Source: Roseospira goensis (lineage in GTDB: Bacteria; Pseudomonadota; Alphaproteobacteria; Rhodospirillales; Rhodospirillaceae). From it: a stretch of 59,000 nt of DNA. Where the stretch lies: the NCBI RefSeq assembly GCF_014197795.1, contig NZ_JACIGI010000023.1:1-59000 (forward strand). Direction: 5' to 3'. Positions 1 to 59,000 of this stretch are shown here, piece after piece. How positions within the stretch are numbered: the stretch's first letter is position 1; each line of letters opens with the position of its first letter. Below the pieces are notes generated by a model that saw only the letters and a list, made by a program, of their open reading frames with translations, was not told the origin of the DNA and did not search any database. Both the position numbers and the translations under genes were made by a program.

Positions 1-109
1 CGGGGCCTCCCTGGCAGTCTGTGTCGTGTCGCAACTACCAGTGTGTCAGACCGTCCCGTTGTCCGCCCCTCCCCGATTTTCCGTCATGAACCAAAGAAGT
101 GGGGCGTGT

Positions 110-312
110 CTTGCTCCCACGCGGGAGCGTGGGAGCAAGAAAGAAGTGGGGCGTGTCTTGCTCCCACGCGGGAGCGTGGGAGCAAGAAAGAAGTGGGGCG
201 TGTCTTGCTCCCACGCGGGAGCGTGGGAGCAAGAAGGAAAAGACTCTCGCGCCCACGCTCCCGCGTGGGCGCCCGGAGCGGAGGGACCCGGTCCCACGCT
301 CCCGCGTGGACC
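110..312. repeat. Palindromic repeat array A (five palindromes)
   Basis: Three identical palindromes at 110-139, 157-186 and 204-233 (47-bp period) have 13-nt arms CTTGCTCCCACGC and GCGTGGGAGCAAG around GGGA. Two diverged members follow at 249-272 (GCGCCC type) and 290-312 (GGTCCC type). The array lies just past the stop codon of the minus-strand aldehyde dehydrogenase, so it would fold at the 3' end of that transcript. It belongs to the same family as the arrays near 7.8, 23.8, 33.1, 39.3 and 58.8 kb. No gene was recognised between base 1 and this array. Confidence 0.95.
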
Positions 313-337
313 CCAGACCCAAGACCGGGGACCCGGG

Positions 338-1858
338 TCAGAAGAACCCGAGCTTCTTCGGCGAGTAGCTCACCAGCAGGTTCTTGGTCTGCTGGTAGTG
401 GCCGAGCATCATGGCGTGGGTCTCGCGCCCCACCCCCGACTGCTTGTAGCCGCCGAACGCCGCATGGGCCGGATAGGCGTGGTAGCAGTTGGTCCACACC
501 CGCCCGGCCTGGATGGCGCGGCCCATGCGGTAGCAGGTGTTGGCGTCGCGCGACCACACCCCGGCGCCGAGGCCGTACAGGGTTTCGTTGGCGATCGTGA
601 TCGCCTCGTCGGTGTCCCTGAAGGTTGTGACGGCGACCACGGGGCCGAAGATCTCCTCCTGGAACACCCGCATCTTGTTGTGGCCGCGGAACACCGTCGG
701 CTGGATGTAGTACCCGGTCGACAGCGGTCCGGGCAGCTCGGTGTTGCGACCGCCGCCGGCCAGCACCTCGGCCCCTTCCTGGCGGCCGATATCCAGATAG
801 CTGAGGATCTTCTCCATCTGCTCGGTCGACGCCTGGGCACCGATCATGGTGGCCGGATCCAGGGGGTCGCCGGCGGTGATGGCCGCCACGCGGGCCAGGG
901 CGCGCTCCATGAACCGGTCGTAGATGGCCTCGTGGATCAGGGCGCGCGACGGGCAGGTGCAGACCTCGCCCTGATTCAGCGCGAACATGACGAAGCCCTC
1001 GACGGCCTTGTCGAAGAAGTCGTCATCGGCGGCACAGACATCCTCGAAGAAGATGTTGGGCGACTTGCCGCCCAGTTCCAGCGTCACCGGGATCAGGTTC
1101 TCGCTGGCGTACTGCATGATCAGGCGGCCGGTCGTGGTCTCGCCCGTGAACGCGATCTTGGCGATGCGGTTGGAACTGGCCAGCGGCTTGCCGGCCTCCA
1201 GCCCGAAGCCGCTGACCACGTTGAGCACGCCGGGCGGCAGCAGATCGCCGATGATCTCCATCAGCACCATGATCGAGGCCGGGGTCTGCTCGGCCGGCTT
1301 CAGCACCACGCAGTTGCCGGCCGCCAGCGCCGGCGCCAGCTTCCACGTCGCCATCAGGAGCGGGAAGTTCCACGGGATGATCTGGCCGACGACGCCCAGC
1401 GGCTCGTGGAAGTGATAGGCCACGGTGTCGGCGTCGATCTCGGAAATGCCGCCCTCCTGGGCGCGGATGGCCCCGGCGAAGTAGCGGAAATGGTCGACGG
1501 CCAGTGGCAGGTCGGCGGCCATCGATTCGCGGATCGGCTTGCCGTTGTCCCAGGTCTCGGCGGTCGCGAGGCGCTCCAGGTTCTCCTCGATGCGGTCGGC
1601 GATGCGGTTCAGGATCAGGGCGCGCTCGGCCACGCTGGTGCGGCCCCAGGCGTCCTTAGCGGCGTGGGCGGCGTCCAGCGCCAGGTCGACGTCGGCGGCG
1701 TCGGAGCGGGCCACCTCGCACAGCACCTGGCCGGTGACCGGCGTCGGGTTGTCGAAGTAGCGGCCGTTCACCGGCGGGGTCGGCTTGCCGCCGATGAAGT
1801 TGTCGTAGCGGGTCGCGAACGGGGGCTTCACGTCGCGGAAGAACTCGACCTTGTTCAT
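338..1858 (-). CDS. NAD-dependent aldehyde dehydrogenase, ExaC/AldB-like
   Basis: A full-length ALDH-superfamily enzyme of 506 aa, expected to oxidise an aldehyde to the acid with NAD+ in the cytosol. Visible motifs are the cofactor-domain segment IIPWNFPLL (160-168), the general base Glu261 in ELGGKSPN and the catalytic Cys300 in [11 protein letters not shown]. Length and the YKQSGVGRE segment near the C-terminus fit the ExaC/AcoD/AldB acetaldehyde dehydrogenase branch. The ATG is preceded by a good GGGAGGAG ribosome site, and the longer upstream reading frame is not needed. It is the last gene of the minus-strand cluster that begins with the PaaA-like gene and may consume an aldehyde made by that pathway (inference). 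The true substrate cannot be read from sequence. Confidence 0.93.
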
Positions 1859-2148
1859 GCTGTGCTCCTCCCTGGGGGGTGGTCCGGCTTGTGTGCGCCG
1901 GTATCGGATTTGAGGGCGCAGCCGCGCCGTACCGGGCCGGCCCCATGGCCGACGACCGGCGTGCCGCCGGGGCACCCGGAATCGTCCCCTCACGTCGTTA
2001 CGATGTCGGGATTGGCGAGACCCTTCAACCCCTGCTTTTGCAGGGGTGCGCGGTCCCTGATATCTGGCGGGTCGCGAGCGGGCGCCCCCGGCATCGCCCG
2101 GTCGTGCGGCCGCGACTCGGGCGACTCGGTGCGCGCCGACGCGGGCGC

Positions 2149-2212
2149 TACAGCCGATTGCGACAAACCCGACTCGCCGCGCGATGTCGGTTTGTCGCGA
2201 TAATCGGCTGTA
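2149..2212. repeat. Long imperfect inverted repeat, hairpin 1
   Basis: Outer arms TACAGCCGATT (2149-2159) and AATCGGCTGTA (2202-2212) are perfect complements. Inner arms GCGACAAACC-C-GAC and GTC-GGTTTGTCGC extend the stem. It lies in the 427-bp gap upstream of the aldehyde dehydrogenase and next to a second hairpin with nearly the same outer arms. No other gene is seen in this gap. Confidence 0.8.
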
Positions 2213-2224
2213 AAATCCATAATG

Positions 2225-2288
2225 TAGAGCCGATTCACGTTCGAAATCGGACCGCATCTGCGGGTCCGATTTCGAACAATCGGCTCTA
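2225..2288 (-). terminator. Hairpin 2, overlapping the stop codon of the 159-aa gene
   Basis: Perfect arms TAGAGCCGATT (2225-2235) and AATCGGCTCTA (2278-2288) enclose a second perfect 15-bp stem (2239-2253 with 2263-2277). On the minus strand the TAG stop of the upstream gene forms the first three bases of the structure. A strong stem directly after a gene suggests transcript termination or 3'-end protection, although no U-run follows. The same TAGAGCCGAT string begins at the livF stop. Confidence 0.6.
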
Positions 2289-2765
2289 GTCGCCCTGCTC
2301 TTTCTTCTTCTCGAACTTCAGCAGCGTCCCCGACATGGTCAGGTCGAAGGCCAGGATGCCCTCGGCCGCCTGGTTCTGCCGGTTCACCTTGAGCAGCGGG
2401 TTGTTCTTGTCGGCGAACTCGTCGAACACCTGAAGGTCGATGTCGATCTTGCCGTAGCCGCCGACCACCAGGCCCGAGATCTTGATCTCCGCCTCCAGGC
2501 CATGCATGCGCGGGATGCGGGCCTGCCGCTTGGCGTTGTGCCGGATCGTGAAGTAGTCGGTGGCGACGCTGCCGATGAACAGGGCGCCCGAGCCGGCGTC
2601 GATCGGCACACCGATGCCATAGAGATAGGTGTCCTTACCCATCTTGAACTGAAGATACGTGCTGGAGAGCACCGAGACCCCGATGGGCGTATAGGGGATC
2701 TTGAGCCCGAGAGAGGTGGAGACGAGCCGCAGTTGGATCGGGGATTCCGTCTGGTCATCGGCCAT
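2286..2765 (-). CDS. Hypothetical protein (159 aa) downstream of livF
   Basis: No family was recognised. The protein starts [12 protein letters not shown] and has no signal peptide or hydrophobic membrane segment. It alternates short beta-prone stretches with glycines ([29 protein letters not shown]) and ends in a lysine/glutamate-rich tail. The ATG is preceded by GGGAGGG. A longer upstream reading frame (from about 2897) would overlap the intergenic region and is less likely. It sits 140 bp after livF and before the aldehyde dehydrogenase on the same strand, so it is probably transcribed with the transporter. Its role in that cluster is unknown. Confidence 0.75.
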
Positions 2766-2905
2766 GCCTCGCCCTCCCTCGCCCGTCGCCCGGTTGATCC
2801 GCATCCGTATCGTCAGGCTAGCAGAAGGCCACAACCGGGCGAACGGAGAACTGGGGCGGGCGCTGTTCTCGCGAGGGGCGCCGATGCCGTGTGGCACGAT
2901 CGGCT

Positions 2906-3607
2906 CTACAGGCCGAGATACGCCTCCTTGACGCGCGCGTTCTCCAGCAGCGCGGCGCCCGTGTCGGACAGCACCACCCCGCCGGTCTCCAGCACGTAGC
3001 CGCGATCGGCGATGCCGAGCGCGGCGTAGGCGTTCTGCTCCACCAGGAACAGGGTGGTGCCCTGCTCCTTGAGCAGTTCGACGGTGTTGAAGATCTCGCC
3101 CACCAGCAGCGGCGCCAGCCCCATCGACGGTTCGTCCAGCAGCAGCAGGCGCGGATGCGCCATCAGCGCCCGGCAGATCGCCAGCATCTGCTGCTGCCCG
3201 CCGGACAGGGTGCCGGCGGGCTGCTTGCGCTTCTCCTTCAGCACCGGAAAGCGGGTGTACATGCGCTCCAGGTCGTCGGCCACACGCTTGCCGCGGCGGC
3301 GGAAGGCGCCCAGCTTCAGGTTATCCTCGACCGACAGCGGGCCGAACACCTGGCGCCCTTCCGGCACCTGGCAGATGCCGAGCGCGACGCGGCTCTGCGG
3401 CGCCGCCCGGGTGATATCGCGGCCCTCGAACAGGATGCGGCCGCCGGTGACCGGCTGCACCCCGGAGATGCAGCGCAGCAGGGTGGTCTTGCCGGCCCCG
3501 TTGGCGCCCACCAGCGCGACCAGCTCGCCCTCGGCGATGGTCAGGTCGACGCCCTCAAGCGCCTGGATGCGGCCGTAGTGGCTGGTCAGCCCCTGGATTT
3601 CGAGCAT
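2906..3607 (-). CDS. livF: Branched-chain amino acid-type ABC transporter ATP-binding protein LivF
   Basis: One of two ATPases that drive import through the LivHM channel. The 233-aa protein has Walker A GANGAGKTT (34-42), the ABC signature LSGGQQQ (134-140) and Walker B LLLLDEP (154-160), the normal set and length for LivF. It begins 33 bp after the livG stop, behind a GGGAGGGG ribosome site that is part of an 18-bp tandem duplication. Its TAG stop opens a TAGAGCCGAT motif followed by an imperfect hairpin. Hydrophobic amino acids are the classical LivF substrates, but paralogues also import aromatic acids, amides and other small carboxylates. Confidence 0.97.
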   Translation of the reverse strand: MLEIQGLTSHYGRIQALEGVDLTIAEGELVALVGANGAGKTTLLRCISGVQPVTGGRILFEGRDITRAAPQSRVALGICQVPEGRQVFGPLSVEDNLKLGAFRRRGKRVADDLERMYTRFPVLKEKRKQPAGTLSGGQQQMLAICRALMAHPRLLLLDEPSMGLAPLLVGEIFNTVELLKEQGTTLFLVEQNAYAALGIADRGYVLETGGVVLSDTGAALLENARVKEAYLGL

Positions 3608-3614
3608 CAGGCCA

Positions 3615-3640
3615 CCCCTCCCTTACACATTGCCCCTCCC

Positions 3641-3650
<10 letters not shown>
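3615..3650. repeat. Exact 18-bp tandem duplication across the livG stop and livF ribosome site
   Basis: CCCCTCCCTTACACATTG occurs at 3615-3632 and again at 3633-3650. On the coding strand each copy carries a TAA stop in the livG frame and a GGGAGGGG Shine-Dalgarno sequence, giving two in-frame stops and two ribosome sites between livG and livF. Confidence 0.95.
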
Positions 3651-4395
<745 letters not shown>

Positions 4396-4399
<4 letters not shown>

Positions 4400-5430
4400 G
4401 ACCGCGCCCTCCGGCGCCGCGCCAGCCCGGACAGGGTGGGCACCAGCCCCTTCGGCATGAAGATCATGACCACCATCATGATAAGACCCAGGATCATGTG
4501 TTCGTAGGACGCGAAATCGGCCAGAAGCTGTGGCAGCAGGGTCAGGACCGCGGCGCCGACCAGGGCGCCGAAGGTGGAGGCCATGCCGCCGAACACCACC
4601 ATCGTGACGAACAGGATGGAGTGGAAGAAGCTGGCCTTGTCGGGGGTGACGAACTCGGAGAAGTGCGCCGCCAGGCTGCCCGCGACCGACGCCATCACCG
4701 CCGACAGCACGAACACCATGACCTTGTAGCGGGTGGTGTCGACGCCGGCGACCTCGGCCGCCACGCTGGCCCCGTGCAGGGCGCGCAGGGCGCGGCCCGC
4801 CGGGCTGTCGATCAGGTTCAGGGACAGCCACACCGCCAGCACCAGGACCGCGGCCACGATCCAGTACCACACCGGGCCGCCGTACAGCTCGAAGCCCCAG
4901 ACCTCGATGGCGGGGACATACATGCCGTCGGGACCGCCGGTCAGCCAGGCTTCGCGGCTGATGACGATGTTGATGATGAGACCGACGCCCAGGGTCGCCA
5001 TCGCCAGGTAGTGCCCGGACAGGCGCAGGATGGGGCGCGCGATCACATAGGCCAGCAGCCCGACGCCGAGCGCCCCCAGCGGCAGCGCCAGCGCGCCGTG
5101 GAGGCCGTAGCGCGTGGTCAGGATGGCCGAGGCATAGGCGCCGAGGGCGAAGAAGCCGGCATGCCCGAGGCTGATCTGGCCAGCGTAGCCGATCAGCAGG
5201 TTGAGGCCGACCACCACGATGGCGTTGATGCCGATGTTGACGACCACGTCGTACTGGTAGTTGTTGGTCAGCAGCAGCGGCAGAACCGCGATCACCACCA
5301 GCAGGGTGAGCATGCCGCCGACGCGCTCGGACAGCAGCACCTGGGCCGGCGTCGCCCGGGTGCCCAGGCGGCGGCTGTAGGTCTGCGGCTTGCGGTGCTT
5401 GCTGTATCCGGAGGGTCTGATGTCTGCCAT
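4396..5430 (-). CDS. livM: Branched-chain amino acid-type ABC transporter permease LivM
   Basis: An inner-membrane permease of 344 aa with about nine hydrophobic segments, for example LLIGYAGQISLGHAGFFALGAYASA, which carries the G-x-I-S-L-G-H-A-x-F motif of LivM permeases. It pairs with LivH to form the channel. It begins 12 bp after livH and overlaps the livG start. The N-terminal ~35 residues are basic and polar (MADIRPSGYSKHRKP) before the first membrane helix. Confidence 0.96.
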
Positions 5431-5442
5431 GGTCGCCCCGCC

Positions 5443-6327
5443 TCAGACGCGCTCGGTGCCACGGCGGCCGAACAGGCCGCTCGGCATGAAGAACAGCACG
5501 CCCAGGATGACCACGAAGGCCATGGCGTCCTTGTAGTCCGAGGAGATGTAGCCGGCGCCCAGGCTCTCGATCAGGCCGAGCAGCAGGCCGCCGACGATGG
5601 CGCCCACGCCGTTGCCCAGACCGCCCAGGATGGCGGCGGCAAAGCCCTTCAGGCCCAGCATGATGCCGACCTCGAAGTGGGTCGCGGTGATGGGCGCGAT
5701 CAGGATGCCCGCGACCGCCCCCAGCAGGGCCGACAGGCCGAAGCTGAGCAGCAGCACGAAGCTGACGTTGATGCCCACCAGGCGCGCGGCGAGCCGGTTG
5801 TGGCTGGTCGCCAGGATGGCCTTGCCCAGCAGCGTGTAATTGAAGAACCCGTGCAGCAGCACCACGATCCCCGCGGTCACCCCCAGGATCCACAGGCTCT
5901 GCGGCATGATGGTCGCGCCCAGCAGGCTAAGCGGCTCGTCGCCGGAGAACGACGGCAGCGCGTGCAGGTCCTTGCCCAGCGTCACGCTGGTCAGGCCGCG
6001 CAGGAAGATGCCGGCGCCGATGGTGATGATGATGAGGGTGACCACGTCGGCGTTGCGGGCCGGCTCGATGGCCAGCTTCTCCAGCGCCAGCCCGACCACC
6101 ATGGTCAGCGCCACGGCGCCGGCGATGGCCAGCGGCAGGTCGATCCCCTGGCTCAGGAGCGCCCAGGTGACCATGCCGCCGAGCATGACGAACTCGCCCT
6201 GGGCGAAGTTGATGACGTGGCTGGCGTTGTAGATCAGCGCGAAGCCCAGCGCCACGAGCGCGTAGATGGCGCCGCTGGTGATGCCGGAGAAGAGGAACTG
6301 GAGAAACTCGACGAGCGGGGCGGGCAT
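5443..6327 (-). CDS. livH: Branched-chain amino acid-type ABC transporter permease LivH
   Basis: The second permease (294 aa). It shows the LivH signature SGAIYALVALGFALIYNASH followed by NFAQGEFVMLGG near the N-terminus. The C-terminal half contains the glycine-rich GLKGFAAAILGGLGNGVGA segment seen in these permeases. Multiple hydrophobic helices fill the rest. It is the first of four tightly packed genes (livHMGF) downstream of the binding protein. Confidence 0.96.
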   Translation of the reverse strand: MPAPLVEFLQFLFSGITSGAIYALVALGFALIYNASHVINFAQGEFVMLGGMVTWALLSQGIDLPLAIAGAVALTMVVGLALEKLAIEPARNADVVTLIIITIGAGIFLRGLTSVTLGKDLHALPSFSGDEPLSLLGATIMPQSLWILGVTAGIVVLLHGFFNYTLLGKAILATSHNRLAARLVGINVSFVLLLSFGLSALLGAVAGILIAPITATHFEVGIMLGLKGFAAAILGGLGNGVGAIVGGLLLGLIESLGAGYISSDYKDAMAFVVILGVLFFMPSGLFGRRGTERV

Positions 6328-6424
6328 GGAGGGATCCGTTCGCAGGCAGGTCCGGACGGGCCGCGCGCGCCGGCCCCGGACGGGCGGGAGGGGCGCGCGC
6401 GGCGGGTCGCGATCGGGGCGATCG

Positions 6425-7600
6425 TCAGTTCACGAGCACCCAGTCGCCGTCCCGGATTTCCAGCATACGGAAGGCGGTCAGGTCCAGGCCCAGATGATCG
6501 TCCGCGCTCATGGTGACCTCGCCGGCGGTGCCGATGAAGCCGCGGGTGGCCTCCAGGGCGTCGCGCACGGCGGCCGGATCGGCGCTGCCGGCGGCCTCGA
6601 CCGCCGCCTTGTAGAGCATCAGGCCGTCATAGGCGTGGCCGCCGAAGGTGGAGACGGAGCCTTCGCCGTGCACGGCCTCGTAGGTGCTCTTGTAGCCCAC
6701 CACGATGGGCCGCTGCGGGTCGCCGTCGGGCAGCTTCTCAGCCACCAGCAGGGCGGCGGCGGGCAGGCGCACGCCCTCGGCGGCGTCCCCGGCCAGCTCG
6801 ATGAACTTCTTCGAGGCGACACCGTGCGACTGGTACAGCGGCACCGCCATCCCGATCTGGGCGAAGTTCTTGGTCACGATCGCGGGGCCCTGGCCGAAGC
6901 CCGGGTTGACCACGGCCTCGACGCCCTCGGTGTTCTTGATCTTGGTGAGCTGGGCGACCATGTCGGTGTCGGAGGGCGCATAGGTCTCGTCGGCGACGAT
7001 CTCGATGCCGTAGTCGGGTGCGACCTCCAGGCACTGGCCGCGCATCGACTTGCCGAACCCGCCGGTGCCGGAGATCAGCGCCACCTTGGAGATGCCGCGG
7101 CCCTGCATGTCCTCGAAGATCTTGCCGCAGGCCATGCGGTCGGTGTGCGGGGTCTTGAACACCCAGGGCTTGACCGGGTCGATGATCGACACGCCGCCGG
7201 CGAACGAGATGAACGGCACCTCGGCGCGCTCGACCAGCGGGATCACCGCCATGGTGGTGCCGGTGGTGGAGCCGCCCAGGATGACGTCCACCTCGTCCGA
7301 CTCCAGCAGGCGCTTGGCGAAGGTGCGGGCCTTGTTGGCGTCGGCGCCGGTGTCGTAGTGCACCAGCTCCAGCTCGCGGCCCAGCAGACCGCCGGCCTGG
7401 TTGATGCGCTCGATGTACATCTCCAGCGTCTTCAGCTCCGGGTCTCCCAGGAACGACGCCGGTCCGGTGACCGCCAGGAACGACCCGATGCGGATCGGGT
7501 CCTCCTGCGCCTGGGCCGGGGACGGAGCGGGCGCCGTCAGGCCGAGCGCGACCAGCGCCACCCCGGCCAGCATCAGCCCCTTCGTAAACCGCGTCATCAT
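6425..7600 (-). CDS. livJ: Periplasmic substrate-binding protein, LivJ/LivK family
   Basis: Captures the ligand in the periplasm for LivHMGF. The 391-aa protein has a Sec signal peptide (MMTRFTKGLMLAGVALVALG, cleavage expected after AQA near residue 32). The mature start is DPIRIGSFLAVTGPASFLG, the type-I periplasmic fold start of leucine-type binding proteins. An ATGATG pair gives two equivalent starts, with GGGAGG upstream. The leader contains two CAAGATCACMAA repeats (7629-7653). A palindromic array separates it from the upstream 140-aa gene, so it may have its own promoter or a processed transcript. The ligand is unknown; its location beside a PaaA-like enzyme suggests an aromatic or short acyl acid rather than leucine (inference). 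Confidence 0.93.
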   Translation of the reverse strand: MMTRFTKGLMLAGVALVALGLTAPAPSPAQAQEDPIRIGSFLAVTGPASFLGDPELKTLEMYIERINQAGGLLGRELELVHYDTGADANKARTFAKRLLESDEVDVILGGSTTGTTMAVIPLVERAEVPFISFAGGVSIIDPVKPWVFKTPHTDRMACGKIFEDMQGRGISKVALISGTGGFGKSMRGQCLEVAPDYGIEIVADETYAPSDTDMVAQLTKIKNTEGVEAVVNPGFGQGPAIVTKNFAQIGMAVPLYQSHGVASKKFIELAGDAAEGVRLPAAALLVAEKLPDGDPQRPIVVGYKSTYEAVHGEGSVSTFGGHAYDGLMLYKAAVEAAGSADPAAVRDALEATRGFIGTAGEVTMSADDHLGLDLTAFRMLEIRDGDWVLVN

Positions 7601-7628
7601 CGACTGACCTCCCGTGTCGTTGTCTTGC

Positions 7629-7653
7629 TTTGTGATCTTGGTTGGTGATCTTG
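7629..7653 (-). promoter_or_regulatory. CA-rich repeats in the livJ leader
   Basis: On the mRNA strand CAAGATCACCAA (7642-7653) is followed one base later by CAAGATCACAAA (7629-7640), 29-53 nt before the start codon and in an unusually CA-rich stretch for this GC-rich genome. The dppA-like leader at 35255-35281 has two copies of the related CAAGACCACCAA. Such C/A-rich leader sites in transporter mRNAs are typical targets of GcvB/AbcR-type small RNAs (inference). Confidence 0.45.
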
Positions 7654-7726
7654 ATTTGGTTTGGGTGCCTGGCGGCGGGCACGCCGCCGGCGCCGGCCAC
7701 CGGTGTCGGAACCGTACCCGAAGGCA

Positions 7727-7740
7727 GTTTCAATTGAAAC
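7727..7740. promoter_or_regulatory. Perfect 14-bp palindrome upstream of livJ
   Basis: GTTTCAATTGAAAC is fully self-complementary and AT-rich against the local background. It lies 127 bp upstream of livJ, between its leader and array B. It could be an operator for a dimeric regulator; no convincing -35/-10 pair was found beside it. Confidence 0.4.
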
Positions 7741-7838
7741 CATTTCGGCACGGGGCCGGAGCGGGGCCGCCGGCTCAAGACCATAGCCGCTCGGCGGGTA
7801 TGCCGGAAGGCCCGGACGGAGCCGCGTGACAGGGTTTC

Positions 7839-8070
7839 GGTCGCACGCCGGAGCGTGGGACCGAGACAGCATAGGGAGTCTCGCGCCCACGCTCCCGCGT
7901 GGGCGCCTCGGCGTCGTGCTGTCCCACGCCGGAGCGTGGCACCGAGGAAGCATAGGGGGTCTCGCGCCCACGCTCCTGCGTGGGCGCAGGGCGGCAGGCG
8001 CCGGTCCCACGCCGGAGCGTGGCACCGAGAGAAGACAGGGAGTCTCGCGCCCACGCGCCCGCAGGGGCGC
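7839..8070. repeat. Palindromic repeat array B (six palindromes, two types alternating)
   Basis: GGTCCC-type members start near 7839, 7920 and 8003. GCGCCC-type members start at 7883, 7964 and 8047. The two types alternate, so the combined unit is about 81-83 bp. Several GGTCCC members are imperfect (for example GGTCGC or GGCACC arms). The array begins six bases after the stop of the 140-aa gene and separates it from livJ on the same strand. Confidence 0.92.
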
Positions 8071-8076
8071 GCCCCC

Positions 8077-8499
8077 TCAACCCTGGCGCAACACCTGCTC
8101 CAGGCGTTCGCGGGCGGCGCCGAAGGCTTCCACGCTGTCCTCGTAGGCATCGCGGGCGATCGCGTAGCTCTCCACCGCGTCGGTCTGCACGCCGTCCGAG
8201 AAGATGCGCACGTGCCAGCGTTCGCAGGTTTCCAGATTGCGGTCGGCGATCAGCCGGCGCGCCATGTACTCGCGCGCCGCCGCCTGCGCGGCCGCGCCCA
8301 GAGCGTCGTAGGCCGGCACGGCGCCACCGCCGGCGGACGCGAAGTCGCCGCGCAGCAGGTCCCACATCTCGGCCCAGTCCTCGCGCAGTTCGCCGTCCTC
8401 CAGGTGACGGTAGCCGAACTTCGCGAGCACGCTGCGGCCGCTGGCGAACAGGGTGTTGGGCAGTTCCGGCACCGCGTTGGTGCCGCTTTCGGGTGTCAT
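8077..8499 (-). CDS. Hypothetical protein (140 aa), putative partner of the PaaA-like protein
   Basis: No family was recognised. The sequence is soluble and mostly helical, with many Ala, Glu and Arg residues and segments such as FGYRHLEDGELREDWAEMW and ESYAIARDAYEDSVEAFGAA. There is one cysteine and no signal peptide or membrane segment. It is too long and unlike PaaB (about 95 aa) and lacks ExxH diiron motifs, so it is not a PaaC-like paralogue. It follows the diiron gene by 92 bp on the same strand and ends against array B. A structural or accessory subunit of the oxygenase is plausible but unproven. Confidence 0.8.
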   Translation of the reverse strand: MTPESGTNAVPELPNTLFASGRSVLAKFGYRHLEDGELREDWAEMWDLLRGDFASAGGGAVPAYDALGAAAQAAAREYMARRLIADRNLETCERWHVRIFSDGVQTDAVESYAIARDAYEDSVEAFGAARERLEQVLRQG

Positions 8500-8591
8500 G
8501 GACCGGGTCTCCGATACTGTTCCGGTCGGCCGCGACCGGGATCCGTCCGGGTCACGGCCGATCCCCCTCTGGACTCGCGTCAGGAGACGCC

Positions 8592-9404
8592 TCAGGAAAC
8601 GTGGGCGACGGTCTCGCCGGCCTCGTAGCCCATGCGCATGTCGTAGTCGGGCTCGACGTTGCGCGGCATCTCCAGGCCGCAGTCCTTGAGGCGGTCCTCC
8701 AGCAGCTCCAGGTATTCGGCCTGAAGCTCTTCCGGGGTGCGGGTCTTGATGCCGTAGTCCAGGTACTTCTGGAACATGGCGGAGGCTTTCGCGCCCTTGC
8801 TCGGGCGGCCGTAGAAGCCCAGGCCGATGCGCATGAACTTCTCGACCTTGGACTGGCAGATCTCGCGCGCCTTCTCGCCACCGAACTCGATGTTGCGCTT
8901 GGTCGCCCAGACGCCGAACGCGAGGTGGCCGTGCTCCTCCTTGTGAATGCGCACGTTGACCCGCGCCCAGGGCAGGTAGGAGCACTCGCGGTACTGGCCC
9001 AGGAAGGCGACGGCGGCCGGGGTAACCACGGTGGAGAACAGGCCGACGTCGTACCAGTCCTCGAACCAGGTGGACCAGTTCTCCTTGCGGAAGCCGTTGA
9101 TGACGTTGACCTTGGCCGGATCGGGATTGTCCGGGTTCTGGACCAGTTCCTGCACCCGCGCGTCCACGTCCACCCCCAGGTCCTGCATCAGGTTCCAGAC
9201 GTAGTAGCCGTGGCCCATCTCCTCCATGACCTTCTTGGACAGGCGGTAGGCCTCCTCGGGGCGGGGCGCGAACCGCATGTTCTCCATCACCCGCTGACCG
9301 CCGGCGTACTCGGAATCGGCCTGGAACGACATCAGGTTCAGCAGCAGGGTCTTGTAGTCCTCCGGCAGGGTGTCGCCCTTGTCGTAGGTCTTCCACGTCG
9401 GCAT
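8592..9404 (-). CDS. PaaA-like (phenylacetyl-CoA epoxidase family) diiron protein
   Basis: A 270-aa member of the PaaA/PaaC ferritin-like family. Likely iron ligands are Glu32 (in QADSEYAGG), Glu62 and His65 (EEMGHGYYVWNLMQDLG) and Glu157 and His160 (KEEHGHLAFGV), that is, two ExxH motifs plus one Glu. In the family such sites activate O2 to epoxidise or hydroxylate a CoA thioester or related substrate. It is about 40 aa shorter than E. coli PaaA, and no paaB, C, D or E gene is nearby, so it is probably not the classical phenylacetyl-CoA epoxidase. The ATG follows GGGAGGA. It is the first gene of a minus-strand cluster with a Liv transporter and aldehyde dehydrogenase, divergent from a PaaX-type regulator. 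Substrate unknown. Confidence 0.88.
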   Translation of the reverse strand: MPTWKTYDKGDTLPEDYKTLLLNLMSFQADSEYAGGQRVMENMRFAPRPEEAYRLSKKVMEEMGHGYYVWNLMQDLGVDVDARVQELVQNPDNPDPAKVNVINGFRKENWSTWFEDWYDVGLFSTVVTPAAVAFLGQYRECSYLPWARVNVRIHKEEHGHLAFGVWATKRNIEFGGEKAREICQSKVEKFMRIGLGFYGRPSKGAKASAMFQKYLDYGIKTRTPEELQAEYLELLEDRLKDCGLEMPRNVEPDYDMRMGYEAGETVAHVS

Positions 9405-9527
9405 CGCGCCGTCCTCCCTCGAGTCGTGTGGATCGGGTCGTGTGCGCCGGGGTTGCCGCTCCGGCGGGCGCGGTCTCGCGGCCGGGCGACCCCGCCCAAA
9501 GTGACACACAATTGCTTTTCAGAACCG

Positions 9528-9556
9528 ATTTAGTGTAACGCTTCGAGGGTTGTCAA
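9528..9556 (-). promoter_or_regulatory. Promoter with operator-like box for the PaaA-like gene cluster
   Basis: On the minus strand a consensus -35 TTGACA (9551-9556) is separated by 17 bp from a -10-like CTAAAT (9528-9533), about 120 bp before the PaaA-like start codon. The spacer contains the box CGAAGCGTTACAC (9533-9545), which recurs as CGAAAGAGTAACAC at 9707-9720. A bound repressor would block RNA polymerase, as expected for PaaX-family control. Confidence 0.6.
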
Positions 9557-9706
9557 TGCTTTTCGGATCCGCAACCAGGGGACATAATGGTGCCGATCGC
9601 AGGGGCAGAAACGAGGCTGTTGAACGCGTTATCAAGGGATTGCCGGCGCGCCACGGCGCCCAGGGGAATGCCCCTTTATATTATACGGTTTATCGGCATG
9701 ACAGTG

Positions 9707-9720
9707 CGAAAGAGTAACAC
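9707..9720 (+). promoter_or_regulatory. Second operator-like box upstream of the paaX-like gene
   Basis: CGAAAGAGTAACAC is the inverted partner of the box GTGTAACGCTTCG at 9533-9545. Both copies fit GTGTWACKCTTTCG apart from one missing base in the first copy. It lies 20-40 bp from the AT-rich segment TTTATATTATACGG (9675-9688), which could hold the paaX promoter, so autoregulation is plausible. The rest of the 489-bp divergent gap shows no gene. Confidence 0.45.
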
Positions 9721-9893
9721 GTCCGCCAGCACCCGGCCGCCGCCCGGGGCCCGCCCGCGGCCCGGCCGCGCGAGCGCGACGCGGTCTCGGCCCTTTCCGT
9801 CCGGAGCCGAACCGCCTACAAGACCGGTTTGCCCCACCGCCGGCCCCCGTCCGTGCGCGTCTGCCCGCGTGCATCCGAGCAGGATTCCTCCCT

Positions 9894-10871
9894 ATGCCCG
9901 CCGCCATGCCCACCACGCCCCCGATGCCCCGGTCCCGCCGCCTGGACGACCAGATCACGCGCGTCACCGAGGCCATTCCGCTGCGCGCCAAGTCGCTGAT
10001 CGTCACCATCTACGGCGACAGCATCCTGCCCCACGGCGGCAGCACATGGCTGGGCAGCCTGATCCGGCTGGTCGAGCCGCTGGGCCTGTCCGAGCGCATG
10101 GTGCGCACCGCGGTGTTCCGCCTGACCCGGGACGACTGGCTGGTGGCCGAGCAGATCGGCCGGCGCAGCTACTACGCCCTCACCGCCGAGGGCCGGCGCC
10201 GTTTCGAGGCCGCGCACCGGCGCATCTATGCCCTCGACCAGCCGCCCTGGGACGGCGACTGGCTGCTGGTGCTGACCAACGCCGTGCCGCTGGAGCCGGA
10301 CCAGCGCGAGGCGCTGCGCCGCGACCTGCTGTGGCAGGGCTACGGCACCCTGGCGCCGAGCGTGCTGGCCCATCCGGGCGGCGAGGACGACGGCCTGCGC
10401 CAGACCCTGGACAGCCACGGCCTGAGCGACGCGGTGGTGGTGATGCGGGCGCGCGGCCATCCCATGACCGACCCGCTCGCCAGCACCGCCATGGTGCGCG
10501 GCTGCTGGGACCTGGACACGCTGGCGGCGGACTATGGCGCCTTCCTGGAGCGCTTCCGCCCGGTGTGGCGGGCGCTGGAGGCGGCCGGCGACGGCTGCGC
10601 GCCGGTGCAGGCGTTCCTGGTGCGCACCCTGCTGATCCACGACTACCGCCGGGTGCTGCTGCGCGATCCGCTGCTGCCCCTGGAGGTGCTGCCGCCGGAC
10701 TGGCCGGGAGCGGCCGCCCGCCTGCTGTGCCGCAACATCTACCGCGCCACCTACCAGGCCGCCGAGCGCCACATCATGGACACCCTGGAGACGGCGGACG
10801 GCCCGCTGCCGCGCGCCGCCCGGGTGTTCTACGACCGCTTCGGCGGCCTGTTGGCGGACACCCCGGGCTGA
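9894..10871 (+). CDS. PaaX-family transcriptional repressor
   Basis: A 325-aa regulator that resembles PaaX along its length. An N-terminal winged-helix region (about 35-105) includes SLIVTIYGDSILPHGGSTWL and the recognition-like SERMVRTAVFRLTRDDWL. The middle and C-terminal PaaX domains end with CRNIYRATYQAAERH. Known PaaX proteins repress phenylacetate genes and release DNA on binding phenylacetyl-CoA. Here the likely target is the divergent PaaA-like cluster, given the paired boxes between them. The effector may differ because the target cluster is not a canonical paa operon. It is followed by fprA-like and bluB genes with a short gap. Confidence 0.9.
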   Translation: MPAAMPTTPPMPRSRRLDDQITRVTEAIPLRAKSLIVTIYGDSILPHGGSTWLGSLIRLVEPLGLSERMVRTAVFRLTRDDWLVAEQIGRRSYYALTAEGRRRFEAAHRRIYALDQPPWDGDWLLVLTNAVPLEPDQREALRRDLLWQGYGTLAPSVLAHPGGEDDGLRQTLDSHGLSDAVVVMRARGHPMTDPLASTAMVRGCWDLDTLAADYGAFLERFRPVWRALEAAGDGCAPVQAFLVRTLLIHDYRRVLLRDPLLPLEVLPPDWPGAAARLLCRNIYRATYQAAERHIMDTLETADGPLPRAARVFYDRFGGLLADTPG

Positions 10872-10923
10872 CCAAGGGCCGGGCGGGTCTCGCCCCAGAC
10901 AAACGACCGCAGGGAGGACCCGC

Positions 10924-12297
10924 ATGACCACCCCCAGCCCCGCCACCGTCTGTATCGTGGGCGCCGGTCCCGCCGGCCTGTACGCCGCCGACGCCCTCAT
11001 CCGCAAGCGCCCCGACGCCCGCATCGACATGCTCGACCGCCTGCCCACGCCGTTCGGGCTGGTGCGGGCCGGCGTGGCCCCCGACCACCAGGGCACCAAG
11101 GCCATCGTGCGCCAGTTCGCCCGCACCCTGGGCCGGCCCGGGGTGAGGTTCCTGGGCCATGTGGCCGTCGGCCGGGACGTGACGCTGGCCGAGCTGCGCG
11201 ACGCCTACGACGCGGTGATCCTGGCCACCGGCGCGCCCGAGGACCGCCGTCTCGGCATCCCCGGCGAGGACCTGGCGGGCGTCTACGGCTCCGGCGCCTT
11301 CGTCGGCTGGTACAACGGTCATCCCGACCACGCCGGCCTGGCACCGCGCCTGACGGGGCCGGGGGTTGCGGTGGTCGGCAACGGCAACGTGGCCCTGGAC
11401 ATCGCCCGGGTGCTGGCCAAGACACCGGCGGAGATGACCGGCGCCGACCTGACCGCCGACGCGGCCCGGACGATCGCCGCCGCCCCCCTGACCGACATCC
11501 ACATCCTGGGCCGGCGCGGCCCGCTGGAGGCCAGCTTCACGCCCGCCGAACTGGCCGAGATGGGCACCCTGACGCGGGCCGTGCCGGTGGTCGACCCGGC
11601 CGCGCTGCCCGACGCCGCGGGGGCGTGGGACGATCCCAAGGAGCAGGCGCTCAAGGACAAGACCCTGGAGATCCTGCGCGGGCTTGCCGCCCGTCCGGCG
11701 GCGTCGGCGGCGCCGGTGCGGGTGCACTTTCATTTCCGCGTCGCCCCGCTGGCGGTGTTGGGGGCGGACGGCGCCGTCACCGGCCTGCGCCTGGCCCGCA
11801 CCCGGGTCGAGGACGGCCGCGCCGTCGTCACCGAGGAGACCACCGACCTGCCCGTCGCCACCGTGGTCAGCGCCATCGGCTACCGCTGCGCCGCCCTGGC
11901 GGGCGCGCCGCTGGACGACCGCGGCGTGGTCGCCAACACCGACGGAACGGTGGCGCCGGGGCTGTTCGTGGTGGGCTGGTCCAAGCGCGGCCCCAGCGGT
12001 GTCATCCCCACCAACCGGGCCGATTCGATGGCCGTGGCCGGGCGCGTGCTGGCCTGGCTGGACGCCCAGGCGGCCGGCAAGCCGGGACCGGACGCCCTGG
12101 ACCGCCTGCTGGTGGCGCGCGGGGTGCGCGCGGTGTCGCGGGAGGACTGGGACCGCCTCGATGCCGCCGAGGTGGCGCGCGGGGCCGCCGCCGGCCGGCC
12201 GCGCGAGAAGTTCACCTCTGTGGCGGCCATGCTGGCGGCGCTGGACGCGGCACCCGGCGCGCCCGACACGGCCGCCACCCAGACCGCCGACGCCTGA
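10924..12297 (+). CDS. FprA-like ferredoxin/adrenodoxin--NADP+ reductase
   Basis: A flavoprotein of 457 aa in the adrenodoxin reductase/FprA family, which moves electrons from NADPH to a ferredoxin. The FAD-binding motif GAGPAGLYAAD is at 13-23, followed by the family-typical FGLVRAGVAPDHQGTK. A second nucleotide-binding segment VVGNGNVALDIARVL lies at about 150-164, and the C-terminal WSKRGPSGVIPTNRADS matches the family hallmark. It lies 52 bp after the paaX-like gene and precedes bluB. It could feed electrons to the divergently encoded diiron protein or to flavin for BluB (inference). No ferredoxin gene is seen in the window. Confidence 0.93.
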   Translation: MTTPSPATVCIVGAGPAGLYAADALIRKRPDARIDMLDRLPTPFGLVRAGVAPDHQGTKAIVRQFARTLGRPGVRFLGHVAVGRDVTLAELRDAYDAVILATGAPEDRRLGIPGEDLAGVYGSGAFVGWYNGHPDHAGLAPRLTGPGVAVVGNGNVALDIARVLAKTPAEMTGADLTADAARTIAAAPLTDIHILGRRGPLEASFTPAELAEMGTLTRAVPVVDPAALPDAAGAWDDPKEQALKDKTLEILRGLAARPAASAAPVRVHFHFRVAPLAVLGADGAVTGLRLARTRVEDGRAVVTEETTDLPVATVVSAIGYRCAALAGAPLDDRGVVANTDGTVAPGLFVVGWSKRGPSGVIPTNRADSMAVAGRVLAWLDAQAAGKPGPDALDRLLVARGVRAVSREDWDRLDAAEVARGAAAGRPREKFTSVAAMLAALDAAPGAPDTAATQTADA

Positions 12298-12336
12298 CCC
12301 CGACCCGAGTCCGACCCGAGTCCGAAAGGTCCGCCG

Positions 12337-13017
12337 ATGCCCGACCCAGACACCGCCACCGCCACCGCGTTCGATCCGGCCGATCCGCCGGTGTGGGACG
12401 ACGCCTTCCGCCGTGACTTCGCCGCCCTGCTGACCTGGCGCCGTGACGTGCGCCGCTTCCGCACCGACCCGATCCCGGAGGACACGGTCACCCGGCTGCT
12501 CGGGCTCGCCCACCTGGCGCCGTCGGTCGGATTCTCGCAGCCCTGGCGGTTCGTGCGGGTGCGCGACCCGGGCCGCCGGCGGGCGGTGCTGGAGGACCAC
12601 CTGGCGGCCAAGGCGGAGGCCGGCGCCGTCTACGATGCCGAGACGGCGCCGCGCTACCAGGCCCTCAAGCTGGCCGGCCTGGACGACGCCCCGGTGCACC
12701 TGGCGGTGTGCTGCGACACCGCGACGACCGACGGCCGCGGCCTGGGCCAACAGACCATGCCGGAGACTGCGCCGTATTCGGTGGTCTGCGCCATCCACAC
12801 CCTGTGGCTGGCGGCGCGGCTGGAGGGCATCGGCCTGGGCTGGATCTCCATCGTGCATCCGGCGCGCCTGCACGCCGTGCTCGACCTGCCCGAAGCCTGG
12901 ACCCTGGTGGCCTACCTGTGCCTGGGCTACCCCGAGGCGGCGCGGCCCACGCCGGAGCTGATCGCGGCCGGCTGGCAGGCGCGTCTGCCGCTGGAGGCGG
13001 TGCTGGCGGAGCGGTAG
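12337..13017 (+). CDS. bluB: 5,6-dimethylbenzimidazole synthase BluB
   Basis: Converts reduced FMN plus O2 into 5,6-dimethylbenzimidazole, the lower ligand of vitamin B12. The 226-aa nitroreductase-fold protein shows RRDVRRF (35-41), SVGFSQPWRF (63-72) and GLGQQTMPE with the following YSVVCAIHTLWLAAR, all typical of BluB rather than ordinary nitroreductases. It starts 39 bp after the fprA-like gene and ends 21 bp before a convergent gene. No cobalamin riboswitch was seen upstream; no other cobalamin genes are in the window. Confidence 0.9.
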   Translation: MPDPDTATATAFDPADPPVWDDAFRRDFAALLTWRRDVRRFRTDPIPEDTVTRLLGLAHLAPSVGFSQPWRFVRVRDPGRRRAVLEDHLAAKAEAGAVYDAETAPRYQALKLAGLDDAPVHLAVCCDTATTDGRGLGQQTMPETAPYSVVCAIHTLWLAARLEGIGLGWISIVHPARLHAVLDLPEAWTLVAYLCLGYPEAARPTPELIAAGWQARLPLEAVLAER

Positions 13018-13038
13018 GCCCCCGGCCGGGGCCCGCGC

Positions 13039-14022
13039 TCACACGCCCGGGTCCTCCTCCAGCGGCTCGTCCAGGAAGCCCTGGACGACGTGGAACAGGT
13101 CGCGCCGGCGCCGGTCCAGCATGGCCCAGTGCCCGGCCCGCCCCAGCACCACCAGCCGCCGCACGGACGCGCCGTGCAGGGCCTCGAACAGGCCCCGCGC
13201 CTGGTCCGGCGGGGTCTCGCGATCCCACTCGCCGACCACGACCAGGGTCGGCGCGCGTATCCGCGCGGGATCGTACGGCGCCTCGCCGACACACCAGTAC
13301 TCCAGCGAATCCTCGATCGTCCCGTTGGGCGCGCGAATGGCCGGCGGGTCGCGGTCGCGCGCGGCCGGGTCGCTGTCCAGCAGCGCGGTCTCCCAGGCAT
13401 CCAGCCACGCCGGCGGCACCAGGGCGGCGCGTTCGGCCTCCGGCACCCCCCGGAAGCGGCGTGTGCGCAGCGCGGGGAGGCTCGCCAGCCGATAGGCCCC
13501 GATGGCCGTGGATCCGGGCGCCAGCCACGTCGGGCTTTCCGGAAACCACTGCGGCCCCCACAGCACCAGGCGGTCGACCCGGTCCGGTTCTTGCGCCGCC
13601 AGGGCGGCGCAGATGGTCGTCCCCCAGGACCAACCCAGCAGCGCCACGGTCTCCTGGCCGGTCTCGGCCAGCACCGCGTCGCGGGCGGCCGCGACCGCGG
13701 CGACCGCCTCGTCGGTGCGGGTCAGCGGCGGCGACAGGTGCGCCGGCCGGTCCATGGCGAGCGGACGATCCGCCCGGCCGTATCCGGGCAGGTCCACGCA
13801 CCAGGCCGATCGCCCGCCCGCCGCCAGCACGTCCAGCCAGGACAGGCCGTCGAGGGGCAGATCAAAGGCCACGTGCCCGGGATAGGTCGAGCCGTGCACG
13901 CACAGCACGGGCGGCGGCCCGCCCGCCCGTGCGCCGGCCGGCGACCAGAGGCCGCGCAGGTAGACCCGCGGCCCGCCCGAGCCGAGGGCGATCCGCCGTT
14001 CCAGCCGCGCCGGCGGCGTCAT
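13039..14022 (-). CDS. Alpha/beta hydrolase
   Basis: A 327-aa alpha/beta-hydrolase-fold protein without a signal peptide. The nucleophile elbow is G-W-S-W-G with Ser132. An oxyanion segment VHGSTYPGH lies at about 42-50, and the C-terminal GRAGHWAML supplies the likely catalytic His near residue 301. The acid is probably in VVVGEWDRETPP. Substrate cannot be inferred; esterase, lactonase or C-C hydrolase are all possible. The ATG at MTPPARLE was chosen because upstream sequence is low-complexity and overlaps the gapR promoter region. It converges with bluB. Confidence 0.88.
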   Translation of the reverse strand: MTPPARLERRIALGSGGPRVYLRGLWSPAGARAGGPPPVLCVHGSTYPGHVAFDLPLDGLSWLDVLAAGGRSAWCVDLPGYGRADRPLAMDRPAHLSPPLTRTDEAVAAVAAARDAVLAETGQETVALLGWSWGTTICAALAAQEPDRVDRLVLWGPQWFPESPTWLAPGSTAIGAYRLASLPALRTRRFRGVPEAERAALVPPAWLDAWETALLDSDPAARDRDPPAIRAPNGTIEDSLEYWCVGEAPYDPARIRAPTLVVVGEWDRETPPDQARGLFEALHGASVRRLVVLGRAGHWAMLDRRRRDLFHVVQGFLDEPLEEDPGV

Positions 14023-14288
14023 GAGGGGGGTCCCCGCGTCGCGCGGAGGCGCGGCGGGGTCCCCGCGGGGCGTCGCAGGGGCATGGACAGATCCTCCCGT
14101 CGAGCGGACGGTTTGGCCCTCGCGGCGGCGCCCCGGTCCGTCGCGCCCCCGGGACCGGGCGCGATGGCGCGCGGGTCTCTGGATCGACCCCTGCGCGTGC
14201 CGGGAAACCGATTCCCTGGCGCGCGAACTTGCTCTAGAGTGCGCCGCCCCATGGGCCATGACGGCCTGCCACGGCAGCGGAGGACTCC

Positions 14289-14558
14289 ATGAGCGAGGAC
14301 GCACCCCGGGACGGCGACTCCATTGTCGGAGGCATCGCCGCCGATCAGCTCCGCTCGTTCATTGAACGCATCGAAAACCTGGAGGAGGAAAAAAGCAACC
14401 TCCAGAATGACATCAAGGACGTCTACGCGGAGGCCAAATCGGCCGGATTCGACACCAAGATCATGCGCCAGATCGTGCGGTTGCGGAAAATGAACCGCGA
14501 CGACCTGGCGGAGCAGGACGAACTGCTCGACCTGTACCGGCGCGCGGTGAACGTGTAG
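14289..14558 (+). CDS. gapR: GapR, nucleoid-associated DNA-binding protein (DUF2312)
   Basis: An 89-aa protein matching GapR in length and pattern: a helical N-terminal coiled coil (LRSFIERIENLEEEKSNLQN) then AEAKSAGFDTKIMRQIVRLRKM. In Caulobacter, GapR forms a clamp around overtwisted AT-rich DNA ahead of replication and transcription forks and is essential or nearly so. The ATG is preceded by GGAGGAC. It is restricted mostly to Alphaproteobacteria, supporting the taxonomic assignment. The 266-bp gap upstream (14023-14288) holds no other gene. Confidence 0.96.
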   Translation: MSEDAPRDGDSIVGGIAADQLRSFIERIENLEEEKSNLQNDIKDVYAEAKSAGFDTKIMRQIVRLRKMNRDDLAEQDELLDLYRRAVNV

Positions 14559-14602
14559 AACCCGGCCCGCGCCCCCTCGGGTCGGGGAGGCCTTGAGCGA
14601 GC

Positions 14603-15520
14603 ATGGCGAGCATGGAAGAGACCAACACCACCTCGAGCCGGACACCGGGGACACGTCCGGACAACGACGGCAGCCGCGGCGGCGGCTGGATCGAGCGGCT
14701 GGGCCGGCTGGTCGAGGGGCGCATCTTTCAGCGCGTCATCATCACACTGATCGTGCTGAACGGCATCACGCTCGGGCTGGAGACCAGCGACCGCGCCATG
14801 GCGGCGGCCGGGACCGCGCTGCTGGCGTTCGACCGCATCGTGCTGGCCATCTTCGTGTTTGAGATCGGCGGCAAGCTGCTCTACCGGCGCTGGCGGTTCT
14901 TCCGCGACGGCTGGAATGTGTTCGACTTCATCATCGTCGGCATCGCGCTGATCCCGGCCTCGGGGCCGCTGGCGGTACTGCGCTCGCTGCGCATCCTGCG
15001 CGTGCTGCGCCTGCTGTCGGTGGTGCCGCAGATGCGCCGGGTGGTCGGCGCGCTGCTGGCCGCCATCCCCGGACTGGTCTCGGTCGGCGCCATCATCCTG
15101 CTGGTGTTCTACGTCGGGGCCGTGCTCTCCACGAAGCTGTTCGGCGACAGCTTCCCCGAGTGGTTCGGCACCATCGGCGCGTCGATGTACACGCTGTTCC
15201 AGGTGATGACCCTGGAAAGCTGGTCGATGGGCATCGTCCGCCCGGTGATGGACGCCTACCCGTATTCGTGGCTGTTCTTCGTCCCGTTCATCGTCGCCAC
15301 CAGCTTCGCCATCCTCAACCTGTTCATCGGCATCATCGTCGATGCCATGCAGGTCGTGCACCGCCGCGAAGAAGCGGAGGCCGACGCCGCCGCGGGCCTG
15401 GTCGCCGAGGCACGGGACTCCCGGGAAGAGACCATATTGGCCGAGTTGAGCGCCCTGCGTGCCGAAATGGCCGCCGTGCGCGCGCACCTCAAGATCCCGC
15501 CCCCATCGGACCAGCGGTAA
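14603..15520 (+). CDS. Voltage-gated sodium channel, NavAb/NaChBac type
   Basis: A single-domain six-helix ion channel of 305 aa. The voltage sensor S4 carries regularly spaced arginines at 127, 130, 133 and 136 (RSLRILRVLRLL). The pore filter reads TLESWSM (203-209), identical to the NavAb filter and diagnostic of sodium selectivity. S6 is FFVPFIVATSFAILNLFIGIIV. A charged helical C-terminus (about 255-300) fits the tetramer coiled coil found in bacterial Nav channels. It probably mediates sodium entry linked to motility or pH/salt response. It starts 44 bp after gapR, with GGGGAGG upstream. Confidence 0.95.
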   Translation: MASMEETNTTSSRTPGTRPDNDGSRGGGWIERLGRLVEGRIFQRVIITLIVLNGITLGLETSDRAMAAAGTALLAFDRIVLAIFVFEIGGKLLYRRWRFFRDGWNVFDFIIVGIALIPASGPLAVLRSLRILRVLRLLSVVPQMRRVVGALLAAIPGLVSVGAIILLVFYVGAVLSTKLFGDSFPEWFGTIGASMYTLFQVMTLESWSMGIVRPVMDAYPYSWLFFVPFIVATSFAILNLFIGIIVDAMQVVHRREEAEADAAAGLVAEARDSREETILAELSALRAEMAAVRAHLKIPPPSDQR

Positions 15521-15673
15521 GGGGATCACGGGAAAGGCCGACCCCGCCCACGGCGAGGCCGTCCGATCACGGGCGTGGGACGCCGACCTCCGAGTCCGAT
15601 CCGCGCCCCCAATCTCCGACCTCGATCTCCGGCCCCAAACTTCGGCCCCCGAGCGGCCCCCGAGCGGGGCCGG

Positions 15674-16075
15674 TCAGGCCTCGACGGCGAGCGCGCGGGC
15701 GAGTTGGCTGAGCGCGTCCTGGTGCCGCTCGTTGCGGATCTGCGCGAAGTTACGGGCCAGTTCCAGGCACATGCGCTGGCGGCCCTGCACCTCGCCGCCG
15801 GCCTCCTGCTCCAGGCCCTCGAAGAAGAAGCTGACGGGCACGCCCAGCACCTGGGCGATCTCGAAAAGGCGTCCGGCCGAGATGCGGTTGATGCCGCGCT
15901 CGTACTTGTGGGCCTGCTGATAGGTCACACCGATCATCTCGGCCATCTGCTGCTGGCTCAGGCCCAGCATCACCCGGCGCTCGCGGATGCGCTGGCCGAC
16001 GAAGCGGTCAACATCCCCGGCGCGGTTGGCCGGTCGGGCGGGCAGCATGGTCTCAATCGTGGACAGGCGGTTCAT
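15674..16075 (-). CDS. XRE-family helix-turn-helix regulator
   Basis: A 133-aa DNA-binding protein. After about 25 residues comes a classic XRE domain: FVGQRIRERRVMLGLSQQQM, then MIGVTYQQAHKYERGINRIS and a third helix near LFEIAQVLGVPVSFFFEGLE. The C-terminal 40 residues are helical (CLELARNFAQIRNERHQDAL) and may mediate dimerisation. Small XRE proteins of this form are common in Alphaproteobacteria. The start at MNRLST has AGGAAG 13 bp upstream; the longer reading frame runs into the 13-bp repeats and is rejected. Eight 13-bp direct repeats lie 89-192 bp upstream and could be its own operators (inference). Confidence 0.88.
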   Translation of the reverse strand: MNRLSTIETMLPARPANRAGDVDRFVGQRIRERRVMLGLSQQQMAEMIGVTYQQAHKYERGINRISAGRLFEIAQVLGVPVSFFFEGLEQEAGGEVQGRQRMCLELARNFAQIRNERHQDALSQLARALAVEA

Positions 16076-16163
16076 GGCTCGGGTCCCCACTTCCTGACGT
16101 GTCCTGACGTGTCCTTCGCGGTGGGGTCTTTCGAAACCCCATGTCCCCGGATGTCGGTCCCTG

Positions 16164-16267
16164 GGATGCTCCAAGCGGATCGTCCAAGTGGATGCTCCAA
16201 GTGGATGCTCCAAGCGGATGCTCCAAGCGGATGCTCCAGGCGGATGCTCCCAGCGGATACTCCGAGC
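16164..16267. repeat. Eight 13-bp tandem direct repeats upstream of the XRE gene
   Basis: GGATGCTCCAAGC and close variants are repeated head to tail eight times without gaps, starting at 16164, 16177, 16190, 16203, 16216, 16229, 16242 and 16255. Copies differ at one to three positions. The arrangement resembles iterons or a multi-site operator. No palindromic core of the array-A-to-F family is present. Confidence 0.95.
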
Positions 16268-16670
16268 CCGTCCGGGACCCTCGCAACCCGCCCGCCGGCG
16301 ACGCCCTCTCTACGCACCCACGGCGCGGGTTCCTCTGACTGGGTAACGCCGACCGCGCGAGCCGGCAAGAGATGGACCGCCCGATCGGTCCACTATTCAC
16401 AACAATTAAAATCTCGCTCCGCTATGGGCGTGTTCGCGACCCTTACGCGCCTTCCGCCGCGGGCCTGCGACCGATGCGGGCCGCCGGTCGGCGACAGGCC
16501 CCGCCCCCGAGTCGCGCCACAGGCGACCGCTGCGGCTCGGCCGCGATCAGCACAGGGCCGACAAACCGGACTCGCGCGTCCGCACCCCCACCGTCCCGCA
16601 GGGCGCGACCCGCCGTTCGGCACGGTGGGGGTGGTGCACCGACAGGCGGATGGCGGACAGACGTGGGGGA
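16268..16670. other. Intergenic region without a recognised gene
   Basis: About 400 bp between the 13-bp repeats and the 3' end of the next minus-strand gene. It contains one AT-rich patch (16385-16416, with CACAACAATTAAAATC), unusual here and possibly a promoter for the XRE gene. No RNA gene, terminator or supported reading frame was found. Confidence 0.5.
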
Positions 16671-17366
16671 TCAGGCGACGGCGTCGAGCAGCGGGGTCCG
16701 CGCGGGCGCGGGGGCGCCGATCAGGATCTCGCGGCCATCGGCGGAGACCGCCGGCCCGGCCGCCGCCCCGACCGCGCGGTTGGCGGCCTCGTAAGTCCGC
16801 AGGCCGGCCCGGGTCTGGATCACGCTCGGCCCGACGGTCTCGGCCTGGTCCGCGGTGCCCGCGCCCCCCGCGGGCAGCGGCGCCGCGGCCGGTCCGGCGG
16901 TGGCGGTCGCTGCCTGGGGCGGCGCGGCGGATTGGCCGACGAGTTGCGCCAGCACGCCCAGCGCCCCGGCCAGCAGCGCGGTCCGGCCCGCGGTCAGGGG
17001 CCGCAACAGGCCCTGGGGTTCGGTCTCGCGCGGCGCCTCGCCGGCCGCGCGGGCGACCGCGCTCTCCGTGCCCGCGCCGGCCGGACGATCCTCGGGGCCG
17101 GCCTCGGCGGCGGCCGGGCGGCGTTGCCGGAGCGCGCCGGGGGCGTCGTCTTCGGGTCGGCGATCCGGGCGCGGCCGCGTCGGATCGGCGGTCGGCGATC
17201 GCGGGTCGACGCCGGGTCCGGCGGAGGTCGCCAGGTCGAAGCGGCGGAACGCGCCGCCCTCGGCCGCCGGCACGCCCGCCGACAGGGTGCGCCGGGCGGC
17301 GCCATCGCGCCCGCTCCGCACCACGTCCACGGGCGTCGTTGCACCCATCCACGCCAAAGGAGTCAT
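16671..17366 (-). CDS. Hypothetical protein, low complexity (231 aa)
   Basis: No family was recognised. The sequence from MTPLAWMGATTPVDVVRSG is rich in Ala, Pro, Gly and Arg, with a mildly hydrophobic stretch in the middle (TALLAGALGVLAQLVGQ, about residues 130-146). A more ordered C-terminus contains SVIQTRAGLRTYEAANRAVG. The reading frame could begin further upstream; no clear ribosome site decides it. It follows proC on the same strand with a 207-bp gap. Coding status is likely but not certain, because high GC produces long spurious frames. Confidence 0.5.
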   Translation of the reverse strand: MTPLAWMGATTPVDVVRSGRDGAARRTLSAGVPAAEGGAFRRFDLATSAGPGVDPRSPTADPTRPRPDRRPEDDAPGALRQRRPAAAEAGPEDRPAGAGTESAVARAAGEAPRETEPQGLLRPLTAGRTALLAGALGVLAQLVGQSAAPPQAATATAGPAAAPLPAGGAGTADQAETVGPSVIQTRAGLRTYEAANRAVGAAAGPAVSADGREILIGAPAPARTPLLDAVA

Positions 17367-17573
17367 GGCCCCACCCGCCACCCGGAGGCGGCCCGCGAGC
17401 GCGCCGTCGGGTCGTGGCCCGCTCACGCGCCCGGCCGCATCCGCACCGACCGGAGGCGGTCGCCGGCCGCGGTTCCACCCCGCGGCGGACACCCCGCCAT
17501 TCCGGCAGCATATCGAGCCCTCGCCGCCACCACAAGAGCCCCCGCGCGCGCCGGCGCGAGACCCGGCGGGGTC

Positions 17574-18446
17574 CTATCCGGCCAGGTCGCGCGAGCGCCG
17601 GGCGGCGGCGGCGACGGCCCGCGCCATCAGCGCCGCCAGGCCCTCGCCCTTGCCCTTGCCCTCGCCCTCGCCCTCGTCCTCGGTCATCAGCACGTCCAGG
17701 GCGGCGGCCGTGGTGCCGTTGGGGCTGGTGACGTTGGCGCGCAGGGTGGCGGGATCCTCGGCCGCCTGATCCATGAGCGCGGCGGCACCGGTCACCGTCG
17801 ACCGCGCCAGCCGGTCGGCCAGATCCGCCGGCAGCCCGGCCTGCACCCCGGCCCGGGCCAGGCACTCGGTGAGCAGGAACACATAGGCCGGCCCGCTGCC
17901 CGAGACCGCCGTGACGGCGTCGATCAGGGCTTCGTCCTCGACCCAGGCGATGTCGCCCACCGCGCCCAGCAGCGCGTCGCAGGTCGTGCGCCCGGCCGGC
18001 GTGACGTGGGGGTTGGCGCAGGCCACGGTCATGCCGCGATGGACCGCGGCGGGGGTGTTGGGAATGCTGCGGACCACCGGCGTGCCCGGCCCGAAGGCGG
18101 CCTCGAAGCCGGCGATGACCCGGCCGGCGGCCACCGACAGCACCACCGTGGGGCCGCCGCCGAGGCGGCGGTAGGCCGGCAGCACGGCGTCCATCATCTG
18201 CGGCTTGACCGCCAGCACCAGCACGTCCGGTGCCGGCTCAGCCGCCAGCGCGGCGGGATCGGGGACCGTACGCACGCCGGCGGGCACCACACCGGGGGAC
18301 GGGTCGATCACCGTCACCTGCGCCGGCGCCAGGCCGCGCCCGAGCCAGCCGGCCAGCAGGGCGCCGCCCATCTTGCCGCCGCCCACCAGCCACACCCGCG
18401 CGGCGGCCAGGGCCGCGCCGCCAACCGCATCGGAAGCCGCCACCAT
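17574..18446 (-). CDS. proC: Pyrroline-5-carboxylate reductase
   Basis: Last step of proline synthesis: NAD(P)H reduction of pyrroline-5-carboxylate. The 290-aa protein has an N-terminal Rossmann motif VWLVGGGKMGGALL, the VLAVKPQ segment, VRSIPNTPA, and the catalytic-domain signature AVSGSGPAYVFL. Near residues 255-267 the insertion EDEGEGEGKGKGEGL is encoded by a GC-rich 6-bp repeat (about 17640-17690) and is absent from typical ProC. It may be a flexible loop before the last helix. It starts 4 bp after the ybjN-like gene, a common alphaproteobacterial pairing. Confidence 0.95.
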   Translation of the reverse strand: MVAASDAVGGAALAAARVWLVGGGKMGGALLAGWLGRGLAPAQVTVIDPSPGVVPAGVRTVPDPAALAAEPAPDVLVLAVKPQMMDAVLPAYRRLGGGPTVVLSVAAGRVIAGFEAAFGPGTPVVRSIPNTPAAVHRGMTVACANPHVTPAGRTTCDALLGAVGDIAWVEDEALIDAVTAVSGSGPAYVFLLTECLARAGVQAGLPADLADRLARSTVTGAAALMDQAAEDPATLRANVTSPNGTTAAALDVLMTEDEGEGEGKGKGEGLAALMARAVAAAARRSRDLAG

Positions 18447-18450
18447 CGCG

Positions 18451-18951
18451 TCAGGCCTCGCCCACGGTGTCGAGCATGGCGGCGGCGATGGCCTCGGTCG
18501 GCCCCTTGCCGCCCCAGATCACGAACTGGAACGCCGGGTAGAAACGATCGCATTCGGAAACGGCGATCTCCATCAGGTCGCGCACCTCCTCGGCGGCGAG
18601 ACGGCGATCGGCCAGCAGCACGGTGTGGCGGAACATCGGCGAGCCCTCGTCCGTCCACAGCGCGAAATGGCCCAGCCACAGCCGCTCGTTCAGGTGCGCC
18701 AGCAGCTCGTAGACGGCGGCGCGCCGCCCCTCGGGCACGCGCATGTCGAAGGCGCACGACAGATGCAGCGCGCTCAGTTCCTCCGACCATGCCAGGAACA
18801 GGCCCAGGGTGCACCACTGGCTCGGCACCTCCACGACCATCTCGTCCTCGCCGCGCCGGTCGAACACCCATTCCTTCACGGACAGGAACTGTTCGATCAG
18901 ATCGAGGGGGTTGGCGGAGGTGTTGTCGACGCCGATGGCCGAGGTGGTCAT
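18451..18951 (-). CDS. YbjN domain-containing protein
   Basis: A 166-aa protein of the YbjN family, a type III secretion-chaperone-like fold of uncertain function. Recognisable segments are EVPSQWCTLGLFLAWSEELS, LLAHLNERLWLGHFALW and SECDRFYPAFQFVIWGG. The ATG has GAGGGC upstream. It is translationally close to proC (4-bp gap), and this adjacency is conserved in many Alphaproteobacteria. In E. coli, YbjN affects motility and stress phenotypes by an unknown mechanism. Confidence 0.85.
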   Translation of the reverse strand: MTTSAIGVDNTSANPLDLIEQFLSVKEWVFDRRGEDEMVVEVPSQWCTLGLFLAWSEELSALHLSCAFDMRVPEGRRAAVYELLAHLNERLWLGHFALWTDEGSPMFRHTVLLADRRLAAEEVRDLMEIAVSECDRFYPAFQFVIWGGKGPTEAIAAAMLDTVGEA

Positions 18952-19310
18952 AGTGCCCTCCCAAGCTGGACAGGGTCCGGGCGGCCACGCCGCCCCGCCC
19001 CGCCGGATCGCGCCCCGGACGCGTCGCCGCGCCCGCGTCGGCGGAGGCCGGACCGCACCATGCTGCCCGCCCGATCCGGCTTGGCCCCATATCCTGTGGA
19101 TAGATCCAGATATAGGGCTCAATGCGCGCCAGACCACAAACAGCACAGTGCCAAAGCGGACCCGCCCTGGCAAGCGCCGCGCCGGGCGCGCGTGCGGACC
19201 ACCGGCGGACGCCGGCTTCCGACTCGACAGTCCCGGCGTAGCAGCCCGGCGGGCCGGTGCGCAAGGTTCGTGCGCCTGTCCAGAGGTCGTGGATGGCCGG
19301 CGCGGCGTCC
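18952..19310. other. Intergenic region, ggt to ybjN-like gene
   Basis: 359 bp between the end of ggt and the start of the ybjN-like gene. An AT-richer patch at about 19085-19125 (ATATCCTGTGGATAGATCCA) is probably the ybjN-proC promoter area, but no clear -35/-10 pair could be fixed. No palindromic array is present although the gap is long enough. Confidence 0.45.
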
Positions 19311-20999
19311 TCAGACCGCGCCCGAGACCGCGTCGGAGACCTCATGGGACGCCACCGCCTCGGCCCACGGATGGAAGGGATCGGCCGCCCCCAGCGAGGC
19401 CCCGCCGCGCCGCTGCGCCGCCCCGACCACGCCGAACCACGTCGGGTAGGCCAGCGCCGGCCGGATCGTCAGCGGCGCCGCCTCGCGCGCCAGCGCCGCC
19501 AGCGTCTCCGGACCCAGGCGGGCGTCGGCGGTCACCCCCTCCGGGTCGCTGACCTCCAGGCGGGGCTGGTGCACCGCCGCCTCCAGGTCCAGGCCGTGGT
19601 CGATCAACCCGGACACGAGTTGGGTGACGGCGCCGATGATCTTGCGCCCGCCGGCGGCCCCCAGCGCCAGGCCGCCACCGTGGGTCAGCACCAGGGTGGG
19701 CGCGTAGTTGCACAGCGGCCGCTTGCCCGGGCCGAGCGCGTTCGGCCGGCCCGGGCGGGGATCGAACCAGTACACCCCGTTGTTGAGCAGCACGCCGCAC
19801 TCGGGCACCACCACCCGAGCGCCGAACAGCGACAACAGCGTCTGGGTCAGGCTCACCAGGTTACCCTCGGCATCGGCCACCGAGATGTGCGAGGTGCAGT
19901 CCTCCTCCGGGGGCGTCTCCAGGGCCGTCGCCGTGACCGCCGGCTGTACGACCAGCTCGGGCGGCAGCGAGCGACGTCCGCGGGCGTCCCCCATGCGCGC
20001 CAATCGGTCGAGCATGGCGTGGCGCAGGGCCTGGGCATAGGCCACGTAGCTGTCGGGGCCGGGTGGCCGGCTGCCGCCGCACATCAGGGTCGACAGCGCC
20101 TCCAGCGCCACCAGCACCGACGGACCGCCGTTCAGCTCCGGCGCCACTGCCACCGTGGTGCCGCGATAGTCCAGCGTCAGCGGCGCGCACAGGGTGGCCC
20201 GGTAGCGGGCCAGGTCGTCCAGCCGCAGGCTGCCGCCGGTGGCCCGGACGGCGCGCACGATGGCCTCGGCCGGCGCCCCCTCGTAGAGCGCGCGTGGTCC
20301 CTCCTCCGCCAGCGTGCGCAGGGTCTCGGCCAGAGCGGCCTGGGGCAGGCGGTGCCCGGCGCGGCTGTCCATGAACGGCCGGCCGCCGGGCAGGAAGGCC
20401 GCCACCGAGCCGGCGAAGCGGCCCAGCTCGGGGGCGGCGGCGCCGATCATCAGGGCGGCGTGGGCGTCGATCTCCAGCCCGGCCTCGGCCAGGGCGACCG
20501 CCGGCGCCACCAGCTCGGCCCACGGCCGGGTGCCCAGCGCCTCCAGGGCCACCCGGTAGGCGTCGATCAGTCCGGGCACCGCCACCGCCGATCCGCCCAG
20601 CACGTTGCGCTCGCCCGCCACCGGCGGCCAGCCGAACAGGTCGCCATCGGCCGCGCCCTCGATCACCGGATAGGTGGCCGGATCCAGACGCATCGGCGCA
20701 ACCATGCCGCCGTCGATCACCACGGTGCGGTCGGCGCCGGCCATGTGGGCCAGCATCAGGCCGCCGCCGCCCGGGCCGCTCATCCAGGGCTCGACCACGC
20801 CCACGCACAGCCCGGCGCACACGGCCGCGTCGACGGCGTTGCCGCCGGCGGCCAGCACGCGCGCCCCGGCCTCGGCGGCCGCCGGGTGATGGGCACAGAC
20901 GACGCCGCCGGCGGCGCTGCGCACGGCCGGCTTGTGGACGCGCCGGCGCCGGCTGTGCGGACCCCAGGCGGCGCGCTGGGCGGGGGAGAGCGGAGCCAT
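19311..20999 (-). CDS. ggt: Gamma-glutamyltransferase
   Basis: Cleaves gamma-glutamyl bonds of glutathione and similar peptides. It matures by self-cleavage before a catalytic threonine. The 562-aa protein shows the large-subunit start HKPAVRSAAGGVVCAHHPAA, GPGGGG, and the cleavage site CTSHISVADAEGNLVSLTQ with the new N-terminal Thr near residue 368. Downstream small-subunit motifs include LNNGVYWFDP and GAAGGRKII. No signal peptide is obvious, so a cytosolic or atypical location is possible, as for several bacterial Ggt-like cephalosporin acylase homologues. Confidence 0.9.
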   Translation of the reverse strand: MAPLSPAQRAAWGPHSRRRRVHKPAVRSAAGGVVCAHHPAAAEAGARVLAAGGNAVDAAVCAGLCVGVVEPWMSGPGGGGLMLAHMAGADRTVVIDGGMVAPMRLDPATYPVIEGAADGDLFGWPPVAGERNVLGGSAVAVPGLIDAYRVALEALGTRPWAELVAPAVALAEAGLEIDAHAALMIGAAAPELGRFAGSVAAFLPGGRPFMDSRAGHRLPQAALAETLRTLAEEGPRALYEGAPAEAIVRAVRATGGSLRLDDLARYRATLCAPLTLDYRGTTVAVAPELNGGPSVLVALEALSTLMCGGSRPPGPDSYVAYAQALRHAMLDRLARMGDARGRRSLPPELVVQPAVTATALETPPEEDCTSHISVADAEGNLVSLTQTLLSLFGARVVVPECGVLLNNGVYWFDPRPGRPNALGPGKRPLCNYAPTLVLTHGGGLALGAAGGRKIIGAVTQLVSGLIDHGLDLEAAVHQPRLEVSDPEGVTADARLGPETLAALAREAAPLTIRPALAYPTWFGVVGAAQRRGGASLGAADPFHPWAEAVASHEVSDAVSGAV

Positions 21000-21121
21000 G
21001 GAACGCCTCGCGATCGGGGAACGGGCCGCGCCAGCATACGCGAAGCGCCCCGGCGTGCCATCCCGCGCGAGCCGGACGGCGGCCGTTCAACGCCCGCGCG
21101 GGCCGCGCCGGGCGCGCCTGG

Positions 21122-21526
21122 TCACTCCTCCGGACGCCAGGCGTCGCGCAGGTGGCCGGGCGGTCCGTCCGGCGTCACGCTCACCAGGTCGAAGCGCACG
21201 CCGGCCCCGGCATGGACGGGATGGGCCGCCAGCCAGCCCTCGGCAGCCAGCGCGAGGCGGCGGCGCTGCGCCGGGGTGACGGCCTCCAGGGCGGCGGCCA
21301 GGGTGGGCCGGGCCTTGACCTCGACGAACACCACCACCGGCGCGGCGCCGGTCGCGTCCAACGCCACCAGGTCGATCTCCCCGGCGCCCTCGCCGCGCCG
21401 GCCCCGCGCCCGGCGCGCCAGGATGATCCAGCCCTGCGCCGCCAGCCAGGCCGCGGCGGCGTCCTCGGCGGCGCGGCCGGCGCGCTCGGCGCTGCGCCGG
21501 GCCGCCGGCCCGCGCGGCGGGGTCAC
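21122..21526 (-). CDS. YraN family (UPF0102) endonuclease-like protein
   Basis: 134 aa with the predicted restriction-endonuclease-like fold. The motifs are GRAAEDAAAAWLAAQGW, GEIDLVAL and VVFVEVKAR, in which Asp, Glu and Lys form the usual nuclease triad. The GTG start overlaps the rsmI stop (GTGA), showing coupling. Its biological role is not established in any organism; the rsmI-yraN pairing opposite an LpoA-like gene is widely conserved. Confidence 0.93.
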   Translation of the reverse strand: MTPPRGPAARRSAERAGRAAEDAAAAWLAAQGWIILARRARGRRGEGAGEIDLVALDATGAAPVVVFVEVKARPTLAAALEAVTPAQRRRLALAAEGWLAAHPVHAGAGVRFDLVSVTPDGPPGHLRDAWRPEE

Positions 21527-22437
21527 CCGTCGGCCTCCCGGTCCGGGGACCGGCTCAGGGCGAGAGCGCGCTGGTACAACGCCCGGCGCGGCACCCCGGT
21601 CTCGGTTGCCACCCGGGCGGCGGCGTCCTTGGTGCCCAGCCCGGCCGCCAGCGCCGCCCGCAGGCGGTCGTCCAGGTCCTGCGGCGTGAGGGCGGCCGCC
21701 GCGGCGTCCGCGTCGGGCGGGGCGACCACGATCACCACCTCGCCCTTGGGCGGGCCGGCCTCGGCGTAGTGCGCCGCCAGCGCCGGCAGCGGATCGCGGC
21801 GCACCCCTTCGAAACGCTTGGTCAGTTCGCGGCAGACCGCCGCCGGCCGCGCGCCCAGGCCGGCCGCCAGCGCCGCCAGCGTCGCCGGCAGCCGGCGGGC
21901 ACTTTCGAACAGGATCAGGCTCGCCGGCACCGCCGCGAGGTCGGCGACGAAGGCGGCCCGCGCCGCCTCCTTCGGGGGCGGGAAGCCGGCGAACAGGAAC
22001 CGGTCGCTGGGCAGCCCGGAGGCCACCAGCGCGGCCAGCGGGGCCGACGGCCCGGGGATCGGGATCACCGCGTGCCCGTCGTCCAGCGCCGCCCGGGTCA
22101 GCTTGAAGCCGGGGTCGTTGACCAGGGGCGTGCCCGCGTCCGAGACCAGGGCCACCGCCTCGCCCCGCGCCAGCCGCGCCAGCAGGGCCGGGCGCGCCCG
22201 CCCGGCGTTGTGCTCGTGGTAGGGGGTCAGCGGCGTCGCCACCCCCAGGCGCGCCATCAGGCTGCCGGTGGTGCGGGTGTCCTCGCAGGCGATCACGTCT
22301 GCCGCATTGAGGACATCGAGGGCCCGCAGCGTGATGTCGCGGGCATTGCCGATCGGCGTCGCCACCACATAGAGCCCGGACGCCAGCGCGGGGCTTGGTT
22401 TACTTGACGACTCGGCGTGGCTAGGTTGGGGCGCCAT
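21523..22437 (-). CDS. rsmI: 16S rRNA (cytidine1402-2'-O)-methyltransferase
   Basis: Methylates the 2'-hydroxyl of C1402 in the ribosomal decoding centre using SAM. The 304-aa protein has the tetrapyrrole-methylase-fold motifs GLYVVATPIGNARDITLRAL, CEDTRTT, YHEHN, ALVSDAGTPLVNDPG and PIPGPSAPLAAL, all characteristic of RsmI. The C-terminal KDAAARVATETGVPRRALYQ is a typical extension. Start ATG at MAPQP; a GTG nine residues upstream is possible. It is divergent from the lpoA-like gene. Confidence 0.96.
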   Translation of the reverse strand: MAPQPSHAESSSKPSPALASGLYVVATPIGNARDITLRALDVLNAADVIACEDTRTTGSLMARLGVATPLTPYHEHNAGRARPALLARLARGEAVALVSDAGTPLVNDPGFKLTRAALDDGHAVIPIPGPSAPLAALVASGLPSDRFLFAGFPPPKEAARAAFVADLAAVPASLILFESARRLPATLAALAAGLGARPAAVCRELTKRFEGVRRDPLPALAAHYAEAGPPKGEVVIVVAPPDADAAAAALTPQDLDDRLRAALAAGLGTKDAAARVATETGVPRRALYQRALALSRSPDREADG

Positions 22438-22496
22438 GATGGCGGAAACCCTCGCGACGAGGCCCGCCCGGGGGACAGGCCAGGGGAGAACGAACG

Positions 22497-23777
22497 GTGA
22501 CGAAACGGACGATACGGCCGGCGGGACAACGCCGGCGGAGCCTCGGCGGAGTCGGCAGGCTCGGCGCGGTGGCCCTCCTGGGCCTGATGCTGGCCGCCTG
22601 CGCCCAGGTTTCGGCGCCCCCGCCGCGTCCGTCAAGCCCCCCCGAGCCGCCGCCACCGCGCGCCCAGCCCAGCCCGCCGGCCGAGCGCGCGCCGCTCGGC
22701 CAGGCCCCCGACACGCCGCTGTCGGGCCAGTTCGGCGGCAGCGGCGTGGGGGCCGACGGCATGGTGCGGGTCGGGCTGCTGGTGCCGCTGTCGGGGCCGG
22801 CCGCCGGCGCCGGCGAGGCGCTGCTGAACGCCGCCCAGATGGCCGCCTTCGACATGGGCAACGACCGCCTCGTCCTGCAACCCTACGACACCGGCGGCAC
22901 CCCCGCCGGCGCCGCCCAGGCGGCCGAACGCGCCCTGCGCCAGGGGGCGCGTATCCTGCTGGGGCCGCTGTACGGCAACAGCGCCCGCGCCGTCGGGCCG
23001 GTGGCGGCCGGCGCCGGGGTCAACGTGGTCGCCTTCACCACCGATCCCGGCGTGGCCGGCGGCAACGTCTTCGTCATGGGCTTTCTGGTGCGCGAGCAGG
23101 TCGACCGCATGGTGCAGTTCGCCCTCGGCGAGGGCCGTACCCGCTTCGGCGCGCTGACCCCCAGCGAGACCTACGGTCAGGTGGCGACCCAGGCGCTGCG
23201 CCGTCAGGTGGCGGCACGCGGTGGCCAGATGACGGCGGTGCAGACCTATGCGCCCGACAACCCGGACCTGCGCGGTCCGGCCCGCGCCCTGGCGGGGGCC
23301 GACGCCATCCTGATCCCCGACACCGGCGACGGCCTGCGCGCGGCGGTCAACGGCCTGGCCTATGTCGACATCGACTCGCGCACCGCGCGCTACCTCGGCA
23401 CCATGCTGTGGAACGACCCCGGGCTGTGGCGCGAGAGCGCGCTCGCTGGTGGCGTGTTCCCGGCGCCGCCGCGCGGCAGCGTGCAGGCGTTCGAGCGCAA
23501 GTACGCCGACGCCTTCGGCACCGCGCCGCCGGACATCGCCGTGCTGGGCTACGACGCCGCCGCGCTGGCGGCGGTGCTGGCGCGCATGGGCGGCGGGCCG
23601 CGCTTCGATCGCGCCACCCTGACCAGCGCCTCGGGCTTCGGCGGCGCCGCCGGCATCTTCCGTTTCCGCAGCGACGGCACCGTGGAACGGGGCCTGGCGG
23701 TGATGGAGATCCAGTCGGGCGGCACCGTCCGCGAGGTCGCGCCGGCGCCGCTGTCGTTCGGGAGCGCGGGGTTCTGA
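22497..23777 (+). CDS. Penicillin-binding protein activator, LpoA/LppC-like lipoprotein
   Basis: A 426-aa lipoprotein. A basic N-terminus and hydrophobic helix (LGAVALLGLMLAACAQ) end in the lipobox LAAC, followed by a proline-rich spacer (about 40-75). The rest is a periplasmic-binding-protein-like domain starting VRVGLLVPLSGPAAGAGEAL, as in the C-terminal half of E. coli LpoA. In E. coli, LpoA activates PBP1A from the outer membrane; the alphaproteobacterial relatives lack the TPR half and their partner is not established. The start codon is GTG, preceded by AGGGGAG. Array C begins 16 bp after its stop. Confidence 0.88.
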   Translation: MTKRTIRPAGQRRRSLGGVGRLGAVALLGLMLAACAQVSAPPPRPSSPPEPPPPRAQPSPPAERAPLGQAPDTPLSGQFGGSGVGADGMVRVGLLVPLSGPAAGAGEALLNAAQMAAFDMGNDRLVLQPYDTGGTPAGAAQAAERALRQGARILLGPLYGNSARAVGPVAAGAGVNVVAFTTDPGVAGGNVFVMGFLVREQVDRMVQFALGEGRTRFGALTPSETYGQVATQALRRQVAARGGQMTAVQTYAPDNPDLRGPARALAGADAILIPDTGDGLRAAVNGLAYVDIDSRTARYLGTMLWNDPGLWRESALAGGVFPAPPRGSVQAFERKYADAFGTAPPDIAVLGYDAAALAAVLARMGGGPRFDRATLTSASGFGGAAGIFRFRSDGTVERGLAVMEIQSGGTVREVAPAPLSFGSAGF

Positions 23778-23793
23778 GCCGGTCCCGGGGGGG

Positions 23794-24254
23794 GCGCCCA
23801 CGCGGGAGCGTGGGCGCGAGACCCCTTCACTTCTCGGTCCCACGCTCCTGCGTGGGACCGCGCGCATACCAGGCGCCCACGCGGGAGCGTGGGCGCGAGA
23901 CCCCTTCCCTTCTCGGTCCCGCGCTCCTGCGTGGGACCGCGCGCATACCAGGCGCCCACGCGGGAGCGTGGGCGCAAGACCCCTTCACTTCTCGGTCCCA
24001 CGCTCCTGCGTGGGACCGCGCGCATACCAGGCGCCCACGCGGGAGCGTGGGCGCGAGACCCCTTCACTTCTCGGTCCCGCGCTCCTGCGTGGGACCACGC
24101 GCATACCAGGCGCCCACGCGGGAGCGTGGGCGCGAGACCCCTTCACTTCTCGGTCCCGCGCTCCTGCGTGGGACCGCACACATCCCGGGCGCCCACGCGG
24201 GAGCCTGGGCGCGAGACCCCTTCACTTCTCGGTCCCACGCTCCTGCGTGGGACC
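23794..24254. repeat. Palindromic repeat array C (six 79-bp units, twelve palindromes)
   Basis: Units start at 23794, 23873, 23952, 24031, 24110 and 24189, an exact 79-bp period. Each unit has a GCGCCC-type palindrome with loop GGGA, a linker GAGACCCCTTCACTTCTC, a GGTCCC-type palindrome with loop TCCT, then CGCGCATACCAG. Units are almost identical, with isolated changes such as GGTCCCGC. The array fills the gap between the convergent lpoA-like gene (16 bp away) and tsaD (7 bp away). Confidence 0.97.
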
Positions 24255-24261
24255 CGGCGCC

Positions 24262-25326
24262 CTACGCCTTCACCCCCGCGAACGCGCGCTTGGGCGCGTC
24301 GGGGTCCAGCGGCCAGCGCGGCCGGGGCTTGAACTCCAACGGATCGGTCAGGCCGAGGCGCAGCCGCTCCAGCCCGGCCCACGCCACCATCGCCGCGTTG
24401 TCGGTACACAGGGCCGGCGGCGGCGCCACCAGCCGCCAGCCGCGATCCGCGCACAGCCCCCCCAGGGCGGCGCGCAGGGTGCGGTTGGCCGCCACGCCCC
24501 CCGCGACGACCAGAGTCGGTGCCGCGCCCGCGGCGGCGTCGGCCGCCAGCCGGGTCATGGCGCGCCCGGTGCGGTCCACCAGCACGTCGGCGACCGCCCC
24601 CTGCACCCCGGCGGCCAGGTCGGCCAGATCCCGGTCCGACAGCGGCCCGGGCGGCAGACCGTCCAGCACCTGGCGGGTGGCCGTCTTCAGACCCGAGAAC
24701 GAGAAGTCGCAGCCCGGCCGGCCCCGCAGCGGTCGCGGCAGCGCGAAGCGGGCCGGATCGCCCCCCACGGCGGCGCGCTCCAGCGCCGGCCCGCCGGGGT
24801 GGCCGAGTCCCATCATCTTGGCAGTCTTGTCGAAGCACTCCCCGGCGGCATCGTCGATGGTGGTGCCGAGCCGGCGGTAGGCCCCGACGCCCCGCACCTC
24901 CAGAAGCTGGCAATGCCCGCCCGAGACCAGCAGCAGCAGGTAGGGGAAGGCCACGGCGTCGGTCAGGCGCGCGGTGAGCGCGTGGGCCTCCAGGTGGTTG
25001 ACCGCCACGAACGGCACGCCGGTGGCCAGCGCCAGCGCCTTGGCGGTCATCACGCCGACGATGACGCCGCCGATCAGGCCGGGGCCGCCGGTGGCCGCCA
25101 CCCCGTCGAGATCGGCCAGCGCCACCCCCGCCGCCTCCAGCGTCTCCGCCACCAGGCGGTCGAGGTGGTCGAGGTGGGCACGCGCGGCGATCTCCGGCAC
25201 CACCCCCCCATAGGGGCGGTGCGCGTCGTGCTGCGACAACAGGCGCTGGGCGCGCACATGGCGGGTCTCATCCACCACGGCGGCCGCAGTCTCGTCGCAA
25301 CTGGTCTCCAGGCCGAGAACGATCAT
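24262..25326 (-). CDS. tsaD: tRNA N6-threonylcarbamoyladenosine transferase TsaD
   Basis: Transfers the threonylcarbamoyl group to A37 of ANN-decoding tRNAs together with TsaB and TsaE. The 354-aa protein has the family start [19 protein letters not shown], the metal-binding histidines His111 and His115 in NHLEAHALT, and [13 protein letters not shown]. It also has [19 protein letters not shown] and [12 protein letters not shown]. It is divergent from hemC with only 55 bp between start codons, so their promoters overlap. Confidence 0.97.
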
Positions 25327-25381
25327 GGGCGCTAGAAATAGGACTTTGCAGAGCGAAGATCACCCCTTACAAACCGGGGCC

Positions 25382-26371
25382 ATGAGCACGACACACGCCA
25401 ACGCCATGCCCCGCCTGCGGATCGGCACGCGGGGCAGCCCCCTCGCCCTGGCCCAGGCCCACGCCGCCCGCGACGCGCTCGCGGCCGCGCATCCGGAACT
25501 GGCCGAGCCCGACGCCATGGAGATCGTGGTCATCAAGACGACCGGCGACTCCGTGCAGGACCGGCCGCTGTCGGAGATCGGCGGCAAGGGCCTGTTCACG
25601 CGCGAGATCGACGACGCCCAGACCGCCGGCGACATCGACATTGCCGTGCACAGCATGAAGGACGTCCCCACCGTGCTGGAGGACGGCCTGGTGCTGGAAG
25701 CGATCATGCCGCGCGAGGACCCGCGCGACGCCTTCATCTCCACCCGCTACAAGAGCTTCGCCGACCTGCCCGAGGGCGCGGTGATCGGCAGCGCCTCGCT
25801 GCGCCGCGCCTCCCAGATCCTGAGCCGCTACCCGCACCTCAAGGTCATCAACTTCCGCGGCAACCTGCAGACCCGCCTGCGCAAGCTCGACGAGGGCGTG
25901 GCCGACGCCACCATGCTCGCCATGGCCGGCCTCAACCGCCTCAACATGGCGCACATCGCGACCGCCCCGATGGCGGTGGACGAGATGCTCCCGGCCGTGG
26001 CCCAGGGCGCGGTCGGCATCACCTGTCGCGCCGACGACACCCGCGTGCGCGAATGGCTGCGGCCGCTGGACTGCCGCGACTCCCACATCCGTGTCGCCGG
26101 CGAACGCGCCTTCCTGGCGCGCCTGGACGGCTCCTGCCGCACCCCCATCGCCGCTTTGGCCGAGTGGACCGGCGTCGGGCAGATGCGCCTGCGCGGGCTG
26201 ATCGTGCGGCCCGACGGGCGCGACCCGCTGGGCACCGAGCGCACCGGGCCGGTGGCCGACATGGCCGCCGCCATGGCGATGGGCGACGACGCGGCGGCCG
26301 AGCTGGTCGCGCGCGCCGGCGACGCCCTGCCGGCCTACCGCGGCGAGGTGGTCCACGGCGGCGGCCTCTAG
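25382..26371 (+). CDS. hemC: Porphobilinogen deaminase (hydroxymethylbilane synthase)
   Basis: Joins four porphobilinogen molecules into hydroxymethylbilane for haem, cobalamin and chlorophyll-type tetrapyrroles. The 329-aa enzyme shows LRIGTRGSPLALAQA, the segment VHSMKDVPT with catalytic Asp, GSASLRRASQ, NFRGNLQTRL and the dipyrromethane-cofactor cysteine in LDGSCRTPIAAL at about residue 252. A second Met at MPRLRIG, eight codons in, could also be the start. It is followed by the hemD fusion after 85 bp. Confidence 0.97.
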   Translation: MSTTHANAMPRLRIGTRGSPLALAQAHAARDALAAAHPELAEPDAMEIVVIKTTGDSVQDRPLSEIGGKGLFTREIDDAQTAGDIDIAVHSMKDVPTVLEDGLVLEAIMPREDPRDAFISTRYKSFADLPEGAVIGSASLRRASQILSRYPHLKVINFRGNLQTRLRKLDEGVADATMLAMAGLNRLNMAHIATAPMAVDEMLPAVAQGAVGITCRADDTRVREWLRPLDCRDSHIRVAGERAFLARLDGSCRTPIAALAEWTGVGQMRLRGLIVRPDGRDPLGTERTGPVADMAAAMAMGDDAAAELVARAGDALPAYRGEVVHGGGL

Positions 26372-26456
26372 GGCCGCGCCGAGGGCGACGGAGCCGCACG
26401 CAGCACGGACACGGATTCGGGATACGGGCATTAGGTCAGGGAGGGCACGGGCCACC

Positions 26457-28736
26457 ATGCGCGCATTGGTCAGCCGGCCGCGGGAGGACGCCGAACGCAT
26501 CGCCGCGCCACTGCGCGCGATGGGTGTTGAGGTCGTCAACGAGCCTCTTCTGGTGATCGTGCCCGTCGCCGGGCCGAACGTCGACCTGACGGACGTTCGG
26601 GCCGTGCTGCTGACCAGCGCCAACGGCGCCCGGGCGCTGGCGACGGCGGTCGACCGCCGCGACGTGGCAGTCTATGCGGTTGGCGAGCAGACCGCCCGGG
26701 CGGCGCGCGATCTGGGCTTCGGCGACGTCGAGAGCGCCGGCGGCGACGTCGAGAGCCTGGCCCGTCTGGTGCGCGCGGCGCTCGCCCCCGCCGACGGACC
26801 ACTGCTGCATGCCGCCGGCACGTCACTGGCGGGCGACCTGGCCGGGATGCTGCGCGAAGCCGGCTTCGAGGTGCGGGTGGCGCGGCTGTACGAGGCGCGC
26901 CCGACCGCCGCGCTGTCCCAGCCGCTCCAGCAGGCGTTGAAGCGCGGCGAGATCGACATCGCCTTCTTCTACTCCCCGCGCACGGCGCGCACGTTCGTCG
27001 AGCACGTCCGCAAGGCCGGCCTCCAGGCCGACGTTCACGGCCTGACCGCCTACGCCCTGTCGCCCGCGGTGGCGCGCGAGTTGGAGCCCATCCTGGCCGG
27101 CCACATCCGCGTCGCCGAGCAGCCCTCGCAGGACGCCCTGCTGGCCCTGTTCCACTCCGATGTGAAGGAGGTTGCCCTGAAACCGCCGGAAACCAGCGCC
27201 ACGGGAACGCCCGCCGAGCGGGCCGGTTCGGATCGGACGGCCGCCCCGGAGGACCCGACCGCCCCCGCCGCCACTCCCCCTGAGGCCGCGGCCGAGGACG
27301 ACCGCCGCGATCCCCCGGACAGCGCCGACGCCCCCGCGACCGCGGCGCCTGGCGGCGACGACACCCCGGCCGCGTCGGTGCGGGACGCCGAGGCGACGGA
27401 GGATACGACCGACACCGCGACCGACGACAGGACGAGCGGCAAGACGGACGACAGGACGGACGACAGGACGGACGACAAGGAAGACAGCGGGACGGACGAC
27501 ACGACCCACGCCGCGGCGGACGCCCGTTCGGACGACGCGGGGCACGATCCCAGCCACACGGACCGGCACGCCGACGACGGCGAGGCGGTCTACGCCGGCT
27601 CGGCCGGCCGTCCCGCGAAGCAAGACACCGCCACCGCACCAAGCGCGGAGGAACAGGCCGAACACCGTACCCTGCGCTCGCTGGGGCGCTGGCTGCTGGT
27701 CCTGATCGTGCTGGGCGCCCTTGCCTTCGGGTCCATGCCGTGGTGGCGCGATCAGGTGCCGGCGCCGTTGCAGGCGTGGCTGCCGGAGTTGCCGGCCGCG
27801 CCCGACCCGCCGGCGGTGGTCGCTTTGCGCGCCCAGGTAACCGACCTGACCGGGCGGCTCGACGAGCTCGGCGCCCGGGTGACGACGGCGACCGAGACCG
27901 CCGAGGGCGCCATGCAAACCGCCGAGGCCGCGCGCGAGGCCGCGGCGGCGGCGCCGGAGGCCCCCGCCGTGGATGACGCCGCACTGGCGGACCTGCGGGA
28001 TCGCCTGGCGGCGCTGGAGGATCGCGTCCAGCAGCAGGGGGCGGCGGCCGCCGGCAGCGCGGACGGCGCGGCGCAGGCCACCGCCCTGTCGACCGCGCGC
28101 CTGGACGCCCTGGATACGGCCACCAGCACGCTGAGCGAGGCCGTGGCCGCGCTTGAGACACGGGTGGCCGCGGTCGAGACCGCCGTTGCCACCGACGACG
28201 AGGCCCGCGCGGTGGGCCTGGTGCTGTCGCTCGGCCTGCTGCGCCAGCGTGTGGATGCCGGCAAGCCCTACACCGAGTCCCTGGACGCGGTGGCAACCAT
28301 CGGCCCCGGGCCCGACGCCGGCGCGGACATGGCGACGCTGGCCGCCCACGCCGAGACCGGCGTGCCCACGCTGACCGACCTGCGGCGCGCCTACGCCGAC
28401 GCCTCCAAGCTGGCGGCGCGGCGGGTGATCGTGCCGGAGGGCGACGGCTGGTGGACCGACACCGTCTCCTCGCTGATGTCCGGCGTCACCGTGCGCCGCA
28501 ACGACGAGGTCGTGGTCGGTGGGCCTCTCTCGGCGCTGTCGACGGCCGAGACCCGCCTGGCCGACGGCGATCTGACAGGGGCCATCGAGGCCCTGTCGAC
28601 CCTCGAGGGCGACCCCGCCGCGGCGGTCGCCGACTGGTTGGCCGACGCCGAGTCGCGGGCGTCGGTGGATGCTGCTCTCGCCTCGCTGAACGCGGCCGCC
28701 CTGGAGCGTGTCGGCGCGGCCCAGACGACGGAGTAA
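26457..28736 (+). CDS. hemD: HemD-mitofilin fusion: uroporphyrinogen-III synthase joined to a HemX/Mic60-like membrane protein
   Basis: A 759-aa two-part protein. Residues 1 to about 235 are a complete uroporphyrinogen-III synthase (MRALVSRPREDAERIAAPLR; VLLTSANGARAL; YAVGEQTARAA; FYSPRTARTFVEHV), which closes hydroxymethylbilane to uroporphyrinogen III. Residues 240-395 are a disordered Asp/Thr/Ala linker with a 12-bp repeat (DDRTDDRTDDK). A single membrane helix follows at about 408-428 (WLLVLIVLGALAFGSMPWW), then a coiled coil (about 450-590) and a C-terminal helical domain like alphaproteobacterial mitofilin. In most relatives hemD and the mitofilin-like gene are separate neighbours. No stop or frameshift separates them here. 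The fusion would tether the enzyme to the inner membrane. Confidence 0.9.
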   Translation: MRALVSRPREDAERIAAPLRAMGVEVVNEPLLVIVPVAGPNVDLTDVRAVLLTSANGARALATAVDRRDVAVYAVGEQTARAARDLGFGDVESAGGDVESLARLVRAALAPADGPLLHAAGTSLAGDLAGMLREAGFEVRVARLYEARPTAALSQPLQQALKRGEIDIAFFYSPRTARTFVEHVRKAGLQADVHGLTAYALSPAVARELEPILAGHIRVAEQPSQDALLALFHSDVKEVALKPPETSATGTPAERAGSDRTAAPEDPTAPAATPPEAAAEDDRRDPPDSADAPATAAPGGDDTPAASVRDAEATEDTTDTATDDRTSGKTDDRTDDRTDDKEDSGTDDTTHAAADARSDDAGHDPSHTDRHADDGEAVYAGSAGRPAKQDTATAPSAEEQAEHRTLRSLGRWLLVLIVLGALAFGSMPWWRDQVPAPLQAWLPELPAAPDPPAVVALRAQVTDLTGRLDELGARVTTATETAEGAMQTAEAAREAAAAAPEAPAVDDAALADLRDRLAALEDRVQQQGAAAAGSADGAAQATALSTARLDALDTATSTLSEAVAALETRVAAVETAVATDDEARAVGLVLSLGLLRQRVDAGKPYTESLDAVATIGPGPDAGADMATLAAHAETGVPTLTDLRRAYADASKLAARRVIVPEGDGWWTDTVSSLMSGVTVRRNDEVVVGGPLSALSTAETRLADGDLTGAIEALSTLEGDPAAAVADWLADAESRASVDAALASLNAAALERVGAAQTTE

Positions 28737-28740
28737 CCCG

Positions 28741-29988
28741 ATGTTCCAACTCATTCTCCTCATTGTCCTGGGGGTCCTGGTGGTGGCCGGCGGCCTCTGG
28801 CTGGCGTCCAACCCGGGGTCCCTCAGCGTCGCCTGGCTGGGCTGGCAGATCGATACCAACATGATCTTCGGGCTGATCGGCCTGGTGGTCCTCTTCGTGG
28901 TGTTCTGGATCGTGCTGCGCCTGCTGGGCATGCTGGCCGGCACGCTCGGCCTGCGCGGCGTCAAGACCGCCGGCAACCTGGAGCGCGCCGCCCGCGGCGT
29001 CGGCGAGGGCTATGCCGCCCTGCGCGCCGGCCGCGGTGCCGAGGCCCAGGTGGAGGCCGCCCGTGCCCGCGCCGCCTTCCCGAGCACCGAGAAGAGCCCC
29101 GGCGCCCTGCTGGAGGCCGACGGCCTGGCCCTGGCCGGCAAGACCGACGCCGCCCGCGACCTGTACACGGCGCTGCTGGCCAACCCGGACACCGAGGCCG
29201 GCGCCCTGCGCGGGCTGCTGGACCTGGCGGTGAAGGCCGGCGACGACGCCGCGATCAAGGAATGGAGCGAGCGCGCCCTGTTCAAGGTCGACAGCCCGGT
29301 CTGGGCGGCCCGCCCGGCTCTGGATCTCGCGTTCCGCACCGGCCAGGTGGACGGTGTCGAGCGCCCGTTGCAGGTGCTGGAGCAGTCCGGCGAGGCCGAC
29401 GTCGCCGAGGTGCGCCGCCTGCGGGCCAACGCCTTCCTGCACCGGGCGCGCGCCGCCAAGGATGCCGGCAAGCTCGGCGACGCGGTCACCCTGTGCCGGC
29501 AGGCGCTGGACCTGGATCCGGACGCCCCCGAGGTCGTGGACGCCCTGGCCCGCATCCTCGCCGGCGCCGGCAAGGCCGGCAAGGCCGAGCAGCTCGTCCA
29601 GGACACCTGGAAGCGCGCGCCGGACGCCGTGCTGGCCCGCACCTGGCGCGACCTGGCCGGCACCAAGGACGCCATGGCCCTGGCCAACCGCATGCAGACC
29701 CTGGCCGGCCTGAACCCGGAGCATCCGGAAAGCCGCCTGGCCGCCGCCGAAGCCGCCATCGAGGCCAAGATGTGGGGCCAGGCCCGGACCCAGCTCGCGC
29801 CGCTCGCGGCCGCCGACCAGCCGGGCGTGCGCGCCTGCCTGCTGATGGCCCGCGTCGAGGAGGGCGAGAGCGGCGACAGCGGCAAGGTGATGGACTGGAT
29901 GCGCCGCGCCGTGGCGGCGGCCGGCGGCCTGGGCGAGTACTCGCCGGCGCGCGCGGCGGCCGACCGCCCGGACGCCGACGCGGCCTGA
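28741..29988 (+). CDS. hemY: HemY-type TPR membrane protein of the haem cluster
   Basis: A 415-aa protein with two N-terminal membrane helices (FQLILLIVLGVLVVAGGLWLA and MIFGLIGLVVLFVVFWIVL) and a HemY_N-type segment, followed by helical TPR-like repeats (for example LGDAVTLCRQALDLDPDAPE). HemY of this type (unrelated to the oxidase HemY of Bacillus) interacts with haem-synthesis enzymes in E. coli. It starts 4 bp after the hemD fusion, so the two are surely co-translated. The ATG at MFQLIL is preferred over one 33 bp upstream inside hemD. Confidence 0.92.
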   Translation: MFQLILLIVLGVLVVAGGLWLASNPGSLSVAWLGWQIDTNMIFGLIGLVVLFVVFWIVLRLLGMLAGTLGLRGVKTAGNLERAARGVGEGYAALRAGRGAEAQVEAARARAAFPSTEKSPGALLEADGLALAGKTDAARDLYTALLANPDTEAGALRGLLDLAVKAGDDAAIKEWSERALFKVDSPVWAARPALDLAFRTGQVDGVERPLQVLEQSGEADVAEVRRLRANAFLHRARAAKDAGKLGDAVTLCRQALDLDPDAPEVVDALARILAGAGKAGKAEQLVQDTWKRAPDAVLARTWRDLAGTKDAMALANRMQTLAGLNPEHPESRLAAAEAAIEAKMWGQARTQLAPLAAADQPGVRACLLMARVEEGESGDSGKVMDWMRRAVAAAGGLGEYSPARAAADRPDADAA

Positions 29989-30067
29989 CGGCACGCCCGG
30001 CACCAGCCCGCAGGCGGTCGCGGGCTGGATGATGGGGCGTCGGACTCCCATGTCTGTGTCACGTTGG

Positions 30068-30094
30068 GGGCGACCCGATCCAGTCGGGTCGCCC
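30068..30094 (+). terminator. Hairpin terminator after hemY
   Basis: Perfect 11-bp stem GGGCGACCCGA / TCGGGTCGCCC with a five-base loop, 80 bp after hemY. Only two T residues follow, so termination may be weak or Rho-assisted. It separates the haem genes from the rhomboid gene. Confidence 0.7.
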
Positions 30095-30161
30095 TTGGCG
30101 TATGAGCGAGATGTGCGTGGGCCCCCGGAGCGGCCCGCGTCCGACCGCCGGGGAGACCGCC

Positions 30162-30947
30162 ATGCTGCCACTGCGCGATGACAACCCGACCCGCATCACG
30201 CCGGTGGTGACGTGGGGCCTGATCGCGGTCTCCGTGCTGGTGTTCCTCTATCAGGCCGGGCTCGGGTCGATGGCCGAGCGCCACCTGATCGTCGCCCTCG
30301 GCGCCATCCCGGCGGTGCTGACCGGCCAGGAGCGGCTGCCCGCGGAACTGGCCCTGGTCCCGGCCCTGGTCACGCCGGTGACCTCGATGTTCCTGCATGG
30401 CGGCCTGCTGCACCTGGGCGGCAACATGCTGTACCTGTGGATCTTCGGCAACAACGTCGAGGAGGCCATGGGCTGGCTGCGGTTCCTGGCCTTCTACCTG
30501 ATCTGCGGCGTCGCCGCCGCCTACCTGCACGCGCTCCAGCAACCCGACAGCATCATGCCCATGGTGGGCGCCAGCGGCGCCATCTCGGGCGTGCTCGGGG
30601 CCTATCTGATGCTGTTCCCCTGGGCGCGGGTGTTCGTCTGGTTCGGCTTCATCTTCGTGTTCTGGGTGCCGGCCATTGTCGTCCTGGGCCTGTGGTTCGG
30701 GCTCCAGGCGCTCAGCCTGCTGGGCGATCCGACCGGCGCACAGTCCGGGGTGGCGTGGTGGGCGCACGTCGGCGGCTTCCTCGTCGGCATGGCGCTGACG
30801 CCGCTGCTGCGCCGGCGCGGCTATCCCCTGTTCAGCCGCCGCCACCGTGTCACCCGGGTGTCGGTGATCCCGCGCGCCGGCGGCCCGTCGCGCCGCCGCG
30901 GTCCCTGGGATCCGCCGCGCGGGCCGTGGGGTGCGGGCCGCCCCTGA
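30162..30947 (+). CDS. Rhomboid-family intramembrane serine protease
   Basis: A 261-aa membrane protein with six or more helices. The catalytic serine is Ser138 in VGASGAISG and the histidine is His202 in WWAHVGGFL. The HGGLLHLGGNMLYLW segment (79-93) supplies the conserved His and Asn of the oxyanion region. The C-terminal tail is rich in Arg and Pro. It cleaves membrane proteins within the bilayer; the substrate is unknown. GGGGAGA lies before the ATG. A gap of 176 bp separates it from hslV. Confidence 0.93.
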   Translation: MLPLRDDNPTRITPVVTWGLIAVSVLVFLYQAGLGSMAERHLIVALGAIPAVLTGQERLPAELALVPALVTPVTSMFLHGGLLHLGGNMLYLWIFGNNVEEAMGWLRFLAFYLICGVAAAYLHALQQPDSIMPMVGASGAISGVLGAYLMLFPWARVFVWFGFIFVFWVPAIVVLGLWFGLQALSLLGDPTGAQSGVAWWAHVGGFLVGMALTPLLRRRGYPLFSRRHRVTRVSVIPRAGGPSRRRGPWDPPRGPWGAGRP

Positions 30948-31123
30948 CCCGACCCCGCGCACGCCGGCGGGCTGTGCGGCGCCGCCGTCCGTGATAGCCT
31001 CACGCCGGCTCCGGCTTTTCGGGGCGGCGCGTCGGGCGGCCCTTGACCGGGCGCCGCCAGCCTCCCCATGTCTTGCCGGCCCGAGCCCGCCCATGCGTTC
31101 GTTCACCCGGAGGACTTCCACCC

Positions 31124-31705
31124 ATGACCCTCGCCCCGGCGCAGGCCGCTGCGTCCGATCCGATCCAATGGCACGGCACCACCATCCTGTCGGTGCGCAA
31201 GAACGGCCGCGTCGTCGTCGCTGGCGACGGCCAGGTCTCGTTCGGCCAGACCGTGATGAAGTCCAACGCCCGCAAGGTCCGCACCCTGTCGGGCGGCTCG
31301 GTGCTGGCCGGCTTCGCCGGGGCGACCGCTGATGCCTTCGCCCTGTTCGAGCGGCTGGAGGGGCAGCTTGAGAAGCACCCGGGCCAGCTTACCCGCGCGT
31401 GCGTGGAGATGGCCAAGGACTGGCGCACCGACCGCTACCTGCGCCGCCTGGAAGCGATGATGGCGGTGGTCGACGCCGAGGTCTCGCTGGTGCTGACCGG
31501 CAACGGCGACGTCCTGGAGCCGGAGGACGGCCTCATCGGCATCGGCTCCGGCGGCGCCTACGCGCTCGCCGCAGCGCGCGCCCTGACCGATCAGGACCAC
31601 ATGGACGCCGAGACCATCGCCCGCCGCGCCATGGCGATCGCCGCCGACATCTGCGTCTACACCAACCACTCCGTCGTGCTGGAGAGCCTGGGCGGCGACG
31701 GCTGA
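31124..31705 (+). CDS. hslV: ATP-dependent protease peptidase subunit HslV
   Basis: Proteolytic core of the HslUV complex, related to proteasome beta subunits. The 193-aa product carries an 18-residue propeptide-like N-terminus before [21 protein letters not shown], so the nucleophile would be Thr19 after processing. [16 protein letters not shown] is the usual later motif. A propeptide this long is unusual, but an ATG closer to the Thr is absent. The gene precedes hslU by 90 bp and both are surely co-expressed. Confidence 0.96.
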
Positions 31706-31795
31706 TCGCGCCCGCCCCCAGACTCGGCGTGGTCGGCGCCCCCGCCGCGCCGACCCGTCCCCGCCCGTCCCTGCCCCGACCGTCCGGAACCCGCC

Positions 31796-33112
31796 ATGTC
31801 CGCCTTCAGTCCCCGTGAAATCGTCTCCGAACTGGACCGCTACATCATCGGCCAGGACGAGGCCAAACGCGCCGTCGCCATCGCCCTGCGCAACCGCTGG
31901 CGCCGCCAGCAGCTTCCCGAGGGCCTGCGCGAGGAGGTGCTGCCCAAGAACATCCTGATGATCGGCCCGACCGGCGTCGGCAAGACGGAGATCGCCCGCC
32001 GCCTGGCGCGTCTGGCGCAGGCGCCGTTCCTGAAGGTGGAGGCCACCAAGTTCACCGAGGTGGGCTATGTCGGCCGCGACGTCGAGAGCATCGTCCGCGA
32101 CCTGGTCGAGGTGGCGATCACCGAGACCCGCGAACGCATGCGTCGGCGTGTCCACTCCAAGGCCGAGGTGGCCGCCGAGGAACGCGTGCTGGACGCGCTG
32201 GTCGGCGAGACCGCCAAGGAGAGCACGCGCCAGAACTTCCGCAAGATGCTGCGCGAGGGCCGGCTGGCCGACAAGGAAGTGGACATCGACGTCCGCGACA
32301 CCGGCGGCGCCGGTATGCCGACCCTGGACATCCCGGGCATGCCGGGCGCGCAGATGGGCATGCTGAACCTGGGTGATATCTTCGGCAAGGCCATGGGCGG
32401 GCGCACCAAGCGCAAGCGCATGACGGTCGAGGAGAGCTACGAGGTGCTGGTGCGCGAGGAGGCCGATAAGCTTCTCGACGAGGACCAGGTGGTCAAGGAG
32501 GCCATCACATCGGTGGAGGACGACGGCATCGTCTTCATCGACGAGTTGGACAAGATCACCGCCCGCAGCGATGCCCGCGGCAGCGGCGGCGACGTCTCGC
32601 GCGAGGGCGTGCAGCGCGACCTTCTGCCCCTGATTGAGGGCACCACGGTGACCACCAAGCACGGCGCGGTGCGCACCGACCACATCCTGTTCATCGCCTC
32701 GGGCGCGTTCCACCTCGCCAAGCCGTCGGACCTGCTGCCGGAGCTGCAGGGCCGGCTGCCGATCCGGGTCGAGCTGAACGCGCTCCACCGCGACGACTTC
32801 GTGCGCATCCTGACCGAACCGGAGGCCAGCCTGATCAAGCAGTACAAGGCGCTGATGGGTACGGAAGGGGTGACGCTGGCGTTCGATGACGACGCCATCC
32901 TGGCGATCGCCGACCAGGCCGCCGAGATCAACACGTCGGTGGAGAACATCGGCGCGCGGCGCCTGCACACCGTGCTGGAGCGGCTGCTGGAGGAGATCTC
33001 GTTCACCGCCTCGGACCGCGGCGGCGAGACCATCGTGGTGGACGCCGCCCTGGTGCGCGAGCGCGTCAGCCCGCTGGCGCAATCGGCGGACCTGTCCAAG
33101 TTCATCCTGTAG
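31796..33112 (+). CDS. hslU: HslU ATPase subunit of HslUV protease
   Basis: AAA+ unfoldase (438 aa) that feeds proteins into HslV. Walker [10 protein letters not shown] lies at about 57-65, the pore motif GYVGRD at about 91-96, and Walker [10 protein letters not shown] at about 246-254, with the intermediate domain between. The C-terminus LSKFIL, which inserts into HslV, is intact. Array D starts 11 bp after the stop. Confidence 0.98.
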
Positions 33113-33123
33113 GGGGTTCGGCC

Positions 33124-33613
33124 GGTCCCACGCGGGAGCGTGGGACCAAGAAAGTGGGGGGTCCCACGCGGGAGCGTGGGACCAAGAAAGTGGGGGGTCC
33201 CACGCGGGAGCGTGGGACGGAGAAAACAGCGGTCCCACGCGGGAGCGTGGGACGGAGAAAACACGGGTCCCACACGGGAGCGTGGGATGGAGAAAACGGG
33301 GGTCCCACGCGGGAGCGTGGGACGGAGAAAACGGGGGTCCCACGCGGGAGCGTGGGACGGAGAAAGGGTTCGGCCGGTCCCACGCGGGAGCGTGGGACAG
33401 AGAAAACAGCGGTCCCACGCGGGAGCGTGGGATGGAGAAAACACGGGTCCCAGGCGGGAGCGTGGGACGGAGAAAACACGGGTCCCACGCGGGAGCGTGG
33501 GACGGAGAAAACGGGGGTCCCACGCGGGAGCGTGGGACGGAGAAAACAGGGGTCCCACGCGGGAGCGTGGGACCGAGCGCCCCCCTCTCGCGCCCATGCT
33601 CCTGCGTGGGCGC
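33124..33613. repeat. Palindromic repeat array D (thirteen GGTCCC palindromes plus one GCGCCC)
   Basis: GGTCCC-type palindromes with loop GGGA start at 33124, 33160, 33196, 33231, 33266, 33301, 33336, 33376, 33411, 33446, 33481, 33516 and 33551 (mostly a 35-bp period). Linkers are variants of GGAGAAAACNNG. A single GCGCCC-type member ends the array at 33590-33613. The phrase GGTTCGGCC precedes the first and eighth members, indicating an internal block duplication. The array fills the gap between convergent hslU (11 bp) and the binding-protein gene (13 bp). Confidence 0.97.
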
Positions 33614-33626
33614 GGCGCTGCCGCCC

Positions 33627-35216
33627 CTACTCCTGCACCGTCACGTATTTCAGCTCGAAGATGTTGTCGGCCCGCTGGTGCAGGTCGATCGACGCCTTCT
33701 TGCCCCACGACAGCGGCTGCTGGTGCAGCGGGATGTAGCCCCAGTCCGCCTGCACCGTGGCGTAGGCCTCGCTGATCATGGCCTGGCGGGCGTCCGGGTC
33801 GATCTCGCTCTGGATCGCGTTGGCCAGGTCGTCCACCTTGGGATTGCAGTAGCCGCCCAGGTTGAACTTGCCCATGCCGTCCTCGCGACACATGACCAGA
33901 TCGCGCAGCGGGTTGTGGGCGTCCAGCGTCGACGGCGTCCACCCCAGCATGTAGAAGCTGGTCTCGTAGGCCAGCACCTTGGCGAAATACTTGCTCTTGG
34001 GTTGCGCCAGCAGGTTCACCGAAACACCGATCTTGGCCAGCATGCCGGCCACCGCCTGACAGATCGCCTCGTCGTTGACGTAGCGGTTGTTAGGGCAGTC
34101 CATGCCGATCTCGAAGCCGTCCGGGTAGCCGGCCTCGGCCATCAGTGCCTGGGCGCGTTCCAGGTCGAACGCCGGCCGCTCGTTCAGGGCCGGGTCGAAG
34201 CCGTTGACCTGCGGACCGATCAGCAGCGCCGCCGGATAGCTGTTGCCGCGCATGATCTTCTGCTTGATCGCCGCGATGTCGATGGCGCGGTAGAACGCCT
34301 CGCGGACACGCGCGTCCTGGAGCGGATTGGCGTCGCTGACACTGCCCTCGAACATGGTGTCGCGGGCCTGATCCATGCCCAGGAAGACGGTGCGTACCTC
34401 GGGACCGGCCAGCATCTCCACCCCGGGCGCGCGCTCGACCCGCGGCGCGTCCTGCAAGGGCACCGGATAGACCAGGTCCATCTCGCCCGACAGCAGCGCG
34501 GCCACGCGGGTGGCATCGCTGGTGACGGGGGTGAAGACCGCCTCGGTGATGTTGTGCGTGGCCTCGTCCCACCAGTCCGGATTGGGCACGAACACGGTGC
34601 GGACGTCGGGTTGGCGTTCGGTGACCATGAACGGCCCGGTGCCGTTGGCGTGACGGGTGGCGTAGTTCTCCTCGCCCGCCTTGACGCTCGCCGGCTCCAC
34701 GGCGTCGTGTTCCTCGGCCCACTCCTTGTCCATGATGTACAGGTCGGTCATGTCGGAGGTCAGGATCGGGTAGGGCGCCTTGGTGACGATCTCGACCGTG
34801 TAATCGTCGATCTTGCGCACCTCGTCGATCGCGGCGACCCGGCTGGACATGTCGGAGCCCGGCTTGCCGGCCCGCTCCAGCGAGAACACCACGTCGTCGG
34901 CGGTGAACGGGTTGCCGTTGTGGAAGGTCACCCCCTGGCGCAGATTGAAGCGCCAGGTCGTGGGGTCGGTCACCTCCCAGGATTCCGCCAGCGCCGGCTC
35001 GATGCTCAGGTCCTTGCCGCGCCGCACCAGACCCTCGAACACGTTGGACAGGGTGCCCAGGGTGTGGGTCTCGTTCAGGACGTAGGGCTCCAGCGCCTGG
35101 AAATCGCCCTGGAAGGCCCAGCGGAAGGTCTCCGCCTGGGCCGGGGCGGCGGGGGCGAGGGCGGCCGCCGCCAACCCGGCGGCCAGGATCAGGGAACGCG
35201 GGCGCGGGGTGGGCAT
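33627..35216 (-). CDS. Family 5 extracellular solute-binding protein (peptide/nickel ABC type)
   Basis: A 529-aa periplasmic binding protein of the DppA/OppA class. It has a signal peptide (LILAAGLAAAALAPAAPAQA, cleavage after AQA). The family segments are LAESWEVTDPTTWRFNLRQG, VTFHNGNPFTADDVVFSLER and VREAFYRAIDIAAIKQ. No permease or ATPase genes accompany it, so it is an orphan that must use a transporter encoded elsewhere. Ligand unknown; peptides, nickel or sugars are possible. The ATG follows CCAGGAGG. Its leader holds two CAAGACCACCAA repeats. Confidence 0.93.
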   Translation of the reverse strand: MPTPRPRSLILAAGLAAAALAPAAPAQAETFRWAFQGDFQALEPYVLNETHTLGTLSNVFEGLVRRGKDLSIEPALAESWEVTDPTTWRFNLRQGVTFHNGNPFTADDVVFSLERAGKPGSDMSSRVAAIDEVRKIDDYTVEIVTKAPYPILTSDMTDLYIMDKEWAEEHDAVEPASVKAGEENYATRHANGTGPFMVTERQPDVRTVFVPNPDWWDEATHNITEAVFTPVTSDATRVAALLSGEMDLVYPVPLQDAPRVERAPGVEMLAGPEVRTVFLGMDQARDTMFEGSVSDANPLQDARVREAFYRAIDIAAIKQKIMRGNSYPAALLIGPQVNGFDPALNERPAFDLERAQALMAEAGYPDGFEIGMDCPNNRYVNDEAICQAVAGMLAKIGVSVNLLAQPKSKYFAKVLAYETSFYMLGWTPSTLDAHNPLRDLVMCREDGMGKFNLGGYCNPKVDDLANAIQSEIDPDARQAMISEAYATVQADWGYIPLHQQPLSWGKKASIDLHQRADNIFELKYVTVQE

Positions 35217-35254
35217 GGTGAAACCTCCTGGTCTGTCGGGCGAGGGACGGATCC

Positions 35255-35281
35255 TTGGTGGTCTTGTCCTTGGTGGTCTTG
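35255..35281 (-). promoter_or_regulatory. CA-rich repeats in the leader of the binding-protein gene
   Basis: On the mRNA strand CAAGACCACCAA occurs at 35270-35281 and 35255-35266 (15-bp spacing), 39-65 nt before the start codon. The livJ leader at 7629-7653 carries the same motif with one or two changes. This is a candidate shared small-RNA or protein target. Confidence 0.45.
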
Positions 35282-35446
35282 CGGATGGCCCGGGGAGCGG
35301 TCCCGGAGTGGCCGCCGGTCCGGGCGTGCGGCGCCGCGCGCCGGGCCTGGATTATCCGACGCCCCCGCTCGGGACGCCACCAAAAGATCGCCGCCCCGGC
35401 CCCTCCCTTCGGGCGGGGGACGCACCGCGTTTTTGTGCGGTGCACG

Positions 35447-35475
35447 TTGACTCCCAGCGCGGCGAAGGGCTAAAC
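35447..35475 (+). promoter_or_regulatory. Candidate sdh operon promoter with flanking inverted repeats
   Basis: TTGACT (35447-35452) is separated by 17 bp from CTAAAC (35470-35475), about 310 bp before sdhC. The -10 is weak but resembles the CTAAAT of the PaaA-like promoter. A 7-bp inverted repeat GCACCGC/GCGGTGC lies just upstream (35422-35443). A perfect palindrome CCGGTGACACCGG lies just downstream (35487-35499). The rest of the 567-bp gap between 35217 and 35783 shows no gene. Confidence 0.35.
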
Positions 35476-35783
35476 ACACCTCAGTTCCGGTGACACCGGG
35501 TGGCAGCACGGGCGGCCCATCCGGCGGTTCGGGCGTTCCGTTGCGCCGGGCCGCGGGCCTTTCGCCGCCGGCGCGGCTGCCGTCCCTTCCTCGCGACGAC
35601 CAGCGCCACCATGACGCAGGCCGCCCGGGACCGCCGGGCGGGCCGGGCGCGCATGGCCGCGCGGGTCCGGCACGCGACGATCCACCGCCGCCGCGGCCCC
35701 GTAGCTGAGTCCGGACGTGATCCGGCTTGACGACCGTCCCGCGCCCGTTTCCGGCGGCGCGCCCACCGCACGAGGCCCCTGCC

Positions 35784-36182
35784 ATGCCGTCCCATGACCG
35801 GCCGCTCTCGCCCCATCTTCAGGTCTACCAGCTCTATCGCAAGATCGCCCCGCTGCTCTCCATCACCCACCGGGTCACCGGGATGCTGCTGTTCGTGCTC
35901 GGCACCCTGTTCGTGATCTACTGGCTGGGGGCCGCCGCCTACGGCCCGGAGAGCTTCGCCACCGCGCAGGCCGTGTTCGGCTCGCCGCTGGGGATGCTGG
36001 TGCTGTTCGGCTGGACGGTGGTGCTGATGTACCACCTCGCCAATGGGATCCGCCATCTGGTGTGGGACACCGGCCGCGAGGTCTCCAATGAGGGCGTGCG
36101 CCGCACCGCGTACGCCATGCTGGCGAGTGTCGTCGGCCTGACCGTGCTGGCCTGGGCGATCGGCCTGGCCGTGGCCCTTTGA
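35784..36182 (+). CDS. sdhC: Succinate dehydrogenase cytochrome b556 subunit SdhC
   Basis: Membrane anchor of complex II, 132 aa, with three hydrophobic helices. It begins RPLSPHLQVYQLYRK and SITHRVTGMLLFVLG as in SdhC. The haem b axial ligand is probably His84 in YHLANGIRHLVWD. It binds ubiquinone together with SdhD. The ATG at MPSHDRP lies 13 bp before sdhD's region and starts the sdhCDAB order typical of Alphaproteobacteria. Confidence 0.96.
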   Translation: MPSHDRPLSPHLQVYQLYRKIAPLLSITHRVTGMLLFVLGTLFVIYWLGAAAYGPESFATAQAVFGSPLGMLVLFGWTVVLMYHLANGIRHLVWDTGREVSNEGVRRTAYAMLASVVGLTVLAWAIGLAVAL

Positions 36183-36195
36183 CGGAGATCGCGCC

Positions 36196-36597
36196 ATGAG
36201 CAGCAGCCCCCGCACCCTGCGTTCCGCGCTCGGCCGCGCCCGCGGCCTCGGCTCCGCCAAGACCGACGCCCCCGGCCACTGGTTCGCCGAGCGCATCGGC
36301 GCCGTCGCCCTGGTCCCGCTCGGCCTGTGGTTCGTCTTCGGCGCGGTCATCGCCAACATCGGCGCCGATCATGCCGCCTTCCAGGCCTGGCTGGCGCAAC
36401 CGCTGAACACGACGCTGATGGTCCTGTTCATCGTCACCGCGTTCCACCACGGCGCCCTGGGCGCCATCGTGGTGCAGGAAGACTACATCCACACCCCCTG
36501 GGTGAAGCACCTGACCGTGCTGCTGACCAAGCTGTTCGCGCTGGCGGGCGGCCTGTTCAGCGTCGTCTGCGTGCTCACCCTGGCGTTCGGAGGGTAA
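36196..36597 (+). CDS. sdhD: Succinate dehydrogenase hydrophobic anchor subunit SdhD
   Basis: The second membrane anchor, 133 aa and three helices. It carries [20 protein letters not shown] and [19 protein letters not shown], where His84 or His85 is the likely second haem ligand. It lies 13 bp after sdhC and 8 bp before sdhA. Confidence 0.95.
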
Positions 36598-36605
36598 CGG
36601 GTCCC

Positions 36606-38390
36606 ATGGCATCCCCCGCGTTCATCGACCACGATTACGACGTTGTCGTCGTCGGCGCCGGCGGCGCCGGCCTGCGCGCGACCTTCGGCGCCGTGGCCGA
36701 GGGCCTGAAGACCGCCTGCCTGACCAAGGTCTTTCCCACCCGCTCGCACACCGTGGCCGCCCAGGGCGGGGTGGGGGCGGCGCTCGGCAACATGGCCGAG
36801 GACCGCTGGGACTGGCACATGTACGACACCGTCAAGGGCTCCGACTGGCTCGGCGATCAGGACGCCATCGAGTACATGTGCCGCGAGGCCATCCCGGCCG
36901 TGTACGAGCTGGAGCACTTCGGCGTGCCGTTCTCGCGCACCGAGGACGGCAAGATCTATCAGCGCCCGTTCGGTGGCCATATGCGCAACTTCGGCGAGGC
37001 CCCGGTGCAACGCGCCTGCGCCGCCGCCGACCGCACCGGCCACGCCATCCTGCACACGCTCTACCAGCAGTCGCTGAAGTACAAGGCCAAGTTCTTCGTC
37101 GAGTTCTTCACGCTGGATCTGATCATGGAGGACGGCGCCTGCCGCGGCGTCGTGGCCTGGAACCTGGACGACGGCACGCTGCACCGCTTCCGCGCCCATC
37201 AGACCATCCTGGCCACCGGCGGCTACGGCCGCGCCTACTTCTCCTGCACCTCCGCGCACACCTGCACCGGCGACGGCAACGCCATGGTGGCGCGCGCCGG
37301 CCTGCCGCTGCAGGACATGGAGTTCGTGCAGTTCCACCCCACCGGCATCTACGGCGCCGGCTGCCTGATCACCGAGGGGGCGCGCGGCGAGGGCGGCTAT
37401 CTTACCAATGCGGAGGGGGAACGCTTCATGGAGCGTTACGCCCCCACCGCGAAGGACCTGGCCAGCCGCGACGTGGTCAGCCGCGCCATGACCATGGAGG
37501 TCCGTGAGGGCCGCGGCGTCGGCAAGGACAACGACCACATCTTCCTGCACCTGGAACACCTGGGCGCGGACGTGCTGCACAAGCGCCTGCCCGGCATCAC
37601 CGAGACGGCGCGCGTCTTCTCCGGCGTCGACGCCACCAGGGACCCGATCCCGGTCTTGCCGACCGTGCACTACAACATGGGCGGCATCCCGACCAACTAC
37701 ATGGGCGAGGTCATCAACCCGACCGCCGACGAACCGGATCGCATCGTGCCGGGCCTGATGGCGGTGGGCGAATGTGCCTCGGTGTCGGTGCACGGCGCCA
37801 ACCGGCTCGGCACCAACTCGCTGCTCGACCTGGTGGTGTTCGGCCGCGCCGCCGCCAAACGCTGCGCCCAGACCATCACCCCGGACACGCCGCACGCGCC
37901 GTTGCCCAAGGACGCCGGCGAGCATTCGGTGGCGATGCTGGAGCGGCTGCGCACCGCCGACGGCACCCGGCCCACGTCGGCCATCCGGCTCGACCTGCAA
38001 AAGGCGATGCAGGCGGACGCCGCCGTGTTCCGCACCGCCGAGACGCTGGAGCAGGGCTGCCGGACCGTCGACGCCATCGCCGAAACCGTGGCGGACATCC
38101 GCCTCGCCGACCGGTCGATGGTGTTCAACACCGATCTGGTGGAGGCGCTGGAGCTGGAAAACCTGATCGCCAACGCCAAGGCCACCATCCACAGCGCCCG
38201 GGCGCGCACCGAGAGCCGCGGCGCCCATGCCCGCGAGGATTACCCGGATCGCGACGATGACCGCTGGATGAAGCATTCGCTGGCCTGGGTCGATGCGGCG
38301 GGCGCGGTGACGCTGGGCGACCGGCCGGTGCACACCTACACGCTGACCAAGGACGTGGACTACATCGCGCCGCAGAAGCGGGTGTACTGA
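36606..38390 (+). CDS. sdhA: Succinate dehydrogenase flavoprotein subunit SdhA
   Basis: Oxidises succinate to fumarate and passes electrons to SdhB. The 594-aa protein has [13 protein letters not shown] for FAD binding and the covalent-flavin histidine His48 in [11 protein letters not shown]. It also has [23 protein letters not shown] and [18 protein letters not shown]. The C-terminal region ends [19 protein letters not shown] as usual. Full length. Confidence 0.98.
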
Positions 38391-38527
38391 TACCGAAGGC
38401 CGTCCGGGGGCACACGCCGCGCGCGCGCCCCCGCGCCCCGCGCCGCGCGGGAGGGCCACGCCAGGGACCCCCAGGCCCGCGCCCTCTCCGGTCAGGTCAT
38501 ACTGACGCAGAACCAAGGATCGACGTC

Positions 38528-39310
38528 ATGGTGGAGTTCGCGCTTCCTCCCAAGTCCCGGATCAAGCCCGGCAAGACGTGGCCGGCGCCCCAGGGTGCCA
38601 CCAAGGTCAAGACCTTCCGCATCTACCGCTGGGACCCCGACAAGGGCGGCAACCCCACGCTCGATACATTCCACATCGACCTGGACGACTGCGGGCCGAT
38701 GGTCCTGGACGCCCTGATCAAGATCAAGAACGAGATCGACCCGACCCTGACCTTCCGCCGCTCGTGCCGCGAAGGCATCTGCGGGTCGTGCGCCATGAAC
38801 ATCGACACCGACAACACCCTCGCCTGCCTGAAGCCGATCGAGGAGGTCAAGGGCACGGTCGATATCTACCCCTTGCCGCACATGAGCGTGGTCAAGGACC
38901 TGGTGCCGGACCTCACCCACATCTACGCACAGTACGAGCTGATCGAGCCGTGGATGAAGACCGACACCCCGGCACCGACCAGCGGCGAGCGCCTGCAGAG
39001 CCCGGAGGAGCGCGAGAAGCTCGACGGCCTGTGGGAGTGCGTGCTGTGCTTCTGCTGCTCGACCTCGTGCCCCAGCTACTGGTGGAATGCCGACCGCTAC
39101 CTGGGGCCGGCGATCCTGTTGCAGGCGGCACGCTGGGTGTTCGACAGCCGCGACGAGGCCACCGAGGAGCGCCTCGACATGCTGGACGACCCGTTCCGGC
39201 TGTACCGCTGCCACACCATCATGAACTGCACGGCCACCTGTCCGAAGGGCCTCAACCCGGGCAAGGCGATCGCAGACCTGAAGATCGCGATGTTCGAACG
39301 CACGGGGTGA
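38528..39310 (+). CDS. sdhB: Succinate dehydrogenase iron-sulfur subunit SdhB
   Basis: Carries electrons from SdhA to ubiquinone. The 260-aa protein has the [2Fe-2S] ligands in [13 protein letters not shown] with a later Cys in NTLAC. Cysteines for the [4Fe-4S] and [3Fe-4S] centres are in [16 protein letters not shown] and [22 protein letters not shown] 137-bp gap separates it from sdhA, longer than elsewhere in the operon. Array E begins 15 bp after its stop. Confidence 0.98.
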
Positions 39311-39325
39311 GGCGGCGCCCCCCGG

Positions 39326-39628
39326 GCGCCCACGCGGGAGCGTGGGCGCGAGATATGGTTTTCTCGGTCCCACGCTCCGGCGTGGGACCGCGTGACGTCC
39401 AGGCGCCCACGCGGGAGCGTGGGCGCGAGATCCCTTCTTCCTTTTCTCGGTCCCACGCTGCGGCGCGGGGCCGCGTGAGCCCCAGGCGCCCGCGCGGGAG
39501 CGTGGGCGCGAGATCCCTTCTTTCTCGGTCCCACGCTCCGGCGTGGCACCGCGTGACGTCCAGACGCCCACGCGGGAGCGTGGGCGCGAGGTCCCTTCTT
39601 TCTCGGTCCCACGCTCCGGCGTGGGACC
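39326..39628. repeat. Palindromic repeat array E (four units, eight palindromes)
   Basis: Four units of about 75-82 bp, each with a GCGCCC palindrome (loop GGGA) and a GGTCCC palindrome with loop CCGG, linked by GAGATCCCTTCTTTCTC and CGCGTGACGTCCAG variants. The second unit is the most diverged (GCGGGGCC arm). The organisation copies array C but with different linkers. The array fills the gap between convergent sdhB (15 bp) and the acyl-CoA synthetase (7 bp). Confidence 0.95.
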
Positions 39629-39635
39629 GCACCCG

Positions 39636-41294
39636 TCATCCCAGCGCCCGCAGGTCCTTGCGCACGATCTTGCCGGTGGTGGTCATCGGCAGCGCGTCCA
39701 GGAACGCGATGCGGCGCGGATAGGCGTGCGCCGCGTGATGGGTCTTGGCGAAGTCCTGCAACGCGCGGGTCAGCGCGGCCTCGCCGCCGTGGGTGTCCAG
39801 CGCCCCCGGCTTCGGCACCACGAACGCCTTGACGACCTCGGTCCGGTCCGGATCGGGCACCCCCACCACCGCGACCATGGCGACGGCCGGGTGCTTCATC
39901 AGGCAGTCCTCGACCTCGCCCGGGCCGATGCGGTAGCCGGCCGAGGTGATGACATCGTCGTCGCGGCCCACGAACCACAGGTACCCGTCCTCGTCCGCCC
40001 GCCCGGTGTCGCCGGTCAACAGCCAGTCGCCGACAAACTTGGCCGCCGTGGCGGCCGGGTTGTTCCAGTAGCCCAGGAACATGACCGGGTCGGGCCGGCG
40101 CACGGCGATGGAACCGAGCGCGCCCGTGGGCACCGGCGCGCCGCTGTCCGGATCGACCACCGCCACCGTGTGGCCCGGGATCGGCCGCCCCATGGCGCCG
40201 GGCCGGACCGGGAAGACCTCAGCGCCGTTGCCGACCACGAGGTTGCATTCGGTCTGGCCGTAGAACTCGTTGATGGTCACCCCCAGGGCCTCCCGGCCCC
40301 AGTCCAGCAGCCCGGCCCCCAGGGTCTCGCCACCCGAGCCCACCGAGCGCAGGGCACAGCCGAAGCGGCGCGGGTCCGGGATCTGGCGCAGCATCTTCAG
40401 CGCCGTCGGTGGCAGGAACACGTTGCGCACCTCGTGCCGGGCCATGAAGGCGAAGGCGGCCTCGGGGTCGAACTTGGCGGCGCGGTGCGCCACCACCGGC
40501 ACGCCGTGGTGCAGCGACGGCAACAGCACGTCGATCAGGCCGCCGATCCAGGCCCAGTCGGCCGGGGTCCAGAAGCGGTCGCCCGGCTGCGGGAACAGGT
40601 TGTGCGGCAGTTCGACCCCCGGCAGGTGGCCCAGCAGCACCCGATGGGCGTGCAGCGCCCCCTTGGGCTTCCCGGTGGTGCCGGAGGTGTAGATGATGAT
40701 GGCCGGATCGTCGGCCGCCGTATCGGCCGGCGCATGCGTGTCCGACGCGGCGGCCAGCGCGGCGTCCCAGGCGATCACCCGCTGCGCCGGATCGCCGGCC
40801 CGGGCCGAGCCGGCCCCCAGGCACACCACCGTCTCCAGCGCCGGGAGGTCCGGCAGCAGGTCGGCCATGCGCCCGATCTGGGCGGCGTCGGTGATCAGCG
40901 CACGGGCGCCGCAGTCGGACAGCCGGTAGGTGAGCGCGTCCAGCCCGAACAGCGTGAACAGCGGCACCGAGATCGCCCCCAGCCGCCACGCCGCCACGTG
41001 GGCCACGGCGGTCTCCCACTGCTGGCCCAGCAGCACGCCGACGCGGTCGCCCGGCCCGACACCACGCGCCGCCAAGGCGTTCGCGAGCCGGCTTGAGGCC
41101 CGCCGCAGGTCGGCGAAGGACCACACCCGCACGGCGCCGTCCGGCACCTCCTCGATGATGGCGGGGGCGGCGCCGCCGTCGGGGGCGGCACAGTGCTTGT
41201 CGCAGACGTCGACGCCGATGTTGTAGCGGTCGGGGACGGCCCAGGCGAACCGGGTATAGAGATCATGGTAGGACGGGGCGGCGTCAGGACGCAT
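39636..41294 (-). CDS. AMP-dependent acyl-CoA synthetase
   Basis: Activates a carboxylic acid to its CoA thioester through an acyl-AMP. The 552-aa protein has the adenylate motif IIYTSGTTGKPKG (about 195-207), INEFYGQTECN, the hinge motif YLWFVGRDDDVITSAGYRIG and the catalytic lysine in TTTGKIVRKDLR. Overall pattern and length fit acetyl/medium-chain acyl-CoA synthetases of the AcsM type. The ATG lies eleven bases inside the end of the upstream sensor gene, so the two are translationally coupled. Substrate uncertain. Confidence 0.93.
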   Translation of the reverse strand: MRPDAAPSYHDLYTRFAWAVPDRYNIGVDVCDKHCAAPDGGAAPAIIEEVPDGAVRVWSFADLRRASSRLANALAARGVGPGDRVGVLLGQQWETAVAHVAAWRLGAISVPLFTLFGLDALTYRLSDCGARALITDAAQIGRMADLLPDLPALETVVCLGAGSARAGDPAQRVIAWDAALAAASDTHAPADTAADDPAIIIYTSGTTGKPKGALHAHRVLLGHLPGVELPHNLFPQPGDRFWTPADWAWIGGLIDVLLPSLHHGVPVVAHRAAKFDPEAAFAFMARHEVRNVFLPPTALKMLRQIPDPRRFGCALRSVGSGGETLGAGLLDWGREALGVTINEFYGQTECNLVVGNGAEVFPVRPGAMGRPIPGHTVAVVDPDSGAPVPTGALGSIAVRRPDPVMFLGYWNNPAATAAKFVGDWLLTGDTGRADEDGYLWFVGRDDDVITSAGYRIGPGEVEDCLMKHPAVAMVAVVGVPDPDRTEVVKAFVVPKPGALDTHGGEAALTRALQDFAKTHHAAHAYPRRIAFLDALPMTTTGKIVRKDLRALG

Positions 41295-43035
41295 GCGAGA
41301 GGTCTCCGGGTGGGGTCTGGTCGGTCGCGCGGGCGGGGTCGCGCGCCGGGGTCTGTTTGCGGTCGGGGTCCCTGTCGGAGTCAGGGTCCCTGTCGGAGTC
41401 AGGGTCGGGGTCGGGGTCGGCCGCGGCCGTCGCCGCCGCCGCACCGGACTCCGCCGGGGCTAGGGGGCGCAGCGTGACACACAGCCACGGCCCCGGCGCG
41501 GCCTCGTCGGGAATGGCCACGGCCCCGAAGAGCACGCGGACGTCGCTGCCGTCGGCCGCACGCAGGGTCACCGACACCGGGGGACGGGCGGCCCCGGGCT
41601 GGTCCAGCGCGGCGGCCAGCGGCGCGGCCACGGCGTCTCCGGCCTCCTCCGGCAGCACCGTCCGCAGCGGCCGGCCCAGCAGGTCGGCGGCCGTGCGCCC
41701 GAACAGGCGCTCGGCGGCGGGGTTGGCGTCCTCGATGCGGCGGTCGGCATCGAGCAGCAGCAGGCCCTCCGGCACGCCGGCGAAGACCCCGGCGAGGCGG
41801 CTGGCCTGCTCGCGGCGGGCCACGGTCAGGCGACGCCGCTCCGCATCCAGGGCGCCCACGGCGCGCGCCAGCACGCCCAGCTCGTCCGGCCACAGGTCGC
41901 GCTCGGGCAGGCTGACGGCCGCGTCATCGCGCGCGGCCTGCACCGCCCGGGTCAGGCGCCGGGCGCGCCGCAGCACCGCCAGCCACAGGAACAGCATCGC
42001 CGCCACCGCCACCAGCGCCCCGGCCCCGGCCAGGGTCCCCACGCCCGCCTGCCACAGCAGCGTCGTGCGCTCCAGGGTGGCCCCGCGCACGGCCTGGGCC
42101 TGCTCCAAGTCGGCGATGATCTGGGCCACGGCAGCGGTCAGGCGGTCCGATGCCTGGCGGCCGCGCGCCAGCACGGCGGGCGTGTTCTGGTCCATGGTCA
42201 GGCGCAGCCGGCGGACCCGGAACACGCTGTCGGCGCCGTCCACCCCCTCGGCGATGGCGACCAACTCGGCGTGCACGGCCTCCATCACCGGCTGGGCGGC
42301 GCGGTCGGTGCCCCGAATGGCAGCCGCGGCGCGGCGCAGGGACTCCTCGGCCCGCAGACCAAGATACTCCAGGTCCGCCGTCTCGCCCGCGCCCGACGCG
42401 GCCAGCATCATGCCCACGGCCACCTGGGCATTGCGGGCCCACGACCGGATCGCATTGGCCGCCGCCGTGCCGCTGGGGCCGGGCGGGAACTCCAGTTCGC
42501 TCATGTCGATGACGGCGTCGAGCTGCTCCGGCGCACGACCGCGCAGCAGCGCCCGCTCCAGGTCGGGCAGCACGTCCCCCAGCACGCCCAGCCGGGTGTT
42601 CAGCGCCGCGGCGCTGCGGTGCAGGGCCAGCCGGCGCTCGACCAGGGCGTCGAGGGTGTCCAGCGCCTCGGTCATGTCGGCCAGGGCGGCGTGCAGGCGC
42701 GCGCGCGTCTCGACCTCCAGGCGCGAGCCGTCCAGCGCCCGGATACGCTCCGTCAGGTCGCGGCGCGCCTCCGCCATGGTCGCCAGCGCCGCGCCCCGGT
42801 CCTCCGCGTCGGCGGCCGCCGCCAGCGCGCCGGCGGTTTCGGCCAGGGCATCGCCCAGGCGGCTGACGGCCAGCATGTCGGAGAACCGCGGCAGCGCCGC
42901 CTCGACCAGGGCGCGGCGGTCGGCCTCGTACCAGCGTTGCGCCACCAGGAGCGCCCACGCCAGGGCCAGCACGATCAGGGCAAGGGCGCCGTACCCGAGC
43001 AACAGGCGCGTGGCGATGCGCGGATGAGGTCTCAC
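41284..43035 (-). CDS. Membrane sensor with HAMP-like and PAS domains, no output kinase
   Basis: 583 aa from a GTG start (VRPHPRIATRLLL). A membrane helix (LLLGYGALALIVLALAWALLV), a long helical periplasmic region of about 280 residues, and a second helix (LAGAGALVAVAAMLFLWLAVL) are followed by a HAMP-like linker. A PAS domain follows (FAGVPEGLLLLDADRRIEDANPAAERLFGRTAADLLG). It ends in an Asp/Pro/Arg tail with tandem repeats (DPDSDRDPDSDRDPDR). There is no histidine kinase, GGDEF or methyl-accepting domain, so the signal output is unknown. The gene overlaps the acyl-CoA synthetase and is divergent from mutS. Confidence 0.82.
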   Translation of the reverse strand: MRPHPRIATRLLLGYGALALIVLALAWALLVAQRWYEADRRALVEAALPRFSDMLAVSRLGDALAETAGALAAAADAEDRGAALATMAEARRDLTERIRALDGSRLEVETRARLHAALADMTEALDTLDALVERRLALHRSAAALNTRLGVLGDVLPDLERALLRGRAPEQLDAVIDMSELEFPPGPSGTAAANAIRSWARNAQVAVGMMLAASGAGETADLEYLGLRAEESLRRAAAAIRGTDRAAQPVMEAVHAELVAIAEGVDGADSVFRVRRLRLTMDQNTPAVLARGRQASDRLTAAVAQIIADLEQAQAVRGATLERTTLLWQAGVGTLAGAGALVAVAAMLFLWLAVLRRARRLTRAVQAARDDAAVSLPERDLWPDELGVLARAVGALDAERRRLTVARREQASRLAGVFAGVPEGLLLLDADRRIEDANPAAERLFGRTAADLLGRPLRTVLPEEAGDAVAAPLAAALDQPGAARPPVSVTLRAADGSDVRVLFGAVAIPDEAAPGPWLCVTLRPLAPAESGAAAATAAADPDPDPDSDRDPDSDRDPDRKQTPARDPARATDQTPPGDLSHAS

Positions 43036-43223
43036 AATCGGGGCCGTCCGTCCTGCGATCCCGGGGATCAGGGGGCGCCCACTATGCCACCGATGCCGGC
43101 CTTTGGCACCCCGCACGCGCGCCGGCGGGTGGGGGCGCCGGCGCCGCCGGCCTTTGTCGCCGCCGTCCGGGCGGGTAGACTGGCCGGCTTTCGCCGCCCA
43201 CTGCCCCATCGTCCGCAGGATCC

Positions 43224-45950
43224 ATGACCACGTCCGACGCCGCTCCCGCCGCCGCGCCCTCCTCCCCCGCCGAGGACGCCGGCGCCGTCACCCCGATGAT
43301 GGCGCAGTACCTGGAGGTCAAGGCGGCGCATCCGGACTGCCTGCTGTTCTACCGCATGGGGGACTTCTACGAACTGTTCTTCGACGACGCCGTGGCCGCC
43401 GCGGAGATCCTGAACATCGCCCTGACCAAACGCGGCAAACACCAGGGTGACGACATCCCCATGTGCGGCGTGCCGGTGCACTCGCACGAACAATACCTCG
43501 CCAAGCTGATCCGGTCGGGCCGCAAGATCGCCATCTGCGAGCAGATGGAGGACCCGGCCGAAGCCAAGAAGCGCGGCAGCAAGGCGGTGGTGAAGCGCGA
43601 CGTGATCCGCGTCGTGACCCCGGGCACCATCACCGAGGACGGCCTGCTGGATCCGCGCGGGCACAACTACCTCGCCTGTGTGGCGGAGGCCGGTGGCGCC
43701 CTGGCCCTGGCCTGGGTGGAGATCTCGACCGGCGCGTTCGCCGTCCGGCCGGTCGACGCGCGCCGCCTGGGCGCGGCGCTGGCCGAGCTGGCGCCGGGCG
43801 AGATCCTGGTTGCGGACCGCCTGCTGGAGCGGCCCGATCTGTTCGACCTGTGGGGCGAGTGGAAACCGGCCCTGTCCCCGCTGCCGGCGGCGCGGGTCTC
43901 CTCGACCGCGGGCGAGGCGCGTTTGAAGGCCGCCTTCCGGGTCGAGGCCCTGGATGCCTTCGGCGCCTTCGGCCGCCCCGACCTGGCGGCGGCGGGGGCG
44001 CTGGTGGACTACGTCGAGGCGACCCAGAAGGGCCGCCTGCCGCGCCTGGAACCGCCGCGCCGGGTGGCCGACGGCGCCAGCCTGGAGATCGACGCCGCCA
44101 CCCGGCGCAACCTGGAACTGACCCGCACCCTGTCCGGGGAGCGCCGGGGCTCGCTGCTGGCGGTGATCGACCGCACCGTGACCGGCGCCGGGGCGCGCCT
44201 GCTGGAACGGTGGCTGGCCGCCCCGCTGACCGATCCCTCGGCCATCACCGACCGGCTGGACGCGGTGGCCGCGCTGGTGGACGCCCCGGCGGCGCGCGAG
44301 GCCCTGCGTGCCCGCCTGCGCCGGGTGCCGGACGTCGAGCGCGCGCTGTCGCGGCTGGTGCTGGGGCGCGGGGGGCCGCGCGACCTGGCCATGCTGCGCG
44401 ACGCCCTGGCCGAGATCCCGGGCCTGCGCGCCGGTCTCGACGAGGACCTGCGCGGGCTGGTGCCGACCCTGCTGGCGGGCGGCGCGCGCGACCTGGGCGA
44501 TCACGCCACGCTGGTCGACCGCCTGACCCGGGCGCTGGAGGCCGAACCGCCGCTGCTGGCGCGCGACGGCGGCTTCATCCGGCCGGGCTACCACGCCGGC
44601 CTGGACGAGCTGCGCACCCTGCACGACGAAAGCCGGCGCCTGATCGCGGCGCTCCAGGCCCGGCTGGCCGAGGAGACCGGCATCGGGGCGCTCAAGGTGC
44701 GGCACAACAACGTCATCGGCTACTATGTCGAGGTGCCGTCGCGCCATGCCGACCGCCTGATGGCACCGGACTCGGGCTTCATCCATCGTCAGACCATGGC
44801 CAACGCGGCCCGCTTCACCACGGTCGAGCTGTCGGACCTAGAGAACAAGCTGCGCGGGGCCGGCGACAAGGCGCTGGCGCTGGAACAGAGCCTGTTCGGC
44901 GACCTGGTGGCCGAGGTGACCGCGCGCGCCGATCCCATTGCCCTGGCGGCGCGGGCGCTGGCCATGCTGGACGTACTGGCCGGGCTGGCGGAGTTGGCCG
45001 AGGCGCGCCGCTATGTGCGGCCCCAGGTGGACGATTCGGCCGCCTTCGCCGTGACCGGCGGGCGTCATCCGGTGGTCGAGGCGGCGCTGGAGGCGGAGCC
45101 GGACGGCGCCTTCGTCGGCAACGCCTGCGACCTGGGGCCGGAGACGCGGCTGTGGCTGGTGACCGGCCCCAACATGGCCGGCAAGTCCACCTTCCTGCGC
45201 CAGAACGCGCTGATCGCCATCCTGGCCCAGATGGGCGGCTTCGTCCCCGCCGAGGCCGCGCACGTCGGCATCGTCGACCGCCTGTTCAGCCGCGTCGGCG
45301 CCGCCGACGACCTGGCCCGCGGCCGCTCCACGTTCATGGTCGAGATGGTCGAGACCGCCGCCATCCTGAACCAGGCCACCGAGCGGTCGCTGGTGATCCT
45401 GGACGAGATCGGGCGCGGCACGGCGACCTACGACGGCCTCGCCATCGCCTGGGCGACGCTGGAACACCTCCACGAGGCCAACCGCTGCCGGGCGCTGTTC
45501 GCCACCCACTACCACGAACTGACGGCGCTGGCGGAGTCGCTGGCGCGGCTGTCGTGTCACACCATGCGGGTGCGGGAGTGGAACGACGGCATCGTGTTCC
45601 TGCACGAGGTGGCGCCGGGGGTGGCGGACCGCTCCTACGGGATCCACGTCGCCCGGCTGGCCGGGCTGCCGCCGGCGGTGTTGACGCGCGCGGAAACGGT
45701 GCTCAAGCGGCTGGAGAGCGGCGCCGAGGGCGCGCCGTCGGCCGCCCGTCTGGTGGAGGACCTGCCCCTGTTCGCCGCCGCCCGTCCGGCCGCACCACCG
45801 CCCGCCGAGGCACCGGTCCCGGCGGACGACACCCCGCCGGCCGGACCGTCCGCGCTGGAGCAGGCGCTGGCCAACGTCGACCCCGACGACCTGACGCCGC
45901 GCCAGGCGCTGGAGGCGCTCTACCGGCTGAAGGCGCTGGAGCGGTCGTAG
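43224..45950 (+). CDS. mutS: DNA mismatch repair protein MutS
   Basis: Recognises base mismatches and starts mismatch repair. The 908-aa protein contains the mismatch-reading motif [13 protein letters not shown] near the N-terminus (about 45-57), Walker [12 protein letters not shown] at about 648-658, [17 protein letters not shown] and [11 protein letters not shown]. The C-terminal proline/alanine-rich linker precedes [18 protein letters not shown], the tetramerisation tail. Full length and intact. Confidence 0.98.
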
Positions 45951-45974
45951 GGCAGCCTGCGCGCGGCCCGCGTC

Positions 45975-46592
45975 CTACACCGGCCGACCGGCCAGCCAGC
46001 GCCCGGCCCGCACCCCGTACAGCAGACCGAGCAGGGCGATGTAGATCATCGGCTGGGTGATATCCGCCTTGACCATCAGCAGGTAATGCCCCGCCCCCAA
46101 AAGGCCGGCCGCATAGACGAGCCGGTGCAGGCGGCGCCAGCGCCGCCCGCCCAGGCGCTTGATCATGCCGGTCGTTGAGGTGGCGGCCAGCGGGATCAGC
46201 AGCAGCAGCGCCGCCATCCCCACCATGATGTACGGCCGCTGGGTCAGGTCGTCCACCAGCGTCGGCCCGTGCAGACCGATGTCCAGCACCGTATAGGCGG
46301 TCACGTGCAGGACCGCATAGGCGAACGCCCACAGGCCGATCATGCGCCGGTAGCGCACCGGCCGGGTCGAGCCGGTGAGGTGGCGCAGCGGCGTGAGCGC
46401 CAGGGTCAGCACCAGCAGACGCAGCGCCCAGTCCCCCAGGTGGCGCACGATGGTCTCGATCGGATTGACGCCCAGATCGCCGGTCGCGGCCCAGCCGCCC
46501 AGCGCCGCCAGCGGCAGGGCGCAGCCGACGAACACCGCCCACCACCACAGGCGGTCGCGGCTCGAACGCCGCGCCATGGTGAGACGCGCCAT
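45975..46592 (-). CDS. msrQ: Haem-binding membrane subunit MsrQ
   Basis: A 205-aa integral membrane protein with six helices of the ferric-reductase-like fold. Conserved segments are LGDWALRLLVLTLALTPLRH, YRRMIGLWAFAYAVLHV, and RRWRRLHRLVYAAGLLGAGHYL with histidines for haem. It passes electrons from the quinone pool or flavin reductase to MsrP. The start overlaps the msrP stop region by a few bases, indicating translational coupling. It converges with mutS with only 24 bp between. Confidence 0.94.
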   Translation of the reverse strand: MARLTMARRSSRDRLWWWAVFVGCALPLAALGGWAATGDLGVNPIETIVRHLGDWALRLLVLTLALTPLRHLTGSTRPVRYRRMIGLWAFAYAVLHVTAYTVLDIGLHGPTLVDDLTQRPYIMVGMAALLLLIPLAATSTTGMIKRLGGRRWRRLHRLVYAAGLLGAGHYLLMVKADITQPMIYIALLGLLYGVRAGRWLAGRPV

Positions 46593-46594
46593 GA

Positions 46595-47566
46595 TCAGAA
46601 GTGCGTGGTCAGGTCCATGCCGCTGTACAGCGACGCCACCTGCTCGCCGTAGCCGTTGAACATCAGCGTATCGCGCCGGCCCCATTCGCCGATGCGGCGC
46701 TCGCGGGCCTGGCTCCAGCGCGGATGGTCCACGGTCGGGTTGACGTTGGCATAGAAGCCGTACTCGGACGGCTGGGCCATGTTCCAGCTCGTCGGCGGCT
46801 GCTCCTCGGTGAAGCGGATCCGCACGATCGACTTGATGGACTTGAAGCCGTACTTCCACGGCACCACCAGGCGCACCGGGGCGCCGTTCTGGTTCGGCAG
46901 CACGCGGCCGTACAGCCCGACCGCCAGGATGGTCAGGGGGTGCATGGCCTCGTCCAGGCGCAGCCCCTCGCGGTAGGGCCAGTCCAGCACCCGGCTGCGC
47001 TGGCCCGGCATCTGGGTGGGATCCTCCAGGGTCTCGAAGGCGACGTAGCGGGCGCTGCCGGTGGGCTCGAACGGCGTCAGCACCGCCGCCAGCGGGATGC
47101 CCACCCACGGGATGACCATCGACCACGCCTCGACACAGCGCAGACGGTAGATGCGCTCTTCAAGCCGGTGGTCGGCGATCAGGGCGGCGGCGTCCAGGGT
47201 GCCGGGTTTGGCACAGGCGCCGTCCACGGTGATGGCCCAGGGCGACGTCTCCAGGCGGCCGGCGAAGCGGGCGGGGTCTTCCTTGCCGGTGCCGAACTCA
47301 TAGAAATTGTTGTAGGTGGTGATCTGGCGGAAGCTGTTGGGGTCCTCGTCGGTGGACAGCGGGCTCTCCACCACGCCCGCAAGCGCCGCGTAGTCGTCCG
47401 CGGTCGCGGCCAGGGCACGGCCCGGCGCCAGCCCGACGCTCCCGGCGGCGCCGGTCAGGGCCAGCGCGCCGGCCCCCATCATGAAGCGGCGGCGGTCACG
47501 GTAGACCGGCTCCGGCGTGATTTCGGACGGACGCGGATCGCTGGCGGCGCGGACACGGATCAGCAT
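46595..47566 (-). CDS. msrP: Protein-methionine-sulfoxide reductase catalytic subunit MsrP
   Basis: Repairs oxidised methionines in periplasmic proteins. A molybdopterin enzyme of 323 aa, it has a Tat signal ([17 protein letters not shown]) expected to export it folded. The Mo-ligating cysteine is Cys144 in [15 protein letters not shown]. Other family motifs are [13 protein letters not shown] and [12 protein letters not shown]. The ATG was set at [10 protein letters not shown], shortly before the Tat motif; the extra upstream frame is not supported. Confidence 0.95.
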
Positions 47567-47747
47567 CGGTCTCGGTCCTTCCCTGTGGTGGCGGCGAGGC
47601 CCGGTCTGTCGGCGCGGGCGCTGCCGCGTCCCTGATGGGTCGCAGTACGGACTTTGAATGTGTCCATTTTGCGTTTGCCGAGACCGGGTGGATCGCCCTC
47701 CCCCCAAAGCAAACGGCCCCAAAAACCAAACGCCCCCAAAAGCAAAC

Positions 47748-47771
47748 GGCCCCACGCCGAAGCATGGGGCC
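47748..47771 (-). terminator. Terminator with TTCG tetraloop after ubiK
   Basis: On the minus strand the stem GGCCCCATGC / GCGTGGGGCC (one A-C mismatch) closes a TTCG loop, a very stable tetraloop in RNA. It is followed by GTTTGCTTTT and two further similar T-rich segments of about 18 bp (to about 47700). It lies 41 bp after the ubiK stop and upstream of msrP, a convincing intrinsic terminator. Confidence 0.75.
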
Positions 47772-47812
47772 GCGCCCGCCGCACCGCCGGGGTGCACCTC
47801 CGGGCGACTCGG

Positions 47813-48202
47813 TCAGTCGCCGTGATCGTTCCCGTGCGGCTCGTCCTGTTCGGCGCCGTCGTGGTCGTCCTTGCCGGCGCTCGTGCTCTTGCCGCCGCTC
47901 TTGCGGCGCGTGCCCTTGGCACCGCCGGTGCCGCTGCCGCCGGCGGCGATCAGCTTGGCGAGCTGGGTCTCCAGTTCCTGCACGCGCGCGGTCAGGTGCT
48001 CGTTCTCGGCCCGGGCCTCGGCGGCCATCTCGCGCACCGCCTCGAAGTCGTCGCGGGTCACCAGGTCAAAATCGGTCGCCACACGCTCCACGCGCTGGCG
48101 CACCATTTCCTCGATCTCGCTGCGCAAGCCGCCCAGCGCGCCCAGCGCGCCGCCGGCCAGCCGGCTCATATCGTCGAGAATCTTGGGGCCTTCGCTGGCC
48201 AT
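47813..48202 (-). CDS. ubiK: UbiK-like ubiquinone biosynthesis accessory factor (BMFP family)
   Basis: 129 aa. The N-terminal half is an amphipathic helix region and coiled coil (LDDMSRLAGGALGALGGLRSE, then REMAAEARAENEHLTARVQELETQLAKL), the pattern of UbiK, which binds UbiJ and lipids and helps assemble the aerobic ubiquinone synthesis complex. The C-terminal 40 residues are a low-complexity Gly/Lys/Asp tail (GTRRKSGGKSTSAGKDDH). It is divergent from hldD (199 bp). Confidence 0.85.
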   Translation of the reverse strand: MASEGPKILDDMSRLAGGALGALGGLRSEIEEMVRQRVERVATDFDLVTRDDFEAVREMAAEARAENEHLTARVQELETQLAKLIAAGGSGTGGAKGTRRKSGGKSTSAGKDDHDGAEQDEPHGNDHGD

Positions 48203-48401
48203 CGAGACGTCTCCCTCGTCTGAACGCATGGGGCGGGTGAACGGACGGGGCGGAGCGCCCCGCGCGGGTCGCGGCGCCGGGCGCGGCGCAAGACCCACCG
48301 AGAGTATGGGCTCCGGCCGGGCGCTTGACAACCACGGCCCCGGCCGCCCGGTCGGTGTTCTGGCCCTTGACACCGGGGGCGGCCCCGGCGTTTGTGGCGC
48401 C

Positions 48402-49391
48402 ATGTATATTGTCACCGGCGGCGCCGGCTTCATCGGATCCAACATCGTCGCGGGCCTGGAAGCGCGCGGCCGCGGCCCGGTCGTGGTCGTCGACCGCCTG
48501 CGCGACGGCCAGAAGTGGCGCAACATCGCCAAGCGCGGCCTGCACGACATCGTGCGGCCGGAGGACCTGCCCGCGTACCTGGACCACTCGCGCGGCGCGG
48601 TGCACGCCATCATCCACATGGGCGCCATCTCGGCCACCACCGAGACCGACGCCGACCGCATCGTCGCCACCAACGTCCGCCTGTCGCTGGACCTGTGGAC
48701 CTGGTGCGCGCGCCACCAAACACCGTTTCTGTACGCCAGTTCGGCGGCCACCTACGGCGACGGATCGGCCGGCTTCGACGACGACTTCTCGGCGGCGGGC
48801 CTGGCCCGGCTGCGGCCCCTGAACGCCTATGGCTGGTCCAAGCACCTGTTCGACCGCCGGGTGCGGGCCGACCTGGACGCCGGCCGCCACGCCCCTCCGC
48901 AGTGGGCCGGTCTGAAGTTCTTTAACGTCTACGGCCCCAACGAGTTCCACAAGGGCGGTCAGTCCAGCGTGGTGGCGCAGATCCACCCCGTGGCCCGGCG
49001 CGGCGAGCCGTTCCCGCTGTTCCGCTCGCACCGGCCCGACGTGGCGGACGGCGGCCAGTCGCGCGACTTCGTGTGGGTCGACGACGTGGTGGACGTGGTG
49101 CTGTGGCTGCTCGACACCCCGAAGGTCAGCGGGCTGTTCAACCTGGGCACCGGCGAGGCGCGCAGCTTCCTGGACCTGGCGACGGCGGTCTACCGTGCCC
49201 TGGGCCGCGAGCCGGCGATCGCGTGGCGCGACACCCCGGCCGCGATCCGCGACAAGTACCAGTACTTCACCCAGGCCGAGATGGGCCGCCTGCGGGCCGC
49301 CGGCTACACCCGGCCATTCACGCCGCTGGAGGAGGGGGTGCGCCGCTACGTCCAGGACGTGCTGGAGCACGACGCCGATCCGTTCCGCTGA
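48402..49391 (+). CDS. hldD: ADP-L-glycero-D-manno-heptose-6-epimerase
   Basis: Epimerises ADP-heptose for the inner core of lipopolysaccharide. The 329-aa short-chain-dehydrogenase-type enzyme has the cofactor motif MYIVTGGAGFIGSNIV. Catalytic residues are Tyr143 and Lys147 in NAYGWSKHLF, with SSAATYG at 113-119. The pattern DRLRDGQKWRNI and FKNVYGPNEFHKG-like FFNVYGPNEFHKG are typical of HldD. It precedes chvI by 165 bp. Confidence 0.95.
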   Translation: MYIVTGGAGFIGSNIVAGLEARGRGPVVVVDRLRDGQKWRNIAKRGLHDIVRPEDLPAYLDHSRGAVHAIIHMGAISATTETDADRIVATNVRLSLDLWTWCARHQTPFLYASSAATYGDGSAGFDDDFSAAGLARLRPLNAYGWSKHLFDRRVRADLDAGRHAPPQWAGLKFFNVYGPNEFHKGGQSSVVAQIHPVARRGEPFPLFRSHRPDVADGGQSRDFVWVDDVVDVVLWLLDTPKVSGLFNLGTGEARSFLDLATAVYRALGREPAIAWRDTPAAIRDKYQYFTQAEMGRLRAAGYTRPFTPLEEGVRRYVQDVLEHDADPFR

Positions 49392-49556
49392 CGCTCCCGG
49401 CCGCGCCAAGCCCCTTGCGCGCGCCCCGGTTTCGCGCCAATTCGGGCCTCCGCGCCGCCACATTCCGGCGCTTGCATGACGGGGCGCGGCAGCGCCGGCC
49501 GGCCGGCCGGCCCACCGCATGCCCCGATCCGGACGGACGTTGGAGGACTCGCCGCC

Positions 49557-50258
49557 GTGGCCCACCGCATCGCGCTCGTGGATGACGACCAGAACATCCT
49601 GGCTTCGGTCTCTATCACCCTGGAGGCCGAGGGCTTCGAGGTCACCACCTACACCGACGGCGCCGAGGCGCTGCGCGGCCTGCTGGCCGAGCCGGTGGAC
49701 CTGGCGGTGCTCGACATCAAGATGCCGCGCATGGACGGCATGGAGCTGCTGCAACGCCTGCGCGCCAAGACCAGCCTGCCGGTGATCTTCCTGACCTCGA
49801 AGGACGACGAGGTGGACGAGCTGATGGGTCTGCGCATGGGCGCCGACGACTACATCAAGAAGCCGTTCTCCCAGCGCCTGTTGATCGAGCGCATCCGCGC
49901 CATCCTGCGCCGCGGCGAGGCCGGCCGCGACGGCGCCCCGGACCTGTCCGACAAGGCGCTGATCCGCGGCGACCTGGTCATGGACCCCGAGCGCCATCTG
50001 TGCACCTGGAAGGGCGAGCCGGTGAACCTGACGGTGACCGAGTTCCTGCTGTTGCAGTCGCTGGCCCAGCGCCCGGGCCACGTCAAGAGCCGCGACCAGC
50101 TCATCGACGCCGCCTACGGCGAGCACATCTACGTCGACGACCGCACCATCGACAGCCACATCAAGCGGCTGCGCAAGAAGTTCCGCGAGGTGGACGGGAC
50201 CTTCTCGGACATCGAGACCCTGTACGGCGTCGGCTACCGGTACAAGGATGTGGCGTGA
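49557..50258 (+). CDS. chvI: Response regulator ChvI
   Basis: An OmpR-class regulator, 233 aa. The phospho-acceptor is Asp53 in [11 protein letters not shown], with acidic residues Asp9 and Asp10, Thr80 and Lys102. The winged-helix DNA-binding domain ends in [16 protein letters not shown] and [10 protein letters not shown]. In Alphaproteobacteria ChvI controls envelope, acid-stress and host-interaction genes. The GTG start has TTGGAGGAC upstream. Its TGA overlaps the GTG of chvG (GTGA). Confidence 0.96.
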
Positions 50259-51988
50259 CCGGGGGCGTGACCGGGGGCGTGACCGAGGGCGCGCCCGGGG
50301 GCTCGGCCGGGTCCGGGCCCAGCGCCGGCACACCCCGGCGGCGGCGGCCGTGGTCGGGGTCGGTGCTGCGCTCACGCCTGACCCGACGCATTTTGGCGGT
50401 CAACCTGCTGGCGCCGATCCTGCTGGTCGTCGGCATGTTCTACCTCGACAACTACCGGGAGACGCTGACCGAGGCCCGCCTCCAGGCCCTGCGCATCGAG
50501 GCCGACCTGATCGCGGCCGCCGTGGCCGAGGGCTCGCTGACCTTCGAGGTGCACCCCGAGACCCGCAGCCTGGTGCCGGGCCATGTCATCACGCCGGAAC
50601 TGGCCGAGCAGATCGTGCGCCGGCTGTCCGACCTCGCCGGGGTGCGCGGGCGGCTGTTCGACCTCAACGGCGCGCTGGTCGCCGACAGCCGCTACGACCG
50701 CCGCGGGCGGTTCCAGATCTCGCCGCTGCCGCCGCTGCCCGAGCCCGACCCCATGGCCGACTGGCTGGAGCGCCTGTCGGAGGAGCTGTCGGCGGCCCTG
50801 GACGCGGTCTCGCGGCGGCTGCTGCCGCAGCGCGAATGGCCCGTCTACCGGGAGCCCGCGCGCCAGAGTGCGGCCGCCTACGACGAGGTCCGGGCGGCCC
50901 TGGGCGGCCAGCCCCGCAGCCGCGCCATCCGCCGCGACCCGCGCAGCGGACACCTGATCCTGTCGGTGGCGGTGCCGGTGCAGTACTTCAAGCAGGTGGT
51001 CGGCGCCCTGATGGTGTCGGCCGATGATGCCGGCATCGAACGCGACGTCTTCGAGGTGCGGCTGGCGATCCTGGAGATCTTCGCCGCCACCCTGGCGGTC
51101 ACCATCCTGCTGTCGCTGTACCTGTCGGGAACCCTGGTGCGGCCGCTGACCCGGCTGGCGACGGCGGCCGAGCGGGTGCGCCATTCGCGCGGCGGCCACA
51201 TCGACATCCCGGACTTCTCGGCCCGGCGCGACGAACTGGGCGAGCTGTCCGCCGCCCTGCGGGAGATGACCACGGCCCTGTCGGCGCGCATGGGCGCCAT
51301 CGAACGCTTCGCCGCCGATGTGGCGCACGAGATCAAGAACCCGCTCACGTCGCTGCGCAGTGCGGTGGAGACCGTGGCCCGCATCACCGATCCGGAGCAG
51401 CAGCGCCGCCTGATGGGCGTGATCCTGGACGACGTGGAGCGGCTCAACCGGCTGATCTCCGACATTTCGGACGCCTCGCGCCTGGATGCCGAGCTGTCGC
51501 GGGCCGAGGCCCGGCCGCTGGACCTGGCCCCGCTGCTGGCCGCGCTGGCCGACGTGCACGCCACCGCGGCGGCCGAGGGTGGCGTGACCGTGCGCTACGA
51601 GGGGCCGCCGGACGGCGCCCCGCTGACGGTCAGCGGCATCGACAGCCGTCTGGGGCAGGTGTTCCAGAACCTGCTGGCCAACGCGGTGTCGTTCAGTCCC
51701 GAGGGCGGCACGGTGACCCTGCGGGCGCGCCGCGACGGCCACTACGTCGTGGCAACGGTGGAGGACGAGGGTCCCGGACTGCCCCCCGGCAAGGAGGCGA
51801 CGATCTTCGAACGGTTCTACTCGCAGCGACCCAAGGGCGAGAAGTTCGGCACCCACTCGGGGCTCGGCCTCGCCATCTCGAAGCAGATCGTGGAAAGCCA
51901 CAAGGGCATGATCCGGGCCGAGACCCGCACCGACGATGGCGGCCGGGTATTGGGGGCGCGTTTCGTCGTGGTGCTGCCGGCCCGCTGA
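50255..51988 (+). CDS. chvG: Sensor histidine kinase ChvG
   Basis: 577 aa. A short Gly/Val/Ala N-terminus made of a 12-bp repeat (VTGG units, with three possible GTG starts) precedes a first membrane helix ([18 protein letters not shown]). A periplasmic sensor of about 230 residues follows, with a second helix ([20 protein letters not shown]), a HAMP domain and the DHp motif [17 protein letters not shown] with His358. The ATPase domain shows [14 protein letters not shown] and [10 protein letters not shown]. In relatives, ExoR gates ChvG; no exoR gene is in the window. Confidence 0.95.
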
Positions 51989-52065
51989 GCAACGCGGACG
52001 ACGCCAGACGCAGCCGGCGCGCGCCGGACCGTCACGGTCGGATGGTCAGTGTGTAGGGGGGAAGA

Positions 52066-52143
52066 TGGGGCGAGTAGTCGGATTTGAACCGACGACCTCT
52101 TGGACCACAACCAAGCGCTCTAACCAACTGAGCTATACCCGCC
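52066..52143 (-). tRNA. tRNA-His (GTG anticodon)
   Basis: The minus strand reads as a complete cloverleaf. The acceptor stem GCGGGTA pairs with TACTCGC (one G-T pair). The D-loop segment is TAGCTCAGTTGGTTAGAGC. The anticodon arm is CTTGG-TTGTGGT-CCAAG with anticodon GTG, and the T-arm contains GGTTCAAATCC. An extra G before position 1 faces C73, the bacterial histidine identity pair, and CCA is encoded. It lies between chvG and the SqrR-like gene. Confidence 0.97.
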
Positions 52144-52321
52144 ATCGGGCGCGCCGTCATCGTGGATTTTACGGGACTCACGGGCGCCCCTCCGACCGGC
52201 ATGACCGGCGCGGAGGAAGAGGGTGCATAGACCATCCGCCCGCCGCCGTCAAGACGGGTCTGCCGCCCGTCGTCGGCACGCGCGCCCCGCGGCGGCGGTC
52301 GACCGGCCGCGCCCGGACGCC

Positions 52322-52741
52322 TCACGCCACCGAGGCGCCGGCTTCCAGGCGGGCGCCGGGCGCGGTCCCATCTTGGGTCCCATCTTGGGTCCCATCTTGG
52401 GTCCCGTCCCGCGTCCCGTCCTGGGCATCCGATGCCGCGGGTGCGCAGTAGATGTCGTAGAGGGTGCCGAGCACGCTCGCCACCTCCTCGCCCTTCAGCG
52501 AGTAGAAGATCGTCTGTGCCACCCGGCGCGTCCGCACCAGATCGTCGCGCCGCAGGCGGGCCAGGTGCTGGGACAGCGCCGACTGGCTGAGCCCCACGAC
52601 GCGCTCTAGTTCCCCGACCGAGCGTTCCTGGCCCAGAAGCTGGCACAGGATCAGCAGCCGGTACTCGTTGCTCATCGCCTTGAGCAGGGTACTGGCGTTG
52701 CGTGCCTTGTCCTGGAGCTTGAGAAGGTCGTCCTGAGTCAT
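52322..52741 (-). CDS. ArsR-family repressor of the SqrR/BigR persulfide-sensing type
   Basis: 139 aa with an ArsR winged helix (residues about 10-98: MSNEYRLLILCQLL, VGLSQSALSQHLARLRRDDL). Cysteines at 33 and 99 are 66 residues apart, the same spacing as the sensing cysteines of SqrR and BigR, which form a tetrasulfide with reactive sulfur and release DNA. Other ArsR metal-binding motifs are absent. The C-terminal tail (DGTQ repeats from a 12-bp tandem repeat) is unusual. The gene follows the RND pump on the same strand by 180 bp. No sulfide oxidation gene lies in the window. Confidence 0.85.
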   Translation of the reverse strand: MTQDDLLKLQDKARNASTLLKAMSNEYRLLILCQLLGQERSVGELERVVGLSQSALSQHLARLRRDDLVRTRRVAQTIFYSLKGEEVASVLGTLYDIYCAPAASDAQDGTRDGTQDGTQDGTQDGTAPGARLEAGASVA

Positions 52742-52860
52742 CACGGCCCCGTTGATCTTCCCGCGATCACCGCCGCGGCGACCGCACGGGTCTCGCGCGG
52801 TCGCCCGTCACCCTTGGCGGTCCCAAAGGCGGCGCTTCGAGCCGCGCGCAAGAATACCAC

Positions 52861-52876
52861 ATCCCGAAACGGGAAT
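52861..52876 (-). promoter_or_regulatory. Operator-like inverted repeat upstream of the SqrR-like gene
   Basis: On the minus strand ATTCCCGTTTCGGGAT is a perfect inverted repeat around TTT, 120 bp before the start codon. It differs by one base from ATTC-N8-GAAT, the motif recalled for SqrR of Rhodobacter. Autoregulation is therefore plausible. No clear promoter hexamers were identified. Confidence 0.4.
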
Positions 52877-52921
52877 GCTTGCTCAGATGTCGCGGTGCAC
52901 ACGGCAGTTTTCAAGGCCCGC

Positions 52922-55900
52922 TCAGTCGCCGTGCGCCGGTACCGGCCGGGTCCCGCGGCCGCCTCGTGCCGCGACCTCGCCGGAGCGCCCGCCGGCCGGG
53001 GCGCGGGCGCGCCGCCGGCTGCGGCCGCGGTGGCGCGGCGGCGGCGTGCCGGCCTCCCGGCGGCGCGCCCGGCCGCCTTCGATCAGGCCCATCACAAGGC
53101 TCATCAGCGCCGGGATGATGATCAGGGTGAGCAGCGCCGACATCGCCAGCCCGCCCAGCACCACCGTGCCGAGGCCGCGGTACAACTCGGAGCCGGCGCC
53201 GGGGAACAGCACCAGCGGCGACATGCCCATGATGCTGGTCAGGGTCGACATGAAGATGGGGCGCACCCGGTTGGCGGTGGCCTGGCGGATGGCGTCCCCG
53301 ATGCTGACGCCGTCCTGGCGCAGGCCGTACAGGGTCTGGTCCACCAGCAGGATGGCGTTGTTGACCACGATGCCGATCAGGATAACGAAACCCATCATCG
53401 TCAGCATGTCCAGCGGCTGGTAGCTAACGGTGTTGAGCAGGCCCAGCGCCAGCACCGCACCGGCGGAGGCCAGCGGCACGGTGATCATGATCACCAGCGG
53501 GTAGAAGAAGTTCTCGAACAGCACCGCCATGACCAGGTAGACGATCACCAGCGCCAGCAGAAGCTGCCAGACCATGGCGTCCCAGGCCTCGGTCAGCTTG
53601 TCGGCGGTGCCCGACAGCGACAGCGTGACGTCGGGCGGCACGCCCTCGGCCTGCAACGGCGCGATCACCTCGTCCTCGATGATCTCCATGGCCCGCTCCA
53701 GCGCCAGGGTCTGGCTCGGCCGGATCTGGAGCGTCACCGTGCGCGCCCGCTCCAGGTGACGGATCTCGGTCGGACCGGCGGTCACCACCACCTCGCCCAG
53801 CGCCGCCACCGGCAGGATGGTGCCCGATTCGGTGACCACCGGCAGGCTGCCGATACCCTGGGTGCGGTCGATGGGGTCGGCGTTGCCGGCCAGGGTCAGG
53901 TCGATACGCTCGCCGCCGACGGTGATCTCGTCGACCCGCAGACCATCGTTGAAAGCATCCACGGTCTGGCCGAAGGTCAGCACCGAGACGCCGTTGTCGG
54001 CCAGCTTCAGCAGGTCGGGGAAGACCCGCACCTCGGGCGCGCCCAGTTCCAGGCCGGGCAGCGGGCGGAGCTGGTTGCCCTGCTCCCGGGGCAGCACCTC
54101 GCCCACCTTGCCGGCGGCGCGCAGGGCCACCCCCAGGATGGTCTCCAGGTCGGTCCCGGAGATGTCCAGGTTGACCGCCCGCGCCCCGCCCACCGAACGG
54201 CCGAAGGGCGACGGCTGGGAGACGAAGCCGAAGGTGCCGGGCTCGGCGAACACCGGCCCGCGCAACACAGGGACCAGTTCGCCGGCCCGGGTGGGATCGT
54301 CGGCCGCGGCGCCGACGAAGGCGCGGGTTTCCAGCGCGACGAAGAAAAAGCTGCTGATCTCCGGCGGCGCGTCAGCCGCGTCACCGCCGCCGAACAGCCC
54401 GCCCACGGCCGCGAGCAGGCCCGACAGCGGGCCGCCCCCGCCCTCGTCCCGCTCGGCCGGGTCCTCCAGGCCATGGCGCACCGCACCGTCCTGGGCGGTC
54501 CAGTGCGGGCGCACCGCGTCCTCGATGGATTGGCCGATGGCCGTGGTGGTGTCCAGGTTGTAGCCCGGCGGCGGCAGGATGATCCCGAAGACCAGGTTGC
54601 GGTTGCCCTCGGGCAGGTATTCCAGCTTGGGCAGGAAGACCCAGGTCACGGCCCCGGCCGCGACCGTGACCCCGACAACCACCGCCAGGCTGAGCGCCCG
54701 GCTGCGCACCAGCCGGTCGGTCAGCCCGGTGATCGCCCACATGAAGCCGCGCCCGAACGCGTCGATGCCGGGCAGCCGCACGCGGTGCGCCTCGCCCTGG
54801 CGCCGCACCCGCCCGAGCAGGCGCCGCGCCAATGCCGGGATAACCGTGACCGCCACCACCAGGGACAGCATCACCGCGACGGAGATCGCCACCGCGATGT
54901 CGCGGAAGAGCTGCCCCACCTCCTGCTCCATGGTCAGGATGGGGATGAACACCATGACCGTGGTCAGGGCCGAGACCAGGATCGCGCCCCACACCTGCTT
55001 GGCGCCGTGATAGGCGGCGGCGGCCCGGCTGTAGCCCTGTTCGCGCAGCCGGTAGATGTTCTCCAGCACGACGATGGCGGCGTCCACCACCATGCCGACG
55101 GCGAAGGCGATGCCGGCCAGCGAGATCACGTTGAGCGAGCGCCCCATGGCGGCCATGCCGACGAAGGCGCCGATCACCGAGACCGGAATGCCCAGGGTCA
55201 CCACCAGCGTGGGGCCGAGCGCGCGCAGGAACACCAGCAGCACGACGGCGGCCAGGGCGCCGCCGACGTAGATGTTGGAGATGACCAGGTCGATGGCGGC
55301 GTTGATGTAGACCGTCTCGTCGTAGGACTGCGACAGGTACAGCCCGTTCTCGGCCAGCACGCCGGTGTTCAGCCCCGCCACCGCCGCCCGCAGCGCGGCC
55401 ATGGTCTCGATGACGTTGGCGCCGGTCTCGCGGACCGCGTTCATCGCCAGCGCCGGCTCGCCGCGATAGCGGATGCGCGCGCCCTGTTCCTTGTAGGCGA
55501 AGGCGACGTCGGCCACGTCGCCCACAGTCACCCGCGCCAGCCCGCCGGCGGCCATGCCCTCGGCCGAGCGCACCACCACCATCTCGACGTCCTCGGGTTC
55601 CAGGAACCGGCCCTCGACGCGCACCACGTAGCGGCGCTTGCCTTCCTCGACGTCGCCGGCCGACAGCGAGACGTTGGCGGCGCGCAGGGCATTGACCACC
55701 TGCGGCACGGTCAGGCGGTACTGGGACAGGCTGACCGGATCGACGGTGACCTTCAACTCGCGCTCGCTGCCGCCGTAGATGTTGACGCGCGAGATGCCCT
55801 GCACCCGCTCCAGGCGGTCGCGCACCACGTCGTCCATCAGGTCGCCATAGTGATGGATCGGGGTCTCGTTGCCCTCGGCGCGGCGCAGGTTGAACCAAGC

Positions 55901-56311
55901 GATGGGCTGGTCGTCGGAGCCCGAGGTCTCCAGTGTTGGTTCGTCGGCCTCGTCCGGATAGTCCGAAACCTGGTCAAGGCGGTTGGCCACCAGCAGCAGG
56001 GCGCGGTCCATGTTCTGGCCGGTGATGAACTCCAGCGTCACCTCGGCCTCGCCGGTGCGCGCGCTGCTGGTCATCTCCCGCACACCCTCCAGGCCCTTGA
56101 GAACCTCCTCCTGGCGGTTGACGATCTCGCGCTCGACCTCGGCCGGGGCCGCCCCGGGCCAGGACGTGTTCACCGTGACGACCGGCTGGCGCACGTCCGG
56201 CGTCATCTGGATGGGGATTTCGAACAGGGCGACGATGCCGAACAGCACCACCATGAGCACGGCGGCGATGATGGCGGTGGGGCGCGCGATGGCGAGGCGG
56301 ATCAGGTCCAT
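52922..56311 (-). CDS. RND efflux transporter permease (AcrB-like)
   Basis: An inner-membrane proton-driven exporter, 1129 aa, about 80 longer than AcrB. The N-terminus MDLIRLAIARPTAIIAAVLM starts the first helix. TM4 carries GIAFAVGMVVDAAIVVLEN, with the conserved proton-relay aspartate region reduced to one Asp, as in many HAE-1 relatives. TM10-12 segments include GFVILIGIVVNNAILLVDQ. Residues about 605-660 hold an insertion rich in Gly, Asp and Ala (GGGGPLSGLLAAVGGLFGGG). The C-terminal tail is Arg-rich. It pairs with the adaptor upstream; substrate unknown, and no outer-membrane channel gene is nearby. Confidence 0.94.
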   Translation of the reverse strand: MDLIRLAIARPTAIIAAVLMVVLFGIVALFEIPIQMTPDVRQPVVTVNTSWPGAAPAEVEREIVNRQEEVLKGLEGVREMTSSARTGEAEVTLEFITGQNMDRALLLVANRLDQVSDYPDEADEPTLETSGSDDQPIAWFNLRRAEGNETPIHHYGDLMDDVVRDRLERVQGISRVNIYGGSERELKVTVDPVSLSQYRLTVPQVVNALRAANVSLSAGDVEEGKRRYVVRVEGRFLEPEDVEMVVVRSAEGMAAGGLARVTVGDVADVAFAYKEQGARIRYRGEPALAMNAVRETGANVIETMAALRAAVAGLNTGVLAENGLYLSQSYDETVYINAAIDLVISNIYVGGALAAVVLLVFLRALGPTLVVTLGIPVSVIGAFVGMAAMGRSLNVISLAGIAFAVGMVVDAAIVVLENIYRLREQGYSRAAAAYHGAKQVWGAILVSALTTVMVFIPILTMEQEVGQLFRDIAVAISVAVMLSLVVAVTVIPALARRLLGRVRRQGEAHRVRLPGIDAFGRGFMWAITGLTDRLVRSRALSLAVVVGVTVAAGAVTWVFLPKLEYLPEGNRNLVFGIILPPPGYNLDTTTAIGQSIEDAVRPHWTAQDGAVRHGLEDPAERDEGGGGPLSGLLAAVGGLFGGGDAADAPPEISSFFFVALETRAFVGAAADDPTRAGELVPVLRGPVFAEPGTFGFVSQPSPFGRSVGGARAVNLDISGTDLETILGVALRAAGKVGEVLPREQGNQLRPLPGLELGAPEVRVFPDLLKLADNGVSVLTFGQTVDAFNDGLRVDEITVGGERIDLTLAGNADPIDRTQGIGSLPVVTESGTILPVAALGEVVVTAGPTEIRHLERARTVTLQIRPSQTLALERAMEIIEDEVIAPLQAEGVPPDVTLSLSGTADKLTEAWDAMVWQLLLALVIVYLVMAVLFENFFYPLVIMITVPLASAGAVLALGLLNTVSYQPLDMLTMMGFVILIGIVVNNAILLVDQTLYGLRQDGVSIGDAIRQATANRVRPIFMSTLTSIMGMSPLVLFPGAGSELYRGLGTVVLGGLAMSALLTLIIIPALMSLVMGLIEGGRARRREAGTPPPRHRGRSRRRARAPAGGRSGEVAARGGRGTRPVPAHGD

Positions 56312-56326
56312 GCCGACTCTCCCGCC

Positions 56327-57517
56327 TCAGCCGTCGGCCGCGCCGGCGGACCCGCCCGCACTGGGCGGCACGGTGGGGCGCACCGGCTGCCCCGGGCGCA
56401 GGCGCTCGTTGCCGCGCGTCACCACGGTGTCGCCGTCGGACAGGCCGTCGAGGACCGCGAAGGCATCCCCGACCGCCGGCCCCAGCGTGACCGGGCGTGG
56501 CTCGGCCACGCCGTCCACCACCACGAACACCATGTTCCCGGTCGGCTTGTTGATGACCGCGTCCTTGGGCACGGTCAGCACCTGACGCGCCGGCCCCTCG
56601 GGCACGAACAGGGTGACGCTCTGACCGGCGGCGGGCGACGTGTTCGCGTCCAGGCCCGCGGGCAGGGTGAAGCGCGCCGGGCGTGTGCGGGTGCGGACGT
56701 TCTCCGCCGGCACGATGGCGCGCAGGGCCGCCGTGACCCGGGTGTCGGCATCCAGGCGCACCTCCAGGGTCTCGCCGGCCGCCAGGCCGGCCACGAGATC
56801 GAAGGGCAGGTCGGCCTCCACCTCCAGGTCGCGGTGGTTCAGCAGGCTGACCACCGCCGCCCCCTTGGCCAGGAAGGCGCCCACCTCGGTGTGACGCTCG
56901 GTCACCACCCCAGGATAGGGGGCGCGGATCTCGGCGTCGCGCAACGTGACCTCGGCCAGCGACAGGCGCGCCTCGGCGATGGTCAGTGCCGCCTGGGCCA
57001 CCGACACCGCGTGGCTGTAGCCGGTCACCTCCTCGCTCTTGTCGTCGTAGCGCGCCTGGCTGAAGGCGGCGGAGCGGCGCAGGCTGGCCAGGCGCTGCAA
57101 CTCCTGCTGGGCCAGCGCCAGCCGCGAGCGCGCCTCCTCCAGGGCGGCGGCGCGCTGCTGCACCTCGGCGCTGGCCAGGTCCACCTCCAGGCGCGCGGTC
57201 TCGGTGTCGAGCCGGGCCAGCAGATCGCCGGCCGCCACGGCGTCGCCGACATCGACGGCGAACGCCTCCACCGCCCCGGCCACCTTCGCGGCCACCACAC
57301 CGGCGCGGCGCGCCACCAGGCGCCCCACCACCGGCACGGTCTGGCGGGCCTCCCGCTCGCCCACCGACGCCACCCCGACCGGGGTCGCCGGCGGCCCGCC
57401 GCCCTGCTGGGCCGCGACGGGACCGGCCGCACTGGCGAGCAGGAGGCCGGCCGCGACCAGAAGCGCGCCCACCACGGACCGCGGCGGGCGTCCGACCGCC
57501 GAGAGGCTCCAGGTCAT
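56327..57517 (-). CDS. RND efflux periplasmic adaptor (membrane fusion protein)
   Basis: 396 aa with an N-terminal signal region (VVGALLVAAGLLLASAAGPVAA), a biotinyl-lipoyl-like domain, and an alpha-hairpin (about 90-160, SAEVQQRAAALEEARSRLAL). A beta-barrel and a C-terminal domain (TVPKDAVINKPTGNMVFVV, near 305-325) follow. It bridges the inner-membrane pump to an outer-membrane channel. The ATG is behind AAAGGAG. It ends 15 bp before the pump gene, forming an operon with a candidate promoter about 100 bp upstream. Confidence 0.92.
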   Translation of the reverse strand: MTWSLSAVGRPPRSVVGALLVAAGLLLASAAGPVAAQQGGGPPATPVGVASVGEREARQTVPVVGRLVARRAGVVAAKVAGAVEAFAVDVGDAVAAGDLLARLDTETARLEVDLASAEVQQRAAALEEARSRLALAQQELQRLASLRRSAAFSQARYDDKSEEVTGYSHAVSVAQAALTIAEARLSLAEVTLRDAEIRAPYPGVVTERHTEVGAFLAKGAAVVSLLNHRDLEVEADLPFDLVAGLAAGETLEVRLDADTRVTAALRAIVPAENVRTRTRPARFTLPAGLDANTSPAAGQSVTLFVPEGPARQVLTVPKDAVINKPTGNMVFVVVDGVAEPRPVTLGPAVGDAFAVLDGLSDGDTVVTRGNERLRPGQPVRPTVPPSAGGSAGAADG

Positions 57518-57616
57518 GGCGTCTGTTCTCCTTTCGGGCGACAGGGGAGTCGGGCACGGCACTGTTCGAGCCGGCCCGCCGGTGTCCGGCGGACCGGGCG
57601 CACCGCTTCTGTTCGT

Positions 57617-57647
57617 CATATACGGTGCCGGGGTCGGCGCGGGTCAA
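57617..57647 (-). promoter_or_regulatory. Candidate promoter of the RND pump operon
   Basis: Minus strand TTGACC (57642-57647) and TATATG (57617-57622) with a 19-bp spacer, about 100 bp before the adaptor start. The spacing is longer than ideal. Five GTGAC motifs lie just upstream (57665-57730). Confidence 0.4.
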
Positions 57648-57664
57648 GACGCGCGCACCAGCCC

Positions 57665-57730
57665 GTGACGATGCGCGCATTCCGTGACCGAACCGTGACG
57701 GCCGCGCCGTCGCCTGTGACAAAGTGTGAC
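57665..57730. repeat. Cluster of five GTGAC motifs between divergent genes
   Basis: GTGAC occurs at 57665, 57683, 57694, 57716 and 57726, with spacings 18, 11, 22 and 10 bp. Near-helical spacing (10-11 and 22) suggests a multi-site binding region for a regulator, for example an OmpR-class protein. It lies in the 302-bp divergent gap between the RND adaptor and the hydrolase gene, which otherwise shows no gene. Confidence 0.4.
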
Positions 57731-57819
57731 GGACCGGCACGGCCCCGACGCCAAAAAAGCATTGCGAGTCGCGCGCAGCCGATGCGACAAGGGCATGAAA
57801 ACGGGGAGGAAACGGACGC

Positions 57820-58749
57820 ATGGCCACGCTCTACGTGTCCCACCACGCCTGCATCGACCACGACACCGGCGATTTCCATCCCGAGTGCGGCGACCGTCTG
57901 CGCGCCGTCCAGCGCGTGCTGGAGGGCGAGGACTTCATGCTCCTGCACCGCCAGGACGCCCCCCTGGTGACGGACGAGGAACTGCTGCGCGTCCACCCCC
58001 GCGAGCACATCGACCGCATCCTGCGCACCGTGCCGGCGGAGGGCCACCGTCACATCGACGGCGACACCATCGTCTCGCCGGAATCGGCCGAGGCCGCCCG
58101 GCGCGCCGCCGGCGCCGCCGTGGTGGCCGTCGACGCGGTGATGCGCGGCGAGGTCACGAATGCCTTCTGCGCCGTGCGCCCGCCCGGCCACCATGCCGAG
58201 ACGGCCCGGGCCATGGGCTTCTGCCTGTTCAACAACGTCGCCGTCGGCGCGCTGCACGCCCGCGCCGTCTATGGGTTGGAGCGCATCGCCGTCTTCGACT
58301 GGGACGTCCACCACGGCAACGGCACCCAGGACATCTTCCAGACGGACCCGGGCCTGTTCTACGCCTCCACCCACGAAGCCGGCAGCTTCCCCAACACCGG
58401 GTTCGCGCGCGAGCGCGGGGTGGCCGACAACATCGTGAACTGCCCGCTGCCGCCCGGCGCCAGCGGCGACGCCTTCCGCGCGGCGGTGGAAAGCACCATC
58501 GAACCCGCCCTGCGGGCCTTCCGGCCGCAGATGGTCATGATCTCGGCCGGATTCGACGGCCACGCCCACGACCCGCTGGCGCATATGCGGCTCCAGGTGG
58601 CGGACTACGTCTGGGCCACGCGCCGCATGATGGCGATCGCGGACGACCATGCCGAAGGCCGCCTGATCTCGGTGCTGGAGGGCGGCTACGACCTGCCCGC
58701 GCTGGCCGGCAGCGTGCACGCCCACGTCCGCACGCTGATGGGGATCTGA
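57820..58749 (+). CDS. Histone deacetylase-family hydrolase
   Basis: 309 aa of the class II HDAC/acetylpolyamine amidohydrolase superfamily. Zinc-site motifs are FDWDVHHGNGTQ (Asp162 and His164) and SAGFDGHAHDPLAHM; His124 and His125 in VRPPGHHA are the catalytic pair. It hydrolyses N-acetyl groups of a small molecule or protein lysine; the bacterial substrate is unknown. GGGGAGGAAA lies before the ATG. Array F begins 16 bp after the stop. Confidence 0.93.
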   Translation: MATLYVSHHACIDHDTGDFHPECGDRLRAVQRVLEGEDFMLLHRQDAPLVTDEELLRVHPREHIDRILRTVPAEGHRHIDGDTIVSPESAEAARRAAGAAVVAVDAVMRGEVTNAFCAVRPPGHHAETARAMGFCLFNNVAVGALHARAVYGLERIAVFDWDVHHGNGTQDIFQTDPGLFYASTHEAGSFPNTGFARERGVADNIVNCPLPPGASGDAFRAAVESTIEPALRAFRPQMVMISAGFDGHAHDPLAHMRLQVADYVWATRRMMAIADDHAEGRLISVLEGGYDLPALAGSVHAHVRTLMGI

Positions 58750-58765
58750 CGGCGGGGCGGGGGGC

Positions 58766-59000
58766 GGTCCCACGCTGGAGCGTGGGACCGAGAAAGCGAA
58801 CGGTCTCGCGCCCACGCTCCCGCGTGGGCGCCGGGGGGCGGTCCCACGCAGGAGCGTGGGACCGAGAAAGCGAACGGTCTCGCGCCCACGCTCCCGCGTG
58901 GGCGCCGGGGGGTGGTCCCACGCAGGAGCGTGGGACCGAGAAAGCGAACGGTCTCGCGCCCACGCTCCCGCGTGGGCGCCGGGGGGCGGTCCCACGCAGG
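58766..59000. repeat. Palindromic repeat array F, cut by the window end
   Basis: Alternating GGTCCC (loop TGGA or AGGA) and GCGCCC (loop TCCC) palindromes with a 74-bp period: members at 58766, 58808, 58840, 58882, 58914, 58956 and a last partial one at about 58988. Linkers are GAGAAAGCGAACGGTCTC and CGGGGGGC. The array continues beyond the window. Confidence 0.93.

Follow-up and report, generated by a model that had tools for sequence, protein, structure and literature searches.

The closest described systems are the 1,2-phenylacetyl-CoA epoxidase PaaABC(D)E of Escherichia coli and Pseudomonas sp. Y2 and the benzoyl-CoA 2,3-epoxidase BoxAB, in which BoxA is the electron donor of the aryl-CoA epoxidase. 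Also relevant are SSO1313 of Sulfolobus (PDB 4mud), a stand-alone PaaA/PaaC-like protein, and the chain that passes electrons from NADPH through an FprA or adrenodoxin reductase to a ferredoxin or flavodoxin.

We analyzed a stretch of 59,000 nucleotides (the window) from the purple bacterium Roseospira goensis, which encodes a PaaA-like protein, here called paaAl. Like PaaABC(D)E, the system has a PaaA-type fold, predicted PaaX control through an N27-spaced operator, and downstream PaaG, PaaN, and PaaJ together with PaaK. In contrast, paaAl is only about 22 to 25% identical to PaaA and lacks its C-terminal tail, a 140-aa protein (o140) is present instead of PaaB, and an FprA-type reductase and a flavodoxin are found beside the genes instead of PaaE. 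BoxAB has a related fold and a catalytic subunit without a PaaC-like partner, but paaAl, at 270 aa, is much shorter than the BoxB chains (470 to 477 aa). SSO1313 is likewise a short protein of the PF05138 type. Our best reading is that paaAl and o140, usually with a second PaaA-like protein (c9), would replace PaaABCE and be fed by FprA and flavodoxin. The locus would then encode the catalytic half of an oxygenase that attacks the ring of phenylacetyl-CoA as an alternative to the known enzyme, a reading to which we assign a probability of roughly 0.6.

Conserved core of the locus

The proposed catalytic subunit, paaAl (8592..9404, minus strand), belongs to the PaaA_PaaC superfamily, with a profile score of 89.3 bits against PF05138 (cut-off, 28.5), and the best match to its ferritin-like fold is PaaA. 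It does not reach the PaaA equivalog TIGR02156 (82 bits, with 280 needed). There are 41 further paaAl loci at 64 to 94% identity; conservation of the core is far beyond chance, and paaAl itself is better conserved than any neighboring gene.

o140 (8077..8499, minus strand), a helical protein that matched no Pfam or NCBIfam profile at an E value of 0.01, adjoins paaAl in 30 of 30 proteobacterial loci. Among 385 genomes of the class, it is found in 6, in all of which paaAl is adjacent, and it is never found alone. The pairing of o140 with the diiron gene in the earlier, sequence-only reading thus holds throughout the proteobacterial loci but not in the Melainabacteria group, where o140 and PaaX are both absent at all 11 loci. 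At 10 of these 11, and only there, a BoxA-type ferredoxin gene lies downstream of paaAl, a further likeness to BoxAB.

Neighboring genes were compared by tblastn (at least 40% identity) over up to 10 kb on either side of paaAl, less in some cases, at the 30 proteobacterial loci. PaaX (9894..10871, plus strand), from which paaAl and o140 diverge to form the conserved core, is near paaAl in 27 of these loci. The FprA-type NADPH reductase (10924..12297, plus strand) is near paaAl in 23 and not at this place in 7; it matches adrenodoxin reductase (1cjc; E = 1e-91) and FprA (1lqt; E = 2e-82), and as the proposed electron donor it would here serve a PaaA-type oxygenase, unlike in the described chain. 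A Liv-type transport system is encoded on the minus strand, comprising a substrate-binding protein (6425..7600; PF13458; near paaAl in 20 of the 30 loci), a LivH-type permease (5443..6327; PF02653; 16 of 30), and three proteins that, from position and synteny, we take to be a LivM-type permease (4396..5430), a LivG-type ATPase (3641..4399), and a LivF-type ATPase (2906..3607; 16 of 30). The dedicated uptake system proposed earlier is seen in full near paaAl at 16 of the 30 loci. The nearest solved chains to the substrate-binding protein are 3sg0, 4dqd, and 3tx6, and its ligand is probably an aromatic acid.

Regulation and probable substrate

PaaX scores 304.8 bits against TIGR02277 (cut-off, 264.55), which places an equivalog of the repressor beside paaAl, and it matches chain 8a39 (E = 1e-71), named as an aryl-CoA-responsive repressor of phenylacetic acid degradation. 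An excerpt of PMC9493321 gives the E. coli PaaX operator as TGATTC(N27)GAATCA. A predicted operator resembling TGATAC-N27/28-GTATCA is found between paaX and paaAl in 28 regions, relatives included, with the inverted repeat in the same 31- to 32-base register in 28 of 28. In the spacer statistics, a spacer of 27 ranked first of 45; the shuffle controls for the operator scan ignore the relatedness of the regions. Both copies in the window are weak: CGTTAC-N27-GTGTCA, the conserved one, lies over the paaAl promoter (9502..9540; 9 of 12 matches), and TGTTAC-N27-GTATAA lies on the paaX side (9681..9719; 10 of 12). A −35-like box, TTGACA, precedes paaAl (9551..9556, minus strand), and TTGAC is found here in 26 of 28 aligned regions.

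On another contig of the same genome (G000:C6), a divergent cluster encodes PaaN and a flavodoxin on one side and c9, PaaG, PaaJ, and PaaK on the other, with a predicted PaaX-type operator. A similar predicted operator is found upstream of c9 in 10 regions. Matrix scans across other genomes gave a mixed outcome: the c9 upstream region came first in L065 (10.9; shuffle, 7.7) and in L068 (9.0; own shuffle, 12.0), second in L066, and third in L069, and it was not first in L079, L080, L082, or L110. The predicted sites are those that a PaaX-controlled phenylacetyl-CoA regulon would have. Because of PaaX, the predicted operator, PaaK, PaaG, PaaN, and PaaJ, the substrate is probably phenylacetyl-CoA and not, as first supposed, an unknown compound.

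A rather unlikely alternative is that paaAl hydroxylates phenylacetate, free or as a thioester, to a hydroxyphenylacetate for further breakdown by a flavoprotein hydroxylase encoded nearby and by homogentisate-type ring cleavage; the CoA cluster would then run in parallel, controlled by the same repressor. This would explain the retention of PaaB in 7 of 42 carriers, and 8 of the 30 proteobacterial loci do contain at least one of a PRK08132-type FAD hydroxylase, a distant HmgA-like dioxygenase, a fumarylacetoacetase-family hydrolase, and a maleylacetoacetate-isomerase-like protein (the last named by eye). However, the other 22 loci contain none of these, whereas CoA-pathway genes are found at 17 of the 30; the HmgA-like match is far below its cut-off (95.6 of 510.75 bits), and in the Melainabacteria group paaAl is accompanied by a BoxA-type ferredoxin. 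The eight loci that contain such hydroxylase, dioxygenase, hydrolase, or isomerase genes are L076, L082, L083, L086, L091, L092, L094, and L110.

A second PaaA-like protein

In a tree that left some genomes out, c9, the second PF05138 protein of this genome, falls in its own clade apart from PaaC, and the second PF05138 gene was c9 wherever it was placed. In 21 of 42 genomes, no more than 1.5 kb separates such a second gene from PaaN, and all 6 class genomes with o140 have a PF05138 gene at most 1 kb from PaaG. These positions would also suit a role for c9 as the oxygenase, with paaAl as an accessory or protective ferritin-like subunit. We consider this improbable, since the ligand set of c9 is more broken than that of paaAl (Glu72 is replaced by Lys, Lys68 by Ile, Leu, or Met, and Asp126 by Gly or Ala, with two further ligands lost in the five Melainabacterial rows) and paaAl is better conserved than each of its neighbors. 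Furthermore, profile searches found no second PF05138 protein in 10 of 42 paaAl carriers, and c9 therefore cannot be obligatory.

Metal site of paaAl

An excerpt of PMC4498308 lists the PaaA ligands as Glu42, Glu72, His75, Asp126, Glu155, and His158. Five of the six are kept in paaAl as E32, E62, H65, E157, and H160, which, along with the bridge lysine K58, are invariant across Proteobacteria and Melainabacteria. The claim of intact ExxH ligands holds for the two ExxH motifs, and the first Glu is kept as well, but Asp126 aligns with Thr128, which is Thr in 42 of 42. With this substitution, paaAl may have something other than a standard di-iron center. Loss of the helix-E carboxylate could also mean that paaAl is no oxygenase and instead, for example, deoxygenates epoxides, handles metal, or acts as a sensor, and in L079 and L080 a G3E-type metallochaperone GTPase-like gene (named by eye) is divergent from paaAl. 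Such a role seems improbable as well, given the invariance of the five ligands and K58 and the redox partners that travel with paaAl. A more speculative extension of the oxygenase reading, somewhat against the odds, is that paaAl, o140, and c9 represent a third, independent way of oxidizing aryl-CoA rings aerobically, alongside PaaABCE and BoxAB, common to Alpha-, Beta-, and Gammaproteobacteria and Melainabacteria, with an unusual metal site that lacks the helix-E carboxylate (five-ligand di-iron, mixed-metal, or Thr-liganded) and is fed by flavodoxin or a BoxA-type ferredoxin.

Flanking genes

An ExaC-type acetaldehyde dehydrogenase (ALDH) over its NCBIfam cut-off (338-1858, minus strand), a 160-aa open reading frame (2286-2768), and a BluB gene (12337-13017) are found at 0 of the 30 related proteobacterial loci within the stretch compared (up to 10 kb on each side), and for this reason they are probably neighbors and not module members. 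The earlier idea of a module that takes up an unidentified small substrate, oxidizes it, and disposes of the aldehyde, suggested by the adjacency of the ALDH and Liv genes on one strand, is largely refuted by this synteny and is made very improbable by PaaX and the predicted operators, which point to phenylacetyl-CoA. Nor is the set in the window complete, as the sequence-only reading had it: the CoA ligase, PaaG, thiolase, PaaN, and flavodoxin are on the other contig. The genes are real and the core is conserved, and what stands of that reading is that an apparently undescribed PaaA-type oxygenase is tied to o140, uptake, PaaX, and FprA.

Proposed pathway and distribution

In the phenylacetyl-CoA oxygenase reading, the Liv system would import phenylacetate or a close relative, and PaaK would convert it to phenylacetyl-CoA, which may release PaaX from operators at both clusters. 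Electrons from NADPH would travel via the FprA-type reductase and the flavodoxin beside c9 and reach paaAl at its metal site, where the ring would be oxygenated, and the product would go to PaaG, PaaN, and PaaJ. In Proteobacteria, o140 would be a needed small partner with the coupling or bridging job of PaaB in PaaABCE, and c9, where present, may be a PaaC-like second ferritin-fold subunit. We infer the substrate, these steps, the subunit contacts, and the roles of o140 and c9, whereas gene content, conservation, operator geometry, the lack of PaaB and of any further PF05138 protein in this genome, and the ligand substitutions were computed directly.

The genome has no match to PaaB, and its only PF05138 matches are paaAl and c9, leaving no PaaC; Pfam and NCBIfam profile searches of the window found no PaaE or PaaD at the locus. 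PaaB is also absent from 35 of 42 paaAl carriers, with Roseospira navarrensis, Terasakiella pusilla, and Terasakiella brassicae among the PaaB-negative strains, although many of the 41 related genomes are metagenome-assembled, with completeness not given, and absences among them are soft. This agrees with the earlier claim of a PaaA-type oxygenase without PaaB or PaaC. In the seven carriers that also have PaaB, the two enzymes would be redundant if both do one job.

The gene set thus appears to supply a different phenylacetate ring oxygenase where the standard multipart enzyme is absent, and we found no prior description of the paaAl/o140 system in the open-access literature searched. If this is correct, an aryl-CoA epoxidase can work with very few parts, PaaA-type enzymes include a naturally occurring case with a changed metal site, and the 140-aa family acquires a role. 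PaaA and PaaC have been put forward as markers for recognizing phenylacetate degradation in genomes (PMC13186573). Carriers of this system could be scored wrongly, either overlooked because they lack PaaABCDE or counted because PF05138 matches paaAl and c9. PaaG alone is a poor marker: of the 67 class genomes positive for PaaG, 36 are without PaaB (19 of these 36 also without any PF05138 match), and only 6 of 385 have o140.

A PaaA-like family apart from PaaA and PaaC

The PaaA-like ferritin-fold protein of Roseospira goensis (paaAl; 270 amino acids) occurs at 79 to 100% identity in 13 of 298 genomes of the order, R. goensis included, and no match falls between 79% and 30%. Ordinary PaaA and further PF05138 proteins appear at ≤30%. 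Among 398 genomes of the phylum, R. goensis itself is the only close match; in the 54 other genomes with a match, identity is ≤30%. When one genome per species was scanned, 41 loci turned up with 64 to 94% identity, many of them shared with the order sample. The proteobacterial carriers are Roseospira, Novispirillum, Caenispirillum, Terasakiella, Azospirillum, Oceanospirillaceae, and Rhodocyclaceae, while 11 of the 41 loci form a Melainabacteria/Obscuribacterales group, counting L105, a locus labeled Proteobacteria that groups with them.

In a 93-row tree, paaAl is a single clade of 42 rows (support, 100/100), and c9, a second PF05138 protein of R. goensis, forms another with its Melainabacterial relatives (100/99). 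Both lie apart from PaaA and PaaC, in a tree with a bootstrap not fully settled, weak deeper forks, and several long branches. Proteins of about 240 amino acids make up a third PF05138 group in the tree, distinct from PaaA, PaaC, c9, and paaAl (loci L126, L127, L161 to L164, L166, L169 to L172, L177, L180, and L181).

The paaAl system is probably an aryl-CoA epoxidase in its mode of action, but it fell outside PaaABCE when tested for membership. A 2026 pathway survey keeps PaaA and PaaC as markers via their shared PaaA_PaaC architecture, and the available portion of that survey does not describe a system of paaAl and its 140-amino-acid neighbor, o140 (PMC13186573). Searches of open-access literature likewise returned no description.

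Gene layout and the phenylacetyl-CoA cluster

The window is an entire 59-kb contig of a 4.18-Mb genome that is 98.6% complete. The minus strand carries paaAl (8592 to 9404), o140 (8077 to 8499), a Liv-type binding protein and transporter (2906 to 7600), a 160-amino-acid open reading frame (ORF; 2286 to 2768), and an ExaC-type aldehyde dehydrogenase (338 to 1858); PaaX (9894 to 10871), an FprA/adrenodoxin-type reductase (10924 to 12297), and BluB (12337 to 13017) are on the plus strand. Across the 30 proteobacterial paaAl loci, o140 is present in all, PaaX in 27, FprA in 23, the binding protein in 20, and LivH with LivF in 16. The aldehyde dehydrogenase, which the sequence-only reading had counted in the module, was found in none of the 30 within the locus stretch examined, nor were the 160-amino-acid ORF and BluB. 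An o140 profile matched 6 of 385 genomes of the class, with paaAl adjoining in all six; no o140 without paaAl was found among the 385, and five of the six positives were already known carriers.

Arrays of a REP-like palindrome, CACGCTCCNGCGTGGG, lie at 116 to 310, 7842 to 8021, 23797 to 24251, 33127 to 33610, 39329 to 39625, and 58769 to 58976 (52 matches in the window versus 1.26 expected from shuffles); a single one of the 52 falls outside the arrays, at 47751. Both contig ends fall within such arrays, which may account for the points at which assembly broke. A second Peripla_BP_6 binding protein is encoded at 22497 to 23774.

On another contig (C6; locus L064), PaaN (TIGR02288, 889 bits) and a flavodoxin share one strand, divergent from c9, PaaG (TIGR02280, 409 bits), a PcaF/PaaJ thiolase, and PaaK (TIGR02155, 719 bits). 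PaaB was not found in the R. goensis genome and is absent from 35 of the 42 carriers, R. goensis counted; it accompanies paaAl in two Novispirillum genomes, Caenispirillum, Oceanospirillum, Amphritea, Pontibacterium, and one Oceanospirillaceae metagenome-assembled genome. PaaK-type ligases match in all 42 carriers (29 above the cutoff) and PaaN in 32 (29 above). Counted from two genome searches, a second PF05138 gene lies ≤1.5 kb from PaaN in 21 of the 42, and paaAl is the sole PF05138 gene in 10 (three Azospirillum, one Rhodocyclaceae, and six of the Melainabacteria group).

A shared predicted operator

The paaX-paaAl intergenic region was examined in the window and in 27 loci; in all 28, the best inverted repeat falls in a 31- to 32-base register and resembles TGATAC-N27/28-GTATCA. 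Inverted repeats of that geometry also lie upstream of c9, as CGATAC-N27-GTATCC in R. goensis and in the regions of nine relatives, with N28 in the two Oceanospirillaceae. A spacer of 27 ranked first of 45 tested in both sets. The mean best match was 10.64 of 12 for the 28 paaX-paaAl regions (maximum of 8.29 in 100 shuffles) and 10.80 of 12 for the 10 c9 regions (maximum of 8.30 in 100 shuffles), and these means hold with one region per group. The published Escherichia coli PaaX operator is TGATTC(N27)GAATCA, and the inducer is phenylacetyl-CoA (PMC9493321).

In the window, the predicted operator is the conserved copy CGTTAC-N27-GTGTCA at 9502 to 9540 (9 of 12 matches), which closely follows a TTGACA box. 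A further repeat, TGTTAC-N27-GTATAA, lies at 9681 to 9719 (10 of 12). When a matrix was built from the paaX-paaAl sites, the c9 upstream region ranked top in L064; scans of other loci were mixed, and in one of them (L068) a shuffle scored above the site.

Substrate and proposed route

Phenylacetyl-CoA is suggested as the paaAl substrate by exclusion, since the pathway genes are present with PaaB and PaaC absent and since only paaAl has a near-complete ligand set, and by the shared control. Uptake would be followed by CoA activation by PaaK and then release of PaaX; FprA and the flavodoxin would pass electrons, and paaAl, with o140 and usually c9, would oxygenate the ring ahead of PaaG, PaaN, and PaaJ. 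Against phenylacetyl-CoA stand the loss of the sixth metal ligand in paaAl, the seven genomes that carry both systems, and the weakness of PaaG alone as a marker. The main rival is a hydroxyphenylacetate/homogentisate-type side route, genes for which are found in 8 of the 30 proteobacterial loci.

The nearest solved chains to the Liv binding protein are 3sg0, 4dqd, 3tx6, 7ylt, and 4jb0 (E values of 1e-40 to 5e-35), several of which are aromatic-acid-binding proteins of Rhodopseudomonas palustris. In 6 of the 30 proteobacterial loci, all Oceanospirillaceae (L081, L082, L088, L094, L097, and L110), a TRAP-type transporter replaces the Liv permeases (DctP assigned by Pfam in one, two other subunits by eye), which suggests that the transporter type changes and uptake is kept.

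Variation among neighboring genes

Both o140 and PaaX are missing from the Melainabacteria-group loci. Downstream of paaAl, 10 of these 11 encode a BoxA-type two-cluster ferredoxin, which in 5 of the 10 comes after a c9-like gene. In three Azospirillum loci (L083, L091, and L092), a PaaE/BenC-like [2Fe-2S] reductase takes the place of FprA at about 6.2 to 8.7 kb; the adjoining AurF/rubrerythrin-like protein, with ExxH-type motifs of its own, may be an oxygenase in its own right or may stand in for c9. A metallo-beta-lactamase-fold, SoxH-like hydrolase is encoded in 13 loci (L076, L077, L078, L082, L083, L086, L088, L090 to L092, L096, L097, and L110), after the transporter in 12. It falls below the cutoffs of all 25 NCBIfam families shown and might serve the pathway as a thioesterase or lactonase. 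A DUF2889 protein, Pfam assigned in one case, adjoins FprA in eight Oceanospirillaceae-type loci (L088, at 6494 to 7090, and L081, L082, L085, L094, L095, L097, and L110), and a gene assigned by eye, from its sequence, to the G3E-type metallochaperone GTPases is divergent from paaAl in loci L079 and L080, near 8.7 to 9.9 kb.
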